A stretch of 64,000 nt of DNA. It comes from Terriglobus sp. TAA 43 (GTDB lineage Bacteria > Acidobacteriota > Terriglobia > Terriglobales > Acidobacteriaceae). The position numbers and the translations under genes were made by a program. Position 1 is the first letter of the stretch; each line of letters starts with the position of its first letter. Positions 1 through 64,000 of this stretch are shown one piece after another. The notes beneath the pieces were generated by a model, which saw only the letters and a program-made list of their open reading frames with translations, did no database searches and was not told the DNA's origin. The stretch covers positions 372,001-436,000 of the forward strand of contig NZ_JUGR01000002.1 of NCBI RefSeq assembly GCF_000800015.1, given 5' to 3'.

Positions 1-1
1 C

Positions 2-1222
2 ATGAGCCCCTGGAAAGAGGTCGCTGAACGCTTAGGCATCCACCAGACACTGAAGACTCCAGTTCAGCCCCCCGAACTTGAAGAGTTTCTGACAGATATT
101 CAAGAGTTGCCGGAAGGATTCGCTCTGTCTCGAGACGAAACGCCATACAGTGCCAAGCCCACACACTTCCATATCGAAGACATTGCGAACAATCGGTACT
201 TCCTGACGGCGAGTCCGGCAATGTGGCGTATCTATGAAAACGTCTGTCTTCTGGCTGCGGTGAATGTACCCGTACTCATCCTGGGTGAAAGCGGCGTCGG
301 CAAAGACGTGATTGCCAATCTGCTGCATAAGCGTTCGCGGCGAGCAGCCCAGCCGTTTTGCTCAGTCAACTGCGCGGCGCTGCCGTCGGACTTGCTCGAA
401 AGTGAGCTGTTCGGCTATGAGGCTGGAGCGTTTACGGGTGCGGTAAAGGCCAAGCCCGGAAAGTTCGAACAGGCGGACAAGGGCACGATCCTGCTGGACG
501 AAATTGGTGAGATGAGCGCAGCGATGCAGGCAAAACTGTTGCATGTGCTGCAGGACGGTCGGTACTCCCGTCTTGGAGCCAGAAGCGTCTCCCAGGCCGA
601 TGTCCGCGTGATCGCAGCGACGAACGTCAACATTGAGAGCGCGATCGCAGACAAGCTCTTCCGGGAAGATCTGTACTACCGCATCAACGCTTTCACCATC
701 GAGGTCCCACCGCTCCGGGAGCGACTCGAAGAAATCCCCTACCTGGTGGAAGAGATGATCAAGCGGCAGTCGGCTGCTTTACACCAGGAGCCTGTCTATG
801 TCTCGCCTCACATGATGTCTGTGCTGCAGGAGTATCAATGGCCGGGCAATCTGCGCGAACTTGGAAACGCCGTGACCCGCATGCAGGTCTTGAAGGGGCA
901 TGAATCGTCCATCGCGGACATCGAAAGCAAGATACTCGGCCGAGTCTCCTGTGCCCCTGTACCTCCTGCCACCGCACCGCAACGGACAAGCAACGTAAAT
1001 GAGATGCGGTCGATTGTCCGGGACTTCAAGGATCAGACAGAGAGCCGCCTGATTCAACGGGCTCTCGAAGACGCACGGTGGAATCGTCGCCAGGCGGCAC
1101 TGGCCTTGCGCATCAGTTATCGCGCGCTTCTCTACAAAATTGACCAGTACCAACTGAAAAGCACACGCATTCCGCTGGGCCTTGGCGCTGCGCAGAATCG
1201 CGAAATGGCGGCACACGCATAA
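2..1222 (+). CDS. NtrC-family sigma-54-dependent response regulator, 5' partial
   Basis: Bacterial enhancer-binding protein that would open sigma-54 promoters by ATP hydrolysis. The AAA+ domain carries Walker A GESGVGKD (about residues 95-102), the sigma-54 contact motif GAFTGA (about 141-146) and Walker B GTILLDEIGEM. A Fis-type helix-turn-helix closes the protein (RWNRRQAALALRISYRALL). The first 30 residues (TLKTPVQPPELEEFL) look like the last strand and helix of a receiver domain, including its conserved lysine, so I infer that the gene starts before the window and that the ATG at position 2 is internal. Target genes are not visible. The family call is firm; the receiver domain is inferred. 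Confidence 0.9.
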   Translation: MSPWKEVAERLGIHQTLKTPVQPPELEEFLTDIQELPEGFALSRDETPYSAKPTHFHIEDIANNRYFLTASPAMWRIYENVCLLAAVNVPVLILGESGVGKDVIANLLHKRSRRAAQPFCSVNCAALPSDLLESELFGYEAGAFTGAVKAKPGKFEQADKGTILLDEIGEMSAAMQAKLLHVLQDGRYSRLGARSVSQADVRVIAATNVNIESAIADKLFREDLYYRINAFTIEVPPLRERLEEIPYLVEEMIKRQSAALHQEPVYVSPHMMSVLQEYQWPGNLRELGNAVTRMQVLKGHESSIADIESKILGRVSCAPVPPATAPQRTSNVNEMRSIVRDFKDQTESRLIQRALEDARWNRRQAALALRISYRALLYKIDQYQLKSTRIPLGLGAAQNREMAAHA

Positions 1223-1368
1223 GGCTTGCGTCATCTTTTCGATGCGCACGTAATTCTGCGCATACGACTCCTGTCCTGCATATCAAACGCAGATGCGTTC
1301 CTGTTTTGCGTCACGCTGAATCAAGATGTGCAACCCGATGCTATTCCCAATTGCCACAGGTAAGGTGC

Positions 1369-1605
1369 ATGCTGCTCAACATGTTTTCGACCGTTCACTA
1401 CGCCGCAGTCTGCGAGGAAGGCAAAGCACTCTATCTTGCTAGCCGCGCTTCAGCCGCTCTTCACAAGGCCAGCCTTTCACCAATTGGTGTAAGCCCGGAA
1501 TTTCTTGCTTACAACCACCATCTGCATGCTTGCCCTTCTTGTGCGCACCGCTACGCAGAGCAAAACCAGGTCAACAGCACAGCCACGCATCAACGAACTG
1601 CATAA
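1369..1605 (+). CDS. Small hypothetical protein with CPSC motif
   Basis: Possible 78-residue protein. I prefer the ATG at 1369 over an in-frame ATG at 1306 because TAAGG lies a few bases before it. The C-terminal part contains HACPSCAHRYAE, which could bind a metal, but no family is recognised. It lies between the sigma-54 regulator and a bidirectional hairpin, and is the only sensible frame there. It may be spurious. Confidence 0.35.
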   Translation: MLLNMFSTVHYAAVCEEGKALYLASRASAALHKASLSPIGVSPEFLAYNHHLHACPSCAHRYAEQNQVNSTATHQRTA

Positions 1606-1636
1606 GATTCAGAAGCTGACCCCGATTCCCTGTCGT

Positions 1637-1671
1637 AGCCAGTAAAGAGATTCTTCATCTCTCTACTGGCT
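1637..1671. terminator. Bidirectional hairpin between convergent genes
   Basis: A 14-bp stem with one mismatch (arms 1637-1650 and 1658-1671) and a 7-base loop sits between the plus-strand genes and the convergent large secreted protein. No strong T-run follows on either side, so efficiency is uncertain. Confidence 0.6.
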
Positions 1672-1687
1672 GACAGAGTTCCTCAGG

Positions 1688-4600
1688 CTACTGGACGGTA
1701 ACGGTTAACGGTACAGCTCTCGTCACGCTACCCGCCGTTGCAGTGATCAACACGGTCTTTGTTCCCGTATCTTTCAGCGTGGGCGAACCAGGAGTCGAAT
1801 TACCACCGCATCCCGTCAGGCTACCCGCGGCAACCATCATCAGAAGCAGCGAGCACAACAGCCGTCCTCGGGTTGCTGTTTTGCGCTGCGTCGCCACAAG
1901 CAAGAGCGGCACTGACATCAACACAATCGCCCATCCTTTCACCGAGCTAAATCCGGAAGTGGTCGTGAGAACGCTTCCCGAGATAGTGAACGTTGTGCTT
2001 GCCGTCCCGCCGTCAGTGACCGTGTTGCTCGCAGGCGAGAAGCTGCACGTCATACCTGCAGGCAACCCTGAGCAGGCATAGTTCACAGTTCCTGCCATAC
2101 CGGACAATGACAGCAGCTTCAGGGTGACCGCTGAAGAGGTTGTGCCGTAGGTCACATTCAGCGAGGACTGCGACAGCCCAAGGATCATGTCCGGTGTGTT
2201 GGCATAAACCATCAGCGAGCTTGCCGCTGAATTGGAAGGCTGACTACCGTCGCTCGGAAGGTAATAGGCCGAAATGCCATGGGTGCCCAGCGACAAACCT
2301 TTCGCTGTATAGCTGGCATTACCGGTTCCATCCAACGCAACGTTTGCCACAGTCTTGTCGTTGTCGCGAAACTCCACAAAGCCAGCCGGGACTCCAGTGC
2401 CAATCGTCTTTGTGATCTTCGCGCTGTAGGTTACGTCTATGCCCAGCACGGAGCTTCCCGGAACCGTGAGTGTCGTCACCGTATCCTGCGACGTCGGTGC
2501 CGTTGCGCTCACGCCATTGAACTGCGAGACAGAGCAAACGTTTGCGGTATGAATACCGATGGCATTCGTATCGGGGGAAAAGTTCTTATTGATCGGATTA
2601 TCGCTGTCCCACTCGAACGCTAGATCAAACTCGGAGTTTCCACCGTCGGTGATGCGGACGTTCATCGGACCGCCTCCGGCCACAAACTCGTCGCGTACAA
2701 AGTTCACAGAGTTTGAACTGTTGCCGAAGAGGATGTTCGACATATTCGCGTCCATTGCTGTTGCTCGTGCACCACTACCCCCCTGACTGGTGAACGGAAG
2801 CGAAAGAACATACCAATCGTAGAAAGGCGCGTTGTAGACGTATTTGAAGGGGAAGTCCGGGTTGTTGTTCGCTGTCTTCCAGGACTCCCAGTAGGACGTG
2901 CCACCATAGGTGGGATACCACACGGCCACCCACGGTGTTGTTGTGTTGTCGTAGAACGCCTTGCAAGAATTCGTATCGCCGTTTGCGGTGTATCCCATAT
3001 CAGCAGTCGATGTCTGGCCATACATGCCCCACTTCTGCGCCTGATAAATCTGCGGAATAAGCGAGACATACAGGCTCTTCTGTGAAGCCTTTGTGATCAT
3101 CTGAATCACTTGGTTCTGTGTCGCCTGCGTGGGTGCAAAGAGCGGAGACTGAGTGATGCTTTGACCGCCCAATGCGTTCAGCTTGCCCCAGTCGCCGGTA
3201 ATGGAATCCAGCGTGGAATCAAATCCCGCCAGGAACTGGCCCTGCAGATCCGCCCCCGCGATATTGCCGATCGTTGTATCCAAACGATAGTCCAGCCGAG
3301 GGATTTCCTTTTGTGCGGAGGTATCGCCGCTGCTGAGTCCGCCGCCAGTGCTACCGGCTGCAGAGAATAGATCACTCACGAAACCAATTGCCTTGTTTGC
3401 TAAGGCAATGTCGTCCGGGTTCACAACCCCATCGGTCGCGAATGAAACATAAGGACTCACATCTGAGGCGACCATGTGCATGATGTGCCACGGGCTCAGC
3501 GTCGCCGGTGTGGTGGTCTGCGCTTGAATCTGGCTTGCTTCCAGATTTGCCTGAATATCGCTGGACGCCTGAATCAGGCTCAGCGCAGCGTTCGCATTGC
3601 CTGCGGCGACAAGGTCCTTCAGATTGGTGGAACCAGTCACGAAGTAAGTCAGTACGTTCGTCAGGTCAACAATCTCGTTGTGAAGCTGATACTTCACCGA
3701 ATTGAATTCCTGCTGTGTGAAGCTCAGCGTGGTTCCATCCGGAGAGGTCCACGATGCACCTGGGTATACAGCATTCGTTGGGTCGTAAGTGTGATAGTCC
3801 AAAAGGGTGTTCAACGATCCCGTGAAGAAGTAGTGAATGTCATACGCATAGGTTCCAGTTACACCCGGCTGAGGAGCGCCGCTGCTGTTCAACTGCCCTG
3901 CCACGTACCACTGATTCAGCAGGTAATAGCTCAGGTACTGGTATGCCTGCGTCTGACCTGTCAGGGTGTTTCCTGTCGCAAGCGCAGTAACAAACTCAGG
4001 CCATTCCTGCGGCTGTTGCGAGTTGATCAAACCCAACTGCAGATCCGCTGTATCAGTAGTGGCCTGCTGCTGTTCCGTATGTGCCGGTTCATACAAACCA
4101 TAGCTATCGCGCGCAAGCGTGCCGTGTACATAGCCACTGTGTCCCTGTTGTGTGAAGTAGGAAGAGGACAGCACATCATGTCCAGAGATCGGATTGCCAA
4201 AGGCAGGGCTGGCGACAAACGTATAAGTCGAATTGGTCGCGCCGGTATAGAGGATGGACTTATCCGGAATGCCCAGTGATCCCAACGCATTCGCTAGTTC
4301 AATCGTGTTGTTTGGTGTGTTGTTATCGCTCGCCATGGTCGTCGCATCGCCCCAGCCAGCGGTTCCTACAGTTGTCAGAAACACGACTTGATCGCTCCGC
4401 ACAGACTGAAGTGTTTGCGCCATGGCGTTAATCATGGTGGCGTTTCCGCCATTCGCACCGAGTGGATAGAAAATACCGCAGTTCGCGAAGGTAACGTTTT
4501 GTCCACTGCCGCTGCCCGAACACGCGGTGGAAGTCGACAAGCTCCCACGATCCATAACCAGGACCCAAAAGCCATTGGTGCCTGTGGGCGGAGTATAGAC

Positions 4601-5731
4601 AGCAGTCTGTCCCGGCAGGCTGGGCGCATTGATGATCTTGATCTGCGCGCTCTGCTGCGCTGTTCCCGGCTGGACCGTGTATTCCACGTTGTTCGACGAC
4701 TGGAAGTTGTAGTTTCCATTCGCGTCCTGCATCAACATGCCAGTGGCAAACGTATTCGGTATTGGACTGCCATTGGTCTTGTAGTACTCGAAAGCCGATC
4801 CAGGCTTACCATTCAGCACGCCGATGGCTAGATATCCCTGGGGCACATCATTGGAAGTCCCGAGCGGACCACCTGTACAGGTGCTACCCGAGTTGGAGGG
4901 AGCGCAGTTGTAAGCGCGTCCGCCAATTGCGCTGGTGTTGAGTTGGGCCATACCGTTCGCCGCATCCGTGTTCTGACCGTAGTTCGTACCCACAATCACC
5001 AGGTCGTTTGCAACCGGAGTCTGGCTTGCCAGATTCTCGAGTGCCGAAGACAGTGAAACGCCATCGTTGTAGCACTGCGACGAGCCTGACTGCGTAAGCG
5101 TCCGGCGATCCACCAGAATGACGCTGTACATGCTCGAACTAGCGCAGCTTCCCGAAGCCAGAACGGAGCTGGACTTGGTACCAAGCTGGAACCAGTTCTG
5201 GCTGGCCCCAGGACCACCCGATACGAGTGTATAGAACGTAATCGAAGGCGGAAGGAAGCTGCTATAGGTAGGCAGGCTCGATGCCGTGACATCAGCACTG
5301 ACAGCCAACGCGTGCAACCCTTGCGACGTGGCTGACGCTGCACCACTAACAAAATGCGTACGTGTACTGGAAGCAGTTCCGTCCTGATTCTTTGCGGTAG
5401 CAAAGAGCGTGTTATTTCCGTCGATAACACCATCGTCCGAACCAAGCTGCGCGGTCAGGCACAACTTACCGGAACAAGGAGTCGCAGAAAATTTCGCACT
5501 AACATCCTTGCCGTTGAGTTTTACCTTTACTGTTTCTGTGCGTGTCCCCTGTGGAAACTGGATAGTCGCCGATTGCAGATTGGAGCCCGGAGTTGCGGAC
5601 GGAAACGAAACCGTCGCACGGTTCCGGACATTGGCGGTTGGCGTAACGCCAGCGACCTGTGCAGTCTGAGCAAATACTCCGACTGACGACACAAGCGCGG
5701 CTAGCGTACATAACTTTCTCAAAGATTTCAT
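1688..5731 (-). CDS. Large secreted Ig-like repeat protein (1347 aa)
   Basis: Exported protein of unknown function. Translation most likely starts at the ATG at 5731, preceded by GAGG and followed by a classical signal peptide (MKSLRKLCTLAALVSSVGVFAQ); the frame stays open to 5809. The body is rich in Ser, Thr, Asn and Gly with few charges, as in surface proteins. Ig-like segments are recognisable near the end (GLPAGMTCSFSPASNTVT). The last 110 residues hold two hydrophobic stretches around an RKTATRGR basic patch, then LTGCGG and a final beta-rich strand segment ending PLTVTVQ. It is monocistronic and convergent with the genes before it. Adhesion or polymer binding is possible but unsupported. 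Confidence 0.8.
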   Translation of the reverse strand: MKSLRKLCTLAALVSSVGVFAQTAQVAGVTPTANVRNRATVSFPSATPGSNLQSATIQFPQGTRTETVKVKLNGKDVSAKFSATPCSGKLCLTAQLGSDDGVIDGNNTLFATAKNQDGTASSTRTHFVSGAASATSQGLHALAVSADVTASSLPTYSSFLPPSITFYTLVSGGPGASQNWFQLGTKSSSVLASGSCASSSMYSVILVDRRTLTQSGSSQCYNDGVSLSSALENLASQTPVANDLVIVGTNYGQNTDAANGMAQLNTSAIGGRAYNCAPSNSGSTCTGGPLGTSNDVPQGYLAIGVLNGKPGSAFEYYKTNGSPIPNTFATGMLMQDANGNYNFQSSNNVEYTVQPGTAQQSAQIKIINAPSLPGQTAVYTPPTGTNGFWVLVMDRGSLSTSTACSGSGSGQNVTFANCGIFYPLGANGGNATMINAMAQTLQSVRSDQVVFLTTVGTAGWGDATTMASDNNTPNNTIELANALGSLGIPDKSILYTGATNSTYTFVASPAFGNPISGHDVLSSSYFTQQGHSGYVHGTLARDSYGLYEPAHTEQQQATTDTADLQLGLINSQQPQEWPEFVTALATGNTLTGQTQAYQYLSYYLLNQWYVAGQLNSSGAPQPGVTGTYAYDIHYFFTGSLNTLLDYHTYDPTNAVYPGASWTSPDGTTLSFTQQEFNSVKYQLHNEIVDLTNVLTYFVTGSTNLKDLVAAGNANAALSLIQASSDIQANLEASQIQAQTTTPATLSPWHIMHMVASDVSPYVSFATDGVVNPDDIALANKAIGFVSDLFSAAGSTGGGLSSGDTSAQKEIPRLDYRLDTTIGNIAGADLQGQFLAGFDSTLDSITGDWGKLNALGGQSITQSPLFAPTQATQNQVIQMITKASQKSLYVSLIPQIYQAQKWGMYGQTSTADMGYTANGDTNSCKAFYDNTTTPWVAVWYPTYGGTSYWESWKTANNNPDFPFKYVYNAPFYDWYVLSLPFTSQGGSGARATAMDANMSNILFGNSSNSVNFVRDEFVAGGGPMNVRITDGGNSEFDLAFEWDSDNPINKNFSPDTNAIGIHTANVCSVSQFNGVSATAPTSQDTVTTLTVPGSSVLGIDVTYSAKITKTIGTGVPAGFVEFRDNDKTVANVALDGTGNASYTAKGLSLGTHGISAYYLPSDGSQPSNSAASSLMVYANTPDMILGLSQSSLNVTYGTTSSAVTLKLLSLSGMAGTVNYACSGLPAGMTCSFSPASNTVTDGGTASTTFTISGSVLTTTSGFSSVKGWAIVLMSVPLLLVATQRKTATRGRLLCSLLLMMVAAGSLTGCGGNSTPGSPTLKDTGTKTVLITATAGSVTRAVPLTVTVQ

Positions 5732-6050
5732 AGGTGCAACCTCACTTTTGCGTCGCGTGTATTTGCTAACTAAACGTCGCTTCGCAAGCCTATGAAGAAA
5801 GAAAGTCAAAACCTATAGTGGTCACCACACAGCAACCGATGGTGGCACTACATGCATTGACTATGTGGTTCTGCACGACTATGAATGGGTTCGAAAAAGC
5901 GCATCAACGCGACGAAGCCCGAATACTACTAGGCGAACACACGGCGAATATGGAAGAATACCCTCAGGGCTTCCACCAGGACGCACACAGCTGGCAAAGC
6001 ATTGAGATACCGCATCTTTACCATTGGCGACGGCACACACAGGCATTGTC
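5732..6050. other. Intergenic region between divergent genes
   Basis: About 320 bases between the large secreted protein (minus) and dinB (plus). It must hold both promoters. A 78-codon frame on the plus strand (5818-6054) has no clear ribosome binding site and no protein-like pattern. I see no convincing regulatory motif. Confidence 0.4.
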
Positions 6051-7154
6051 ATGATTGACGAACAGATCACCTTGCTCGGACACCGCAAGATCGTTCATGT
6101 GGACATGGACGCGTTCTATGCATCCGTCGAGCAGCGTGATGATCCGAATCTGCGTGGCCGTCCCGTTGTGGTTGCATGGAAGGGAAAACGTTCCGTCGTT
6201 TGCGCTGCGTCGTATGAAGCTAGAAAGTTCGGCGTTCGATCCGCAATGCCCGCAGTAAGTGCCGAACGGCTATGCCCCCATGCAATCTTTATCCCACCTG
6301 ACTTCACGCGATACAAAGCGGCATCTCAAGGTGTTCGAGAAATCTTCACGCGACACACAGACCACATTGAGCCACTCTCGCTCGACGAAGCCTATCTTGA
6401 CGTAACGCAGAACAAGCAAGGACTGCCAACAGCAACGCTGGTGGCAAAGAAGATTCGTCAGGAGATATGGGACGAACTGCACCTGACTGCTTCAGCCGGC
6501 ATCGCACCCAACAAGTTTCTGGCAAAGATCGCATCCGACTGGCGAAAGCCGAACGGCCAGTTCGTCATTCAACCACACGAAGCACAATCGTTCCTGCTCA
6601 CGTTGCCTGTAGGCCGCATCCCCGGTGTTGGAAAGGTCACCGAGGCCCGTATGGCTGAGGTCGGCATTAAGCTCGTGGGCGACATCCACGCCATGGATAT
6701 CGCGACACTGGAACAAGCCTTCGGCAGCTATGCGCAACGCCTTTATGAACTTGCACGAGGCATTGATCACAACCTTGTCGTCTCGAATCGCGTGCGCAAA
6801 CAAATCTCCGCAGAAGATACCTTCCCCGATGACATCCCTCTCGAAGCCTGCAAGGTTCATATCCAACGTCTTGCCGAAAAGATATGGAAGGTGTCGAATG
6901 CCAACGCCCGCGGCGCGAAGACGGTAGTACTGAAACTGAAAACGAAAGAGTTTCAATCGCTCACACGAAGCCTCACGTCCCGCGAACGAATCACAAGTTG
7001 CGAAGCGCTAACAGACACCGCACTCTCACTTTGTGCAAGAGTTGAATTGCCGGAGAAGCAACTTTATCGGCTGGTCGGTGTGGGTCTTAGCAATTTCGAA
7101 CGTGAGGACACGGCAGACGAAAACACCGAAGATTCTTTTCCTCTACTCGCGTAG
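6051..7154 (+). CDS. dinB: DNA polymerase IV (Y-family)
   Basis: Error-prone translesion polymerase acting on damaged DNA. The palm domain begins IVHVDMDAFYASVEQRD, giving the first catalytic aspartates, and continues with SLDEAYLDVT for the other acidic residues. The helix-hairpin-helix segment (IPGVGKVTEARMAEVGI) and the C-terminal little-finger domain are present. Length (367 aa) is normal. The ATG at 6051 places about 13 residues before the first catalytic strand, as is usual; a TTG at 6024 would also be in frame. The 3' end overlaps the convergent Nudix gene by 12 bases. No beta-clamp motif was clearly identified at the C-terminus. Confidence 0.93.
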   Translation: MIDEQITLLGHRKIVHVDMDAFYASVEQRDDPNLRGRPVVVAWKGKRSVVCAASYEARKFGVRSAMPAVSAERLCPHAIFIPPDFTRYKAASQGVREIFTRHTDHIEPLSLDEAYLDVTQNKQGLPTATLVAKKIRQEIWDELHLTASAGIAPNKFLAKIASDWRKPNGQFVIQPHEAQSFLLTLPVGRIPGVGKVTEARMAEVGIKLVGDIHAMDIATLEQAFGSYAQRLYELARGIDHNLVVSNRVRKQISAEDTFPDDIPLEACKVHIQRLAEKIWKVSNANARGAKTVVLKLKTKEFQSLTRSLTSRERITSCEALTDTALSLCARVELPEKQLYRLVGVGLSNFEREDTADENTEDSFPLLA

Positions 7155-7613
7155 CTTCTCCTCTAGGCGCGATAGAAATGCATGCTGTTCCGCACGGAGA
7201 TACGTTCTGGCAGCAGATGGTGTGAACCATTCACCACGATCCACCTCCGGGATTCTCACAAGACGCTTCGAACGCGGAGGCCACTCGATCTCGCACGTGT
7301 TGCTTCTCAGCTCTGCAGGATCGCAATCCCCTTCAAAGGCCCACGAAAACACAACCTTTCCGGACTTCTGGGTAACCGAACCAAGTTCAAAGAAAGTACC
7401 CTGCGCAGTGAAGCCTGTCTCTTCCACAAACTCTCGTTGGGCAGTTGCGAGTGGCTCCTCACCATTTTCAATCTCGCCCTTGGGCACAGTCCATGCGCCA
7501 GCATCCTTCTTGGCCCAGAACGGACCGCCGGGATGAACAAGGAAGACCTCGAAACCACCCGCCTTCGTGCGATACATAAGGAGGCCTGCGCTTTGCTTGC
7601 CGCGTTTCGTCAT
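7143..7613 (-). CDS. Nudix hydrolase
   Basis: Predicted to hydrolyse a nucleoside diphosphate linked to another moiety; the substrate is not evident. The Nudix box is complete: GEIENGEEPLATAQ followed by REFVEETGF (G-x5-E-x7-REUxEExGU), binding the catalytic metals. The ATG at 7613 is preceded by GAGGCAGG; a longer frame reaches 7691 but adds a charged tail that homologues would not have. The start region MTKRGKQSAGLLMYR enters the first beta strand directly. It is convergent and overlapping with dinB. Confidence 0.88.
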   Translation of the reverse strand: MTKRGKQSAGLLMYRTKAGGFEVFLVHPGGPFWAKKDAGAWTVPKGEIENGEEPLATAQREFVEETGFTAQGTFFELGSVTQKSGKVVFSWAFEGDCDPAELRSNTCEIEWPPRSKRLVRIPEVDRGEWFTPSAARTYLRAEQHAFLSRLEEKLRE

Positions 7614-7862
7614 TGCTTGTAAACCTGCCTCTTCCTTCCCGCGTAGCGTTGACACATCTCTATCTTCCCCTGACAGAAGCGCAGAGACCATGCCACACGC
7701 GAACTCGCGTCAAAGAAAGTCTCGCCGAAAGGCCCAGCATCCGGCTGCGATGTGAGATCTGATATCACATTCGTAAGCTGACTACATCCTCTTTTGTGTC
7801 ATTCGTTTCCTTGGGAAGGCAGTGCTAACCTGTTCGTCTCATCGAGAGGCGGAAGACATCGA

Positions 7863-9365
7863 GTGAGCACGAAGAACGAAACGCAGGAATATCTTTCGCG
7901 ATCACATGGACTGGCCTTCGCTCTTGGCTTTCTTGTGATCCACGGGGTTTCCCTGGCCCTGTTCCCCGCGCAACGCACGGTCATCTCTCATGTCTTCTCT
8001 ATCGTCGTTGTCGCAATTGCACTCATCTTCTGCATTGCACGCACACGCAGCGCGACGCCAGACACTCGACTCTACTGGCAACTCTTCAGCGCTGCCATCT
8101 TTCTGTGGGAATGCGGTTCCGCGCGCGCAGCGTGGGAAGAAGTCGTTCTGCATTCCGATATTTCACAAGCATCGTATGCGGATCTCCCATACTTTCTGTA
8201 TGGAGTTCCCATCGTCCTTGCCATCTCGATACCGGAGCGAAAGGAACGCGTACCACTCTTCGTCTGGCTCGACACAGTTCAGATCTCAGTAGCGGCAACC
8301 CTTACTTACCTTCTTATCTTCACTACATTCCCTTTTTGGGGTAAGCCAGTACATCCCATCTCGGACTCTGTTCTTGCATTCGCCTACGCAACAGAAAATG
8401 TAGTGCTGGCATTGGCGGCAGCACTGCGCCTTATCTCCATCTCGAAAGAAGACATGCGTGGCTTCTTCCGCACGCTGAACATCTTCCTTTGGACATACGG
8501 CTTTTTCGCCATCCTCTATAACCAGCTCGACCTGATCCTACAAGGCGTTATGGATTACGTTGCTCTCCTCAGCGACGTACCGTTTCTCGTTCTTATTCTT
8601 GTCCTCACGGTCCAACAGCCAGCAGCAAAAGAGCGCGCTTCGGATGACCAACAACCTTTAGGACAGTTCATTCGCCATGCCAGCCCCGTGTTCTTCACGC
8701 TCATCCTCATAGCACTTGGCCTGGCAGTCATCCGCACGCATTTCTACATCGGCTCTGGCGCCATCGTTCTTGCGGCACTCATCTATGGCACCCGCGTCAC
8801 TGTCTTGCAGCTACGCTATATGCATTCCCAACGAAACCTTCAGGAAGCTCGAGATCAGCTCGAAACGCTCTCACTCACTGACGCACTTACAGGTCTTGCC
8901 AACCGACGCAGCCTCGACCTTTCACTCGATCACGAGTGGCGCAAAAATAATGAAGCTCACACTTCGTTCAGTCTGCTCATGATCGACATCGATCACTTCA
9001 AGTTGCTGAACGATCACTACGGCCACGCCCACGGAGACGAATGCCTGCGTCTCATCTCTGCCTCGCTTCAAAGATCGTTGCGGCAAGCTACCGATATTGC
9101 CGCGCGTCTCGGCGGTGAAGAGTTCACAGTCCTTCTGCCCGAAACCAATGCTGAAAGCGCATGGCAAACAGCGGAACGGATCCGCACCAATGTCGAAGCG
9201 TTGAAACTCCCTCACACTCAGACCGAACTCGGTTACATCACCATCAGCATAGGCGTAGCCACACATGAAGGTCAGCACATCGGCGCTCCCTCTGATCTGC
9301 TGCGCGCCGCAGACAACGCCCTCTATCGCGCAAAGCATGCGGGCCGAAACCGCACCGAACAATGA
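7863..9365 (+). CDS. Membrane-bound diguanylate cyclase (GGDEF)
   Basis: Makes cyclic di-GMP from two GTP. The first 330 residues form seven to eight hydrophobic helices that probably sense a membrane or small-molecule signal. A short coiled linker (QRNLQEARDQLETL) precedes a GGDEF domain with DALTGLANRR, the metal-binding DIDHFK and the active-site signature GGEEF. No RxxD inhibitory site is obvious five residues upstream. Start: the GTG at 7863 has GAGAGG about 12 bases upstream; an in-frame ATG at 7794 adds 23 unconvincing residues. It stands alone between the Nudix gene and pckG. Confidence 0.9.
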   Translation: MSTKNETQEYLSRSHGLAFALGFLVIHGVSLALFPAQRTVISHVFSIVVVAIALIFCIARTRSATPDTRLYWQLFSAAIFLWECGSARAAWEEVVLHSDISQASYADLPYFLYGVPIVLAISIPERKERVPLFVWLDTVQISVAATLTYLLIFTTFPFWGKPVHPISDSVLAFAYATENVVLALAAALRLISISKEDMRGFFRTLNIFLWTYGFFAILYNQLDLILQGVMDYVALLSDVPFLVLILVLTVQQPAAKERASDDQQPLGQFIRHASPVFFTLILIALGLAVIRTHFYIGSGAIVLAALIYGTRVTVLQLRYMHSQRNLQEARDQLETLSLTDALTGLANRRSLDLSLDHEWRKNNEAHTSFSLLMIDIDHFKLLNDHYGHAHGDECLRLISASLQRSLRQATDIAARLGGEEFTVLLPETNAESAWQTAERIRTNVEALKLPHTQTELGYITISIGVATHEGQHIGAPSDLLRAADNALYRAKHAGRNRTEQ

Positions 9366-9518
9366 GGCTGCTTAAGAAACCGTTTCGAATCCTAATCAAG
9401 ATTGATTTCGCACGCGCGTGCGATTAACGCGCATCGATACTTTGCCTGTCGTCCTGTAAGGAGGACAATGATGACCGGCGCGTCAAACGTCTATCGCAGA
9501 CGCTCCGGAGGCCCTTGG

Positions 9519-11357
9519 ATGGCATCAATTCCCAGCAATACTCCCCCAACAACAAATCGACACCTCATTAAGTGGGTGGAAAAAACAGCGGACCTCTGCC
9601 AGCCCGATCGCATTCACTGGCTCGATGGCTCCGATGCAGAGAACGAACAGCTCTGCAATGAACTTGTGGAAGCCGGAACCTTCACACGCCTCGATCCGGT
9701 GAAGTGGCCCGGATGTTTCTACGCACGTTCCTCGCCGAACGATGTAGCCCGCGTGGAAGACCGCACCTTCATCTGCTCGCTCTCAAAGGACGCCGCCGGC
9801 CCCACCAACAACTGGGAAGATCCCTTCGTCATGCGCCGCAAGTTGAAGGCACTCTTCAAAGGCAGCATGAAGGGCCGCACCATGTACGTCATGCCCTTCA
9901 GCATGGGTCCCGTCGGCTCGCCCATGAGCCAGATCGGCGTGCAGCTTACTGACTCCGCATACGCCGTCGTGAACATGCGCATCATGGCCCGCATCGGCCT
10001 GCCCGTCTACGCTGAAATCGATAAAGACTACAAGCGCGTCGTCCCCTGCGTTCACTCCGTTGGCGCACCGCTCGCGCCGGGGCAACAAGACGTCCCCTGG
10101 CCGCAGAACGACACGAAGTACATCGTCCACTATCCCGAAACACGCGAGATCTGGAGCTACGGTTCTGGCTACGGCGGCAACGCTCTGCTCGGCAAAAAGT
10201 GCTTCGCACTCCGCATCGCCTCTGCCATCGGTCGCGATGAAGGATGGATGGCCGAACACATGCTCATCGTCGGCGTGGAATCGCCTGCGGATGAAAACGG
10301 CAAGACAGAAAAGACCTATGTCGCCGCAGCCTTCCCATCAGCATGTGGCAAAACCAACTTCGCCATGCTGATCCCGCCTGCAGGCTTTGAAGGCTGGAAA
10401 GTATGGACAGTCGGCGACGACATCGCATGGATCAAGCCCGACGCCACAGGCCAGCTACGCGCCATGAATCCTGAGACAGGTTTCTTCGGCGTCGCACCCG
10501 GCACCAGCGACAAGACCAATCACAACGCCATGGCGACGTTGCGCAAGAACAGCATCTTCACCAACGTTGCGCTCGTTACAAAGAACGGTGTTCCCAACGG
10601 CGACATCTGGTGGGAAGGCATGACAGACAAGCCCCCCGCCGAAGCGCTCGATTGGCGCGGTGATGCCTGGACGCCTGCATCAAAGACACCCGCAGCACAT
10701 CCCAATGGCCGCTTCACCGCGCCTGCATCACAATGCCCCACCATTGATCCCGACTGGGAAAACCCCGAAGGTGTGCCGCTCAACGCCATCATCTTCGGCG
10801 GCCGTCGCGCCACCACCATGCCGCTCGTCTACCAGGCATTCAACTGGTCCAGCGGCGTCTACGTCGGCGCAACCATGGGCAGCGAGCAAACCGCAGCAGC
10901 CGGTGGCGCAGTCGGCATCGTGCGTCGCGATCCCATGGCCATGCTGCCCTTCTGCGGCTATCACATGGGCGACTACTTCCGTCACTGGCTCAAGATGCAA
11001 CGCGAACTCACCACCACACCGCGCATCTTCCACGTGAATTGGTTCCGCAAAGATGAGAACGGCAAATTCCTGTGGCCCGGCTACGGCGAAAACATGCGCG
11101 TGCTCAAGTGGATCGTCGATCGCGTGCGGGGCCGCGTACGCGGACAGGAAACACCCATCGGCTGGATTCCCAAATACAACGACATCAACTGGAACGGCCT
11201 CGACTTCCCCGAAGACAAGTTCAATGAACTGGAGACAGTCGACCGCGCCACATGGAAACGCGAAGTCATGGGCCACGAGGAAGTCTTCCTTCTACTCCAC
11301 GATCACCTTCCACCAGAGATGATCTACGAGCGCGAACTCCTCATCTGCCGTCTCTAA
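9519..11357 (+). CDS. pckG: Phosphoenolpyruvate carboxykinase (GTP)
   Basis: Interconverts oxaloacetate plus GTP with PEP, CO2 and GDP at the entry to gluconeogenesis. Visible motifs are the phosphate loop with its reactive cysteine ([13 protein letters not shown]), the metal-binding kinase-2 loop ([12 protein letters not shown]), the substrate segment YVMPFSMGP and the [10 protein letters not shown] loop. Start at 9519 gives 612 residues, the normal size, with CCGGAGG ahead of it. An alternative ATG at 9471 has a stronger AAGGAGG six bases away, so the N-terminus could be 16 residues longer. It is followed by a strong terminator. Confidence 0.96.
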
Positions 11358-11367
11358 GAAGTCCAAC

Positions 11368-11401
11368 AAGAACGAACGCGGCACTCGCCGCGTTCGTTCT
11401 T
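11368..11401 (+). terminator. Rho-independent terminator of pckG
   Basis: A perfect 14-bp stem (11368-11381 with 11388-11401), a 6-base loop and a following T-rich run. It touches the stop codon of the convergent permease gene, so it can serve both strands. Confidence 0.9.
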
Positions 11402-12667
11402 TTATATCCAGTGCATCAACAACACTCCACATATCGCAGCCACCATCGCAACAGGCATGGCAATCGCACCAGCCTTCAAAAAATCCCATGCGCTGACATG
11501 CATGTCTTCCTTGCGAATGGCCAGCAGCCAAAGAATCGTAGCCAGTGATCCTGTCACAGAAAGATTCGGCCCCAGGTCCACACCAATCAACACCGAGTGC
11601 GATAGCACTCCCTGCACCTGCGCCGTCTGCACAATAGCTCCTGCAATCAAACCCAACGGCAAATTGTTAACGATGTTGTTCCCAACACCCACAACAAAAC
11701 TCACCACAAACGCGCCGGCAACTACAGGCAGATGCGTGGCCCATCGCATCGCTGCAACGGCATAGTCCAGCGCGCCAATCGCTTCCACCGCGCGCACCAT
11801 CACAAACAACGCAGCCACCAGCAGCAGCGTCGTCCAACTAATCTCCTTCAGCATCGGCAGCGGACTCTTCTTCGCAATCACCGACACCGCCATCACCACA
11901 ACACATGCCGCAATACACGTAGGCAGACCCAGCTGCCATCCCAACCCCGACGCCACCAGCAACACCACAATCACCAGCAGCAATCCAGCCAGCACCACCT
12001 TCGCATTCCATTCCAACGGCGTCGCTTCCGGCTCGCACTCAATGCCGTCGCGCAACTCCTCGCGAAAGTACCAACGCAGAACAAAGTAAGTCGTTGCAAT
12101 CGACAACACCGAAGGCACACCAAACGAAGCCAACCAGCTTGCCAACGGTGGCATGTGCGCGCCAAACACCACCAGGTTTGCAGGATTCGAAATCGGCAAC
12201 ACAAACGACGCCGCATTCGCAATCATGGCGCACGCAAACAGGTAAGGCAGCGGCGGCACCTTTGCCTTCTTCACTGCAGCCAACACCGCGGGCGTCAGCA
12301 CCACGGCAGTCGCATCATTACTCATGCAGATGGTCACAACCGTTCCCACCGCATACATCAACGCAAACAGCCGCGACCGCTTCCCATGCGCACCCAGCAC
12401 AGCATGCGTTGAAAGCCACTCAAACACGCCATTATCTTTCGCCAGCTCGCTCAGCAACATCATGCCAATCAGAAACAGATAAACATCGCTGCCTTCCGCA
12501 ACGGCCTTACCTGCAGTCTTCAATGGCACCAGCCGCAGCACGACCAGCAGCAGCGCGCCGGGCCCCACCCACCAAACCTCGGGCAGGTTTTTAGGCCGCA
12601 CCAGCATTAGCAAAATGCTCGCCGCAACAATCGCAATCAACAGCACATGGGATAACTCAACCGGCAT
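11402..12667 (-). CDS. arsB: ArsB-type anion permease
   Basis: Inner-membrane transporter of the ArsB/NhaD (ion transporter) superfamily, likely exporting arsenite or a related oxyanion. Its 421 residues form about eleven or twelve hydrophobic helices. Family signatures are MSNDATAVVLTP, ISNPANLVVFG, GVGNNIVNNLPLGL and LGPNLSVTGSLATILWL, all close to ArsB. No arsR repressor, arsC reductase or ArsA ATPase gene is adjacent, so regulation and the arsenite role are inferred from the family only. It is convergent with pckG and shares its terminator. Confidence 0.85.
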   Translation of the reverse strand: MPVELSHVLLIAIVAASILLMLVRPKNLPEVWWVGPGALLLVVLRLVPLKTAGKAVAEGSDVYLFLIGMMLLSELAKDNGVFEWLSTHAVLGAHGKRSRLFALMYAVGTVVTICMSNDATAVVLTPAVLAAVKKAKVPPLPYLFACAMIANAASFVLPISNPANLVVFGAHMPPLASWLASFGVPSVLSIATTYFVLRWYFREELRDGIECEPEATPLEWNAKVVLAGLLLVIVVLLVASGLGWQLGLPTCIAACVVVMAVSVIAKKSPLPMLKEISWTTLLLVAALFVMVRAVEAIGALDYAVAAMRWATHLPVVAGAFVVSFVVGVGNNIVNNLPLGLIAGAIVQTAQVQGVLSHSVLIGVDLGPNLSVTGSLATILWLLAIRKEDMHVSAWDFLKAGAIAMPVAMVAAICGVLLMHWI

Positions 12668-12742
12668 CTGTCACACTCTGACGTATTTCATCTCTCCACG
12701 GTTGCGAAATCGCACAGCTATACTGGCCACCCGGAGCAAATC

Positions 12743-13156
12743 ATGAGCGAAGCCGCCATCACGCACATTGACACCATAACCGACGCGCCGCTTCTTGCCG
12801 ACGGTGTCATCGCCTACGAAAGCCTTCCCGCCGTCGGCGCAGCGCCCGGCACCGCGGCATACGTGCATTACAACGGCCCCACTGGCCACCTCAGCACGCT
12901 CTGCACCGGCATGTGCATACTCGATCCCGGAGCCTGCCCACATCCGCCACACCGTCATCCTGAAGAAGAGACCATGATCATCGCCACCGGCACCGGCATC
13001 ATCGAAGTCGATGGTGTTACAACGCAAGTCGGCCCCGGAGCCATCATGTACTGCGCCGCCAACACGCTCCACGGCATCACCAACACCGGCGGCACACCCA
13101 TGACGTTTTACTTCTCAAAGTGGCTGGCAAAGGGCATTGAGGCTCAGAGCGTCTAA
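12743..13156 (+). CDS. Cupin-domain protein
   Basis: Single-domain cupin of 137 residues. The two cupin motifs are visible: PHPPHRHPEEE (metal-binding His and Glu) and the later AANTLHGITN. Such proteins act as small metal-dependent enzymes or sensors; the substrate is unknown. The stop lies 4 bases before the di-haem peroxidase start, suggesting a shared transcript with the two genes downstream. It is divergent from the permease, with 75 bases between them. Confidence 0.85.
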   Translation: MSEAAITHIDTITDAPLLADGVIAYESLPAVGAAPGTAAYVHYNGPTGHLSTLCTGMCILDPGACPHPPHRHPEEETMIIATGTGIIEVDGVTTQVGPGAIMYCAANTLHGITNTGGTPMTFYFSKWLAKGIEAQSV

Positions 13157-13160
13157 CAGA

Positions 13161-14234
13161 ATGATGAAGCGCCCACAGCACCATCGCGTCCTCCTCTGCC
13201 TTGCCTTGCTGCTTCTCTCCACAGGTTGCAAGAAGAAAGAGGTCAGCGCGCGTCCCATCGGCACAGAGGTCCACATCCAGCCGCTGCTCGGCCTTCCGCC
13301 TGTTCCCATTCCAAAGGACAACCCGCCCACCGCCGACACCATCGCCCTTGGTCGCCGACTCTTCTACGACAAGCGCGTCAGCGTCGACAACACACTCTCC
13401 TGCGCCAGTTGCCACGACCCGCAGTCGTACTTCACCGACGGCAAAAACGTCAGCACCGGCGTGCGCGGCGCACTCGGCACACGCAACGCGCCCACCATCC
13501 TCAACGCTGCCTATCTGCCGTTTCAATTCTGGGATGGTCGCGCCATCACGCTCGAAGAGCAAGCCGCCTTCCCCATAGCAAACCCGGTCGAGATGAGTCA
13601 GCCCCACGCCGCCGACGTCAGCAAACTCGGCGACGATCCCGAATACCGCGCGCTCTTCAAGAAAGCCTTCGGCACAGAAGACGTAAACATCGCGCGCGTC
13701 GAAGCAGCATTGGCATCGTTCGAACGCACCGCGCTCACCGGCAACTCGCCCTTCGATCAATACCAGTTCGGAGGCAACAAAAACGCGCTCACACCCGCAC
13801 AGCTTCGCGGCTACGGCGTCTTCCTCAATCCCAACGGTGGCAACTGCGCCTCGTGCCACACCATCGCACCGCAAGGCGCACTCTTCACCGACGGCAAGTT
13901 CCACAACATCGGCGAGGGCGTGAACGACGAAGGCGACTTCAGCGACATCGGCCGCTTCCACGAAACCAAAGTCGCCACCGACAAAGGCGCATTCAAAACG
14001 CCCACGTTGCGCAACGTCGCAAAGACCGCGCCGTATATGCACAACGGCCGCTTGAAGACGCTGAAAGAAGTCATCGACTTCTACGCAGGTCAGGGCAACA
14101 GCAATCAATACCTCGACCCCGAGATGAAGAAGATTCACATGACCGGCCAGGACCGCACCGATCTCCTCGAATTCCTCAACGCCCTAACCGGCGACGTAAC
14201 ACCAAACCTTGGCCCACCATCCAACAGCAAGTAA
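13161..14234 (+). CDS. Di-haem cytochrome c peroxidase / MauG-like lipoprotein
   Basis: Periplasmic lipoprotein with two c-type haem sites, CASCHDP and CASCHTI, about 150 residues apart, as in the CCP/MauG family that reduces hydrogen peroxide or oxidises protein substrates. The signal peptide ends in the lipobox LLLSTGC. Family features include RRLFYDKRVSVDNTLSCASC, TRNAPTILNAAY and FKTPTLRNVAKTAPYMHNG, the last supplying a likely distal ligand segment. Start ATG at 13161 (a second ATG at 13164) lies just after the cupin gene. The next gene encodes a cupredoxin-like lipoprotein, a plausible electron-transfer partner (inference). Confidence 0.92.
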   Translation: MMKRPQHHRVLLCLALLLLSTGCKKKEVSARPIGTEVHIQPLLGLPPVPIPKDNPPTADTIALGRRLFYDKRVSVDNTLSCASCHDPQSYFTDGKNVSTGVRGALGTRNAPTILNAAYLPFQFWDGRAITLEEQAAFPIANPVEMSQPHAADVSKLGDDPEYRALFKKAFGTEDVNIARVEAALASFERTALTGNSPFDQYQFGGNKNALTPAQLRGYGVFLNPNGGNCASCHTIAPQGALFTDGKFHNIGEGVNDEGDFSDIGRFHETKVATDKGAFKTPTLRNVAKTAPYMHNGRLKTLKEVIDFYAGQGNSNQYLDPEMKKIHMTGQDRTDLLEFLNALTGDVTPNLGPPSNSK

Positions 14235-14271
14235 AACGAAAAGCGTCTGAACCAACGAGGGACCAAACGCA

Positions 14272-15048
14272 ATGAACCGCAAGCTCTGCACCGCCGCACT
14301 CCTCCTGCTCACCGCCACCGGCTGTAAACAATCGCAAAGCACCGCAGACACCTCTGCCGCAACCAAGCCAGCCGAACCCACATACTTCAAGGTGGACACC
14401 GCCACCGCAGGCACCGTCACCGGCACCATCAAGTACGAAGGCCCCAAAGCAAAACCCAAAGTCATCGACATGAGCAGCGACCCCGCCTGTGCCAAAGCCC
14501 ACAAGGGCGGCAAGGTATTGGACGAATCGCTTCTCGTCGACAAAACCGGCGACCTAGCCAATGCCTTCGTCTACATCTCCAAGGGCCTCGAGGGCAAAGC
14601 CTTTGCCACCCCCACTGACTCCATCAAGATCGACCAGTCCGGCTGCTGGTTCAAGCCCCGCGTGCTCGGTCTGCAAACCGGCCAAACGCTGGACATCATC
14701 AACTCTGATCCCGTCACACACAACATCCATCCCATGCCACACGACAATCGCGAGTGGAACCACTCGCAGGGCCCCGGCGACCCGCCCATGCACCGCAAAT
14801 TCACAAAAGCGGAAGTCATGATCCCGGTGAAGTGCAACATCCATGACTGGATGCACGCCTTCATCGGCGTAGTCGATCACCCCTACTTCGCAGTCACCGG
14901 CGACGACGGCACCTTCAAACTGCCCAACCTGCCGCCGGGCACCTACACCGTCACCGCGTGGCACGAAAACATGGACCCCATAGAGACTTCGGTCACCATC
15001 GCGCCCAGCGGCAAAGCGGAAGCGAACCTCACATTCCACGCAAAGTAG
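14272..15048 (+). CDS. Cupredoxin-like lipoprotein
   Basis: Exported lipoprotein (signal with lipobox LTATGC) of 258 residues. The central part resembles a plastocyanin-like fold with possible copper ligands: NSDPVTHNIHP upstream, then CNIHDWMHAF containing Cys, His and Met. The end has the DGTFKLPNLPPGTYTV pattern of carboxypeptidase-regulatory-like beta sandwiches. It sits 37 bases after the di-haem peroxidase gene on the same strand, so I infer a periplasmic redox pair. Copper binding is inferred from residue spacing only. Confidence 0.8.
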   Translation: MNRKLCTAALLLLTATGCKQSQSTADTSAATKPAEPTYFKVDTATAGTVTGTIKYEGPKAKPKVIDMSSDPACAKAHKGGKVLDESLLVDKTGDLANAFVYISKGLEGKAFATPTDSIKIDQSGCWFKPRVLGLQTGQTLDIINSDPVTHNIHPMPHDNREWNHSQGPGDPPMHRKFTKAEVMIPVKCNIHDWMHAFIGVVDHPYFAVTGDDGTFKLPNLPPGTYTVTAWHENMDPIETSVTIAPSGKAEANLTFHAK

Positions 15049-15068
15049 CGACTTGCTCTTGCCCCACA

Positions 15069-15096
15069 CCCCGCCAAGCGTCTACAGTTGGCGGGG
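15069..15096 (+). terminator. Possible terminator hairpin
   Basis: A 9-bp perfect GC-rich stem (15069-15077 with 15088-15096) 20 bases after the cupredoxin-like gene. No T-run follows, so it may be weak. Confidence 0.5.
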
Positions 15097-15133
15097 TCAA
15101 CGCATTATCAATAACCGCTGGAGTTCACAAGCC

Positions 15134-16099
15134 ATGAGCAACATCACACGCAGAGTCTTCCTTGGACGCGCGGGCAGCCTCGCCGCCGTCACCGCCATGG
15201 CCGCCGCCATGCCCCGCTTTGCTTCGGCAACACCGCTCGGCCTGCCCATCGGCATCCAGCTTTACGTGGTGAACGCCGACCTCGGCAAGGACGCCGAAGC
15301 CACTATCAAGCAGCTTGCCGCCATCGGCTACAAGGAAGTCGAAACCGCAGGCTTCGGCTCCGCAAAGACTGCCGCCGCCCTCCGCAAGATCTTCGACGAC
15401 AACGGCATCAAGTGTCCGAGTGCGCATCTGCAGTTCGACATGAACAACCTGAACAAGGCATTCGACGACGCGCATACGCTCGGCTGCACCTACGCCACAT
15501 CGTCCGTGCCCAAGCAGCTTCTCCTCTCCGCTTCCATGCCCGACATGAGCGGCATGTCACAGGAAGACCGCCGCGCCGCCATGGCCAAGACCATGCGTGG
15601 CATGCTCGCGCCCATGACACCGGATGAATTCAAGGCGCTCGCCGAAGCCATGAACAAGGTAGGCGCCGCCGCCAAGACCAGCGGCCTGCGTTTCGCCGCA
15701 CATAACCACACCATGGAATTCGCAGACGACAACGGCAAGCCCGGCTACGACTACCTGATCTCGAACACCGACAAAGACAAGGTCTACTTCGAAATCGATT
15801 GCGGTTGGATCACCGTCGCAGGCCACAAGCCATCTGAGTACATCAACCGTTATCCGGGCCGCATCCGCATGCTGCACATCAAGGACTTCCTTTCCATCGA
15901 ACCCGGCGCTGCAACCGGCCCCAACGCACCCAAGGGCGCGGAGATCGGCACAGGCGTCGTCAACTACAAGGAAATCTTTGCCAGCGTTAAGGGCAAGGGC
16001 ATCGAGCACATCTTCGTGGAGCAGGAAGGCCCCTACAGCCGCATGCCCGCAATGCAGGCCGCCGAAGTCGACTACAAGTACCTCAAGTCCCTCTCCTAA
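15134..16099 (+). CDS. Tat-exported sugar phosphate isomerase/epimerase-like TIM barrel
   Basis: Member of the xylose-isomerase-like TIM-barrel superfamily (AP_endonuc_2 fold). The N-terminus has a twin-arginine signal (NITRRVFLGRAGS then a hydrophobic stretch ending ASA), so the folded enzyme is likely exported. Barrel features include GIQLYVV, GYKEVETAGF, the metal-ligand candidates AHNHTMEF and FEIDCGWI, and MLHIKDF. The ATG at 15134 begins exactly at the signal; the frame is open from 15053. The substrate is unknown. It is followed by a strong terminator. Confidence 0.85.
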   Translation: MSNITRRVFLGRAGSLAAVTAMAAAMPRFASATPLGLPIGIQLYVVNADLGKDAEATIKQLAAIGYKEVETAGFGSAKTAAALRKIFDDNGIKCPSAHLQFDMNNLNKAFDDAHTLGCTYATSSVPKQLLLSASMPDMSGMSQEDRRAAMAKTMRGMLAPMTPDEFKALAEAMNKVGAAAKTSGLRFAAHNHTMEFADDNGKPGYDYLISNTDKDKVYFEIDCGWITVAGHKPSEYINRYPGRIRMLHIKDFLSIEPGAATGPNAPKGAEIGTGVVNYKEIFASVKGKGIEHIFVEQEGPYSRMPAMQAAEVDYKYLKSLS

Positions 16100-16121
16100 T
16101 CAGAAAGCAAACAGGATACAG

Positions 16122-16146
16122 AAGGCCAGCCGCAAAGGCTGGCCTT
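16122..16146 (+). terminator. Rho-independent terminator
   Basis: A perfect 10-bp stem (16122-16131 with 16137-16146), a GCAAA loop and a following TTGTATTT run. The stem is identical to that of the hairpin at 18246. It lies between the isomerase-like gene and the convergent sulfatase. Confidence 0.9.
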
Positions 16147-16169
16147 TTGTATTTGATTAGGAAAATAAA

Positions 16170-17642
16170 CTAACTCTCCGGCAACTCAAACGTATCGCTC
16201 GTATCGGTAACCCACTGCTTCAACCGAGCAAGCAGCCGCTTCCGATCCGCCTTGTAACCATCGTTAAACGCCACATTCACCTGCTCGTACGGATCATCAA
16301 TCAGGTTGAACATCATCCACGACTGCCGCGGCAAACACACATATTTCCACCCATCCGTCGTCACAATCCCACGATACGGCGTGTTCACGCTATCCGCATG
16401 CCCCGTCGGAATCACGTTCTGCAAATACATCGAATCCGGATTCTTCGGCCTTGGGCGCGACTGCAAACGATGCCCCGAAAGATCATTGCCCTCCATCCAA
16501 TCCGGAATCGCAACGTTGCACAAGCCAAGCGCCGTAGGAGCAATATCAATCGCACTGAACAGCACATTCGGCTTGCCTGTTTCGTGGCCATCGTAAAAGG
16601 CTTCGCTACCACTCACGATCATCGGAATGCGAACCGACTCTTCGTAAGGATTCGTCTTCAAAAACTGCCCATGCGATCCATGCGTATCGCCATGATCCGC
16701 AAAGATCATAATGTGCGTATCATCCAGCAGGTTCAGCGAAGTCAACGTCTCGATAATGCGACCAATATTCCAGTCCCAGTTCTCAATCTGCGCATAATAT
16801 CCAGCCAGATCCTGGCGAGACTTCTCACCAATGGTCTCCCGGCCGCCCAACACGCGCGGCCCTTTACCGGGCATCGTCTCATCCGCAGGCACATTCGGCC
16901 GCAGCTTGATCTGCTCCGCGTTATACCGCGACATAAACTGCGGCGGGGCAATGTACGGATTATGCGAAGGCTCCACGGACAACACACCAAAGAACGGCTG
17001 CCCCTTCCCTGCCTTCTGTTCCGCAGCGCGCTCACGAATGTACTTGATGAGCAGGTCTGTCAACGAGTCAGACTCATACCCCGGCAACCGATACTGGAAC
17101 GCATCCTTCCCTTCGCCGCCATGCACCCACGTATCCCAAGGGCTGTTGTTGTTCTCATACCCAATCCATGTCTTAAAACCACCACGCCGCTCCGGCGGAA
17201 CAACATACATGGTGGCGCGGCCTTCCGATTCATGAAAGCCACCCAGATGCCACTTGCCGAAATAGCCCGTGTGATAGCCCGCATCATTGAACAGGTTCGC
17301 GACTGTCTTCTGCCCTGAAGGCAACGGATACTCATGCCCCGGCACCATGTGATGCGGATAACGACTCGTCAGCATCGTCCCGCGAAACGGGCAGCACAGT
17401 GGAAACCCGGAACGCGCCTGCTGGAAATTGATACCGCTACGGCTTAGTCGATCGATGTTCGGAGTATGCGCATTCGGATCGCCATTAATCCCCAACGCCT
17501 GCGCCCGCATCTGGTCCGCCACCAGCCAAAGAATGTTGCTCTTCTTGGCAGGCTGCTTCCCTTGCGCTTCACCTCGCACACCAACAAGCGACGAAGCCAT
17601 CATCGCCTGCGAAGACTTCACCAAAAACTCACGACGGTCCAA
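16170..17642 (-). CDS. Tat-exported sulfatase
   Basis: Hydrolyses sulfate esters, probably of a polysaccharide or other outside substrate. The N-terminus reads DRREFLVKSSQAMMASSL, a twin-arginine signal. Alkaline-phosphatase-superfamily motifs are NILWLVADQMRAQ (metal ligands), the formylglycine site CCPFRGTMLTSR (C-x-P-x-R), GYHTGYFGKWHLGG and FADHGDTHGSHG. I place the start at a TTG at 17642 because AAAGGAG lies 8 bases upstream; the frame stays open to 17705. A sulfatase-maturing enzyme is not in the window. It is convergent with the isomerase-like gene. Confidence 0.9.
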   Translation of the reverse strand: MDRREFLVKSSQAMMASSLVGVRGEAQGKQPAKKSNILWLVADQMRAQALGINGDPNAHTPNIDRLSRSGINFQQARSGFPLCCPFRGTMLTSRYPHHMVPGHEYPLPSGQKTVANLFNDAGYHTGYFGKWHLGGFHESEGRATMYVVPPERRGGFKTWIGYENNNSPWDTWVHGGEGKDAFQYRLPGYESDSLTDLLIKYIRERAAEQKAGKGQPFFGVLSVEPSHNPYIAPPQFMSRYNAEQIKLRPNVPADETMPGKGPRVLGGRETIGEKSRQDLAGYYAQIENWDWNIGRIIETLTSLNLLDDTHIMIFADHGDTHGSHGQFLKTNPYEESVRIPMIVSGSEAFYDGHETGKPNVLFSAIDIAPTALGLCNVAIPDWMEGNDLSGHRLQSRPRPKNPDSMYLQNVIPTGHADSVNTPYRGIVTTDGWKYVCLPRQSWMMFNLIDDPYEQVNVAFNDGYKADRKRLLARLKQWVTDTSDTFELPES

Positions 17643-17814
17643 AACGGTCACTCCTTTTGCCACCCATCTCCGAGCGCTTTCATGGATGCAGAGATTATCC
17701 AGCAATCAAAACAGTCCGTCGCATGAGAAATATAAGAAGCAGTATGGACAGCTACTTTCCGCCACTCCAAACACATCCCGCAACGGAGATATCCTTAAAG
17801 CCAGAGGCAGTCGA

Positions 17815-18231
17815 TTGAAGCAAGCCATACATAAACTCGAAATCACAACCCGCGGCCAGGGCCTCTACGAATTCACATCCGAAGTGGAAGCGTGGATCAG
17901 AAACCAGCAGATGCAGACCGGCCTGCTCACAGTCTTCTGCCGCCACACCTCAGCTTCGCTCTTGATCCAGGAAAACGCCGACCCAAGCGTCCGCCGCGAC
18001 CTTAAGTCCTACTTCAGTCGCATTGCCCCGGAAAACGGCCCATACGAGCACACCGACGAAGGTCCAGACGACATGCCCGCACATCTGAAAACCGCGCTAA
18101 CCCAGGTGCAACTCTCCATACCAATGGCGAACGGCCGCTTGGTACTCGGCACATGGCAAGGCATCTATCTCTTCGAACACCGCACGCATCCGCATCGCAG
18201 ACAGATCATCCTCCATCTCATCGGAGAGTAA
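17815..18231 (+). CDS. YjbQ/UPF0047 family protein
   Basis: Small trimeric protein family described as a secondary thiamine-phosphate synthase in E. coli; the true role is uncertain. Conserved features are CRHTSASLLIQENADP, EGPDDMPAHLK and LGTWQGIYLFEHR. An open frame begins at 17428 but the family is about 138 residues long, which fits a TTG start at 17815 preceded by AGAGG at 7 bases. It diverges from the sulfatase gene and ends just before a strong terminator. Confidence 0.85.
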   Translation: MKQAIHKLEITTRGQGLYEFTSEVEAWIRNQQMQTGLLTVFCRHTSASLLIQENADPSVRRDLKSYFSRIAPENGPYEHTDEGPDDMPAHLKTALTQVQLSIPMANGRLVLGTWQGIYLFEHRTHPHRRQIILHLIGE

Positions 18232-18245
18232 TCAAACGAATTAAG

Positions 18246-18273
18246 AAGGCCAGCCAAAATATCGGCTGGCCTT
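18246..18273 (+). terminator. Rho-independent terminator
   Basis: A 10-bp perfect stem (18246-18255 with 18264-18273) with an AT-rich loop and a TTCTCGTT tail, between YjbQ and the convergent oleate hydratase gene. It has the same stem sequence as the terminator at 16122. Confidence 0.9.
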
Positions 18274-18298
18274 TCTCGTTACGGTTCGATTAGAGGGA

Positions 18299-20044
18299 TC
18301 AGATAACCCCATACTCTTCCAGCATCCGGCCAATGATCGTCTTGTCCACATACTTCCGCACAAAAAACGGAATGGATATCTTCTCGTGATCGCGCAGAAA
18401 TGCGGTGGACTTAATCAATTCGCGCACATCATAGATAGACCCAAAGACCTCCGGCACACCGCGCTCAATCTTCAACAACTGATACACGGCCTCCATGCCA
18501 GTGCGCACGGAGTACTCCGTCGTAAAGATGCAGTCGCGCGTCGATTCCGCAAATTGGCCGATGAAAGCGAAGTTCTTTACGCCCTCCGGAACCACCAGTG
18601 GCCTATCCGTTCCATTGCGCGTCAGGAAGAAAGCCGTGATAAAGGGCATCATGCACGGACGCGTAATGGCTCCATTTGCCGCTAGCTCCTCAATCTCCTG
18701 CGGCGGAACACCCAGGTGATACAGCCACTCCTTCGTGATCTCTTCTCCGGTGCAATCACGCATCGCCTTCTTCACATAATCACCGGGCCGATCTGTAAAC
18801 AGCGCATAGAACCAAACCACGGTCTGATCTTCAGGCTGCTTCTTGAAGTGCGGCTGCCGATTCACAGTCCAACTGATCAACCACGAAGAATCGCGCACAC
18901 TGACAATGCCACCCGTAACCACCTTGCCCGAACGCGTAGGCCGCTTCGCAATCTTCTCGATGTAGGCAGGAATACGTTGATCCAGCGTCGTGATGGATGC
19001 AGACGCCCACTGCGACTCCTCAGGCCGCATGCAGAACTTATCCGGCCTGCCGAAAGAAGGATCCTGCGCAGCGATGTTGCGCCACAGATGCCAACTTCCT
19101 CCGTCATGCACAATCGGATCAAACTTCGCAGGCGTATGGTGATCGCCCCACTCTGAGTTCTCTACCAGTGATCCGTTCGTCACAAAGACAAGCTCATTCT
19201 CCGTGATGTCCACTCCACCAACGCGACCTTCATGAATCCACTCGATGCGTCGCGCCACCTTCTCCGTAGGCGCAATGTCAAAGACAACATTCATCACCTG
19301 CGTGTCGAACTGCACCTTCACGCCCTGCTTCTGCAACCACGTAATCAGCGGCAGCACCAGCGATTCGTACTGGTTGTACTTCGTAAACTTCAGCGCGCTG
19401 AAATCTGGCAGCCCGTTAATGTGATGGATAAATCGTTGTACATACAACTTCATCTCCAGCGCACTATGCCACTCTTCAAAGGCAAACATCGTGCGCCAGT
19501 ACAGCCAGAAGTTCGAAGCAAAGAAATCTTTACCAAACACGTCATTGATCCGCTTCTCATACAACTGTTCCGGCAATGCCAGAACCAGCTCAATGATTTC
19601 CTTACGAGCCTTGCCAGACAGCGTAAAGTCCATGCCAGTCTGCGCATCCTTACCCTGCTCAATGGTGGCGCGCTGTAGCGAAAAATTGGGATCATCCTTA
19701 TTCAGCCAATAGAACTCATCCAGTACCGAAGCGCCCTCAATCTCAAGCGACGGAATGGAACGATACAAATCCCACAGACATTCAAAGTGGTTTTCCATCT
19801 CGCGACCGCCACGGATCAGCCACCCCGTCTGCGCATCACCAGCACCATCCAGTGCACCACCGCCAATCTTCGACGCTTCCAGGATCGTGATGCGCTCTCC
19901 CTTCATCTGTCCATCGCGGATGAGGAAAGCTGCGGCGGCCAGTGAAGAAAGACCACCACCTACAAGATAGGCAGACTTATCGTCCACACCCGCAGGCTTA
20001 CGCGGACGTGCAAATGCCTCGTAGTTTCCAGCACTGTAGTACAA
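18299..20044 (-). CDS. ohyA: Oleate hydratase (MCRA family)
   Basis: FAD-dependent enzyme that adds water to the cis-9 double bond of oleate, giving 10-hydroxystearate. The N-terminus YYSAGNYEAFARPRKP and the FAD-binding loop AYLVGGGLSSLAAAAFLIRD are characteristic, as are LEASKIGGGALDGAGD and RGGREMENHFECLWDL. Length from the TTG at 20044 is 581 residues, normal for the family. AGGAGG stands 6 bases before that TTG, which decides the start; the frame stays open to 20104. No neighbouring lipid genes are seen; the next gene upstream is a peptidase behind its own terminator. Confidence 0.95.
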   Translation of the reverse strand: MYYSAGNYEAFARPRKPAGVDDKSAYLVGGGLSSLAAAAFLIRDGQMKGERITILEASKIGGGALDGAGDAQTGWLIRGGREMENHFECLWDLYRSIPSLEIEGASVLDEFYWLNKDDPNFSLQRATIEQGKDAQTGMDFTLSGKARKEIIELVLALPEQLYEKRINDVFGKDFFASNFWLYWRTMFAFEEWHSALEMKLYVQRFIHHINGLPDFSALKFTKYNQYESLVLPLITWLQKQGVKVQFDTQVMNVVFDIAPTEKVARRIEWIHEGRVGGVDITENELVFVTNGSLVENSEWGDHHTPAKFDPIVHDGGSWHLWRNIAAQDPSFGRPDKFCMRPEESQWASASITTLDQRIPAYIEKIAKRPTRSGKVVTGGIVSVRDSSWLISWTVNRQPHFKKQPEDQTVVWFYALFTDRPGDYVKKAMRDCTGEEITKEWLYHLGVPPQEIEELAANGAITRPCMMPFITAFFLTRNGTDRPLVVPEGVKNFAFIGQFAESTRDCIFTTEYSVRTGMEAVYQLLKIERGVPEVFGSIYDVRELIKSTAFLRDHEKISIPFFVRKYVDKTIIGRMLEEYGVI

Positions 20045-20181
20045 GGAGGACCTCCTGTCATTCGGGGGAGTGCGGACAGATGAGCCCAATCGTCGAGGCG
20101 CCATCGGCCGTACAGCCGATCCTGACTTTAGCTACCAAGCAAGGTACCACCATTGCATCTCAAAGAGGCAAACCAACAAAC

Positions 20182-20215
20182 GAAGAGGCCAGCCGGATCA
20201 TCGGCTGACCTCTTC
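20182..20215 (-). terminator. Rho-independent terminator of the M28 peptidase gene
   Basis: A 14-bp stem with a single G-T-type mismatch (20182-20195 with 20202-20215) and a 6-base loop; on the minus strand a TTTGTT tail follows. It separates the peptidase gene from oleate hydratase. Confidence 0.85.
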
Positions 20216-20233
20216 ATTTGTTAAGAATGAAAA

Positions 20234-22090
20234 CTACTTCCACGAAACCGGAGCAGCTTCTTTCGGTTGCACCGCAGTGCATGGATTAGGACGCTCAGGA
20301 GCCGTTGCGCCTTCTGGCAACATGAACTCCTCCACCGGCGTGCGCGGCAGCGTGCTCTTGCGAGCAGCAATCACGCGTGCATTCGGCACAGGAGGCGCAG
20401 GCATCGTTGCCACTGAGCAGCGCGGCACCATCTGGTCTGCATTCGCCAACGCATACAGCGTCAACGCTTCCTCCACCGCAGCTTCGCGCATATCCGGCTC
20501 ATAGATGCGCTCGTACGTATCGAAGCTGGTGTGATGCGTATACGTGTTGTAGTCAAACGGATCCTGGCTATAACCAACGCCCGGCAGACCTGCGTTGTTG
20601 AACGAGGTGCTGTCAGTTCCACCAGTCTGTCGGCCAACCGTCGGACTCACGTGATAGAAACCCCAGTCCTTGAAGTTATCCATCGCGCCCTGCACCATCG
20701 CCGCAGCTTCCGGAGGCCCAAACACGCTTGCTGCACGCGGCTTGCTCGTACCGTCATCCAAGTTCAGATAGGCGTCCAGCTTGTACCACTCCGGCTTCGG
20801 ATTTTCCGCGCTGCCAAAATGCTGAGCCACATACGCCAACGAACCATACAGGCCCTGCTCTTCACCACTCCACAGCGCCACACGAATCGTACGACGATGC
20901 GGAAGGTTAAGTACCTTAATCAATCGCAATGCTTCCACGGCAACCGTGCTACCTGCAGCATTATCCGTAGCGCCCGTCGCCGGATTCCACGAATCAAAGT
21001 GGCCGCCTGCCATCACCACTTCGTCGCTCTTATCCGTACCCGGCAATTCGCCGACTACGTTGTAAACAGTCTTGCCTGCAGGATAGAACTCGCTCTTCAC
21101 GTTCAACCGAATCGTCACAGGAAGATGGTCGATCTTCGTCGTGCGATAGATGCGGCCATAATCCTCATTACCCATCACCAGCGTCGGCAGATTCGGGCTA
21201 TCAGGATTCTCGTTGTAACCAGCAGTCGACTGTTGCAGCACAATGCCATACGCACGACCCGAGTCCGTCACCTTGGCCAGCGCACCATTCGCAATCAGGA
21301 ACTTGTTCACCTGCCCCGTTACTTCGGCAAGCGTCAATCCTTCTGTCTTCGGAGGAGTCGGCGGCGTGGGGAAACCACCACGACGACCAGCCTGCTGCTC
21401 CCACTGCTCATCCGGACGACGCAGCGTCGCCGGCGCAAAGTTTTCCGGCACTTCCACATGCGGACCGTAGAAGATCACCGAGCCCTTGACCTTGTCCTTG
21501 ATCGAAGCCAGGTAAGCGTCCAGATCCGCCTGCGTAACAGGCTTATGCTCTTCGGGCTTGGCCGCTGGCATCGGCGCAGGAGATGTTCCCGCCTGCTCCA
21601 TCGCCTTCAGCTGTTCAGGCGAAGGCCCACCGCCCCGACCAAACGCACCACCACGACCAAGCGCAACCGGCGGAGGCAGCGGCGGTTCCACCACCAGCAC
21701 CTTCCCCTCGACCATGCCCTTCGTTCCCGGCGTCCACGACACAGCGCGCACATTCAACGGTTGCTGGAACGGAGCGGTAACATTCGCCACCGTCTCGTAG
21801 TTCTGCCATCCCGGATGGTTAAAGTTCCACGGCTCCAGGTGAACATTCTGGAATCCCCAGGCCTTCATCTGCTTCACAGCAAAGTCCTGCGCAGCCTTCA
21901 ATCCCGGCGAACCTGTCAGCCGAGGACCATACACATCGGTGACTTCATGCAGCCACCACATCAGCTGCGAATCCTTCGTCTCCTGCGCACGCAGCTGCGT
22001 GTTCACGTCAGAAACAGCGGGTGCCTGCGCCATTGCCGGGACTACAGCCAGGCAACTGGCAGTAAGCATATGAACCAGAAATCTGGCCAT
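20234..22090 (-). CDS. Secreted M28-family zinc peptidase
   Basis: Exported aminopeptidase-like enzyme of 618 residues with a signal peptide ending AMAQA. The M28 core shows GGHFDSWNPATGATDNAAG (His and Asp zinc ligands), WSGEEQGLYGS (catalytic and ligand Glu) and later YTHHTSFDTYERI (last His ligand). A low-complexity Gly/Pro/Arg insertion near residues 140-175 (ALGRGGAFGRGGG) lies in the PA-domain-like region. Such proteins probably digest peptides in the periplasm or outside the cell. It is monocistronic with its own terminator. Confidence 0.9.
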   Translation of the reverse strand: MARFLVHMLTASCLAVVPAMAQAPAVSDVNTQLRAQETKDSQLMWWLHEVTDVYGPRLTGSPGLKAAQDFAVKQMKAWGFQNVHLEPWNFNHPGWQNYETVANVTAPFQQPLNVRAVSWTPGTKGMVEGKVLVVEPPLPPPVALGRGGAFGRGGGPSPEQLKAMEQAGTSPAPMPAAKPEEHKPVTQADLDAYLASIKDKVKGSVIFYGPHVEVPENFAPATLRRPDEQWEQQAGRRGGFPTPPTPPKTEGLTLAEVTGQVNKFLIANGALAKVTDSGRAYGIVLQQSTAGYNENPDSPNLPTLVMGNEDYGRIYRTTKIDHLPVTIRLNVKSEFYPAGKTVYNVVGELPGTDKSDEVVMAGGHFDSWNPATGATDNAAGSTVAVEALRLIKVLNLPHRRTIRVALWSGEEQGLYGSLAYVAQHFGSAENPKPEWYKLDAYLNLDDGTSKPRAASVFGPPEAAAMVQGAMDNFKDWGFYHVSPTVGRQTGGTDSTSFNNAGLPGVGYSQDPFDYNTYTHHTSFDTYERIYEPDMREAAVEEALTLYALANADQMVPRCSVATMPAPPVPNARVIAARKSTLPRTPVEEFMLPEGATAPERPNPCTAVQPKEAAPVSWK

Positions 22091-22182
22091 GCGTAACTCC
22101 TTGTGGGCCTCAGCCCAACCGAAATGCGATGTTTGGAAGATTTCATCCTAACACCGGATATTCACGGCCAATCAAGGAGATT

Positions 22183-23151
22183 TCAGGGCCGCAGCGAAGC
22201 TAGGTATCCCGTAATCGCCACCATCTGCGGCAGTGTCATGTTCTGCACCACCGGCTTCATCATCGCGGCATGCGTTCCATTGCGCGCACCTGTCTGAAAA
22301 TCAATCAATTGCCGCGTCATCTGGCTCGGCGACCTACCAACGATCGACGGCACATCGCCCACACCGCGCAAGTCTTTCCCATGGCACGCCACACAAGTCC
22401 GAGTCAGCGCATTGCCCTTCTTCAACGACCCCACCGGCACATACGCCACAAATCCCGAATGCGGATTCCGCAACTCTGTCTGCTCCAGATCCTCCGGCAC
22501 TTCGATTACACGATCACCAATTGGCTCTGTCTTCGCATCCGCGACAACCATCATCAACGCGCCCACCTTAGTCAACGGCACACGATCCGTCTCCACCACA
22601 CGAATCCACTTCACCGGCTTCAAAGAAGCGAAGTAGTCCACACCCGCCTCTACCTCTTCCGGCGTAGCCTGCTGAGCCGTGTGAATCATGGCCCGAGTCG
22701 ATCCAAAGCGAGGCTCCGACGACTTACGCAGACCATCGCGAAAATCCGCCATCTGCTGCATCATGTAGCCCTTCGGCAACCCGGCAACGCTCATGTTCTC
22801 CGGTCGCCCCATACCCGTAGGCAAATGACAATGCCCGCACGCATTCACACCCGGCGCACGCCCCACCGCAACCACCTGAGGCATCTTCGGATGCTCATTC
22901 GGAAACCAATCCGGCACCAGAAATAAACCCGGAATCTCTTTATCCGTATAGGAAGCCGAGCTTCCCGGCACATGCATCACTTCGCCAGTAGGCTTTGCCG
23001 CAGGTGCAGCAGGCGTACCCGGCGGCAATAACGGCCAAGCCCAAACCGGCAACGACTCCCCCGCATTCTTCTGCGCATGAACACGAAGAGACAGAGGCAG
23101 CAGAGAACCTGCAACCACACTGGCAACAGCAAACCATCCAAGGGATTTCAC
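22183..23151 (-). CDS. Di-haem c-type cytochrome
   Basis: Exported protein with two haem attachment sites: NACGHCHLP in the first half and TCVACHGKDL in the second, each with later Met residues that could be axial ligands. The signal peptide is KSLGWFAVASVVAGSLLPLS ending in HAQ. The frame is open from a GTG at 23169; I prefer the GTG at 23151 because GGAAG lies about 9 bases upstream and the signal then starts properly. It resembles two-domain cytochrome c4-like proteins. It lies downstream of the pst operon, about 60 bases after pstB, and may be read through from it. Confidence 0.85.
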   Translation of the reverse strand: MKSLGWFAVASVVAGSLLPLSLRVHAQKNAGESLPVWAWPLLPPGTPAAPAAKPTGEVMHVPGSSASYTDKEIPGLFLVPDWFPNEHPKMPQVVAVGRAPGVNACGHCHLPTGMGRPENMSVAGLPKGYMMQQMADFRDGLRKSSEPRFGSTRAMIHTAQQATPEEVEAGVDYFASLKPVKWIRVVETDRVPLTKVGALMMVVADAKTEPIGDRVIEVPEDLEQTELRNPHSGFVAYVPVGSLKKGNALTRTCVACHGKDLRGVGDVPSIVGRSPSQMTRQLIDFQTGARNGTHAAMMKPVVQNMTLPQMVAITGYLASLRP

Positions 23152-23213
23152 CGCAGCATTCTTCCACACAACAGAAGAAGCACGCTCACGTCATGAAACG
23201 ACGCGGCGTAATC

Positions 23214-24017
23214 TCAGCCAAACCGCCCGGTCACATACTCTTCCGTCTCGCGCCGTGCAGGCCGCTGGAAGATCACGCGCGAAGCATCAAATTCCATCAG
23301 CCGTCCCGCCATGAAGAAACCCGTATAGTCCGCCACACGCGCCGCCTGCAACATGTTGTGGGTCACGGTGATGATGGTGCACTGCTCTTTCAACTCCACC
23401 ATCAACTCTTCAATCTTCGCCGTCGCAATCGGATCAAGCGCGGAACACGGCTCATCCATCAGCAGCACTTCCGGATCAATCGCCAACGCACGCGCAATGC
23501 AAAGTCGTTGTTGCTGACCGCCGCTCAATCCAAGCGCCGACGAGTGCAACCGATCCTTCACTTCATTCCACAGCGCCGCACGCTGCAAGCTCTTCTCGAC
23601 ACGTTCGTCAATTTCGCCACGACCCACAATGTGGTTCACCCGCAGCCCATACGCCACGTTGTCATAGATCGACTTGAAGAACGGCATGGGCTTCTGAAAC
23701 ACCATGCCCACCTTGCGTCTCAGCACAATCGAATCAAAGTCAAACAGATTTTGCTCGCCCAGCAACACATCGCCAGAGAGGCGCGTATGCGGCACCGTCT
23801 CATACATGCGATTCAGAATGCGCAGAAACGTCGACTTGCCACAGCCCGAAGGCCCAATCAGCGCAGTAACTTTTCGCGAAGGCAGCACAATCGAAATATC
23901 GTGCAACGCATGAAAGCCACCGTAATAAAAATTCACCTCGCGCGCAGTGAACTGTGGGTTCGCAAAGTCTTCCGCCACTGCACCCTGCGGTGCAAACACA
24001 CTCGCCAGCGAACTCAT
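23214..24017 (-). CDS. pstB: Phosphate ABC transporter ATP-binding protein
   Basis: ATPase that drives phosphate import through PstC and PstA. Walker [10 protein letters not shown], the ABC signature [16 protein letters not shown] and Walker [15 protein letters not shown] are intact, and the end shows the PstB-type [10 protein letters not shown]. The ATG at 24017 overlaps the pstA stop by 4 bases, implying translational coupling; the longer frame to 24122 lies inside pstA. Length is 267 residues, as usual. No phoU gene follows in this window. Confidence 0.96.
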
Positions 24018-24871
24018 CGGCTCACCCGCCGTCCGCGTTGCAGAATCACGCGCGCCACAATGTTGATCGCCAGCACCGCCATCAGCAACACAAAACCCGC
24101 AGCCCAGGCCTGCCGGTGCCAATCCTCATACGGCGAAATTGCGTAATTGAAAATCATCACCGGCAACGAAGCAGTGGGCTCGTTCACGCCCTTGCTCCAG
24201 AACTGGTTGCCAAACGCCGTAAACAACAGTGGGGCCGTCTCACCCGCCACGCGCGCCAGGTTCAGCATGATGCCCGTAACGATACCCGTAATCGCCGAAG
24301 GCACAATCACCGTGAACACGGTCTGCGCCTTGCTCGCACCCAACGCCAGTCCGCTCTCACGCATACTGTTCGGCACACCGCGCAGAAACTCTTCCGTCGA
24401 CCGCAGCGCAATCGGGATCATCATGATGCCCAGCGCAATACCGCCCGCCAACGTGGAGAAATGCCGCATCGGCAACACCACCAGCGTGTACACAAAGATG
24501 CCCATCACAATCGACGGCACACCATTCAACAAATCCGTCATGTAACGCACCAGGCCCGACAGCCAGCCGCGTCCAAACTCCGCAAGATAAATGCCTGCCA
24601 GCATTCCAATCGGAATACCAATCGCACTTGCGATCAACAGCATCTTCAGCGAACCCACCAAGGCGTTCGCCATGCCGCCGCCCTCTTGCCCCACAGGCGC
24701 AGGCAACTTCGTGAAGAAGTCCCAGTTCAACGAACGCGCACCGTGCCACGCAAGATAGCCCAGGATGAAGAACAACACACTCACCACCAGCAACGTGCAA
24801 AGCCCGGTGAGCGTGAGCATCACCGCGTTCACCACGCGGCGACGTTTCGGAGGATACGCAGGCGACGCCAT
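24014..24871 (-). CDS. pstA: Phosphate ABC transporter permease
   Basis: Inner-membrane permease of 285 residues with about six helices and the binding-protein-dependent transport loop ([19 protein letters not shown]) that contacts PstB. The early segment [19 protein letters not shown] and [19 protein letters not shown] are typical of PstA. Its ATG overlaps the stop codon of the preceding lipoprotein gene by one base (TGATG), so it is coupled to a gene that standard pst operons lack. Confidence 0.95.
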
Positions 24872-25314
24872 CAGTCGTCATCCTCCCTGTCCGACCAGAA
24901 CCAAACCGTCTTATCCGTTCCCTTGCGAATCACGGCAAAATCGTCTGCGCAGTTATAGGTCTCATAACCTGCAGCGCGAAGCGTGTCAGAGGAATTCGTC
25001 GCACGCACTTCCTCCGGAAACCACTTCGGCAACCCGGTTTCTATAACAAACCCATCCTTATCCAACTTGCACTTCGACAGGAATGCATCCGTGGCATCGC
25101 TGGTGAATGTCCCCACGAAACGCTCAGTATCCGTATCGCCGCTCACCTTCACAGCGCGCAGATTCTGCGGCACGCCATGCGGCATCCAGCCGCTCTCCAC
25201 GTACTGCCGAACGGTTTCGGCAGATGGATTCGCCGCCGCCGCATCAAACGTATTGTCACAACCCAGCAGCGTAACCATTAACAACGGTGCAACAGCAGAA
25301 AGCATGAGTCTCAT
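24871..25314 (-). CDS. Small lipoprotein embedded in the pst operon
   Basis: Unrecognised 147-residue lipoprotein. It starts with a short signal and lipobox (PLLMVTLLGCDN). The mature part is mixed alpha/beta with two further cysteines (LSKCKLD and TYNCADDF) and an acidic end (SDREDDD). It is joined to pstC upstream and pstA downstream through TGATG overlaps on both sides, so it is certainly translated as part of the operon. A GTG one codon earlier (25317) is an alternative start. A role in phosphate uptake or in sensing next to PstS is inferred from position only. Confidence 0.85.
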   Translation of the reverse strand: MRLMLSAVAPLLMVTLLGCDNTFDAAAANPSAETVRQYVESGWMPHGVPQNLRAVKVSGDTDTERFVGTFTSDATDAFLSKCKLDKDGFVIETGLPKWFPEEVRATNSSDTLRAAGYETYNCADDFAVIRKGTDKTVWFWSDREDDD

Positions 25315-26309
25315 CACGCATTCACCTCCTGCACCTTAAAACGCAGCATCAGTAGTCGTGCGGCTGCATTAATCAGCATGGTCGTCACAAAAAGCACCAG
25401 ACCAAGCTCAATCAACGCGTGGATATAAAGATCGCCCGTCGCCTCGGTGAACTCATTAGCAATCACAGATGCAATCGTGTATCCCGGCGCCAGCAATGAC
25501 AGATGCACATCCGGCACATTGCCAATCACCATGGTCACAGCCATCGTCTCGCCCAGCGCACGCGCCAACGCAAGAAACACGCTGCCCATAATGCCGCGGC
25601 TGGCATACGGCACCACCGCACGCCACGTCACATCCCACTTCGTCGCGCCCAGCGCCATCATCGCTTCACGCTGCGAAGCAGGCACGCTCAACAACACCTC
25701 GCGCGAGATCGACACAATGAACGGCACAATCATGATGGCCAGAACCACAGAAGCGGAGAAGTAACTCACGCCATAGAAGGCGCCCTGAAATATAGGTAGC
25801 CAACCAAACAGTGCGCGCAGCGGTGGCACCACATAGTTGCTCAGGATCGGCACCAGTACAAAGATACCCAGCAAGCCAAAGATCACGCTCGGCACAGCCG
25901 CCAACAATTCCACCAGGAACGTCAGCACATCGCTCAACTTGCGCGGCGCCATCTCCGCCAGAAAAATCGCAGCGCCCAATCCAATGGGAATCGCAATCGC
26001 CAGTGAAAGCACACTGGTCACAAGGGTCCCGTAGATAAACGGCAACGCGCCAAAAATCTCGCTACCCGGGTCCCACTCACTGCTCCAAAGAAAACGCCAG
26101 CCTGACTGATGCCGCGACAACACCGAATTCACCCAAAGATGCTGCGCCAGCAACCCGGTGATCAACACCACGAGTAACGCCGCACAAAGCGTAATCAGAT
26201 AAGCAGCCTCATCGCCCTTACGCAGCCGCTCCATGAACGACAACTTCGTCGCCCCTGCAGGCTTCTGCGCAACCATCTCCGGCGATGTCTCTGTGGTCGT
26301 CATTCCCAT
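25314..26309 (-). CDS. pstC: Phosphate ABC transporter permease
   Basis: Inner-membrane permease, 331 residues, partner of PstA. The motifs GALPFIYGTLVTSVLSLAIA, FLAEMAPRKLSDVL and the coupling loop ALGATKWDVTWRAVVPYA identify PstC. The N-terminal 30 residues are cytoplasmic and polar, before the first helix. It follows the pstS stop by 4 bases. Start at 26309, or two codons later at 26303, cannot be separated from the sequence alone. Confidence 0.95.
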   Translation of the reverse strand: MGMTTTETSPEMVAQKPAGATKLSFMERLRKGDEAAYLITLCAALLVVLITGLLAQHLWVNSVLSRHQSGWRFLWSSEWDPGSEIFGALPFIYGTLVTSVLSLAIAIPIGLGAAIFLAEMAPRKLSDVLTFLVELLAAVPSVIFGLLGIFVLVPILSNYVVPPLRALFGWLPIFQGAFYGVSYFSASVVLAIMIVPFIVSISREVLLSVPASQREAMMALGATKWDVTWRAVVPYASRGIMGSVFLALARALGETMAVTMVIGNVPDVHLSLLAPGYTIASVIANEFTEATGDLYIHALIELGLVLFVTTMLINAAARLLMLRFKVQEVNA

Positions 26310-26313
26310 CTCT

Positions 26314-27396
26314 TCAGTACTGCAACTGCTTCAGCGCCTGTAACTCGCGATCCACAATATCCTTCGACAGCGGCGCGTACGACAGTGCAGCACCATATCT
26401 CTGCCCGTCCGTCAGGCCCCACGTCAAAAACTCTTTCAGCGCCGCGCCCTTCGCGCGATCCGCCATCCTCGTCGGCACCAGCATCCACGTAAAGCTGCAC
26501 ACAGGATAGCTGCCCGCTCCCGGCGGGTTCGTAATGTCCGCGCGGAAATCGGCTGGCATTAACTTCGACATCGCCGTCGCCGCAGCCGAAACAGAATTCA
26601 GATCCGCCTTCACAAACTGCCCCTCGCGGTTCTGAATCCTCCCGTAAAGCATGTGGCTGTTCAACGCGTACACCAACTCCACATAACCAATCGAGTTCGG
26701 CATCTGCCGCACCAACCCGGCAACACCCTCATTGCCCTTGCCGCCCAACCCCACCGGCCAATGCGGCGAAGTCGAAACCCGCACCTTCGCCGCAAACGCC
26801 GGATTCACCTTCGCCAGGTAATCCACCCACAAAAACGAAGTACCACTGCCATCCGCGCGATGGATCACCAGGATGAACTCATTCGGCAGCTTCACCCCCG
26901 GATTCGCCCGCGCAATCTCCGGATCGTTCCACTTCTGAATCGTGCCCAGAAAAATTCCCGCCAGCGCCGCCGGCGTAAAGTTCAACTCTGCCGAAACACT
27001 GGGCAGGTTATAAACCGGAACCGCCGCACCCAGCGCCGTAGGAAAGTGCAGGATGTTCGCGCCGTTCAGCTTGGTCCGTGCCTCGGCCAGCTGCGAATCC
27101 GTCATCGGCCCATCGGTGCCGCCAAAATCCACGGTGCCAATGCTCACCTGCCGGATACCGCCGCCCGATCCAATGCTCTGGTAATTCACCTGAATCCGCG
27201 GATGCGTCTTCAGATATTCGGCAGCCCATTTGGAATAAAGAGGATAGGCAAAGGTCGAACCCGCTCCGGTCAGCGTCATCTGCTGTGCCGCGGCCGCCGC
27301 GCCACAGCCAATACCCAACAGCAGAGCGCACATCCCTGCGACCCGACGAAGCAAAACCACCCCTGAGAAAAACGGAAATCCAGCAGCAGAAACCAT
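26314..27396 (-). CDS. pstS: Periplasmic phosphate-binding protein
   Basis: Captures phosphate for the PstCAB importer. The mature protein begins near QQMTLTGAGSTFAYPLYSKW and carries the phosphate-binding loops GSGGGIRQVSIGTVDFGGTD and HRADGSGTSFLWVDYL. The frame is open from 27447. I chose the ATG at 27396, because the Pho-box-like repeat and -10-like sequence upstream leave no room for an earlier start. A TTG about 20 codons later, just before the signal peptide, is also possible. It is the first gene of the operon pstS-pstC-lipoprotein-pstA-pstB. Confidence 0.94.
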   Translation of the reverse strand: MVSAAGFPFFSGVVLLRRVAGMCALLLGIGCGAAAAAQQMTLTGAGSTFAYPLYSKWAAEYLKTHPRIQVNYQSIGSGGGIRQVSIGTVDFGGTDGPMTDSQLAEARTKLNGANILHFPTALGAAVPVYNLPSVSAELNFTPAALAGIFLGTIQKWNDPEIARANPGVKLPNEFILVIHRADGSGTSFLWVDYLAKVNPAFAAKVRVSTSPHWPVGLGGKGNEGVAGLVRQMPNSIGYVELVYALNSHMLYGRIQNREGQFVKADLNSVSAAATAMSKLMPADFRADITNPPGAGSYPVCSFTWMLVPTRMADRAKGAALKEFLTWGLTDGQRYGAALSYAPLSKDIVDRELQALKQLQY

Positions 27397-27458
27397 ACCC
27401 GCGCCGCCTGCCAACAATCGTCTCACACGGAGCGCCTGCCCCAACACTAGCCCATCGC

Positions 27459-27476
27459 CATGAACGCACCATGAAC
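27459..27476 (-). promoter_or_regulatory. Pho-box-like direct repeat upstream of pstS
   Basis: On the minus strand GTTCATG occurs twice with exactly 4 bases between copies (27476-27470 and 27465-27459), an 11-base period. This matches the architecture of PhoB/PhoP sites and resembles the GTTCA-type units of actinobacterial Pho boxes. A -10-like TAGTGT begins 9 bases downstream (27449-27444). Function is inferred; no PhoB gene is in the window. Confidence 0.55.
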
Positions 27477-27530
27477 ACCGGGGTGCGTCTCTCGTAGACG
27501 AAGCCTAAAATCTTCCAGGAAGCGCAAAAC

Positions 27531-27824
27531 ATGCCCATCGCCACGCTCACCATCGACCTCGCCATCGAACACGCGCAATCCCTCAAGGATCGCCGCCAGG
27601 TCGTGCGTTCGCTCAAAGACAAACTCCGTCACGGCTTCAACATCTCCGTAGCCGAACTCGACGAAACGCCCATGTGGAACCGCGCCACCATCGGCATCGC
27701 GGCCATCCACAGCAGTCGCGATTACCTCCAGGGCCAACTCCACGAAGTGGAAGATGAAGTCAACCGCCTCGCTGTAGGTATTGGAGCAACTGTCTTGGAC
27801 ACCCAGACCGATATCCTCGACTGA
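27531..27824 (+). CDS. DUF503 family protein
   Basis: Compact 97-residue protein of the DUF503 family (YlxP-like). Recognisable features are LAIEHAQSLKDRRQVVRSLK, ISVAELDE, WNRATIGIAAIHSS and the C-terminal helix LHEVEDEVNRL. In many bacteria this gene sits next to ribosome-maturation genes, but here it lies alone, divergent from pstS. Function is not established. The ATG follows CCAGGAAG by about 10 bases. Confidence 0.85.
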   Translation: MPIATLTIDLAIEHAQSLKDRRQVVRSLKDKLRHGFNISVAELDETPMWNRATIGIAAIHSSRDYLQGQLHEVEDEVNRLAVGIGATVLDTQTDILD

Positions 27825-27891
27825 CCACGACATTTAGCCACGAAGCCCAGCCCCGGCGCGGTACGATACTCACATGCTTAAAGGCACACTC

Positions 27892-28221
27892 ATGACCATC
27901 CGCCTGCTGTGGCTTGTGAACCTCATCACGGGCGTTGCGTTTTACTTCCACGTGGTTGCGTGGCCCATCAGCGTACACATGTACATCGGTTTCGCCATCG
28001 CGCTGCTGATGCTCGTGCTTGGCCTCATGGGTCTCGGACGCGCAGTTGGCCTCGCCGCCGGCACCATCCTCATGGCCATCTTGCTGCCCGTCATCGGCAT
28101 CATGCAGCTCACCCACATCGGCCGCCCGGGCCTGCCCTACATCCAGATCACGCACCTCATCATCGGCATCGCGTCGATCGGTATCGCGGAAGTCCTCGGC
28201 AAGCGCCTGAAGACTGCGTAA
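27892..28221 (+). CDS. Small integral membrane protein
   Basis: A 109-residue protein with three or four hydrophobic helices (WLVNLITGVAFYFHVVAW, FAIALLMLVLGLMGLG and two more). No catalytic motif is seen. The ATG at 27892 has AAAGG 7 bases upstream; an ATG at 27874 is in frame. A terminator-like hairpin follows. The family is not recognised; it may belong to small DUF membrane proteins. Confidence 0.7.
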   Translation: MTIRLLWLVNLITGVAFYFHVVAWPISVHMYIGFAIALLMLVLGLMGLGRAVGLAAGTILMAILLPVIGIMQLTHIGRPGLPYIQITHLIIGIASIGIAEVLGKRLKTA

Positions 28222-28231
28222 AGAAACGAAT

Positions 28232-28264
28232 GAGTCCCACGCCTCACCAAGAGACGTGGGACTC
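28232..28264 (+). terminator. Hairpin terminator
   Basis: A 10-bp perfect stem (28232-28241 with 28255-28264) followed by TTC. It separates the small membrane protein gene from the MFS gene. The T-run is short. Confidence 0.65.
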
Positions 28265-28299
28265 TTCAAGGTCGCAGCAGACCTGCTATCCTCCTCGCG

Positions 28300-29550
28300 A
28301 TGACCGCAGAGACCAAAGCCAACGCGAAAGCCGCCACCGTAGCTTTGGTGCTGCTCACCTCACTCAACCTCGTCAACTACATTGACCGCTACATCCTGCC
28401 CGGCGTGCAGGAGATGATCAAGTCAGAGTTCCACGTCTCTGACGAGCGCATCGGCGCACTCACCACATACTTCTTCCTCACCTACATCATTGCGGCGCCG
28501 CTCACCGGCTGGCTCGGCGACCGCTTCCCCCGCAAGCCCCTCATCGTCATCGGCGCTCTACTCTGGAGCAGCGTCAATCTCTTCACCGCCATGGTGCACA
28601 ACTTCGACGGCCTGCTCTTCCGTCACGCCGCGCTCGGCATCGGCGAAGCCAGCTTCGGCATCTACGGCCCCGCGCTCCTCAGCGACTACTACCCGCCCTC
28701 GCAACGTAACCGCGCCCTCACCATCTTCAACGTCGCCATCCCCGTCGGCGCGGCGCTCGGCTACAGCTTCGGTGGATGGGTCGGACAAAATCACGGCTGG
28801 CGTTCAGCGTTTTACATCTCCGCCGTACCCGGCGTACTCATCGCATTTGTCATTCTGTTTTTCCTGCGCGAGCCGGAACGCGGCGAATCCGACACCCGCG
28901 GCGAAAAGAAGAAGTCAGCCGCAGTACTCGACCTTCTGAAGAACCCTGCCTACCTCACCGCCACCATGGGTTACGCCATGACCACCTTCACCATCGGCGG
29001 CATCAGCGCATGGATTCCCAGCTTCCTTCAGCGCGAAGCAGGCATGTCCGCCACATCCGCAGGCTTCTCCGTCGGTGCCATCACTGCAGTCACCGGCATC
29101 CTCGGCACCGCCATCGGTGGATGGTGGGCGCAACGATGGCTCAAGACCGACCATCGCGCCCTCTACTGGGTCTGCGCCATCGGCCCGGCACTATGCATCC
29201 CGTTTGCATTGTTCTGCTTCTTCGGACCGAAGCAATTCATGCTGCCATCATTGGCCATCGCAGAGCTGGCACTCTTCCTCGGCAGCGGTCCGGTCAATGC
29301 AGCCATCGTGAACTCGGTCAGCGCACGCGTCCGTTCCACCGCGCTCGCAGGTCAACTCTTCCTCATCCATCTCTTTGGCGACGTCCCATCGCCACGCATC
29401 ATCGGATTTGTCAGCGATCACACCAACCTGCACATCGGCCTCGGTGTCTCCGTCATTGCGTTGGTAGCATCGTCCATCCTGCAATGGGGTGGAGCGCGCT
29501 TCGCTCCACGCGATACCTCCGCAACATCCGCTGTCCCGCAACATTCTTAA
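28300..29550 (+). CDS. MFS transporter, spinster-like
   Basis: Twelve-helix major facilitator of 416 residues. Its N-terminus NLVNYIDRYILPGVQEMIK and loop GWLGDRFPRKP are characteristic of the spinster/glucarate-type group, along with RHAALGIGEASFGIYGPALL and SDYYPPSQRNRAL. The substrate cannot be predicted. It stands alone between a terminator and the TonB receptor. Confidence 0.9.
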   Translation: MTAETKANAKAATVALVLLTSLNLVNYIDRYILPGVQEMIKSEFHVSDERIGALTTYFFLTYIIAAPLTGWLGDRFPRKPLIVIGALLWSSVNLFTAMVHNFDGLLFRHAALGIGEASFGIYGPALLSDYYPPSQRNRALTIFNVAIPVGAALGYSFGGWVGQNHGWRSAFYISAVPGVLIAFVILFFLREPERGESDTRGEKKKSAAVLDLLKNPAYLTATMGYAMTTFTIGGISAWIPSFLQREAGMSATSAGFSVGAITAVTGILGTAIGGWWAQRWLKTDHRALYWVCAIGPALCIPFALFCFFGPKQFMLPSLAIAELALFLGSGPVNAAIVNSVSARVRSTALAGQLFLIHLFGDVPSPRIIGFVSDHTNLHIGLGVSVIALVASSILQWGGARFAPRDTSATSAVPQHS

Positions 29551-29713
29551 TCCGCAACAAAAATTTTTACTTCTCCCACCTCTCAAATTTCGTACTCATC
29601 TACAGGAACCAATCCCACTCAGCTTCCGTATAACGCTTCATCGCTTTTTTGAAGCCGGATGCGTGAGCCGGTAGTTGTCCCCTGTAAAACCAACGATTTT
29701 CGAGAGAATTACT

Positions 29714-32500
29714 GTGAAACTGAATTTGTTCGCCCTGATTACGGCGGTAACACCTGCGCTTGCACTTTCTGCTGCAGGCGCGCAGTCGAAATGCACGCCG
29801 CTCACCGGCCTGGTGCACGACTCCACCGCCGCAATCATCCCCGGCGCATCCGTACAAATCGACGACACCACGCCCGTAATCGGCGACGCCGCAGGCCGCT
29901 TCCATATTGCTTGCGTGCCCGCAGGTCGCCACACGCTGCAAGTCACCTTCAGCGGCTTCGCCCCACTGATGATGCCCGTCTCGCTCCCCCACGCCAGCGA
30001 ACTCTCCATCACACTGCAGCCTGAAGAAGTACAGACCTCCATCGACGTCGCAGACACCGATGACGAGAATCCCGCTGCAGTAAATTCCGCCACAGCCACG
30101 GGCCCATCCACCACCATCTCCGGCAAGCGCCTGCAAACCCTTGCCGATGATCCCGATGACCTCCTGCGCCAACTCCAGCAGATGGCTGCAGCCGCAGGCG
30201 GCGCACCCGGCAACACAACCATCTCCATCGATGGTTTCGTCAGTGGCGACAACAACTCCACCATCCCACCGAAATCATCCATCGCCTACATCAAGGTCAA
30301 CCCCGATCTCTTCTCTGCGGAATACCGCAACCCGCCCTTCGGCGGCGGACAGGTCCAGATCTACACCAAGCCCGGCCAGCCCTCGTATCATGGCGCTCTC
30401 TTCGCCACCAATTCCAGCGCATGGATGAACGCGCGCGATCCCTTCTCTGTCAGCCGCGCAGCACTCGGCAAGCAGCGCTACGGCTTTGAACTCACCGGCC
30501 CCATTCGCAAAAAAGGTTCGGACTTCGTTCTCAATCTCGAGCACCGCACCGTCAACAACTTCGCAGCCATCAACGCCATCGCCGTCGACCCCTCCGGCAA
30601 CCTGACACCCGTCCTCGGCAACGTGCCCACCACGCAAAGCCGCTGGATCGGCATGGCAAAAGTCGACTGGCAGCTCAACGACAAGAACACATTCATCGTC
30701 AGCTTCAACGCCTGGCAGAACGACCAGCAGAACGTCGGCGCAGGCGGCACCACGCTCCCTGAAAATGCCTACGCCAGGAAGTCTTACGATCACACACTTC
30801 ACATCACCAACGTGACCGTCGTCTCGCCGAAGATCATGCATGAGGCCCGCCTCGGCTTCGAGTTCGACGGCAAGGACCAGACCCCCAACTCCCTCGCGCC
30901 TCAGCTTTCAGTCGCCGGCGCATTCACCGGCGGCGGCAACACCAGCGGTGCCTTCCGCGACCATGAAGTCGATGTCGAATTCGACGACGACGCCATCATC
31001 AATCTCGACAAGCATCTCCTCAAATTCGGCATCCAGTCCGAGCTGCTGCGCGAGCGCTTCCGTTACACCACCAACTTCAATGGCACATGGCTCTTCGGTG
31101 GCGGCACCGCACCCGTTCTCGACGCCAATCACCTCCCCACCGGCCAAACGCAAACCATCACCGGCGTCGAGCAGTACGTACGCGCGCTCAACGGTTGGGC
31201 TGGCGGCTCGCCCACGCAGTACTCCAACATCGCCGGCGACCCCACCATCAACCTCACGCAATACCGCTTCGCGCTCTTCTTTCAGGACGATTGGAAGGTC
31301 ACACAGCGTCTTCACTTCGCATGGGGCCTGCGCTACTACACGCAAAACAAGCCCATGGTGCACAACAATTTCAATCCACGCTTCGGCCTCTCATGGGCGC
31401 CGGACAAAGATTCCAAATGGACACTGCATGCCCACGCAGGCATGTTCTCCGGCCGCTTCTCTGCGCATAGCTGGGCACAGCTGCTCGACAATGACGGCGT
31501 CCAGCGCAAAACAAGCCTCATCTATTCGCCCACCTGCTCTGGCGTCTTCAATCCCAACAGCTGTAATCCGTTTGTCGGCGCCACACCCCTGCAATCCATC
31601 CGCAACGTCGAACCGCACCTGCCCAACCTGTTCTTCAGCATTCAGAACCTGGGCTTCAGCCACACCATGGGCAAGAACTGGAGCGTCTCTGCGGACTACT
31701 ACATCGCGCAACTGTGGCACTACACACACTCGCAGAACATCAACTCGCCCCTCAACGGTCAACCGCTCGGCCCGCGTCCGCTGCAGCAGAACCTCAACAT
31801 TCTTCAGTGGCAATCGAATGGCCGCGGCTACGGCAACGTCATCTTCATGGGGCTGTCCAATCAAAGCCTGAAGTACATTCAGTTCTCTTCCGGCGCCGTA
31901 CGCGTGAACGTGATCGACAACACCAACGACGACCCGTTCTACACACCCCAGCGCACCGGCTCCACCGTCGGCGAATTCTCACGCCGCACTGGCAACGCTC
32001 TATGGGAAATCTTCGGCAACGCCACTGCAAAGCTGCCCTACGCCATGCAACTCAGCACCAGTCTCAACTCGCAGGGCGACACGCCGTTCAACCTCACCAC
32101 CGGCTTTGATAACAACGGCGACGGCAACTTCAACGACCGTCCCTTCATCGCCTCCACCGGCACGCCCATCTGCACAGCGACCATCGCATCCAACTGCGCC
32201 TACCAGACGCAGTACGGCCTGCTCGCCACCTCAGGCACAGGAGCCACAATCGGTCGCAACGCAGGCACCCAGCCCTGGACCTTCTATCTCGACACCAACC
32301 TGCAGCGCACCTTCAAGCTGACGCACAACGCGAAGGCAGAACACCCGCAATCGCTAACAGCAAACATCCGCAGCTCCAACGTGCTGAACCACCTCAACGT
32401 CACCAACGTAGGCAGCGTAGTAGGTTCCCCCACCTTCGGTCGCGCTACACAAGGCGATAACGGCCGACGCATAGAAGGCGGCCTCCGCTACAGCTTTTAA
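29714..32500 (+). CDS. Oar-like TonB-dependent receptor
   Basis: Outer-membrane receptor with an N-terminal carboxypeptidase-regulatory-like domain (LTGLVHDSTAAIIPGASVQI and AGRFHIACVPAGRHTLQVTF), a plug region and a long beta barrel ending LRYSF with a terminal aromatic residue. A GTG at 29714 begins the signal peptide KLNLFALITAVTPALALS; a TTG at 29675 is also in frame. No TonB or ExbBD gene is nearby. Such receptors are very numerous in acidobacteria and usually take up plant-polymer fragments; the ligand here is unknown. Confidence 0.9.
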   Translation: MKLNLFALITAVTPALALSAAGAQSKCTPLTGLVHDSTAAIIPGASVQIDDTTPVIGDAAGRFHIACVPAGRHTLQVTFSGFAPLMMPVSLPHASELSITLQPEEVQTSIDVADTDDENPAAVNSATATGPSTTISGKRLQTLADDPDDLLRQLQQMAAAAGGAPGNTTISIDGFVSGDNNSTIPPKSSIAYIKVNPDLFSAEYRNPPFGGGQVQIYTKPGQPSYHGALFATNSSAWMNARDPFSVSRAALGKQRYGFELTGPIRKKGSDFVLNLEHRTVNNFAAINAIAVDPSGNLTPVLGNVPTTQSRWIGMAKVDWQLNDKNTFIVSFNAWQNDQQNVGAGGTTLPENAYARKSYDHTLHITNVTVVSPKIMHEARLGFEFDGKDQTPNSLAPQLSVAGAFTGGGNTSGAFRDHEVDVEFDDDAIINLDKHLLKFGIQSELLRERFRYTTNFNGTWLFGGGTAPVLDANHLPTGQTQTITGVEQYVRALNGWAGGSPTQYSNIAGDPTINLTQYRFALFFQDDWKVTQRLHFAWGLRYYTQNKPMVHNNFNPRFGLSWAPDKDSKWTLHAHAGMFSGRFSAHSWAQLLDNDGVQRKTSLIYSPTCSGVFNPNSCNPFVGATPLQSIRNVEPHLPNLFFSIQNLGFSHTMGKNWSVSADYYIAQLWHYTHSQNINSPLNGQPLGPRPLQQNLNILQWQSNGRGYGNVIFMGLSNQSLKYIQFSSGAVRVNVIDNTNDDPFYTPQRTGSTVGEFSRRTGNALWEIFGNATAKLPYAMQLSTSLNSQGDTPFNLTTGFDNNGDGNFNDRPFIASTGTPICTATIASNCAYQTQYGLLATSGTGATIGRNAGTQPWTFYLDTNLQRTFKLTHNAKAEHPQSLTANIRSSNVLNHLNVTNVGSVVGSPTFGRATQGDNGRRIEGGLRYSF

Positions 32501-32543
32501 AACCATCAGAAGCGCAATAGCCGACAACCAAGATGCAACCAGT

Positions 32544-32573
32544 ACCCCACGTCTCGATCTTGAGTCGTGGGGT
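32544..32573 (+). terminator. Terminator of the TonB receptor gene
   Basis: An 8-bp perfect stem (32544-32551 with 32566-32573), an inner CTC/GAG extension, and TTTCCTTAT following. It is shared with the convergent MarR gene. Confidence 0.75.
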
Positions 32574-32577
32574 TTCC

Positions 32578-33039
32578 TTATCTGACGAGCGGGCTTTCCC
32601 TGACACGGACCAGCAGCTTCTTCAATTGAGCAAAGTCCTTTTCCCCAAGCTCCGCGCTCCATTCGCGCTCGATCTCGCGCAGGCTCTCAACGATCCTGGC
32701 CCATGCCGCATGGCCGCGCCGGGTAAAGCGCACAATCCGCGCGGAGCCATTGGTTGATGCGTCCATCCGCTTCAGATACCCAAGCTCTTCCAGGCTGCCC
32801 AGCAACCGGTTCATAGCCTGCTTACTGATGCCGGCGCGTTCTGCCAGAACTCCCGGGCGCTCCCCATCCGGCCCGGGATACCGCATCACCGCGATGTGAG
32901 GAAGGGCAAGTCCTTCAAAGCCTGCCTCGTTCAGTTCCCTCACGATGCGCCTAAAGATTGCCTCAGTGGGAACGCGCAGCAACGCGCCTATCAGGATTTC
33001 ACCGGGCTTAAGGGGGGATTTTTTCGGCGAAACGGCCAT
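32578..33039 (-). CDS. MarR-family transcriptional regulator
   Basis: A 153-residue winged-helix dimer of the MarR type. The DNA-binding part reads LAERAGISKQAMNRLLGSLEELGYLKRMDA, with the wing after it (ARIVRFTRRG). The ATG at 33039 is preceded by GGGAG at 6 bases. It diverges from a cupin gene, with a double palindrome between them that is very likely its own operator, so it probably represses both genes until a ligand binds. Confidence 0.9.
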   Translation of the reverse strand: MAVSPKKSPLKPGEILIGALLRVPTEAIFRRIVRELNEAGFEGLALPHIAVMRYPGPDGERPGVLAERAGISKQAMNRLLGSLEELGYLKRMDASTNGSARIVRFTRRGHAAWARIVESLREIEREWSAELGEKDFAQLKKLLVRVRESPLVR

Positions 33040-33050
33040 TGACACTCCCT

Positions 33051-33087
33051 GTAAACTATGTTTACCTCACGGGTAAATATAGTTTAC
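33051..33087. promoter_or_regulatory. Twin palindromic operator between MarR and cupin genes
   Basis: Two near-identical 15-bp palindromes, GTAAACTATGTTTAC (33051-33065, perfect) and GTAAATATAGTTTAC (33073-33087, one mismatch), with centres 22 bp apart. Together they also form a 16-bp inverted repeat with a 5-bp spacer. The placement, on one helical face in a divergent promoter, fits two MarR dimers. Confidence 0.8.
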
Positions 33088-33102
33088 TCCAATGGAGAAT
33101 TC

Positions 33103-33582
33103 ATGACTCAACTTCACGCTGTCGGTCTGGAAGTTAACCCTGCAGAGGAAACCATTTTCGTCGGCCCGCTTGGTATTCGCTTTCTTCTTACGGGAGAAAA
33201 CTCATCGGGCAGCGTTGCCACTTTTGAGATGACCGTCCCGCCCACCGAGGGGCTCCCTGCGCCACCCCATAGCCACAACGGCTACGAGGAGACGGCCTAC
33301 GGCCTATCCGGTGTGCTGACCGTGACGGTCGAAGGGAAAACATTCGAAATAGGTCCGGGACAAGCAGCCTGTGTTCCCCGCGGAGCCGTGCATAGCTTCC
33401 GCAACAACACCACGGACGACGCAAAGGTGCTTTGCATCATCACACCTGCGGCCATTGGGCCGGAGTACTTCCGCGAGATAGCAGCGGTACTTAAAGCCGC
33501 GGCCGGAGGCCCGCCTGACCGCGCAAAGATGGTTGAAATCATGCACCGTCATGGACTGAAACCGGCCATACCGTCCGCTTAG
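33103..33582 (+). CDS. Cupin-domain protein under MarR control
   Basis: A 159-residue cupin. Motif 1 is PPHSHNGYEETAYGLSG (His, His, Glu ligands) and motif 2 is CVPRGAVHSFRN. A C-terminal helical tail (AAVLKAAAGGPPDRAKMVEI) extends beyond the fold, as in quercetin-dioxygenase-like or sensor cupins. Start at 33103 follows GGAG by 5 bases; the frame is open from 33058. It is divergent from the MarR gene and probably its regulated target. The substrate is unknown. Confidence 0.85.
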   Translation: MTQLHAVGLEVNPAEETIFVGPLGIRFLLTGENSSGSVATFEMTVPPTEGLPAPPHSHNGYEETAYGLSGVLTVTVEGKTFEIGPGQAACVPRGAVHSFRNNTTDDAKVLCIITPAAIGPEYFREIAAVLKAAAGGPPDRAKMVEIMHRHGLKPAIPSA

Positions 33583-33676
33583 AGACGGGAATGCCTGCTT
33601 ACTACGCTCATCCCATGACTGCAATTGCCCGCATGAAGCGATGCCTCGGTTATTCATAATGGCAGGGAGGTGGAAG

Positions 33677-34129
33677 ATGCAGGACGAATCCATGACAAGC
33701 ATGAACGTAAGACAAGCAGTTCCGTTCTTCAACGTAGCCAACATGGAAGCGTCGCTGCGATTCTATGTGGACGGTCTCGGTTTCACCATGAAGCGCTGCT
33801 GGATTCCAGACAGCGATCAAGAGCATGACAAGCCCAACGGCAAGATCCGCTGGTGCTGGCTTGAGCTAGGCGAGGCCGCGATCATGCTGCAGGAGTACAT
33901 CCCGGAACGCAAACCGAAAGAACCGCTGGGATCAGGAGTCAACATCTGCTTTCAGTGCGAGGATGCGCTGGCTCTCTATCGCGAATTCAAATCACGTGGA
34001 ATACAAACCCGCAATCGTCCATTTGTAGGAAACCGGTTATGGGTGGTTCCAGTTGTCGATCCTGACGGCTACCGCATGGAATTCTCCAGTCCCACAGACG
34101 CTCCCGAAGAGAGCGAACTCGAAGAGTAG
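33677..34129 (+). CDS. VOC-family (glyoxalase/bleomycin-resistance fold) protein
   Basis: A 150-residue protein of the vicinal oxygen chelate superfamily. The opening VPFFNVANMEASLRFYVDGLGF and the end VPVVDPDGYRMEFSSP are typical. The start at 33677 is set by AGGGAGG 6 bases upstream; in-frame ATGs exist further upstream to 33641. An enzymatic role (isomerase, dioxygenase) or a drug-binding role cannot be told apart. It sits between the cupin gene and the HAD phosphatase. Confidence 0.85.
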   Translation: MQDESMTSMNVRQAVPFFNVANMEASLRFYVDGLGFTMKRCWIPDSDQEHDKPNGKIRWCWLELGEAAIMLQEYIPERKPKEPLGSGVNICFQCEDALALYREFKSRGIQTRNRPFVGNRLWVVPVVDPDGYRMEFSSPTDAPEESELEE

Positions 34130-34226
34130 CTCTCGCATTTATAGAGACGATTGGACAGAACGCCTTGCATCGCTCACGCTGGTAGAGAGCCTTCCGCTTG
34201 AAGCCTTTGTGAGGAGCAACAGAAGC

Positions 34227-34895
34227 ATGGATCAGTCCGTAACCATTTGGTGCAAAGCCATCCTGTTTGACATGGATGGCACACTTGTCGACTCAACTGC
34301 GGTCGTTGAACAAGGCTGGGCCAAATGGGCTTCACGTCATGGACTTCACCTCGAGTCCATCCTCAAGTTCTCGCACGGGCGTCCCGGATCTGCAACGATG
34401 GAGCACTTCCGCCCCGGGCACGATCACGCTGCAGACGTCGCAGAACTCGCAGTGCACGAAGAAACCACGCTGGAAGGCATCGTTGCCATTCCGGGCGCAA
34501 TGGAATTTGTAAAAGCAATACAAGGCCATCCGTGGGCAATCGTCACATCAGCTTGGAGAACGTTGGCCACCATCCGCGTAAATGCTGCAGGACTACCAAT
34601 GCCAGAAGTCCTCGTTCCAGTGGATGAGATCAGCAAGGGCAAACCAAATCCAGAAGGCTTCCTGAAAGCCGCAGAAATACTAGGCGTGCAGCCCAAAGAC
34701 TGCCTCGTATTCGAAGACACACGCCCCGGCATCGACGCAGCGCTCAGCGCAGGCATGCAGGTAGTAGGCTTGCTGACGACCATGCCAGCAGAGCAACTGC
34801 AACACGATCTGTTAGTGCAAGACTTCCGCGCAGTATCCGTCACTCCGCAAGGCGATCAACTCGCAGTTTCACTGGCGCTCGCAAACAAAGCATAA
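34227..34895 (+). CDS. HAD-IA family phosphatase
   Basis: Sugar-phosphatase-like HAD hydrolase of 222 residues. Motif I is ILFDMDGTLVDS with the nucleophile Asp, motif II is IVTSAWRT, motif III is the lysine in SKGKPNPEGF, and motif IV is CLVFEDTRPGI. The small cap lies between motifs I and II. GAGGAG 10 bases before the ATG at 34227 supports that start over the open frame from 34053, which overlaps the VOC gene. The closest relatives by motif are sugar-phosphatase and beta-phosphoglucomutase-like enzymes. Confidence 0.9.
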   Translation: MDQSVTIWCKAILFDMDGTLVDSTAVVEQGWAKWASRHGLHLESILKFSHGRPGSATMEHFRPGHDHAADVAELAVHEETTLEGIVAIPGAMEFVKAIQGHPWAIVTSAWRTLATIRVNAAGLPMPEVLVPVDEISKGKPNPEGFLKAAEILGVQPKDCLVFEDTRPGIDAALSAGMQVVGLLTTMPAEQLQHDLLVQDFRAVSVTPQGDQLAVSLALANKA

Positions 34896-34930
34896 GGAAG
34901 TCATCTAACTCCTCAGCCCATGTTCTGCTC

Positions 34931-36331
34931 CTAAAACGTGGAAAGCGCCGCACGAGCGTCCGCACCCTCAAGCCTAAGAGCAACGCGATCAGCACCGCCC
35001 TGCTGACGAAGAACAACACTGTCGTTGCGCCCGTCGCCATTGCGATGAAAGATCAAATGGAATCCATCAATACGCGTGAAGAATTCTTCTGAAGACAGCG
35101 GAAACAGTGGAATCCCATCCTCTCCCTTAGCCTGGGCATACAGCTGGCCATCCTGAAGATAGATTTTGATCAAGCCGCCATCAGCATTCTTGAACACGCC
35201 TACATCGCTACTGAGAATCGATCGATCCAACGCCACCGTTTTATAGGAACGCAGCGACGCATCCGATAGTGCTGCAAAACCAAGATCGTCAACACTCCCA
35301 CCAATATTCGTCAGAATGACGACGCCACGTTTCCTATCTGCCGTAATCCCGATAAAACTCGCATAACCAAAGGTCGTGCCGTTATGCCAGATAACATCCT
35401 CAGGCTGCGATGCACGCGTCATCCACGCCATACCAATGCGCTCTGTCTTATTCACGTCACGAAGAGGCTGCTGCGCTAACTGAAACGACGTCGTCGTCGC
35501 TGTCCCGCCAATCCCCATGTTTGCCTTCAAATAGCGCAGCATATCGTTGACCGTACTATCAATGCTCCCGCACCCCGCAAGAGCATCATCAAACTGCCAA
35601 TTCTCCGTCTCCCGGTTGTGATTGTTATGCCCCTTCGCGAGATGCATCTTCATAGCATCTGTAATCCCCACCGAGGTCATCGTCATTCCAAGCGGCTGAA
35701 AAATCTTCGCTCGCAAGGCGTCACCATAGTGCTGAGGCTGCGTTAAAGCGACACCCAACAATCCAAAACCAAGGTTCGAATACTCATAAGCTTCACCGGG
35801 ATTGCGCTTCAATACATAGCCAGCAAGAAAGGCCTTCAACTTCACCGCACCATAATCAGCGTAAGGATTCGCCGCATCCGCAGGCCTCAGATTATCCGGC
35901 ATATAAGGCAATCCAGAAGACTGCGTTGCAAGATCCGCCAGCGTGATCGAAGAACCATTGCGAGCCGGAACCTTGTAATCCGGTAGCAAAGCCGCCACCG
36001 GCGTATCAGACTTCACACGTCCTGACCGGAAAGCATCTGCCAACAACGCCCCCGTGAATGTCTTAGTGATCGAGCCAATTTCATAGACGGTGTCTCCATT
36101 TGGCTTCGCTCCATTGGTAAGCCGCCCAAATGCTTCCACCTCACTACGATCACCATCCACATACGCAATCACCAAAGTCGGATACCACCTGGCATCCACA
36201 CGCGCCTTCGCCTCCTCAAGCACCCGCTGCGGTAAGAGCGATTTCCCAGAAGCGCGATCAGCTCCAGCTATCGCCTTCTGCCCGCACATCGGCAAACAAG
36301 TCATCAGAAAAACCGCCGACACAAACCTCAT
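34931..36331 (-). CDS. Secreted serine hydrolase, class C beta-lactamase fold
   Basis: Penicillin-binding-protein-like hydrolase of 466 residues. The signal peptide is RFVSAVFLMTCLPMCGQ. The catalytic S-x-x-K is in EIGSITKTFTGALL, the Y-x-N in YEYSNLGFGLLG, and an H-x-G-like motif in WHNGTTFGYASF. A beta-rich domain of about 110 residues follows the catalytic core. These proteins act as peptidases or esterases more often than as resistance enzymes. It is convergent with the HAD gene. Confidence 0.88.
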   Translation of the reverse strand: MRFVSAVFLMTCLPMCGQKAIAGADRASGKSLLPQRVLEEAKARVDARWYPTLVIAYVDGDRSEVEAFGRLTNGAKPNGDTVYEIGSITKTFTGALLADAFRSGRVKSDTPVAALLPDYKVPARNGSSITLADLATQSSGLPYMPDNLRPADAANPYADYGAVKLKAFLAGYVLKRNPGEAYEYSNLGFGLLGVALTQPQHYGDALRAKIFQPLGMTMTSVGITDAMKMHLAKGHNNHNRETENWQFDDALAGCGSIDSTVNDMLRYLKANMGIGGTATTTSFQLAQQPLRDVNKTERIGMAWMTRASQPEDVIWHNGTTFGYASFIGITADRKRGVVILTNIGGSVDDLGFAALSDASLRSYKTVALDRSILSSDVGVFKNADGGLIKIYLQDGQLYAQAKGEDGIPLFPLSSEEFFTRIDGFHLIFHRNGDGRNDSVVLRQQGGADRVALRLEGADARAALSTF

Positions 36332-36467
36332 AACTCTCCTGAAACGAACAGGCGTTCAGGCCGCAAAGCAGCACCGATAAGAAATACGTCGATCGCCACA
36401 GCTCAGAAGGCAAAATATCGATGGCGTACATTTCAGTCCCACATCAGGAACTTACACAGATGAGGGC

Positions 36468-37802
36468 CTATGATTCCGCAGGCAACTCAATCGCAATAAC
36501 CAGGCCACCGTTGCGTGCCGGCTGAGCGGAGATGGAACCGCCATTCGCAAGGACGGCCTGTCGCGCAATAGCGAGTCCGAGTCCCGATCCTCCGCTTATG
36601 CCAGTTGGTTCGGATCCTGACAATGTTACGAACGGTTCAAAAATTGCTTCCTCTTGTCCGGGCTTAATACCAGGTCCATCATCTCGAATAACGATGAGCC
36701 CCTTGGGCAGCGTTTCAACTCGTGAGAGCGAGACTTCGATCGTGACGTGTTGCCGCGCAAATCGAACTGCATTACGAAGAACGTTGTCTACGGCTCGTTG
36801 AAGAAGAACAGGATAACCACGAACCACGAAGCTCTCGACCACCGCAATCTCAACAGTTTTCTGATGTTGCTCGGCCTCGAACATTGCATCACGGTGCGCC
36901 TCTTCGATGATTATTCGCATATCGAAAAGAGTTGGTTCTTTATTCACTTCGTTCCCGCTCTCAATTCTCGCGAGCAACAACATCTCGTGTACCAGGCTGT
37001 TGAGGCGATACGACTCTTGGCTTATGCGCTCCAGTTCCTGTTCGAGATCCTGACCAGCTTTCCTTCGTGCCAATGCCAGCGCGATATTCAGGCGCGTAAG
37101 AGGAGAGCCGAGTTCATGCGATGCGTGCGCCAAAAAATCTTTGTATCCAATAACCAGAGACTCAATTCGTCCAGCCATCCCATTGAACGTACGAGCCAGG
37201 TCCCCCAACTCATCCTTGCGTGTTGCAAGCGGCGGCTGGACTCTCACCTTCAGATCTCCGCCTCCAAACTTCTCCGTCGCGGTATTCAGGCCGGTCAGTG
37301 GACGCACAACATAAGCCGCTACAAACAGAGAGAGAAAGCCCGCGATGAAGATCGGCGACAGTGTGCTGAGATGGCGAAATAAAAAGTGCGGCTCTGCAGA
37401 GGGAATGGTTGCTAGATAGACATTCGGCTGTGGAGCAGAATCGATGCGGAGCGCCACATCTGTGCCCTCTGGCGAAAACTTCACCACGAAGCCACCACTG
37501 TGCTCCGCGTTCTGCACCATCTGTATTTGATCGGCGGAGAGAGAACGGCCCGTAAGGTCAGTCCCGGCAGTATCGTTGGCGGCCACGAGTCGGCCATTCG
37601 CGCAAGCAGAGTCATCTTCGTGAAGTTGCGGTTGACCACTCTGATGTTGCAGCACTGCTCGTTCGGCACATCGTTCCAGCGTGTGAAACGGAACGGCCCT
37701 TGCTCCAAATGGTTTGAAGATAGATGGCAGGGATAACGCCAATAATGCAACGAGCGACATCACGGCCCAGGTGATGAGCATGGTGCGAAAGAACAACTTC
37801 AT
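36468..37802 (-). CDS. Sensor histidine kinase
   Basis: Membrane kinase of 444 residues, CpxA-like in layout: a first helix (LFFRTMLITWAVMSLVALLA), a periplasmic domain of about 110 residues, a second helix (PIFIAGFLSLFVAAYVV), a HAMP linker, the phospho-acceptor helix (FLAHASHELGSPLTRL) and an ATPase domain with RDDGPGI and GGSGLGLAIARQA. The ATG at 37802 overlaps the response-regulator stop by 4 bases. The signal is unknown. Confidence 0.92.
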   Translation of the reverse strand: MKLFFRTMLITWAVMSLVALLALSLPSIFKPFGARAVPFHTLERCAERAVLQHQSGQPQLHEDDSACANGRLVAANDTAGTDLTGRSLSADQIQMVQNAEHSGGFVVKFSPEGTDVALRIDSAPQPNVYLATIPSAEPHFLFRHLSTLSPIFIAGFLSLFVAAYVVRPLTGLNTATEKFGGGDLKVRVQPPLATRKDELGDLARTFNGMAGRIESLVIGYKDFLAHASHELGSPLTRLNIALALARRKAGQDLEQELERISQESYRLNSLVHEMLLLARIESGNEVNKEPTLFDMRIIIEEAHRDAMFEAEQHQKTVEIAVVESFVVRGYPVLLQRAVDNVLRNAVRFARQHVTIEVSLSRVETLPKGLIVIRDDGPGIKPGQEEAIFEPFVTLSGSEPTGISGGSGLGLAIARQAVLANGGSISAQPARNGGLVIAIELPAES

Positions 37803-38602
37803 GCGCCACTCTCGCCGCTCATCTGCACGTAACAATACCCCACATTGCGAATAGACTTGATTCGCTCCGAACTATCCGGGTGTGGTCCCAGCTTTCGCCG
37901 AAGATTGTTTACAAGATTGTCGATACTGCGATCGAAGCTATTGGGCTCACGTCCGAAGATGCTGGGAATCAATTCTTCTCGAGTAAGAGGCTCTCCGGGA
38001 CTCAGCAACAATAAACGAAGTAAGCCATATTCCGCTCCAGTCAGGTCAAGCCGCTGACCGGATAACAAGAGGGATCGTTCTGCTTCATACATGGCAAGGT
38101 CGCCCACCACAATCTGACCACTCCTCTCTTTGCGATGTACGCGTCGCAGTATGGACTTGATGCGAGCAACCAGTTCTTCTGGTTGGAATGGCTTGGCTAG
38201 ATAGTCATCAGCGCCGCTCTCTAGTCCACGTACTCGATCCACGGACGCATCCCGCGTAGTCAGCATAAGAATCGGCGTGTCTGTGAATTCGCGTAAGCGC
38301 TTGAGCACTTCGAAACCGTCGATGCCAGGCATGCTCACATCGAGGATGATGAGAGAAAAACATCTCTGACGTGATTGAAGAAGTCCCTCTTCGCCACTCA
38401 GTGCCGAATGAATAGAAAAGCCTGCTGGGGTGCAGTACTCCATAAGCAGAGACGCGAGAGAGCGATCGTCGTCAATTAGCAGCAGGGGAATCGATTGTCC
38501 CGCATCCGTTACTACTTGACGTGTCATTACCGTATTCTCACTCATCCTGATCATCGGAACGTCGAGAACTGCCGCCATATATTCGGAAAGCGTCATCATC
38601 AT
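37799..38602 (-). CDS. OmpR-family response regulator
   Basis: Receiver domain with LLLIDDDRS, the phospho-acceptor in LIILDVSMPGIDGFEVL and the lysine in DDYLAKPFQPEEL, then a winged-helix DNA-binding domain (LTGAEYGLLRLLLLSPGEPL to GYCY). The kinase partner follows with a 4-base overlap. The ATG at 38602 has GAGGG 7-8 bases upstream and gives a 35-residue extension before the receiver; an ATG at 38527 would give the common length. CpxR-like by overall similarity. Confidence 0.92.
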   Translation of the reverse strand: MMMTLSEYMAAVLDVPMIRMSENTVMTRQVVTDAGQSIPLLLIDDDRSLASLLMEYCTPAGFSIHSALSGEEGLLQSRQRCFSLIILDVSMPGIDGFEVLKRLREFTDTPILMLTTRDASVDRVRGLESGADDYLAKPFQPEELVARIKSILRRVHRKERSGQIVVGDLAMYEAERSLLLSGQRLDLTGAEYGLLRLLLLSPGEPLTREELIPSIFGREPNSFDRSIDNLVNNLRRKLGPHPDSSERIKSIRNVGYCYVQMSGESGA

Positions 38603-38627
38603 TTCAAATCCCTCATAGCCACACAGC

Positions 38628-38906
38628 TCAATCTCTCGTTGGTTGTGACGTAGTGATCCCCGCTATCCGTCCGGCCAGTGCGCGAATGCCCGTGGCGAGA
38701 CAACACATCAAAAGAGCCTTTTCCGGGACCAATGCGCCAACGATAGGCGAGACCCACTGGATGCTTGTTGCTAAATGTGTGAGCGCAACGCTCAACAATG
38801 TGCTGTGCCGTTCTCCTCTTGATCTGCACGCGTACTCAAAGGAAGAGGCCGGAACGGATATCTCGGCTGTGCGCTGAGTAAGGCTGATCCTGCGGTTATG
38901 AAACAT
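38628..38906 (-). CDS. Possible small hypothetical protein before the two-component operon
   Basis: A 92-residue frame ending 25 bases before the response-regulator start. GGAG lies 5 bases before its ATG, and part of it is hydrophobic (ALTHLATSIQWVSPIVGALV). No family is recognised. Overlapping frames exist on both strands, so it may not be real. Confidence 0.3.
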   Translation of the reverse strand: MFHNRRISLTQRTAEISVPASSFEYACRSRGERHSTLLSVALTHLATSIQWVSPIVGALVPEKALLMCCLATGIRALAGRIAGITTSQPTRD

Positions 38907-38954
38907 GCTGACTCCTGTCTGCTAGACGGGAGCTCTGGCAGGAAGATGCGTTAG

Positions 38955-39024
38955 TCGACACTTCTCAACACAGGATGAATCTCTTACTGCTTCGCTGCGA
39001 AAGAGATTTGTCGTGAAGTGTCGA
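38955..39024. repeat. Nested inverted repeat upstream of the 39178 gene
   Basis: The outer arms are perfect 10-mers (38955-38964 with 39015-39024). The inner arms are perfect 8-mers (38978-38985 with 39001-39008) around a 15-base loop. It could be a leader RNA structure or an operator between the divergent two-component operon and the gene at 39178. Confidence 0.5.
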
Positions 39025-39177
39025 GAAGTAGTTTCTCGACCTAACGAAAGCAACTTGAGCCGCTCTAATCGGGAAAGAGCCACTCGATACAACGCTGGGC
39101 CGCACTGGCAACAAGAACGTGCTGCAGGCCGAAGCGAATGTTCGCAACAACAAATCATCAAGAGTTCCCGGGAGATT

Positions 39178-40047
39178 ATGAAGGACTGCTTCGCCTCGAA
39201 AAAACTGAATCAGCTGTTTGCCACAATTGCGATCACCGTAGCCTCGCTTGGTATCGCCAAAGCCGCAAACTCTCAGAGCGTACTCTTCACAGAGACCTCC
39301 ATCGCAAGCAGTAACCCGATCGCGAAAGATACATCCTCATCACTCACCGCAGTCGATGCGCTGCCTGATGCACCCGCCCCTCAGAACGAAATGGATACGC
39401 AAGATCAAGAGATGCCGCATCAGGGCCAGACGAAGATCAACACGATTCCTCTGTTACCTCCCAAGCTTGTTTCCGGAACTATGCTCACAGCACACGATAA
39501 GTGGGAGATCTACTATCACAAGACGTATTCACCAGCCGCTGTGATCTACCCACTCTTTGGCGCAGGCATGAAGATGGCAAACCCGAAGAAGGAATACCCG
39601 CGAGAATGGCAGGACGGAATGGGAGCCTTCGGGCGGAACTACGGCAATGAGATCGCACAACGTACGGCTCGGAGTACGGCGGATTTCGCCACACAAGTAC
39701 TGTTCCACGAAGACCCTCGATACAAACGTTCCGAGAGCAAGAACCCGGTAGTGCGTATCAGCCATGCCTTGGCATGGACAGTGGTCGATAAGTCCGACTC
39801 TGGTCATCGGATGTTCGCACTGAGTACCTTCACGAGTTCTGCGGCAGGTGGCTTTGTCGGCATGGCATATCTTCCGGACGGCTATAACGACGTCACGCAC
39901 GCTGAGCAACGCATGGCCATAGGAATCGAAGGCAAGGTAATTTCAAACCTCCTCAGTGAATTTCAACCCGTCTGGGGTCCTGTGGCGGCCAAACTTCGCG
40001 TTCCCAAGTTGCTTCCTGAATGGTGGGCGCCAAAGCCAAAGCGATAG
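39178..40047 (+). CDS. Exported hypothetical protein of acidobacterial type
   Basis: A 289-residue protein with an N-terminal signal (ATIAITVASLGIAKAANSQS), a Pro/Asp-rich linker (DALPDAPAPQ), and a conserved-looking body: YYHKTYSPAAVIYPLFGAG, FGRNYGNEIAQRTARSTAD and FHEDPRYKRSESKN. The body has hydrophobic helices and may associate with the envelope. I recall similar proteins as common hypotheticals in acidobacteria, but assign no function. The ATG at 39178 follows GGGAGA closely; the frame is open from 39013 through a structured leader. Confidence 0.75.
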   Translation: MKDCFASKKLNQLFATIAITVASLGIAKAANSQSVLFTETSIASSNPIAKDTSSSLTAVDALPDAPAPQNEMDTQDQEMPHQGQTKINTIPLLPPKLVSGTMLTAHDKWEIYYHKTYSPAAVIYPLFGAGMKMANPKKEYPREWQDGMGAFGRNYGNEIAQRTARSTADFATQVLFHEDPRYKRSESKNPVVRISHALAWTVVDKSDSGHRMFALSTFTSSAAGGFVGMAYLPDGYNDVTHAEQRMAIGIEGKVISNLLSEFQPVWGPVAAKLRVPKLLPEWWAPKPKR

Positions 40048-40223
40048 GCTTCAGCCGCATACTGCAGGTCATCGCAGTACGAAGCTTTAACCTCACGCAG
40101 TAAGGGCTTCCGGACCATCCGAAAACCTGTCAAGCCCTCGAACCACCTAATCGCAACAAACCAAAAGAAATAGAGTTGGCATGGTATTTCTACCAAACAA
40201 CTAAAATAGAAATAGAAGAGGAA

Positions 40224-40246
40224 AGGGCCGCGCTGAGCGCGGCCCT
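40224..40246 (+). terminator. GC-rich hairpin after the 39178 gene
   Basis: A perfect 10-bp stem (40224-40233 with 40237-40246) with a TGA loop. The following sequence is AACTCTTG, so the T-run is weak. Confidence 0.55.
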
Positions 40247-40254
40247 AACTCTTG

Positions 40255-40340
40255 TAGAAAGACGATTTTGCCTCTAAACCCAATGGGAAGACGATTTTAC
40301 AGCCGCTCAAATCGTAACCCCAATAGAAAGACGATTTTAG
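40255..40340. repeat. Three copies of an AGACGATTTT element
   Basis: AAGACGATTTT occurs at about 40259, 40288 and 40328, the last two inside longer matching units (CCAATRGRAAGACGATTTTA). A G-rich tract with complementary C-tract follows (GTGGGGGGAGGGGGAGGG at 40345-40362). The 40048-40423 region has no gene; apart from the hairpin at 40224 these repeats are its only features. Confidence 0.6.
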
Positions 40341-40423
40341 AAAAGTGGGGGGAGGGGGAGGGTACCCACCCCACACCTACAGGACCTCACAACATACCGA
40401 ACAGTTGAGAACGGTACGAAGTA

Positions 40424-41386
40424 CTAGCAAAGCTGATTTTCAGGCGCTTCCCCAGCATCATGCGCAAGGATGCCGTTCAGAACCAGCATTCCCATCGCAT
40501 GACGAGTATCCGTCGTAGCGCTCGCAATATGTGGCGTCAGGAAGACGTTCTCCAGTTCGATATATCGCGGATCGAGCGCAGGCTCATTCGCATACACATC
40601 CAGACCTGCAGCAAACACACGACCAGACTTCAACGCCTCAATCAACGCATCATCATCCACCGTGTCGCCGCGCGACACATTCACCACCACAGCATTCTCG
40701 GGCAGCAGAGCGATCCGCTCGCGGTTCAGGAAGCGATGCAGTTCCGGCGTTCCCGGCGCGCACAACACAAGGAAGTCACTCACACGCAACAGTTCCTCCG
40801 CCGTCGCATGGTACGTCGCACCAAGCTCTTCCTCGGCAGAGAGCTGACGGCGATTGTGGTAGTGAATCTCCGTGCCAAAGCCACGTAGACGTGCTGCAAT
40901 CGCCTGTCCAATGCGACCCATACCAAGAATGCCCGCACGACGCCCCGTCAACCCAATACCAAGCAACTGCACATTGCTATAACCCGGCCACTTACCACTG
41001 CGCACCAGCGCCTCAGCCTCATGTCCACGACGCGCGGCGTTCAGCACCAGCATCACAGCCAAATCGGCGCACGCATCGGACAGCACACCGGGCGAGTAGA
41101 ACACGCTCACGCCATACTCGCGGCAAGCCTCCAGGTCCACATGGTTATACCCAACGGATACCGTACCGATAGCCTTCAGCTCCGGCTGCAACGCCGCGAT
41201 CACCTCACGCCCCATTGGCTGCATGGCCGACACGAACACCGCCCGGCAACCCCGCGCCCCCTCCGTCACTTCCACCGCTGAAAGAATCCGATCCCCTTCC
41301 CCGCGAACCACATCGAAGTGTGTCGCAATGGCAGCTTCAACGGTTGCAGGCAAAGGTCGGGTCAGGAAGGCTTTCGTGCGTGTCAT
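40424..41386 (-). CDS. D-isomer-specific 2-hydroxyacid dehydrogenase
   Basis: NAD(P)-dependent reductase of 320 residues, like glyoxylate or hydroxypyruvate reductase. The nucleotide loop is [16 protein letters not shown]. Catalytic candidates are Arg in [14 protein letters not shown], Glu in [12 protein letters not shown] and His in [10 protein letters not shown]. It diverges from the luciferase-like gene with 65 bases between them. The preferred substrate cannot be read from the sequence. Confidence 0.92.
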
Positions 41387-41451
41387 ATCGCTCCATTATC
41401 GCCGCAATACAAGCCATGGTTCGATGTCCATCGAAGCATCATCCAATATCC

Positions 41452-42456
41452 ATGAGCAGGCAATTACAGGTTTCTGTACTCGATCTGGTTGGTATGCGTC
41501 CCGGCGAATCCACTGGCGACGCCATCGCCCGCAGCGTGGAGACAGCGCAGCACGTAGAGCGCCTTGGCTACAAGCGCTTCTGGTTGGCGGAACACCACAG
41601 CATCCGCGGACTCGCCTGTTCGGCCACCGCCGTTCTCATCGGTCACGTGGCAGATAAGACATCCACCATCCGGGTCGGCAGCGGAGGCATCATGCTACCG
41701 AACCACGCGCCATTGGTAGTCGCGGAGCAGTTCGGCACACTGGCATCGATGTATCCCAACCGCATCGACCTCGGCCTCGGCCGCGCACCGGGTTCTGACA
41801 TGCCCACCATGCGAGCCCTTCGCCGCACCAGCAGCGGCGACGACTTCCCCGAACTGGTAGCGGAACTGCGCCAGTATCTCGGCGACCCCAAACCCGGCCA
41901 GATCGTCCACGCAGTCCCCGGCGAAGGCACGCACGTACCCATCACCCTGCTAGGCAGCAGTGGCTACTCCGCCCAGTTAGCAGGACATCTCGGTCTGCCC
42001 TTCGCCTTCGCCGCCCACTTCGCACCACAGTACGTGGAACCAGCGATGGGGCTCTACCGCCGCCACTTTACACCGTCGGATGTGCTGGACAAGCCATACG
42101 CCATGGTCGGCCTGCCAGTCATCGCCGCCGACACCGAAGCACACGCCAAGCGGCTACTCACTACGCCGCAGCAGCGCTTCCTGTCTCTGGTACGCAACCA
42201 GCCCATAGAGGTACGCCCCCCGGTGGACTCCATGGAAGGCCTATGGACCTCCGCCGAAGCTGACGCTGTCGCAGCGCGACTTGCACTCGCTGTTGTGGGC
42301 GATCGCGATTCCGTAAAACAACGGCTGCAGCGCACTGTCGATTGGCTTGGCGTGGATGAGATCTTCGCTGTAACCGACACCTACGAACAAGCCGATCGTC
42401 TTCGCTCCTACGAGATACTCGCGGATGTAGCGAAGGAAATCACGCTGCCTTCCTAG
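41452..42456 (+). CDS. Luciferase-like (LLM-class) flavin oxidoreductase
   Basis: A TIM-barrel flavoprotein of 334 residues, close to the single-component YceB/YhbW-type group: [52 protein letters not shown]-type core and [13 protein letters not shown]. The start at 41452 gives the normal length; the frame is open far upstream, antisense to the dehydrogenase. Probably FMN- and NAD(P)H-dependent. Followed by a strong terminator. Confidence 0.9.
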
Positions 42457-42472
42457 GATCAGCAGCAATAAC

Positions 42473-42501
42473 AAAGGCGCATGCAGAGAGCATGCGCCTT
42501 T
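42473..42501 (+). terminator. Bidirectional terminator
   Basis: A perfect 12-bp stem (42473-42484 with 42490-42501) with an AGAGA loop, followed by GTGTATGTGTGT. It serves the LLM gene and the convergent ispG. Confidence 0.85.
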
Positions 42502-42524
42502 GTGTATGTGTGTAGGTAAGTGAA

Positions 42525-43769
42525 CTAAGCGGAGACCAGTTCCTCGATCTGCGCCTTACCGTAGTGGCTCTTCACGTAGTCGTCCAGGATGACCTTGAAC
42601 TCATCCACGATGTGATCGCCCTTGAGAGTCATAGCCAACTTACCGTCGATGTACACAGGCGCCTTGGGCTCCTCAAACGTACCCGGCAACGAGATGCCGA
42701 TGTTAGCGTGCTTCGACTCGCCCGGTCCGTTTACGATGCAGCCCATCACGGCCAACTTCATCTCCTCCACACCGGGATACTGAACCTTCCACTCCGGCAT
42801 CGATGAGGTGATGTAGTTCTGTACCTGCTCTGCCAGCATCTGGAAGTAGGTCGACGTGGTGCGTCCGCAACCAGGGCAGCTCGTAACCTGTGGTGCGAAG
42901 CTGCGGATAGAGAGAGCCTGCAGTATCTGCTGCGCGCAACGCACTTCCTCGCTACGGTCACCACCAGGCGTCGGTGTGAGCGATACACGGATCGTGTCGC
43001 CAATGCCCTTCAACAGCAGCGGAGCAAGTCCAGCCGTGGAGGCCACCGTACCCTTCATGCCCATGCCAGCTTCCGTGAGGCCGAGGTGCAGCGCATGGTC
43101 GGTGCGCGAGGCGAGTTCGTTGTAAACATCAATGAGGTCACGAACACCGCTGACCTTAGCCGAGAGGATGATCTGGTCGCGGCGCAGTCCGTAACGTTCA
43201 GCTGCGGCTGCGTTGTCTAACGCAGAACGCACCATCGTCTCCAACATGACCTCGCGTGCGGGCAGTGGATTAGCCAAATGGTTGTTCTCGTCCATCATCT
43301 TTGTCAGCAATGCCTGGTCCAGTGACCCCCAGTTGACACCGATGCGCACAGGCTTCTGATGCTTTACGGCAACTTCGATCATCGTGCGGAAGTTGTCGTC
43401 GTCCTTACGGCCGATGGAGCAGTTGCCGGGATTGATGCGGTACTTCGCCAACGCTTCGGCGCAGTCAGGATACTTGGCAAGCAGCAGATGACCGTTGTAA
43501 TGGAAGTCGCCGATGATGGGTGTCTCCCATCCCTTCTTGCGGATGCCTTCCACGATGTACGGCAGTGCCTTCGCAGCGTCATCGTTATTGACGGTAACGC
43601 GCACCATCTCGCTGCCGGCGCGTGCGAGAGCGGCAATCTGCTGAATAGAGCTTTCAATGTCGGCGGTGTCGGTGTTGGTCATCGACTGCACGACAACCGG
43701 GGCGTCAGAGCCGACGCGAACGTTGCCAATCTTAACCGTGACGGCCTTCCGGCGGGTGATCTCGGGCAT
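42525..43769 (-). CDS. ispG: 4-hydroxy-3-methylbut-2-enyl-diphosphate synthase
   Basis: Penultimate enzyme of the MEP isoprenoid pathway. A TIM-barrel N-domain ([20 protein letters not shown]) precedes the iron-sulfur domain, with cysteines in [11 protein letters not shown] and [11 protein letters not shown] that would hold the 4Fe-4S cluster. Length is 414 residues, and [20 protein letters not shown] is the typical start. It is convergent with the LLM gene and divergent from the sorbosone-dehydrogenase-like gene. Confidence 0.96.
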
Positions 43770-43835
43770 GGGAACCTCAGCATTAAGTTTACCAAAGCGG
43801 CAACCCGTGCCCGCTTAATGGAGTCCCTTTCCCAT

Positions 43836-45047
43836 ATGAATCGGAGCGTAACGGTTGTCCTTCTCCTGTTGTCGATCATTCAAGCAAAAAGCCAGATGGT
43901 TTCACACCGATTGCAAGCCAACGGCAAGGCAATAACCCTAAATCTGCCTGCCGGGTACGATGTGCGAGTTGCATTGGACGGATTGAAGAGGGTTCGCTTT
44001 CTTGAGAAGTCGCCTGATGGTCGCATCTTCGCAACAGATATGTTCAACCGCACCGACAACAAGCGTGGACAGGTGCTGATCCTCGATGGATGGAGCCCTT
44101 CTGAGAATCGCTTTGCTCGCGCAATCCCCTACCTGCAAAATTTGAGGAATCCCAATAGCATTGCCTTTTTCACGGACGCTGGAGGGCAAACGTGGCTCTA
44201 TGTGGCGTTGACGGACAGGTTGGTGCGCTACAAGTACAAAGCTGGCGATATGAAGCCGGTGGCCGAGCCGGAGGTGCTGGCGCACTATCCGGACTATGGG
44301 CTGGACTATAAATACGGCGGCTGGCATCTCACTCGTACCGTTGTGTTTGGCACCATTGCGGGCAAGCCCCACATGTTTGTATCCGTCGGTTCGTCCTGCA
44401 ACGCATGCGCGGAAAAAGAGGCTGTGCGAGCCACCATCAGCGTGATGGAGCCAGACGGCAGCCATAGCAAGATCGTGGTGAAGAATGTGCGAAACGCCGT
44501 GGGGCTCCTTTGGGATGAGACTTCCTCCAGCCTGCTGGCCACCAACATGGGAGATGACCAATTAGGCGATAAGGCTCCTGAAGACACACTGTTGCGCTTC
44601 TCAGCAGCGGAGATCGTTGCAGCGTATACGTCAGGCAAACCAATCGATGTGGGATGGCCCGCTTGCTACGTCGAGGGCGGCAAGATTCATCCAGATCCGG
44701 AGTTAGGCAAGACGCCGGGAGTTTGCGACGGAGTGAAAGTTCCTCTCACCGGCTTTGTCGCCCACAGTTCACCACTTGGCATCGAGAAGATTGCGGGCGG
44801 TCAGTATCTCATCGCACTGCACGGCGCTGGTCATCCGCGAATTGGCACAGGCTACCGCGTAGTTTCTGTCGCAGAAACCGATTGGAAACCAAAGGATTTT
44901 GTGACAGGCTTCCTGGAAACCAGCGCAGGACGACCGCGAGTCGTGGGGCGACCATGCGGGGTGTTGCGACTTGATAACGGCCGTTACCTGATAACGGATG
45001 ATCTACTGGGCGCAATTTACGTCGTCTTCCGTTCCCAGGGTCACTAA
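43836..45047 (+). CDS. Soluble beta-propeller sugar dehydrogenase (sorbosone dehydrogenase-like)
   Basis: Exported beta-propeller of about 403 residues related to PQQ-type glucose/sorbosone dehydrogenases. Visible features are VALDGLKRVRFLEKSPDGRI, the blade RNPNSIAFF, GGWHLTRTVVFG, the VGSSCNACAEK loop and the closing RPCGVLRLDNGRYLITDD. The ATG at 43836 has GGAG 12 bases upstream and starts the signal peptide NRSVTVVLLLLSIIQAKS; an ATG at 43818 is an alternative. PQQ dependence is assumed from the family. It is the last chromosomal gene before the tRNA and the element. Confidence 0.82.
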   Translation: MNRSVTVVLLLLSIIQAKSQMVSHRLQANGKAITLNLPAGYDVRVALDGLKRVRFLEKSPDGRIFATDMFNRTDNKRGQVLILDGWSPSENRFARAIPYLQNLRNPNSIAFFTDAGGQTWLYVALTDRLVRYKYKAGDMKPVAEPEVLAHYPDYGLDYKYGGWHLTRTVVFGTIAGKPHMFVSVGSSCNACAEKEAVRATISVMEPDGSHSKIVVKNVRNAVGLLWDETSSSLLATNMGDDQLGDKAPEDTLLRFSAAEIVAAYTSGKPIDVGWPACYVEGGKIHPDPELGKTPGVCDGVKVPLTGFVAHSSPLGIEKIAGGQYLIALHGAGHPRIGTGYRVVSVAETDWKPKDFVTGFLETSAGRPRVVGRPCGVLRLDNGRYLITDDLLGAIYVVFRSQGH

Positions 45048-45082
45048 ATTACTGGAATGATTCAGCTACACTAGCGAAACGT

Positions 45083-45159
45083 GGCCCGGTAGCTCAGTTG
45101 CATAGAGCGGCGCACTCCTAAGGCGAAGGTCGCAGGTTGGACTCCTGCCCGGGTCACCA
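45083..45159 (+). tRNA. tRNA-Arg(CCT), target of integration
   Basis: Seventy-seven bases ending in encoded CCA. The acceptor stem (GGCCCGG with CCGGGTC, one G-T pair), D stem GCTC/GAGC and T stem GCAGG/CCTGC form, and the anticodon loop is CTCCTAA, reading AGG. Two oddities: D-loop position 19 is C and T-loop position 56 is G, the reverse of the nearly invariant G19-C56 pair; and the anticodon-stem pairs 27-43 (G-A) and 31-39 (A-G) do not match. A TACACT -10-like sequence lies at 45066-45071. The 3' 46 bases are supplied by the element and repeated at attR. Confidence 0.88.
45114..45159 (+). repeat. attL: left 46-bp direct repeat
   Basis: Identical over 46 bases to 63175-63220. It covers the tRNA from the anticodon loop to CCA, which is typical for tyrosine-integrase elements that restore the tRNA on insertion. 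Confidence 0.95.
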
Positions 45160-45195
45160 CATTTCAAACGACTTAACTTTGCAAAATTCTCCGTC

Positions 45196-45224
45196 TGGGT
45201 CCAATGTGGGTCCAGATGGGTCCA
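45196..45224. promoter_or_regulatory. Putative integrase arm-type sites, left end
   Basis: TGGGTCCA occurs three times (45196-45203, 45207-45214, 45217-45224) just inside attL. The same octamer recurs near attR (63085-63092), as expected for integrase arm sites. Spacing is 11 and 10 bases. The block ends 5 bases before the int stop codon. Confidence 0.6.
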
Positions 45225-45228
45225 ACAG

Positions 45229-46398
45229 CTACAGCAAGGTGGCTATTCCCTGCTGAGCTGCCAAGCGTTCTGCTGGAACGGATTGGGCATACGTCCCTAA
45301 GGTCATCGTCGGCGAAGCGTGCCGCAGAATCTCTTGGGTGGTACGAATGCTTGCCCCAGAAGATAACAGCAATGAGGCGGTCGTTCGACGGAAAGAGTGC
45401 CAGCCCAGTTCCTTCGTTATGCCAGCCGCCCTGGCTGCCGGTCTAATGCGTTTATAAAGCATCGAGTCCGGCCAATAGGGTTGCTGACCAAACGAATGAG
45501 GGCTTGCAAACACCCAGTCGCCGTCCGCTGTGTAGGCGGTTACAGACTTCCAAGCCAACAGAACGTCTGCGAGTTCGTCCGACAGCGGTATTGGGCGACG
45601 GGAGTACGAGGTCTTCGGCTCTCCAATGACACCATTCACTAGTGAGCGCGTGACATTGATCCGCCGTTTAACGAAATCAATATCACTCCACCTCAGCCCA
45701 AACAGTTCACCACGCCTTAGACCGGTGACTACCGCTGTGAATACCAGTGTGTAACCGGGTTCCGGCTGCCCCTTCAGCTCCTGGAGAAGGTCGCGTACTT
45801 CCGACACCTCCAGAATCTCCGGCTCGCTCACTCTCTTGCTCGATTGCCGTACCAACGCAATCGGGTTGACGTTCGTGAACTCATACCGCATGGCATGTCG
45901 AAACACCATGCTCATGACTGCCCGAATCTTGGATTTCGTCGCCGGTGCCCCTTCAAGACTTCCGAGCCATCGTTCGACCTGCACTGTCTTTACATCAGAG
46001 AGGCGAGACTCACCCCATTTCGGTAGGATGTACCGGTCCAAGTACGACACGTAAGTCTCGCGTGTCCGGGCGGTTCGATTGCCAGCGTGAAGCTCAACTA
46101 GCTTGAAGTGTTCAACCACTTCGGCAAGTGTCATCACGGTTGGCAATGCCCCGTTCGTCGCGTTGAGATCGACCTTGAAAGCGAGAATTGCTTTCTCTGC
46201 GGCGCTCTTGTTCCGAAGCTGGTCGGTAGTGCCAACGATCTTCTTGCGCCTTACAGTCTGACCATTCCCGAAGTCTTCACGCCAGCGAAAGACCCAGACA
46301 TTCGGGCCTTTCTTCCGTTGCTCTATTTTCAATGAACCGTTTTGAAAGCGTTCACGCCTGAGCGCGTATGGAACATTGTTCAGTTGAGTTTGAGTCAT
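45229..46398 (-). CDS. int: Tyrosine site-specific integrase
   Basis: Integrates and excises the element at tRNA-Arg. A three-part phage-type integrase of 389 residues: N-terminal arm-binding region, SAM-like core-binding domain (MTLAEVVEHFKLV to MSMVFRHAMRYEF), and catalytic domain with Arg in VTGLRRGELFGL, Lys near EPKTSYSRRPIP, H-x-x-R in WHSFRRTTASLL, His in EILRHASPTM and nucleophile Tyr in TLGTYAQSV. All catalytic residues are present, so it should be active. It reads toward attL and starts within a 4-base overlap of the xis-like gene. Confidence 0.95.
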   Translation of the reverse strand: MTQTQLNNVPYALRRERFQNGSLKIEQRKKGPNVWVFRWREDFGNGQTVRRKKIVGTTDQLRNKSAAEKAILAFKVDLNATNGALPTVMTLAEVVEHFKLVELHAGNRTARTRETYVSYLDRYILPKWGESRLSDVKTVQVERWLGSLEGAPATKSKIRAVMSMVFRHAMRYEFTNVNPIALVRQSSKRVSEPEILEVSEVRDLLQELKGQPEPGYTLVFTAVVTGLRRGELFGLRWSDIDFVKRRINVTRSLVNGVIGEPKTSYSRRPIPLSDELADVLLAWKSVTAYTADGDWVFASPHSFGQQPYWPDSMLYKRIRPAARAAGITKELGWHSFRRTTASLLLSSGASIRTTQEILRHASPTMTLGTYAQSVPAERLAAQQGIATLL

Positions 46399-46631
46399 GC
46401 AGCCTTCTCCGTTTCGGTTGAGGCAACACGACCTGCGTCATCAGTGTATCCATTTCGCGCTTCCAGCCATGCGCGAATCTTTGATGGAAGGAAGACGATC
46501 TTCCGGGGACTGAGCCGAACGCACGGAATCTTGCTTTCCCGTGCCCACCTTCGGATTGTTTCGGGATTGAGTTGGAGGACCGCTGCTAGTTGCTCGGCAG
46601 TCAGCGGCTTTTCGATTGCTTGATTGTCCAA
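46395..46631 (-). CDS. Excisionase-like helix-turn-helix protein
   Basis: A 78-residue MerR/excisionase-type DNA-binding protein: LTAEQLAAVLQLNPETIRRW followed by RESKIPCVRLSPRKIVFLPS, the usual wing. It probably acts as recombination directionality factor and overlaps the integrase start by 4 bases. The start is a TTG at 46631, as no ATG is available. A short palindrome GTCCAATGTGGAC spans the start region. Confidence 0.8.
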   Translation of the reverse strand: MDNQAIEKPLTAEQLAAVLQLNPETIRRWARESKIPCVRLSPRKIVFLPSKIRAWLEARNGYTDDAGRVASTETEKAA

Positions 46632-46744
46632 TGTGGACCTATGGCGCCTGGGGAGTCACAGGCTTGCGCTCGTAAATTACGGAGTGGGCCTGATGAAGTC
46701 TTGGCCTGCATCACCGTCTCGACTGTGCGACTCTAATCGCTATT

Positions 46745-47719
46745 TCAGGACGAAGTCGAATCTGGTTGCTGGGGTGCGTCAGCCAGAGCGGGCTGCTTGA
46801 TCTCTTCAAGGTCCAAGAGCAGAAATCTCTCGTTGGACCGACCGAAACGGCGCACCTCACGTCTAGAGATGGTGGCTCTCCACCACTTATTGATGGCCTG
46901 TTCTTCACGCAATCTCTTCAGATAAGACTCGCTTAGAGAAGGCGAAACCTTCCCTGTAATTAACTGTCCACCAGCACGGCGGAATTCAAAGCGTTCACCA
47001 TATGGCAGCAGGCCAATGAGCAGTCCGTCTTCGGTGAATTGGTCATCTTCGATGCTGGTGGCCTCAAGGCGAGTGTAGGCCACACCGACGTCCTGAGTGG
47101 TTAGGACCTCGTCCCGGGATTCATCCACAAGCCGGATTGTCGCTTCAGCTTGATGAAGGTTCTTTATCAGGCGTTCTACGGCACGGAACACTCGTGGATG
47201 TAGTTTTTCAATGTCTCGCTCGAATTCATCATCTGTTTGCTTTGCGACGGACACGATCAGCCCGTCTACCGCATCGGCTGCTTTTTTCAAAGCGGTGGGG
47301 AACAGCGGCATCGCCTTGAGGTCAATCTCCTCAATCAAGAAACCGACCGAACCATGCAGCAGTTCCGTGACATGAAGTTTTGCCGAGTCCTGGTCTGGAA
47401 CAGGTCCCCGCGACGCGATATGTCCATCGGTCGATGCCCACATGTTGACGACGGAATCCCTGTAGTCATCAAGAACTTTGGAGGCAAATTCTGCTTGTAT
47501 TCCACGGCTACCGATCACCGGCCTGCCGCCAAAATACAAAGCCGTTGAGGCGAGCGTGTTTCTTTTCTCTCCTAGTTGTGAGAGCTGTTCCTGGAGCTGG
47601 CGCCGACGCGAATTCAAGCTCATTCGACCAAGCGCATCCTCCACCGGAAGAGCGCTGAGCAGATGCTCGATCCCCGAAAGCTCTGCGACAATCCCCGATC
47701 TGTCTAAGAAACTAGCCAT
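46745..47719 (-). CDS. Unknown protein, partner of the NTase-like gene
   Basis: A 324-residue protein I do not recognise. The first 60 residues are helical and likely coiled (RRRQLQEQLSQLGEKRNTLA). A central region has acidic helices (DEFERDIEKLHPRVFRAVER), and the C-terminal third is beta-like (LLIGLLPYGERFEF) then basic (RREVRRFGRSNER). No membrane segment or signal. Its ATG lies 3 bases after the stop of the NTase-like gene, with TAAGGG as binding site, so the two are one unit. Position next to int/xis marks it as cargo. Confidence 0.75.
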   Translation of the reverse strand: MASFLDRSGIVAELSGIEHLLSALPVEDALGRMSLNSRRRQLQEQLSQLGEKRNTLASTALYFGGRPVIGSRGIQAEFASKVLDDYRDSVVNMWASTDGHIASRGPVPDQDSAKLHVTELLHGSVGFLIEEIDLKAMPLFPTALKKAADAVDGLIVSVAKQTDDEFERDIEKLHPRVFRAVERLIKNLHQAEATIRLVDESRDEVLTTQDVGVAYTRLEATSIEDDQFTEDGLLIGLLPYGERFEFRRAGGQLITGKVSPSLSESYLKRLREEQAINKWWRATISRREVRRFGRSNERFLLLDLEEIKQPALADAPQQPDSTSS

Positions 47720-47722
47720 CCC

Positions 47723-48331
47723 TTACCCAAAAGTCGCGAGCAACTGTGATGCTGCCGCGTCATCCTGTTGCGAATCCAGCACAACTTCTAACATGCCTTT
47801 CCACAAGCCGGTGGACCGCTTGTGCGAGAAAAGACCAAACCAGTACGCGGTCTGTTTGATTACGTAGGCCGGTCCCCACATCACATCCACGAAATATGCG
47901 TCCGTTTGGTAAGAGACTTTTGCTTGCTCAGGGTCAAAGGCTGTTGAATGTCCCATCCAGAATGTGTTCCATGCATCATTATCTGCTTGATAGGCAGGTG
48001 GCCTGACTATGAAGCTGACGACGTCAATATCGCCTGGTGATCTTTCTTCCGTATTCTCAATATCTTCTAGGAAACTCCCGTCAAGCCATTGCACGCCAGT
48101 AATGCCTATTCCGATTAGATGTGCCCTGTGCGCCAAAAAACCAGCGAGAATTGTCCTTCTTTCTGAGCTGTGTGAAAAACGCTGTACTACTTCCAAGAGC
48201 GTGACGCGATACGGCGACATGTTTGCTGGAATTGTTGGGTTTCCACCTATATACGGAGGCAGCACACCCGACGATGTGAACGGTGGAATGGTTTCTTCGT
48301 TACCCGCAGCAGGAAGAGGATTCGTACCCAT
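47723..48331 (-). CDS. Nucleotidyltransferase-like protein (DUF6932-like)
   Basis: A 202-residue protein whose opening IPPFTSSGVLPPYIGG, then SHSSERRTILAGFLAHR and WLDGSFLEDIE with RSPGDIDVVSF, matches what I recall as the DUF6932 family. The GSF plus D-x-D spacing is that of the minimal nucleotidyltransferase fold, as in several toxin or antitoxin enzymes. It is followed 3 bases later by the 324-residue gene, so the pair may form a toxin-antitoxin or abortive-infection unit; that is inference. The start at 48331 begins directly before the conserved N-terminus. Confidence 0.72.
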   Translation of the reverse strand: MGTNPLPAAGNEETIPPFTSSGVLPPYIGGNPTIPANMSPYRVTLLEVVQRFSHSSERRTILAGFLAHRAHLIGIGITGVQWLDGSFLEDIENTEERSPGDIDVVSFIVRPPAYQADNDAWNTFWMGHSTAFDPEQAKVSYQTDAYFVDVMWGPAYVIKQTAYWFGLFSHKRSTGLWKGMLEVVLDSQQDDAAASQLLATFG

Positions 48332-48504
48332 AGGCTTTCAAAAGACATCCAATAGCAGTGAATCGATGTTCTGAAACGCTAACACAAGTAGTTGCGTTCG
48401 ATGACTGCCTGGGAGGATCGCGAGGACTCGCGAGGCGACCTCCGCCCTCGTATCCACCCTCTCACTGTGGCGGACCTGTCACGCAAGAGGGACCGCCAAT
48501 CAAG

Positions 48505-48540
48505 AAAGGTCCCCGTCACGGCGTGAAGGCCAAAGACGGG
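48505..48540 (-). terminator. Terminator of the 166-residue membrane protein gene
   Basis: Arms CCCGTC (48512-48517) and GACGGG (48535-48540) with a structured loop. On the minus strand GGGGACCTTTCTTG follows. It is closely related in sequence to the terminator at 49161. Confidence 0.6.
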
Positions 48541-48609
48541 AAAACTGATGTTCGAGGAGAAGCCTCAGGGAAAAGAACGATGAAACTAGATCGTTGATCT
48601 CTGGGATGC

Positions 48610-49110
48610 TCAGCGATGAAGGAAAGGAAGAGCAGGAACAAACATTTTCCACAAGCCAATGCCTAGCGAAGAGACAGCAATGATGAGAACTGTCACGTAC
48701 CGCCATTCGCCGCGCTTGACTCTACTCCACTCCTGCTTGAGAACAACTTGTGACGCAGCCACAACGCCATTCGCAGCTCTTCTCAGCTCCTCATGGGATG
48801 CTGTCGAGACGCCGTTGAGAGCCGCCATCTTTGTTACACAACCAAGCAGCTGCTGACTATTCTTTTCCCTAGGGTTCAATCGGAGGCGGATGCGAGCGAC
48901 CGCCTCATTACATACCTTCACTGCGTCGGCTTCATCTTGAATCTCGTCCTCTGCACGATGGAGCGTATTTGCAATGAGGGTTGAGAGGTCTTGCCGCAGG
49001 CTATCGATCCATTGCTGTCTAAATTCGGAGGTTTTGCCTTCTTTGGAGACGATGAGACCGATGATCGCTACGCTCGCTGCGATGACGGAACTTAGCACTG
49101 GATCGGACAT
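48610..49110 (-). CDS. Two-helix membrane protein, unknown
   Basis: Possible product of 166 residues from the ATG at 49110. A first helix (SSVIAASVAIIGLIVSKEG) is followed by KTSEFRQQWIDSLRQDLSTL, a cytoplasmic helical region, and a second helix near the end (YVTVLIIAVSSLGIGLWKMF). The EFRQxWIDxLR segment is one I associate with widespread uncharacterised membrane proteins. The frame is open to 49155. It has its own terminator; a role in defence is possible but unsupported. Confidence 0.7.
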   Translation of the reverse strand: MSDPVLSSVIAASVAIIGLIVSKEGKTSEFRQQWIDSLRQDLSTLIANTLHRAEDEIQDEADAVKVCNEAVARIRLRLNPREKNSQQLLGCVTKMAALNGVSTASHEELRRAANGVVAASQVVLKQEWSRVKRGEWRYVTVLIIAVSSLGIGLWKMFVPALPFLHR

Positions 49111-49160
49111 AACAATCACTATAAAAGCTCTGGTCAAGTGAGTACTGCCGCGCAAACAAG

Positions 49161-49198
49161 AAAGGTTCCCCGTACGGGCATGCGAGCCTGAACGGGGA
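49161..49198 (-). terminator. Terminator of the 168-residue membrane protein gene
   Basis: Arms TCCCCGT (49167-49173) and ACGGGGA (49192-49198) with an inner GGC/GCC pairing; a CCTTTCTTG tail follows on the minus strand. Sequence related to the terminator at 48505. Confidence 0.65.
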
Positions 49199-49211
49199 CG
49201 TTCGTAAGCAA

Positions 49212-49718
49212 TCAGAGCTTATGATCGAGCATGAGTTTCTGAATCTGCTTCACTTGTTTGGTGGGAAGAGACCAAGACCTTCCCTGCGAATCTTTAACCA
49301 CTACTCTGCTGGTGTTCTTTCTGAACACATCGAAATTCTGTAGATAAAACAGCGATGTTTCGCTTTCCTGAAGAGTCACAGGATTGTAAAAGGTCTCACT
49401 CGGAGGGTAGTCGAATTTGCTGGTCCGAATGGCCGCCCATCCCGTTATCGTCACGGGCCTACGTCCAGCATTGGCGAAGTGAATCTCGAGCTTCCACTCC
49501 GAACCAGTCTCGGAATTGGGATAAAACTCATCAAGCGCATAAGAGTTCTGAATGACTTGCCCGGACCTTTCTTGTTTATCAACCAGAATCTTCGCGCTCA
49601 ATACCACCCTAGGCGAGTCTTTCTTGTAGCTGTAGACGGTCCATGCAAAAACAGCAGTGGAAACAACCGCAGCATATCCGGCAATCGCCAGTGCAATCGG
49701 GTCACGTTCGATGGGCAT
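49212..49718 (-). CDS. Single-pass membrane protein, unknown
   Basis: A 168-residue protein: one N-terminal helix (IAGYAAVVSTAVFAWTVYSY) and a soluble beta-rich domain (EWKLEIHFANAGRRPVTITG) resembling an Ig-like or transthyretin-like sandwich. No family recognised. It is transcribed alone with its own terminator at 49161. Confidence 0.65.
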   Translation of the reverse strand: MPIERDPIALAIAGYAAVVSTAVFAWTVYSYKKDSPRVVLSAKILVDKQERSGQVIQNSYALDEFYPNSETGSEWKLEIHFANAGRRPVTITGWAAIRTSKFDYPPSETFYNPVTLQESETSLFYLQNFDVFRKNTSRVVVKDSQGRSWSLPTKQVKQIQKLMLDHKL

Positions 49719-49730
49719 TGGTGAATCATA

Positions 49731-49883
49731 ATGCGTGACACCAGTCTTGAGCCTATGCCGTCGTCCATATACAGTGTTTCAAACTTCACCGGGACCATTG
49801 GGACCAGCAACGCCCCGGTTACTGACGCCTACGTGTTCGAGTCGCAGGCGGCCCGCTCCGTTAGAGGAGGGAGCGCGATGTAA
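49731..49883 (+). CDS. Possible 50-residue small ORF
   Basis: Starts 12 bases from the divergent 49718 gene and runs 50 codons (MRDTSLEPMPSSIYSVSNFT onward). Composition is protein-like and GGTGA lies about 7 bases upstream. No homologue is known to me; it may be chance. Confidence 0.25.
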   Translation: MRDTSLEPMPSSIYSVSNFTGTIGTSNAPVTDAYVFESQAARSVRGGSAM

Positions 49884-49960
49884 TGTTAACCAGACGCAGC
49901 GGCGGGTTCTCCACTGTGCAGTCATCACATGGTCGGTTGAAGCGTGTTTGTGTGAGGGGG

Positions 49961-51040
49961 CTATGCTCGGTAGCCACGCCCGTTCGGGCCTGGACCGATG
50001 CGCGGCAACCCCATTTCGCCACGTGCCACCATCTGCATCGCCTTCTTGAACTCCTCAGAACTCATGCGTGCAACTTCGCGTTCGGTAAAAGTTCGCGGTT
50101 CGCCCGTCTGAAGGTCGAAGCCTTCGTATGTCGGTGCCTTAGGCTTGTCTGGTTCCTTCGCTGGTGCGATGGTGAGATTTGCATCCGGGCGCTTTGTATC
50201 GCTTGGCGTGTCGTTTGCAATCACGTCCGTATTCGCTTGCTCCGGCGCGTCGAATGGGATGCCACAAGCCAGCATTCGTTTGTACACACGGTTGAGTTGT
50301 TCAGTGGTGAACATCAAGACGGAATGCTTGCTGAAGTAGTTGTTGAGGATTTGCAAGTTATGGTCGTTGACCACAAACTCAGGGTGGCTATCGGCGAAGC
50401 CTTTCAGCATCGCGTAGTTCCATTCAGTCGCACCCTCGACTGTTAAGTGCAGGCCAACGAGTTCTGGATCGTGCCAGAAGTCTAAGTCTTTGACATTGGG
50501 GTCTAGAAGAACCTTGCGCTCCAATGCCGCAATCTGGCGAGAGGTCTCGTTGATCTTCTGCGTCAGTTCCCGCACGGGTTTTTCGCGGGTCTCACGCTCC
50601 GTTCGGGCTTCAGCTTCCAGCTCCTCGCGGCGTTGACGAATAGCGATGCGGTCGCGCTCCGTAAGCACAACGTGCTCGGCAGCAGGGCGTCGTTTGGTGG
50701 GCAGTACGTAGCCCTCGACCTCTGCTTCCATGCGTCGCAACGACGCTGCCTGGACATCGGCGATGCGCTGTTTTTCGCGTTCCTCTGCCTGCTTACGCTG
50801 CTCTTCCTCTAGGTCGCGACCGCGTTGACGCTGTTGGACTTTGCCACAGCCCGATGCAAGGCAACGAGCGGCGCCACTGCGAAGACGTGAGTGAGGTGCC
50901 GTCGATGTACTTTGGCATCGAGTGCATCTCACCTCGTAGGTCGGCTCTGGACGGCGAGCAACAAGGCGGACGATATCGAGCGTGTTGCATTGCTGGCCGG
51001 TCATGTCTGCGAGACCTTCCATCACACGGGTTGTTGGCAT
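49961..51040 (-). CDS. Coiled-coil protein with N-terminal zinc-ribbon-like motif
   Basis: A 359-residue unknown protein. Near the N-terminus VRCTRCQS and CLASGC form a possible C-x2-C...C-x4-C zinc site. Residues about 75-180 are strongly charged and form a coiled coil (DLEEEQRKQAEEREKQR). The C-terminal part has a compact segment (SHPEFVVNDHNLQILNNYF) and a Gly-rich end. It overlaps the preceding gene by 19 bases from the ATG at 51040; an ATG at 51004 with GGAAGG is also possible. Last gene of the minus-strand cluster. Confidence 0.7.
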   Translation of the reverse strand: MPTTRVMEGLADMTGQQCNTLDIVRLVARRPEPTYEVRCTRCQSTSTAPHSRLRSGAARCLASGCGKVQQRQRGRDLEEEQRKQAEEREKQRIADVQAASLRRMEAEVEGYVLPTKRRPAAEHVVLTERDRIAIRQRREELEAEARTERETREKPVRELTQKINETSRQIAALERKVLLDPNVKDLDFWHDPELVGLHLTVEGATEWNYAMLKGFADSHPEFVVNDHNLQILNNYFSKHSVLMFTTEQLNRVYKRMLACGIPFDAPEQANTDVIANDTPSDTKRPDANLTIAPAKEPDKPKAPTYEGFDLQTGEPRTFTEREVARMSSEEFKKAMQMVARGEMGLPRIGPGPNGRGYRA

Positions 51041-51324
51041 GATTCATTTCTCCACTGCTTGCCATCTTGAATGGCAGCCGATAGGGTTTGGCGAGTCTTA
51101 ATGAACTCGTCCAACAACACCTTCGGGTCCTCTATTGCGAAGCCTAGGCCACCGTCGTCGCGATGGTAGGTCCGGGCAATTTCTGCACACCGGCCCTCCA
51201 CATCCTCAATCAAGAACGTTGCGCCTTTGGGCTGTTCGATGAAGGTTGCGATGTGGACACCAGGGCCATAGACATAGCGCATGAGAGCACAGACGCCCTG
51301 ATTTCGGGTTCTGTACACATTCAT
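51022..51324 (-). CDS. Small hypothetical protein
   Basis: A 100-residue protein from the ATG at 51324, which overlaps the upstream stop by 4 bases (the frame is open to 51405). Its pattern MRYVYGPGVHIATFIEQPKG and CAEIARTYHRDDGGLGFAIE suggests a small alpha/beta fold. Unrecognised. Translational coupling to its neighbours supports it as real. Confidence 0.65.
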   Translation of the reverse strand: MNVYRTRNQGVCALMRYVYGPGVHIATFIEQPKGATFLIEDVEGRCAEIARTYHRDDGGLGFAIEDPKVLLDEFIKTRQTLSAAIQDGKQWRNESCQQPV

Positions 51325-51737
51325 CGCGTCGTCACCGCGCAGTCGCTTCCTCGACGCCAATAGCGCCAAGGTGCGAGATTGCGGGCGCCGTAAATCCTGC
51401 CGCATTTCCAGATGACTTCTTCCCTGAGTTCTGGCGATACCGGCTTATCCAATGCAAGTGAGAACCACGTTACTTGCAGATCGAGTCGATCCTTTAGGGC
51501 GTATTCGGTGGCCTTCTCGATGTCGATCTTGTATCCGATGAGATCGAGAGTTAGCTTTTGTGAGGCAGTCACCGGGTTTGGATCGAACGATTGTGCGATC
51601 ACCGGGTGCAAGCTCTTAATGCGGACATACTCGCGGATGACCGCGTTGGTGATGTCTTCGTAATGAGCGAAACGTTCACGCTTGGTGAACGCTTCAGACT
51701 CGGCCTGTGCCGCATCTGTAAGTTGTGAGTGTTTCAA
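51321..51737 (-). CDS. Hypothetical protein of the overlapping cluster
   Basis: A 138-residue, mostly helical protein (FAHYEDITNAVIREYVRIKS; ELREEVIWKCGRIYGARN) with no recognised domain. GGAG precedes the ATG at 51737. It is coupled to the next gene by a 4-base overlap. A small possibly broken frame lies just upstream. Confidence 0.65.
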   Translation of the reverse strand: MKHSQLTDAAQAESEAFTKRERFAHYEDITNAVIREYVRIKSLHPVIAQSFDPNPVTASQKLTLDLIGYKIDIEKATEYALKDRLDLQVTWFSLALDKPVSPELREEVIWKCGRIYGARNLAPWRYWRRGSDCAVTTR

Positions 51738-51757
51738 TTCTCCTCTGATTAGATTTG

Positions 51758-51908
51758 CTACTGCTCAGCAACAGGGAAAATCGAGAACGCACTGCTGCGA
51801 CCGTCTTTGCGGCCATCGATCTTGGCAGTGCGTAGCAGGATGATTTGAAGCTGCCCGGACCAGAGACGTGAGCGTATTTTTACGCTCGGCCATCGGCGGC
51901 TCTGTCAT
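51758..51908 (-). pseudogene. Possible frameshifted small gene
   Basis: An ATG at 51908 opens MTEPPMAERKNTLTSL, and a second frame, offset by one base, continues with GQLQIILLRTAKIDGRKDGR and ends at a TAG at 51758. The total of 151 bases is one more than a whole number of codons, so one extra base would explain the break. The downstream frame alone has no start codon. Could be a remnant or an assembly error. Confidence 0.35.
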
Positions 51909-51981
51909 GGTCGCTGCTACCGGGAAGTGTGGCAGTTAAAGCGGGCTCACGTCCGATGAATCCATTGTGTTGCATAGCCTG

Positions 51982-52002
51982 CCTACTCATCTAGAGAACG
52001 AC
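51982..52002 (-). promoter_or_regulatory. 21-bp box, copy 1
   Basis: Matches the box at 55643-55663 at 19 of 21 bases (minus strand GTCGTTCTCTAGATGAGTAGG). It lies just after the 328-residue gene and before the 51908/51737 genes, so it may carry a promoter or a regulator site of the element. Confidence 0.5.
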
Positions 52003-52007
52003 CAGAT

Positions 52008-52994
52008 TTAGGCAGCGATCTTCATTTCGGTCGAAACCCAGTGGGGTTCCAAATACCCCAGCGGCACGTCATGCGCTTCGAGCCTCAGAGTGCGTTTGCC
52101 ATAGACCTCGCGTTGTCCTATGTCGTTGGGACCGAGTCTAATTGGGCGGCCTTTCGAGATGACTTGATCGCGTCCCGCTTTGACTTTCATCTGGAAGACT
52201 TGTGCCTGTTCGGGGACCAAGGATTCGACTGGCTTTCCGATTTCCCATTTGCGCACCCTTGCCAGAGTCGCCTTCTTCCAGGCGTGGGCAGCAAGCTCAC
52301 CACGGTGTGCGAGTTGTCTTGCAAGAATCGTGTCATCGGTAGTGAATTCATGGCTGTTGTAAATGAAGTAGAGCATCACGTCGAATGCCAGATTGTTTGC
52401 GACAATTTGCAAGCCGATTCGGGTTTCCAGATCACGGCATTGATCTAAGATTTTGTTAATACTCCCATAGACAGCACGTTCCACTTTCGCATATCGCTGC
52501 CAAACCCCAACGGTCTTACGCGCTATGTCGATTGCCTCACCTGTTGCCCACGCGACGATGGCTGTGGAGTCTACCTCGCCCTTATACTTGGGCAGACGGT
52601 TGAGGACGAGAGCACATATACGTGCTGTGTCGTTGAAGAGAACACCATCTGCGGAAAGAATCGCTATCACCTGAGGCAATACTTCCGTGAGCATGACACT
52701 GAGCTGGGCCTGTAACTTCGCCCACGCGATTGCTTCGGCATTGAACCGTTGGACATACTTGATTCCCTTGGGATATCTATAATCGCGAAGCTGATCGAAC
52801 AACTGTCCCTCAATGCGCTCGGCATCGGTCAGCGTAGCTCCAGGCACGGCCATGACGGCGTTCCTGAGTTTTTGTGATTTCTTGAGCGCGTCGTAACGGT
52901 TCCTGGCCCGCCTCAAGTTTTTGTCGACCTTGCTCTCGTTTGCCTGGGTTTGTGTGGGCCTAGTCGCTGAGAGTTCGTTATTGATGTGGATCAT
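52008..52994 (-). CDS. Hypothetical protein of the replication cluster
   Basis: A 328-residue unknown protein, largely helical and without membrane segments. The first 45 residues are basic (KVDKNLRRARNRYDALKKSQ); the middle has hydrophobic helices (AQLSVMLTEVLPQVIAILSA) and the end is basic (GRPIRLGPNDIGQREVYGKR). It is translationally coupled to the 86-residue gene upstream (4-base overlap), downstream of the RepA-like ATPase. A role in element replication is inferred from position. Confidence 0.7.
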   Translation of the reverse strand: MIHINNELSATRPTQTQANESKVDKNLRRARNRYDALKKSQKLRNAVMAVPGATLTDAERIEGQLFDQLRDYRYPKGIKYVQRFNAEAIAWAKLQAQLSVMLTEVLPQVIAILSADGVLFNDTARICALVLNRLPKYKGEVDSTAIVAWATGEAIDIARKTVGVWQRYAKVERAVYGSINKILDQCRDLETRIGLQIVANNLAFDVMLYFIYNSHEFTTDDTILARQLAHRGELAAHAWKKATLARVRKWEIGKPVESLVPEQAQVFQMKVKAGRDQVISKGRPIRLGPNDIGQREVYGKRTLRLEAHDVPLGYLEPHWVSTEMKIAA

Positions 52995-53251
52995 GCAACC
53001 TCTTTCATCTGCGCCGTGGCACTGTCGCCGCGTGCGACCGACGAGACGTATTTGAACGCCTCCAACGGCTCGAATCTTGGTGGGAGACGATTGGCAGCGA
53101 ATCGCCGCGCGGTTCTCATGATTGCGCGTTCGACACTCTCAGGCGGATAAGCGCTCCAACGTGCCGTGTCCTGAATCGTAGGTTCTGTCACATGCGGCAA
53201 TGCAATGCGCCACAGCGTGATAAAGCGCTCGTGTTTTTCAAGCAGCGTCAT
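52991..53251 (-). CDS. Small hypothetical protein coupled to the RepA-like gene
   Basis: An 86-residue helical protein (TLLEKHERFITLWRIALPHV; SVERAIMRTARRFAANRL). The ATG at 53251 has GGAGG 5 bases upstream, which selects it over the ATG at 53263; it overlaps the ATPase 3' end by 14 bases. A possible replication accessory factor; family unknown. Confidence 0.65.
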   Translation of the reverse strand: MTLLEKHERFITLWRIALPHVTEPTIQDTARWSAYPPESVERAIMRTARRFAANRLPPRFEPLEAFKYVSSVARGDSATAQMKEVA

Positions 53252-54335
53252 CAAGACCTCCATCTGTCGGGGAATACTTATTGAGGAAGTCGTTCGTTTG
53301 AAGAACGGACTCGTTGAGATGAAGCACGAGTGGGTCAGTCTTGGACTTTTTCGTTCCGGTCGTGGTGATAACGCCCTGCGTGATAAGGCCCGCGATTGCT
53401 TCCAACTTCAGTTCAGTCTTACCTTTGACTTCCGCGAGCACGTCCGCTTGACGGGCACTCTGGTCCCAGCGTTGTTGCAGGAAGGAAACTATGCGCTCTG
53501 CGTGAGTCACTTCACGTTGGCGCTGGGCCTTATCACCCTGGGTCTTTTGCCATGCTTCAAACGGCGTTCCCAGGCTGTAGTCGGCAACGACGTTCGCTCC
53601 GGCGCTCTCAACAATCATGGTGTCCAAGATCGTCGGTGGAATGGAACGTCCAATCCGAGTCTCAGAAGCAATGATGCGCTGACCTCGGTCGTCATACAGG
53701 GCAACGGTAGTATCAGGCTCACCACGCAGTGCAGTGCTTCCTAACAATGAATCGAATGGGTCATCAGTCTTGAGCTTCTTCGCGTGAGCGAGACCTTGAA
53801 TGTGAAGGTGAGGATGCTTGCGAGCGAGAGCACTGACTTTCTCGACGCCATGCATCACTTTGCTGTAGTCGTTGAGGTCATCGGACCTGAGCAACTTCGC
53901 CAACGTGTCAACTATCACCAATTTGATCGCGGGGTTCTTCGTGACGGCATCGTCGATAGCAGCGATGGACTCATCTATGTGAGGCGACAACTTGGTGACG
54001 ATGTGAATGTGAGCATCGGTTCTGGTGTCATAACCCAAGGCACCAAGACAGTTGTCAACGTGTGCAAGAGGGTCTTCCAGAGAGATGAGCATAACTTCGC
54101 CTTGTTTCGTTTCACGTCCGAGAAAGGGTTTTCCCTTCAGGACACATACCGCTTCGTAACGAGACAAAGAACTTTTACCGCGTTTTGGTTTACCGGCAAG
54201 AACGCTGAATGCCCCGGACGGAAGCAATCCGTCAATGAGGTACGGGATGGGTTTAGGTTGGCCGTTAGTGAAGGTGCTGAAGGCAGATTGCATGGTGAGA
54301 CTGAAAGGTGTACTGGGTACGGCTTCATGATTCAT
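53238..54335 (-). CDS. RepA/DnaB-like RecA-fold ATPase
   Basis: Hexameric-helicase-type ATPase of 365 residues, of the AAA_25 (RepA-like) group found in plasmids and integrative elements. Walker A is LAGKPKRGKSSLS (residues 47-58), Walker B is KLVIVDTLAKLL, and a later motif is LLGSTALRGEPDTTVALYDD. The C-terminal 70 residues look like a winged helix (ERIVSFLQQRWDQSARQADV). It probably unwinds the element's origin. An unusual purine/pyrimidine hairpin lies in its upstream region. Confidence 0.85.
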   Translation of the reverse strand: MNHEAVPSTPFSLTMQSAFSTFTNGQPKPIPYLIDGLLPSGAFSVLAGKPKRGKSSLSRYEAVCVLKGKPFLGRETKQGEVMLISLEDPLAHVDNCLGALGYDTRTDAHIHIVTKLSPHIDESIAAIDDAVTKNPAIKLVIVDTLAKLLRSDDLNDYSKVMHGVEKVSALARKHPHLHIQGLAHAKKLKTDDPFDSLLGSTALRGEPDTTVALYDDRGQRIIASETRIGRSIPPTILDTMIVESAGANVVADYSLGTPFEAWQKTQGDKAQRQREVTHAERIVSFLQQRWDQSARQADVLAEVKGKTELKLEAIAGLITQGVITTTGTKKSKTDPLVLHLNESVLQTNDFLNKYSPTDGGLDDAA

Positions 54336-54424
54336 ACGTGTTTACGTCCTTATCTGTTATCTGCCCGTCGTTCTGAAGACCTGAACAACGGACTGACGCA
54401 CACTCGCGTTCCCCCACAAACGAA

Positions 54425-54516
54425 GGGAAAGAGGGAAAGGGAAAGACATACATAGAAAGAGAGAGAGAGAGAGAACCATTCTCCTATTGCTTTGTCTCTT
54501 TCCCTTTCCCTTTCCC
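54425..54516. repeat. GGGAAA/TTTCCC inverted repeat with (GA)n loop
   Basis: The left arm is GGGAAA-GA-GGGAAA-GGGAAA-GA (54425-54446); the right arm (54495-54516) is the complement of three GGGAAA units plus GAGA. They pair over about 20 bp with a 2-base bulge. The loop contains a GA-repeat tract (54456-54474). It lies 90-180 bases upstream of the RepA-like gene. Confidence 0.7.
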
Positions 54517-54663
54517 ACGCACGTGAGGGGGTGTGGACGCGCAACCTTATGTCTATCCGTCAGCGAAACAGAACGACGGATGGGAACGAAAAGGCGTGAC
54601 GAACCAGTAAGTATTAACTGGTATCTACAGTTCCTCTGTTTGGGTGCTCCAGATGGAGCGTGC

Positions 54664-54690
54664 ATAAAAAACCCGCCATAGGAAGGCGGG
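54664..54690 (-). terminator. Rho-independent terminator
   Basis: Stem CCCGCC/GGCGGG (54672-54677 with 54685-54690), followed on the minus strand by TTTTTT. It ends transcripts from the 54817-55628 genes, so the RepA-like cluster needs its own promoter between 54336 and 54663. Confidence 0.85.
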
Positions 54691-54701
54691 GCAGAGTCAG
54701 G

Positions 54702-54722
54702 GAGCCTCACTGCTTGAGGCTC
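54702..54722 (-). terminator. Second hairpin before the terminator
   Basis: A perfect 8-bp stem GAGCCTCA/TGAGGCTC (54702-54709 with 54715-54722) with a CTGCT loop, just upstream of the main terminator. Confidence 0.5.
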
Positions 54723-54816
54723 TACCCGTCTCACTAACTAACTACATCATATCACAGGTTGGCCGAAAAGTCAAGCCGAATCTTCAACTTACACCTAACG
54801 GCTGAGGAAATCTTTT

Positions 54817-55326
54817 CTACAAACTCCAGACGTCCTGAAGACTCTTTGCTGGTCGGTCGACCCGACGTTTGCCCTGACTCGTCCATTTGTGCGCGTCAGC
54901 CGTTAGCACAGTCTCTAACAAACGCTCCGGCGTGTAGTGGTTGACCGCCCACCTACGAATAAAGCTGTAGGTTTTCAGAAGCCATCTACAGGCTGCCAAA
55001 CGTTCTAAACGCTCGGTGCTGTCGTCGACCACAATGGCGAGAACTGCACGCAATCTGCGGTCCTCATGTACCTTCGTTCGTGCCGCAGTCAATGACTTGC
55101 CATTCACAATGCTCGCGGCAGGGCCGGTGTTGAAGAGATTTTTTATGGCGCCGTCAAGCCACGGTTGAGTATGCGCGACCACTTCATCATCATCGTCACT
55201 CGGCATCTGTACGGCATCGACGAGTTCCGTGATGAGCAATTCTGCTGCTACCTCGCGTTCCGTTCCTGGACGAGCGTCGTCGCGAACGATTTCGCGTAGC
55301 TGGTCAATGTTGCTGGGGTTGTTCAT
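54817..55326 (-). CDS. Hypothetical protein of the element
   Basis: A 169-residue unknown protein, acidic in the first half (MPSDDDDEVVAHTQPWLDGA) and basic in the second (HKWTSQGKRRVDRPAKSL). It overlaps the upstream gene by 4 bases and is followed by the terminator at 54664. It has no obvious domain. Confidence 0.65.
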   Translation of the reverse strand: MNNPSNIDQLREIVRDDARPGTEREVAAELLITELVDAVQMPSDDDDEVVAHTQPWLDGAIKNLFNTGPAASIVNGKSLTAARTKVHEDRRLRAVLAIVVDDSTERLERLAACRWLLKTYSFIRRWAVNHYTPERLLETVLTADAHKWTSQGKRRVDRPAKSLQDVWSL

Positions 55327-55628
55327 TCGTCTCCTTCGTTCGTGCTGCCAGCGACACGCGCAAGGAACGCCGCAACGGTTTCGCGCGACTCTTCGTGTCC
55401 GCCTAGCGTGTCGGGTGATGCTTGGTCGTCCTCGTCCCGTTTATCTTCTGACCGGCGCAGCGAGCCCTTACGCAATTCATTCTTGTCGTGCCGCTCGAAG
55501 ACACCGAGTAGCAATTCAACGGCACGTAGCCGCCGCTGCTGGGGTGCCTTCTCGTCCGCGATTATCTGCTTAAGGCAGGAAACCACTTCTCGGTATCGAC
55601 GCCTGTTCAATCGTGCTCTTACTTGCAT
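55323..55628 (-). CDS. Small charged hypothetical protein
   Basis: A 101-residue protein: N-terminal helices (RRRYREVVSCLKQIIADEKA) followed by an acidic and basic tail (RRSEDKRDEDDQASPD). First gene of its two-gene unit; the 21-bp box ends 14 bases before its start codon. Unrecognised. It could be a regulator or a DNA-binding packaging-type protein; no evidence decides. Confidence 0.6.
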   Translation of the reverse strand: MQVRARLNRRRYREVVSCLKQIIADEKAPQQRRLRAVELLLGVFERHDKNELRKGSLRRSEDKRDEDDQASPDTLGGHEESRETVAAFLARVAGSTNEGDE

Positions 55629-55642
55629 CTGATTGTTGTTCT

Positions 55643-55663
55643 CCTACACAACTAGAGAACGAC
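55643..55663 (-). promoter_or_regulatory. 21-bp box, copy 2
   Basis: Minus strand GTCGTTCTCTAGTTGTGTAGG, 19 of 21 bases like the copy at 51982-52002, immediately upstream of the 55628 start. Conservation at two operon fronts suggests a shared promoter or operator. Confidence 0.5.
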
Positions 55664-56149
55664 GAAAAATGGAACCATAAGGGGGCCTTATGTGGCCGTA
55701 GCCATGTACCCACAATGGGCATTTATCTGTACAGGAGTGTCTTTCTAGAGGTGAAGTGTGCAAAGAGGCTCGGAATCATAGGGTCCCCTTTTGTGAATGC
55801 CTATCAGATACGCGGGACCACGTAGGGACGTTACGGACAGGGGATGGTTGGATGTTGGCCGCACCAGCTCGAACGATGCAGTCGATACCCCGGCGGACTC
55901 CCCCGGCCACCCCTTCGGGAAGCATGCTTCTGGGACTCCTACGCCTCCCAGGGACGTTAGTGTCTCCGTGCCGATATTGGCACGCGGAGAACATAGACCT
56001 CTCCCTGAATGCTCGGACGATTGGATAAGCGAGATGTGCCACAACGAAAGTAATCCTGAAGGCCGCGATTTCAGGCTTGCACTGCCTGGACGCTTGCTTT
56101 ACATTTCTATCTGCGCTCGTTGATTGAAACGTAAAGGACGATCTGAACG
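55664..56149. other. Intergenic region between divergent units
   Basis: About 490 bases between the 55628 unit (minus) and the serine recombinase (plus). Short frames on both strands show no protein-like pattern or binding sites. No repressor gene is present. A short inverted repeat CTCCGTGCCGATATTGGCACGCGGAG at 55965-55990 is the only structure noted. Confidence 0.4.
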
Positions 56150-56839
56150 ATGGCATCAGGCAAGTTTGTCTCCTATCTGAGAGTCAGCACAGTGAAGCAA
56201 GGCGATAGTGGTTTGGGCCTGGAGGCGCAACGCAGCGCCGTGACGAGCTATCTCAATGGCGGCAAATGGTCACTATTGAAGGAGTCGTTGGAAGTAGAGA
56301 GCGGCAAGCGAAACGACCGCCCTGCTCTCGCAGAGGCGCTGAAGCTCTGCAAGCGCCACAAGGCAACCCTCATCATCGCGAAACTGGACAGGCTCGCGAG
56401 AAACGTCGCATTCATCGCGAACCTCATGGAGAGCGGCGTTGAGTTCATCGCCGTGGATATGCCACAAGCAACGAAGTTCACAATTCACATCATGGCCGCA
56501 GTTGCCGAACAAGAAGCAGAGGCCATCTCCAAGCGCACCAAGGCAGCACTACAAGCCGCGAAGGAACGCGGCACAAGGCTAGGAGGCAGGCGCGTGTCTG
56601 TGGCCAAATTCGCGAAGATCGCAGTGGAGGGCCGCAAGATCGCGGCGGCAGTGCGGAGTAGGAACGCGGCATCCTACCGCGATGAAATCCTCCCCATCAT
56701 CGGAGAGATTCAAACATCCGGCATCACGACTCTCAGCGGCATCGCGTCGGCGCTGAATGAACGCGGCGAGACAACCAGACGAGGCGGTCAATGGTCTGCT
56801 GTCCAGGTGATGCGCGTGCTGAATCCGGCCACCGCGTAA
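56150..56839 (+). CDS. Serine recombinase (resolvase/invertase family)
   Basis: A 229-residue small serine recombinase. The catalytic serine is S13 in SYLRVSTVKQG; arginines in AKLDRLARN and the helix QEAEAISKRTKAAL are conserved. The C-terminal part (SGITTLSGIASALNERGETT) resembles the DNA-binding Recombinase segment. AAAGGA lies 11 bases upstream of the ATG. As a second recombinase beside the tyrosine integrase it may resolve multimers or invert DNA. Followed by a good terminator. Confidence 0.92.
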   Translation: MASGKFVSYLRVSTVKQGDSGLGLEAQRSAVTSYLNGGKWSLLKESLEVESGKRNDRPALAEALKLCKRHKATLIIAKLDRLARNVAFIANLMESGVEFIAVDMPQATKFTIHIMAAVAEQEAEAISKRTKAALQAAKERGTRLGGRRVSVAKFAKIAVEGRKIAAAVRSRNAASYRDEILPIIGEIQTSGITTLSGIASALNERGETTRRGGQWSAVQVMRVLNPATA

Positions 56840-56865
56840 CCTCCTCCTCACCATCCACACAATCT

Positions 56866-56888
56866 GCCCCCGCCATTCGGGGGCTTTT
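56866..56888 (+). terminator. Terminator of the serine recombinase gene
   Basis: A perfect 7-bp GC stem (56866-56872 with 56878-56884), loop CCATT, followed by TTTT. Confidence 0.9.
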
Positions 56889-57055
56889 CATTGCCTGTTC
56901 GCGGGTAGATGTCTGATGGCGTGAGGGTTGAGTGGCGTAAGACGGAATTGGGAAACGGTTTCCTGTTCGTTGCGTGTGGGAGGGGCGGAGTGTGGGGTAT
57001 GGCCTAGCCGATAGCCCGTGAGCCTGTATTATGGGTCCGAATCCTTAATCAGATC

Positions 57056-57616
57056 ATGCAAACCTGGAAATGTACCTTGATACGCGGTGCAGGCTTCGGC
57101 GCTGGCTTCGCTGTCGCAGCAGCGATAGTCTTCGTCTCAGTCTTTTGGTGGAATGAAAGACCGAAGCCGTGGTCGTCGAAGGCAATCACTTCAAAGATAG
57201 GCGAACTGACGATGCAACGACGGGGCGAGGAATTGCACCTAGACTTCGAGTATGCATTGAAGAACAATACCAGGTACGACTACCGCCTACCTTCGGCGCC
57301 GACTGGCAACCTCATGCGCGTCATTAAGGAAACTGGCTCAGTAGCAAAAGTCGAGAATGTTATGTGGCCGGATGTCATGGTCCCGGCCTATCAAACTGTG
57401 ACTGTCAGGTTCGACGTGACATACCCATTCTCTGAATACAACACTACCGCCGCAGAACTCGACGGATCGTCTGCCAGTGGCGAGGGCATCAGCAAAGGCC
57501 TGACGGACTTCGCGGGCAGGCGTCTCAAATCTTCCAAAGATGGTTTCGTCTTCCTCGACGAAGTGAACAGATACCGGATTGAGCTTCCTTCAAATTGGCA
57601 GGCGGCGGCAAAGTGA
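57056..57616 (+). CDS. Single-pass membrane protein, unknown
   Basis: A 186-residue protein with one N-terminal helix (GAGFAVAAAIVFVSVFWWNE) and a soluble domain of mixed strands (GEELHLDFEYALKNNTRYDY; VPAYQTVTVRFDVTYPFSEY). The layout is like that of the 49212 gene: helix plus beta domain. No function known. Stands alone. Confidence 0.65.
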   Translation: MQTWKCTLIRGAGFGAGFAVAAAIVFVSVFWWNERPKPWSSKAITSKIGELTMQRRGEELHLDFEYALKNNTRYDYRLPSAPTGNLMRVIKETGSVAKVENVMWPDVMVPAYQTVTVRFDVTYPFSEYNTTAAELDGSSASGEGISKGLTDFAGRRLKSSKDGFVFLDEVNRYRIELPSNWQAAAK

Positions 57617-57708
57617 TTCATGTTACCCCTGTACAAATCTACGAGCGTTAGGACTACCACGATACGTAGGGCAGTGGCGAGGGGTGTAATGCCGATTTCG
57701 GCCCGGGA

Positions 57709-57888
57709 CTACTTCTTGTTTGAATCTCGGGTGAGCGCCTTCCATTGAAGTAGAGCATAGAGCAAGTATGCCAAGTGCAGTCCCCAAACTGCGGAGTAAA
57801 CCAGCACCAAGTTTCTATGTCCGAGAGGCGTGTCGATAGATGGGTCGAATGGGAAAAGTCGCACGAGTATTAATGCCTTAGTCACCAT
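57709..57888 (-). CDS. CcmD-like small membrane protein
   Basis: A 59-residue protein with one helix (LVLVYSAVWGLHLAYLLYAL) and a basic C-terminus, matching the CcmD layout. It overlaps the CcmC-like gene by 11 bases, and AAGGG precedes its ATG at 57888. In haem export CcmD helps CcmC load haem onto CcmE; that assignment is from context and shape, not strong sequence identity. Confidence 0.6.
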   Translation of the reverse strand: MVTKALILVRLFPFDPSIDTPLGHRNLVLVYSAVWGLHLAYLLYALLQWKALTRDSNKK

Positions 57889-58612
57889 ATGCCATCCCTT
57901 CTGTAGAACTGATCGAACGCAGCGCCCTCTCATGTTCCTGCTTCTGTCGTCTGTACTCCGTGGCATAACGGAAGGAGACAATCAACGCTCCCCATGCGAC
58001 CCACGCGAGAACATTGAACCACACAGCGCTCTGCATCGTTGGAGCGACGCCAGAACCTTCTTCTCCACCAAAGACCGGCGCAGGGTGCTGTGTACGCCAC
58101 CACCGCGTAGACATATACACGATTGGGATGTCCACAAAACCGAAGATAGCTAACACTGCGCAGATGACTCCGCGCCCTGACGAAGCAGTCGTGCGCCTAA
58201 TCATCAAATAGCTCACGTAAATCAACCAGAGCATTAGTGTCGTCGTCAGCCTCGCGTCCCACGCCCACCAAATGCCCCACGCTACTCGTCCCCAGAGTGA
58301 ACCAGTGACCATTCCCAAAGTGCAATAGAGTACCCCCATCTCGGCAGTCGCGAGAGCGAGGGAGTCAGCTTTCATAGCGAGCAGATCGTCTTTTGAACGC
58401 AGATAGAGATAGGTCACGGACGCCAGAAGATTGAGAGGAAGAAACACACCCGCGCCTATCCAGTTGGGAAAGTGGTAGTAGAAGGCCCGAATCATGTTTC
58501 CTTGGTCCGCATCTGGAGGGGATACCCACAGAGCAAGCACCAAGCCATACCCTAGAAGGCACAAGCTAACCACAGTCAATATGACTCGCAACACCTTGCC
58601 CGACGCACTCAC
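57878..58612 (-). CDS. CcmC-type haem exporter protein
   Basis: Six-helix membrane protein of 244 residues of the CcmC/CcsA cytochrome c assembly family. The diagnostic tryptophan-rich motif is WGIWWAWDARLTTTL, with flanking conserved histidine candidates (IRAFYYHFPNW and near TQHPAPV). It starts at a GTG (58612) directly after a TGA of an upstream frame. CcmE, CcmF and CcmH genes are not present on the element, so it may supplement or replace a host component. Confidence 0.88.
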   Translation of the reverse strand: MSASGKVLRVILTVVSLCLLGYGLVLALWVSPPDADQGNMIRAFYYHFPNWIGAGVFLPLNLLASVTYLYLRSKDDLLAMKADSLALATAEMGVLYCTLGMVTGSLWGRVAWGIWWAWDARLTTTLMLWLIYVSYLMIRRTTASSGRGVICAVLAIFGFVDIPIVYMSTRWWRTQHPAPVFGGEEGSGVAPTMQSAVWFNVLAWVAWGALIVSFRYATEYRRQKQEHERALRSISSTEGMAYGD

Positions 58613-58850
58613 TCAGAACCTCCGATTCGGTAATACCATCATCTCACCAGGCGTGGCGACGGCCTCCAGCGTATCGGATACGCGGACGAGGGAAACGGCG
58701 ATCTTTGCCAAAAACGAACTCGGCCCAGTGCGGCGCCAAATAGTTGATGAGATGGCGGCTATCGTTACCAAATTATTTTCATTTTTGCGCTTCGGAAAAG
58801 TGGTGCTAATTTGCCACCTGTAGTCGATTCGTTGATGCCGAGGTTCAATG

Positions 58851-59156
58851 ATGTCACTTACTATTCCCCCTGCCTTGCTCACTCGCACAGACCGCGAGAT
58901 CGACGCAGAGTTGTTCCGGCTCTACAGCCTGCTACGTCGCGCTCCATTACACGATGTCTATGGAGAACCAGTTGCCGATGCGATACGTGCTCAGATAGTC
59001 GTGTTACGTCTGCGGCTCACTTCGGAAGAAGCCGCAGAACGATACGAAGCTGACGATGAGTTTGTCCAGAGCGAAGCGCTGAACGCAGCGGACTGGCTCA
59101 GTGATGACGGAGAATCGCCGTCGGCTGGATTGGGAGCGTCGGCATCGAATAGCTAG
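58851..59156 (+). CDS. Small acidic hypothetical protein
   Basis: A 101-residue protein, helical (TREIDAELFRLYSLLRR-type segment around DREIDAELFRLYSLL) with an acidic C-terminus. GAGG lies 7 bases before the ATG at 58851 (an ATG at 58848 is also usable). Not recognised. Confidence 0.6.
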   Translation: MSLTIPPALLTRTDREIDAELFRLYSLLRRAPLHDVYGEPVADAIRAQIVVLRLRLTSEEAAERYEADDEFVQSEALNAADWLSDDGESPSAGLGASASNS

Positions 59157-59258
59157 GGGGCAGCGGACACTCGCTGCTTCAGGGAACTGAATGATTCTGA
59201 TGCCATGCGCGGCGCGGAGTTGAGGAATCTCAATGGCATAGTAGGGCGGGAGATTCCT

Positions 59259-60443
59259 TCAAGGCGTCCTACTTAGATTGGCGTTCAAAGTGTTCATCTT
59301 CGTCAACAGAAGAAGTCCCCACTCAATGCAGATGTTGCGAAGCAGACGGGCATGTACCCGCGTGGTCTGCAAGGGATGTATTGCCTCGTCGCTGAGGAGG
59401 GTGAAGAGAGGTATGACAAACTGAGACTCTTTGATGGTGATGATTTTGTGGTCCACGAGATAGTTTGTAGTTTCTCCCCATCTGCTGGGGGATGTGCCGC
59501 CGTAAACCACATGAAGCCTCTCACATGCTTGGATGTGTAGATTCTCCAAGAAGCTTCGTAGGTGGCCCATGCTGCTCTTGTAATCGTGCTGGCTAGCTGC
59601 GCCTCGGTAGAGACGTTCTACCTCATCGAGCGAGTCGATGAGAGTCTGCGAAAATCCCAAGTCTTCTAGGAATGTACGCACTCTCTCTTTATCTTGATTC
59701 ACTTCAAGATTGACGTCATCGACCAGGGCACCTTTCAGGTAAAGGAACGCGGCCTCCCGACATTCCTCTGCGACAGCGCCCGCGATGGACGGAATTTCTT
59801 GTAATACGTGTGCATCAGTATTGATTATCAAAGGTGGCGCGTTCAAGCGCGATGCCTTGAGGCCCTTGGACCAAGAGAGCAATCGTTCCGGCATATCTGT
59901 AGCTACCACACCAAGGTCATTCAACTCTTGCTCATTCAAGACTCGAAAATTGAACGCGATCATCCGCAGAAGGTGCAGCAAAAGAAGTGTTAGTGCGGGA
60001 GTGAATGGCATCTGGCTGATCGCACTGACTAACAGTGACGCCTGATGGTTGCGCACGAGAAACTCTGCAATCAGTGGAGTCTCAGAGGTGCAAGCATCTG
60101 AAAATCCCGCTCTAAGTACGGGTACGTTGCGCCTACCGAAGGCCTCTGTATCCCCGAGGCGAGCTGCTATCGCCTCGAAGAAAGATTCATGAAGCGTAGA
60201 CCCTAGGCGTCCCAAGAGAGCTTGGAGAAGTCCATAGTTTTCCGAGGCGAGCGTTACGAAATCAGAATCCTCTCTGACTTGTAGATAGTGCCGACTACGC
60301 TCGATGACGGCGGCTTGTTGACCAAAGCGATTGTCGATTGGCGGCATGAAGATGGGCTTCGTGGTTGTGTATGTCACAGATGGCGACATACGCTCTTGTC
60401 GCAAAATCCGATCTGCCATGCTGAGTGCTTGTTCTAAAGTCAC
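59259..60443 (-). CDS. Unknown helical protein, possibly abortive-infection type
   Basis: A 394-residue soluble, helix-rich protein. The C-terminal 120 residues (SSMGHLRSFLENLHIQACER to HARLLRNICIEWGLLLLTKM) resemble the Abi-C/HEPN-like helical bundle I associate with abortive-infection proteins, but no clear R-x4-6-H is fixed. The N-terminal half has no recognised domain. It stands alone between small unknown genes and SRAP. A defence role is inference. Confidence 0.6.
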   Translation of the reverse strand: MTLEQALSMADRILRQERMSPSVTYTTTKPIFMPPIDNRFGQQAAVIERSRHYLQVREDSDFVTLASENYGLLQALLGRLGSTLHESFFEAIAARLGDTEAFGRRNVPVLRAGFSDACTSETPLIAEFLVRNHQASLLVSAISQMPFTPALTLLLLHLLRMIAFNFRVLNEQELNDLGVVATDMPERLLSWSKGLKASRLNAPPLIINTDAHVLQEIPSIAGAVAEECREAAFLYLKGALVDDVNLEVNQDKERVRTFLEDLGFSQTLIDSLDEVERLYRGAASQHDYKSSMGHLRSFLENLHIQACERLHVVYGGTSPSRWGETTNYLVDHKIITIKESQFVIPLFTLLSDEAIHPLQTTRVHARLLRNICIEWGLLLLTKMNTLNANLSRTP

Positions 60444-60499
60444 GATGCCTCTGAAAACTAGCCCAGGCGTGCTGGGTTTTGATTGAGTGGAAGACGAGT

Positions 60500-61216
60500 T
60501 TACTCCTCGATGTTCGGGAGCATCGCCGTCGTCGTTGTATGGAAGGCCATCGGCCCCTTGCGGCGCGTATCCGATACGGTTGGGCCGCCGGGCACCATCT
60601 CCATACCTTCAGACTCAAATGGTCGAAGTAGGTCCGCCGGTGGGCGTTCCGTCTCGTCACGCGATAACCAACGGTCATAGTCGCGCCGGTGAAGGATGAC
60701 CGGCATTCGTGGGTGTATCTGCGCCATCATCTCGTTCGGTTCAGTGGTCACGATGGCAAAGGACTGTAGCCAGTCGCCACGGCTGTCCCGCCAGGCATCC
60801 CAGATGCCTGCGAAGGCGAACATGGAGGCGTCGGAGAGCGTCAACGTGAAGGGCTTGCCTTGAGCGGTGCCGATCTTGTCCCACTCGTAGAAAGCCGACG
60901 CGGGAACCAAGCATCGGCGCTTCTTGAACGCCTCTCGCCATGAGCCTGTGGTCGTGATGCTTCCAGCGCGGGCGTTGAACATATTCCGGCCCTTGAGGGA
61001 TTCGAGCATCTTGGTATGGAACGGCACCATCCCCCACCGCATCATCACCATCTCACGCTGGCCGTCGTCACGGTTGTCACGGACGATTGGTTGCGTACTA
61101 TACGGGGTGACATTCAGGTCTTCGGGGGGCATGGCGATGTCTTCGATGCCGTGCTGGACATGGAATTCCTCAGCGATGCGCTGCTTGTCACCCTTGCGTT
61201 TGTAGCGTCCGCACAT
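60500..61216 (-). CDS. SRAP-domain protein (HMCES/YedK family)
   Basis: Forms a covalent link to abasic sites in single-stranded DNA and shields them. The catalytic Cys2 is present (MCGRYKRKGD), with Asn in NMFNARAGS, Glu in ASAFYEWD and His in IHPRMPVILHR. Length is 238 residues. On a mobile element it could protect replicating single-stranded DNA. It is divergent from the 61291 gene. Confidence 0.93.
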   Translation of the reverse strand: MCGRYKRKGDKQRIAEEFHVQHGIEDIAMPPEDLNVTPYSTQPIVRDNRDDGQREMVMMRWGMVPFHTKMLESLKGRNMFNARAGSITTTGSWREAFKKRRCLVPASAFYEWDKIGTAQGKPFTLTLSDASMFAFAGIWDAWRDSRGDWLQSFAIVTTEPNEMMAQIHPRMPVILHRRDYDRWLSRDETERPPADLLRPFESEGMEMVPGGPTVSDTRRKGPMAFHTTTTAMLPNIEE

Positions 61217-61290
61217 GCCCCATTCCTTCCCTATCGATTATCCACATCAACGAGCTTTATATTCTCCTTTTCTTCGCCTATATTAGCAAC

Positions 61291-61503
61291 ATGTTTGACC
61301 CCGATGCGCACCTCCCAAAACTGAATCGAGGGATGGTCTATCTGGGTGCATGTCTCATTGCCGGAATTCGCTTAGCGCGGGAGAAGCAGGTCAACGTTCG
61401 CGTGATTCCGACGAGTAATGCAATTGACGAATCCGTGGACCTTGCCCACGAGATATACAACCGCGTCTTCCGAAAGGTTCCAGTGAGGTTGGAGCAAAAG
61501 TAG
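61291..61503 (+). CDS. Small hypothetical protein
   Basis: A 70-residue protein, MFDPDAHLPKLNRGMVYLGA onward, with a helix-rich end (VDLAHEIYNRVFRK). No function known. It diverges from SRAP with 74 bases between them, which include one TTATCCACA match. Confidence 0.5.
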   Translation: MFDPDAHLPKLNRGMVYLGACLIAGIRLAREKQVNVRVIPTSNAIDESVDLAHEIYNRVFRKVPVRLEQK

Positions 61504-61540
61504 GTGGAAGCAGCCTCACAGTGCTGTTAGCCTACTTCCG

Positions 61541-62152
61541 ATGAATCGGCCTTCACTCCTCGCCCTATTGCTTTTTCTCGTTGCCATTAGCAAGCTAAAT
61601 GCTCAAACACAAGTGTCACCGCAACCGGAAGACGCCACGGCTCTGGAAGCGCAATACAAAACTTGCTATGCCCACTACATTCCGGCGGAGCGTTGCTCCG
61701 CTGAGGTCTATCGGCAGCTCAAAGTGGCAGATAGCCACGCATTGACTCCAGAGGCGGCAGCGGCGCTTAAGGCTGTCAAGGCCTATCGCGTGCGGTTGAA
61801 AAACACTGACAGCTTGCAAGTTCAGACGGCGTACGTCGAGAAAGCCCGCTGTCGTGGCTGCGGTGACGATGACCTCACGGTCTGCCTCCAAGTAAGCGCA
61901 CAAAATGGATTCGGAGGATACACTCCAGCGCGTATAGCGGTCATGTATGCAAAAGGTAAAGAACACTGGTTCGATGAGGGAGGAGTGTTCGGCTCGATGT
62001 CTGAGCATTCCAATGGAATGGTTGACCGGTGGGGTGGAGTTTGTAGCGACCCACCGTCGCCTTTCCATTCGAATCCAAAGCTATGGCCGGGAGTTGATGT
62101 AACCGAAGACGTGAATAAAGAACTACATGTTTCCGTATCCCCTACTAGGTAA
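61541..62152 (+). CDS. Exported hypothetical protein
   Basis: A 203-residue protein with a signal peptide (RPSLLALLLFLVAISKLNAQ). The mature part has several cysteines (YKTCYAHYIPAERC; ARCRGCGDDDLTVC; GGVCSDP) that may form disulfides. No known domain. It lies upstream of the Abi-alpha-like gene on the same strand. Confidence 0.65.
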   Translation: MNRPSLLALLLFLVAISKLNAQTQVSPQPEDATALEAQYKTCYAHYIPAERCSAEVYRQLKVADSHALTPEAAAALKAVKAYRVRLKNTDSLQVQTAYVEKARCRGCGDDDLTVCLQVSAQNGFGGYTPARIAVMYAKGKEHWFDEGGVFGSMSEHSNGMVDRWGGVCSDPPSPFHSNPKLWPGVDVTEDVNKELHVSVSPTR

Positions 62153-62197
62153 TTTGCTTCGCACTCATATAGCTGACTTTGAGGAGACGGTTTCTGA

Positions 62198-62998
62198 ATG
62201 GATGAGACGCAAGAATTAGCCAAAGACCTCATCACGGGAACCATCTCAGAGACGACTGCAAAGGTCTTGGAGACGGAGGTATCCCGTAACCTGCTCCTTC
62301 CCGCTGCACAAGAAGTTGGGAAGATGATGGGCCAAGTAGCAGAGATCGCACGCTTCTATGCCAATGATGCCGCTGAGAAGATTTTCACCAAGTGGAGCGA
62401 GAACCGTAAGGGGCGGCCCGTCACGAAGGAGGAGTACAAGCGTGTTTTGCCCTTGCTCCCTTCGGTTGCGTTCGCTATTGACGACGAGATGCACGATAGT
62501 TGGGCGCGTTTACTCCAAGCTACGAGTGAAAGCCGAGATGGTGTGCTCCCGTCTTTCGGTCAAACGCTTTCGCAACTGACACCGGAAGAAGCGCGTTTCT
62601 TAGATCGGATTTGGAAACATGTAACGGCTCCAAATCCTTACAACTCCGGCAAGAGATTCGGGAGAGACGAACTCACCCTCCTAGACCTTCGTGACCTCTA
62701 CAGGCCTCAACTCAATGCGCCTAGCCCCGCCGAGATGAGAGTTCTTAAGAGCCGCATGACCGCCGAGCAGATCGAAGCGTTTGAAGAGATGACCAATTTC
62801 GAACTGATTATCAACGATCTTGAACGACTGGCCCTTCTGGAAAAGGTTGTGAAATTTGGCGCTGATAGCCCATCTATTCACGAGATTGCTGGCGAGAAGG
62901 TCTCGATTCCCGGTCGCAGCGGCACAATGACTAGATATGCCCTCTCTCAATACGGTGTCAACTTTATCCAGGCAGTACGTCCTCCGGTGGGAAATTGA
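62198..62998 (+). CDS. Abi-alpha-like (DUF4393-type) protein
   Basis: A 266-residue protein resembling the Abi-alpha family (DUF4393) of putative abortive-infection proteins: helical, with PLLPSVAFAIDDEMHDSWAR and SFGQTLSQLTPEEARFLDRI and a winged-helix-like end. GAGGAG lies 11 bases before the ATG. It is the last gene before attR, a usual place for cargo. The family call is from memory of its pattern, so moderate confidence. Confidence 0.65.
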   Translation: MDETQELAKDLITGTISETTAKVLETEVSRNLLLPAAQEVGKMMGQVAEIARFYANDAAEKIFTKWSENRKGRPVTKEEYKRVLPLLPSVAFAIDDEMHDSWARLLQATSESRDGVLPSFGQTLSQLTPEEARFLDRIWKHVTAPNPYNSGKRFGRDELTLLDLRDLYRPQLNAPSPAEMRVLKSRMTAEQIEAFEEMTNFELIINDLERLALLEKVVKFGADSPSIHEIAGEKVSIPGRSGTMTRYALSQYGVNFIQAVRPPVGN

Positions 62999-63072
62999 AA
63001 AGAGCCACGCTGATGCAGGTCGTGCTGCGGTTGCAGTCGGTCAGCGTGTGATTCAAAAATCTGGGGCCACCT

Positions 63073-63092
63073 TCGGTCCAGACGTGGGTCCA
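63073..63092. promoter_or_regulatory. Putative integrase arm-type sites, right end
   Basis: TCGGTCCA (63073-63080) and TGGGTCCA (63085-63092), spaced 12 bases apart, match the triplet inside attL. They lie about 85 bases before attR. Confidence 0.5.
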
Positions 63093-63174
63093 GGGTGCCT
63101 AGCAACGGATAGTCTTAGCGGGTCTAACCTATGATTTCAAAGGGCTAAATAGCTGAAATTCAGTCCCTGAGAAA

Positions 63175-63220
63175 ACTCCTAAGGCGAAGGTCGCAGGTTG
63201 GACTCCTGCCCGGGTCACCA
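63175..63220 (+). repeat. attR: right 46-bp direct repeat
   Basis: Perfect copy of attL; the displaced original 3' end of tRNA-Arg(CCT). No 5' tRNA half precedes it, so this copy is not expressed. Confidence 0.95.
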
Positions 63221-63813
63221 TTAAACCTCTTAAAATATGTTAGATGCGGTAGCCGACAGGCATGCTGCGATCGGCATTCGGGGCTGTTGACCTTTGAGGT
63301 CGCTCTGATCGGTAGATCACGTTTCCAGTCAGTCGCTGTAATCCCGCTGAGCGAATCGTTGAAGCTCCGGAATGAGGAGAGCGCCCTGGTCCTGGTGCCA
63401 ATCCTCCTGTGTTCTCAGGTCACCGTTGTGCAAGAGAGAGTCGGGACTCCGCCGGCTGATGGAAGGGTATTGCGACCTCATTCTTCCGCGCCACAATGCG
63501 CACAAAAAGGAAGGGCAGCCCTTTAAGAGCTGCCCGGAGGAATTGTGACAAGTGCACTCTGCCCTCTTGCAGAGTGCTGTTGCAAGCCTGTTCATGCAGC
63601 GACGGCCTCTCAGTACATGCACTAAAGCCCCCCTTAAAAATAAGAATCTAAAAGGTATAAGCCAAAAGCACCACATCTCCCTCCCAGAAATTCCGTGCTT
63701 GCTCAATGGTCTGACCAATGCCTAGAATTGGCCGCTTTAAGAAAGTGGTCCTACCTCGTGATGAAGCAGAGACCACATGCAACGGATAGTTAGCCCTTTC
63801 GGAGGACCACATC
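63221..63813. other. Intergenic region with two hairpins before the TonB receptor
   Basis: No convincing gene. Two stable hairpins occur: a 7-bp stem with arms 63513-63519 and 63529-63535, and a perfect 9-bp stem with arms 63554-63562 and 63569-63577. They could belong to the receptor leader or mark an old transcript end. No riboswitch consensus was recognised. Confidence 0.4.
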
Positions 63814-64000
63814 GTGAGACCCATCCAATTCCCTTCGTGCGTGCGGAAAGGTCTGGCGCAGAATGCAGTGCGCCTGATGCTGCTGGCAGGCGCGACCGCT
63901 CCCGTGATGCTTCCAGGCATGATGATGGCGCAAGCAGTCAACGGATCATTGCTTGGAACCATCACCGATCAAAGCAATGCAGTCGTTCCCGGCGCAACCG
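63814..64000 (+). CDS. Oar-like TonB-dependent receptor, 3' partial
   Basis: Truncated by the window end. GGAGG lies 8 bases before a GTG at 63814. The signal (LMLLAGATAPVMLPGMMMAQ) is followed by AVNGSLLGTITDQSNAVVPG, the start of a carboxypeptidase-regulatory-like domain as in the receptor at 29714. The ligand is unknown. Confidence 0.85.
   Translation, partial: MRPIQFPSCVRKGLAQNAVRLMLLAGATAPVMLPGMMMAQAVNGSLLGTITDQSNAVVPGAT

Follow-up and report, generated by a model that had tools for sequence, protein, structure and literature searches.

Why should a tRNA gene at the end of an integrated element carry, in reverse, a base pair that is taught as near-invariant? The window (the whole 64-kb stretch of Terriglobus DNA that was analysed) contains a single tRNA according to ARAGORN, a tRNA-Arg with anticodon CCT, and its elbow has C19-G56 in place of G19-C56. 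The element may have brought the exchange, the gene may be decaying or specialised, or it may be a working tRNA that has inherited a compensated pair. These readings can be weighed against the gene itself, its copies in congeners, and arginine tRNAs of other bacteria and of viral contigs.

The tRNA-Arg(CCU) gene and its elbow

The gene lies at 45083..45159 on the plus strand, encodes its CCA, and is recognised by both ARAGORN and Rfam. Covariance scoring, proposed as a check in the first-pass annotation, gives 52.5 bits against Rfam RF00005, whose gathering score is 29, and the sequence has the cloverleaf and the CCT anticodon (45117-45119, plus strand) of a tRNA. The arginine identity rule, as set out in PMC9976931, is A20, C35, U36 and A/G73, and A20, C35, U36 and A73 are all present. 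In the D-loop G18, C19 and A20 fall at 45100, 45101 and 45102, and in the T-loop T54, T55, G56, G57 and A58 occupy 45137-45141, with G56 at 45139 (all plus strand); G15 and C48 are also in place. The exchanged pair described by the first-pass annotation is present, read directly from the sequence: canonical G19-C56 is absent and the two positions are Watson-Crick complementary as C-G. Its further claim that the elbow contact is preserved also holds up, in that C19-G56 would stay a Watson-Crick pair and that G-C, C-G and U-A covary at these positions elsewhere; 19 and 56 would thereby pair in three dimensions and still close the elbow. The two mismatches it reported are likewise found in the anticodon stem-loop (45110..45126, plus strand), where G27 (45110) faces A43 (45126) and A31 (45114) faces G39 (45122). 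Both are unpaired, and in place of a five-pair stem only the three inner pairs between them, 28-42, 29-41 and 30-40, are intact.

Genome-wide there are 47 matches to RF00005, of which 46 are distinct ARAGORN tRNAs and the 47th, at 37.5 bits, is not accepted by ARAGORN. C56 is present in 45 of the 46, and G56 in tRNA-Arg(CCU) only. No second CCU tRNA gene occurs in the ARAGORN set of the genome, which also encodes a canonical tRNA-Arg(UCU). Compared with a canonical bacterial tRNA-Arg(CCU), the gene, the only one of its kind found in this genome, shares the cloverleaf, the anticodon, A20, A73, G18, T54-T55, R57, A58 and G15-C48, but it has C19-G56 rather than G19-C56 and is unpaired at 27-43 and 31-39.

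The staphylococcal type of tRNA-Gly is non-proteinogenic and has an altered elbow in which the 18-19 and 54-56 contacts are lost. This type was considered for tRNA-Arg(CCU) and rejected, as G18 and T55 are kept and 19 and 56 are complementary. The altered elbows of mitochondrial tRNAs and tRNA-Pyl described in PMC7609411 also depart from the G19-C56 rule, but they lose or replace loop contacts, whereas here the contact is predicted to be kept as a Watson-Crick pair. Engineered G19C/C56G tRNAs (PMC3602588, PMC10412605) have the same double change; they are laboratory mutants of other tRNAs, whereas the change seen here is natural, inherited and recurrent. Aminoacylation is retained in mitochondrial tRNA-Ser with the engineered C19-G56 swap (PMC10412605), and it is given as kept or restored in G19C/C56G tRNAs in PMC3602588, which cites earlier work. 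A single C56G change is described as blocking or lowering cleavage by plant protein-only RNase P, although that case concerns one change rather than a swapped pair and a different type of enzyme. Normal function would be expected of the swapped tRNA-Arg(CCU).

The integrated element and the Terriglobus congeners

The 46 bp from A31 through the end of the CCA (attL core, 45114..45159, plus strand) are repeated exactly at 63175..63220 (attR core, plus strand), where the 5' half of the tRNA is missing. An element of about 18 kb lies between the two copies (45160..63174), and a gene for a tyrosine integrase (45229..46398, minus strand; PF00589, E 1.9e-25) adjoins attL. An att repeat in the 3' end of a tRNA together with an adjacent integrase identifies a tRNA-targeted integrative element. 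Set beside known genomic islands at tRNA 3' ends, with which it shares the tRNA-3' repeat (here 46 bp) and the PF00589 integrase by attL, it has nothing unusual; the att site merely includes G56. The first-pass annotation was exact in placing G56 in the element-supplied half and in attR, and C19 in the chromosomal half: G56 is in both att copies only because the repeat spans A31 to the gene end, and C19 falls outside it.

The element also encodes a serine resolvase (56150-56839; PF00239) alongside the tyrosine integrase, an SRAP-family protein (60500-61216; PF02586, E 8.9e-62) and, at its attR end, an Abi_alpha-family protein (62198-62998; PF14337) with a weak match to PADLOC PDC-S47. A DUF6932 gene (47723-48331) also matches the PADLOC candidate PDC-M63A.

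The position of G56 inside the att repeat and of C19 outside it would suit an origin of the swap through the element, integration having supplied a T-half with G56 and host base 19 having changed later to match, and the site has been used repeatedly, elements or remnants being found there in the window's genome (G000), G005, G009 and G002. The first-pass annotation had linked the swap to integration and proposed a comparison with relatives lacking the element. A full-length tRNA-Arg(CCU) copy is found in 16 of 18 Terriglobus congeners, the other two being draft assemblies (G013 and G016) with no full match for the gene, and both C19 and G56 are identical in all 16 copies. A sequencing error at these two positions, which the annotation had also raised, is therefore very unlikely. 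In a search at E <= 0.001, which short remnants could escape and in which several assemblies were drafts, a second copy of the att part was undetected in 13 of the 16 congeners with the full gene and C19-G56; besides the window's genome, only G005, G009 and G002 have partial second copies. The comparison thus went against the annotation: relatives with no detected second att copy have the same C19-G56 pair, and the link between swap and integration is not supported. As the cause of the swap the element is highly improbable, given these 13 congeners, the presence of the swap throughout an entire clade, and the occurrence of Brevundimonas and U19-A56 cases elsewhere. An ancient integration, later lost, is a possible source.

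We consider it likely that the gene encodes a working AGG-reading tRNA-Arg in which 19-56 was exchanged from G-C to C-G by compensation in an ancestor of its clade and then inherited, the same exchange having taken place elsewhere, mostly in tRNA-Arg. The element would merely use the 3' part of the tRNA as its attachment site, carrying the same 46 bp.

Could drift in a dispensable gene, a redundant minor tRNA under relaxed selection, account for the exchanged pair together with the weakened anticodon stem? AGG codons are scarce in the window outside the element, with 37 among the 12,668 codons of 27 mechanically called open reading frames (18 of 2,425 within the element). In addition, tRNA-Arg(UCU) should read AGG too, and both the unpaired 27-43 and 31-39 and an RF00005 score that is low for this genome would fit such a history. 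Drift is nevertheless unlikely, as the gene is nearly unchanged across the genus, with 100% identity in six of the 16 congeners, as stem changes are compensated (G107, discussed below, compared with genus g50), and as mismatched 19-56 pairs number zero among the matched CCU genes. Within the congeners 27-43 stays G/A, with one G/U, and 31-39 is A/G or A/C.

Distribution of exchanged 19-56 pairs

All patterns used in the wider searches require GCTCAG, AGAGC, GTC and GTT/R57/A58, and the counts concern tRNAs within that frame. A CCT pattern left free at 56 matched 100 of 150 Acidobacteriaceae genomes with 102 matches, 13 of which have G56 when read by eye. These belong to genera g1, g50, g80 and g83 and to one member of g82, G107; the two other g82 genomes, G157 and G180, have C56. 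C19-G56 is thus common to a clade of four sampled genera plus one g82 member. In a tree of ArgRS from 38 genomes the swapped genomes form one clade (100/97), except for G107 and two rows of Blastocatellia type, and the swap of the window is therefore to be read as one old event. The compensating substitutions from G-C to C-G would have occurred in the ancestor of a Terriglobus/Edaphobacter/Granulicella-type clade and C19-G56 would have been passed down within it.

The swapped tRNA of G107 (locus L249) has 6-7 changes from those of the swapped clade and 21 from that of its canonical congener G157, and it looks more like a case of transfer than a fresh swap. Matches to a 414-aa gene of locus L258 lie close to the tRNA at 12 further swapped loci, including G107 and the upstream flank of the window, and at one of five canonical loci (G180); replacement at the same locus is weakly suggested. 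The neighbouring genes in G107 lie on the opposite side of the tRNA compared with G180.

With any anticodon allowed, the C19-G56 pattern occurs in 35 of 396 Acidobacteriota (29 in family f1, five in f30 and one in f19) and the U19-A56 pattern in three, all of f30. Every one is CCT, so that all 38 alternative pairs in the phylum lie in tRNA-Arg(CCU). The Blastocatellia-type family f30 has three states: G-C (G378, G473, G523), U-A (G222, G294, G363) and C-G (G210, G256, G266, G371, G545). No mismatched pair was seen among its matched genes, seven of the 12 f30 genomes in the CCT search being without a match.

Outside the phylum, a CCT pattern free at both 19 and 56 matched 136 of 200 Caulobacterales genomes, with 122 G-C, 13 C-G and one U-A (by eye) and no mismatched pair among the 136. 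The Brevundimonas C-G tRNA differs at seven positions from the canonical tRNA of G575 and at 14-15 from acidobacterial C-G tRNAs; being nearer to the former, it points to an origin in situ within Caulobacterales. C19-G56 was found in three of 299 Pseudomonadota (all CCT, all Caulobacterales, one being the chosen centre of the sample) and in one of 146 Cyanobacteria, the sample centre itself, in a UCU arginine tRNA. Contigs assigned to other phyla (Rhodanobacteraceae, Verrucomicrobia and Bordetella MAGs) with acidobacterial or Brevundimonas versions may be binning errors and were not counted as origins.

In a scan of GTDB for C19-G56, tRNA-Arg accounts for 116 of 120 among the matches listed (112 CCT, one of them truncated and read by pattern, one CCG and three TCT, with four others for Ala, Thr, Gly and Lys) and, among the same matches, for 26 of 30 distinct cores. 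Three loci of Symploca type (L065, L106, L141) are labelled Pyl(CTA) by ARAGORN; the anticodon reads TCT (Arg), with C19-G56. The CCT tRNAs of chromosomal loci, a set partly chosen for the swap, comprise 145 C-G, 44 G-C and one U-A, with no mismatched pair among them; one further gene, whose position 19 was not assigned automatically, has a D-loop G-G-A by eye. In the open-access literature searched, neither C19-G56 nor U19-A56 was found described as a natural pair of a bacterial tRNA-Arg. Within the searched patterns the swap is, to judge from sequence comparison, an inherited and recurrent exchange of apparently compensatory kind, concentrated on arginine tRNAs.

Among viral contigs C19-G56 was matched in 26, U19-A56 in 76, G19/G56 in two, G19/A56 in 19, C19/C56 in 46, U19/C56 in 60 and the canonical pair in more than 120. 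Arginine tRNAs make up 10 of 19 distinct cores with C19-G56 and 37 of 54 with U19-A56; among mismatched cores the share is 0/2 for G19/G56, 2/6 for G19/A56, 0/42 for C19/C56 and 1/50 for U19/C56, or three of 100 overall. Arginine thus accounts for 47 of 73 alternative-pair cores compared with 27 of 97 canonical ones (p 2.4e-6), the canonical control being 80 of the more than 120 matching contigs and this and the following p-values counting related sequences as independent. Five of the 10 arginine cores with C19-G56 also occur, identically, in chromosomes, and these may be genes of the host that border a prophage. Arginine still accounts for 42 of 68 alternative-pair cores when these are removed (p 2.5e-5), and for 29 of 54 compared with 22 of 84 canonical cores after clustering (p 0.002). 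Without the host-identical cores C19-G56 alone gives five of 14, with no clear enrichment, and the viral enrichment therefore rests on U19-A56. The 92 viral cores in which C19 or U19 faces C56 include one for arginine, and 78 have a G next to 19, suggesting that this G might pair with C56 instead, as a shifted elbow pair.

Arginine identity and the elbow

Position 20 offers a candidate reason for the concentration on arginine, A20 being the main arginine determinant for E. coli ArgRS (PMC9976931, PMC8975779). After a change at base 19, many tRNAs of other identities could have a G at the next position and pair it with C56; since bacterial ArgRS needs A20, the pair in tRNA-Arg would be restorable only through a change at 56. 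The A20 requirement is perhaps the cause of the bias, and it leaves unaccounted that the chromosomal cases are nearly all CCU rather than other arginine anticodons.

ArgRS itself differs between the two groups of Acidobacteriaceae. The residue after G-D/E in its D-loop-binding motif is Y in 32 and F in seven of 39 canonical genomes, and I in nine, L in 10, V in two, M in two, F in two and Y in four of 29 swapped ones. Strict co-change of ArgRS and tRNA looked perfect in the first nine Acidobacteriota and weakened over 75 more genomes. The Blastocatellia-type residue is L or V whatever the state of the tRNA (the C-G set here being six genomes, with G266 and G560 the same genome, Pyrinomonas), and that of Caulobacterales is F in all states (four genomes). 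The difference is suggestive, a lead that would mainly concern one clade, with exceptions.

A specialised elbow, in which the flipped pair alters recognition by ArgRS, by a tRNA-modifying enzyme, by a nuclease that attacks tRNAs or in non-ribosomal amino-acid transfer and was selected for that effect, would account for the concentration on tRNA-Arg, the enrichment of U19-A56 in viral contigs and the contrast between I/L/V/M in 23 of 29 swapped and Y/F in 39 of 39 canonical Acidobacteriaceae. That contrast is confounded by descent, the swapped genomes other than G107 being one clade in the ArgRS tree; Y is kept in four swapped genomes, and neither the Blastocatellia-type L/V nor the F of the four Caulobacterales follows the tRNA. 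Selection for altered recognition is accordingly improbable as the source of the swap.

The inherited, compensated pair favoured here can be placed in a wider and more tentative picture, which we think plausible enough to entertain without leaning towards it. Positions 19 and 56 of arginine tRNAs would form an evolvable lock: with A20 fixed by ArgRS, AGR-reading tRNA-Arg would repeatedly switch between G-C, C-G and U-A, both in bacterial genes and in those carried by phages, perhaps accompanied by matching changes in the D-loop-binding motif of ArgRS or as an escape from host factors that read the elbow. G19-C56 provides a flat surface read by the ribosomal L1 stalk, RNase P and T-box RNAs, as described in PMC4810234. 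Its repeated natural exchange within one amino-acid family would mean that the shape of the elbow is conserved rather than the identity of its bases, and the natural pairs G107/G157 and Brevundimonas/G575 would be ready material for work on elbow readers and on why arginine tRNAs may be freer than others.
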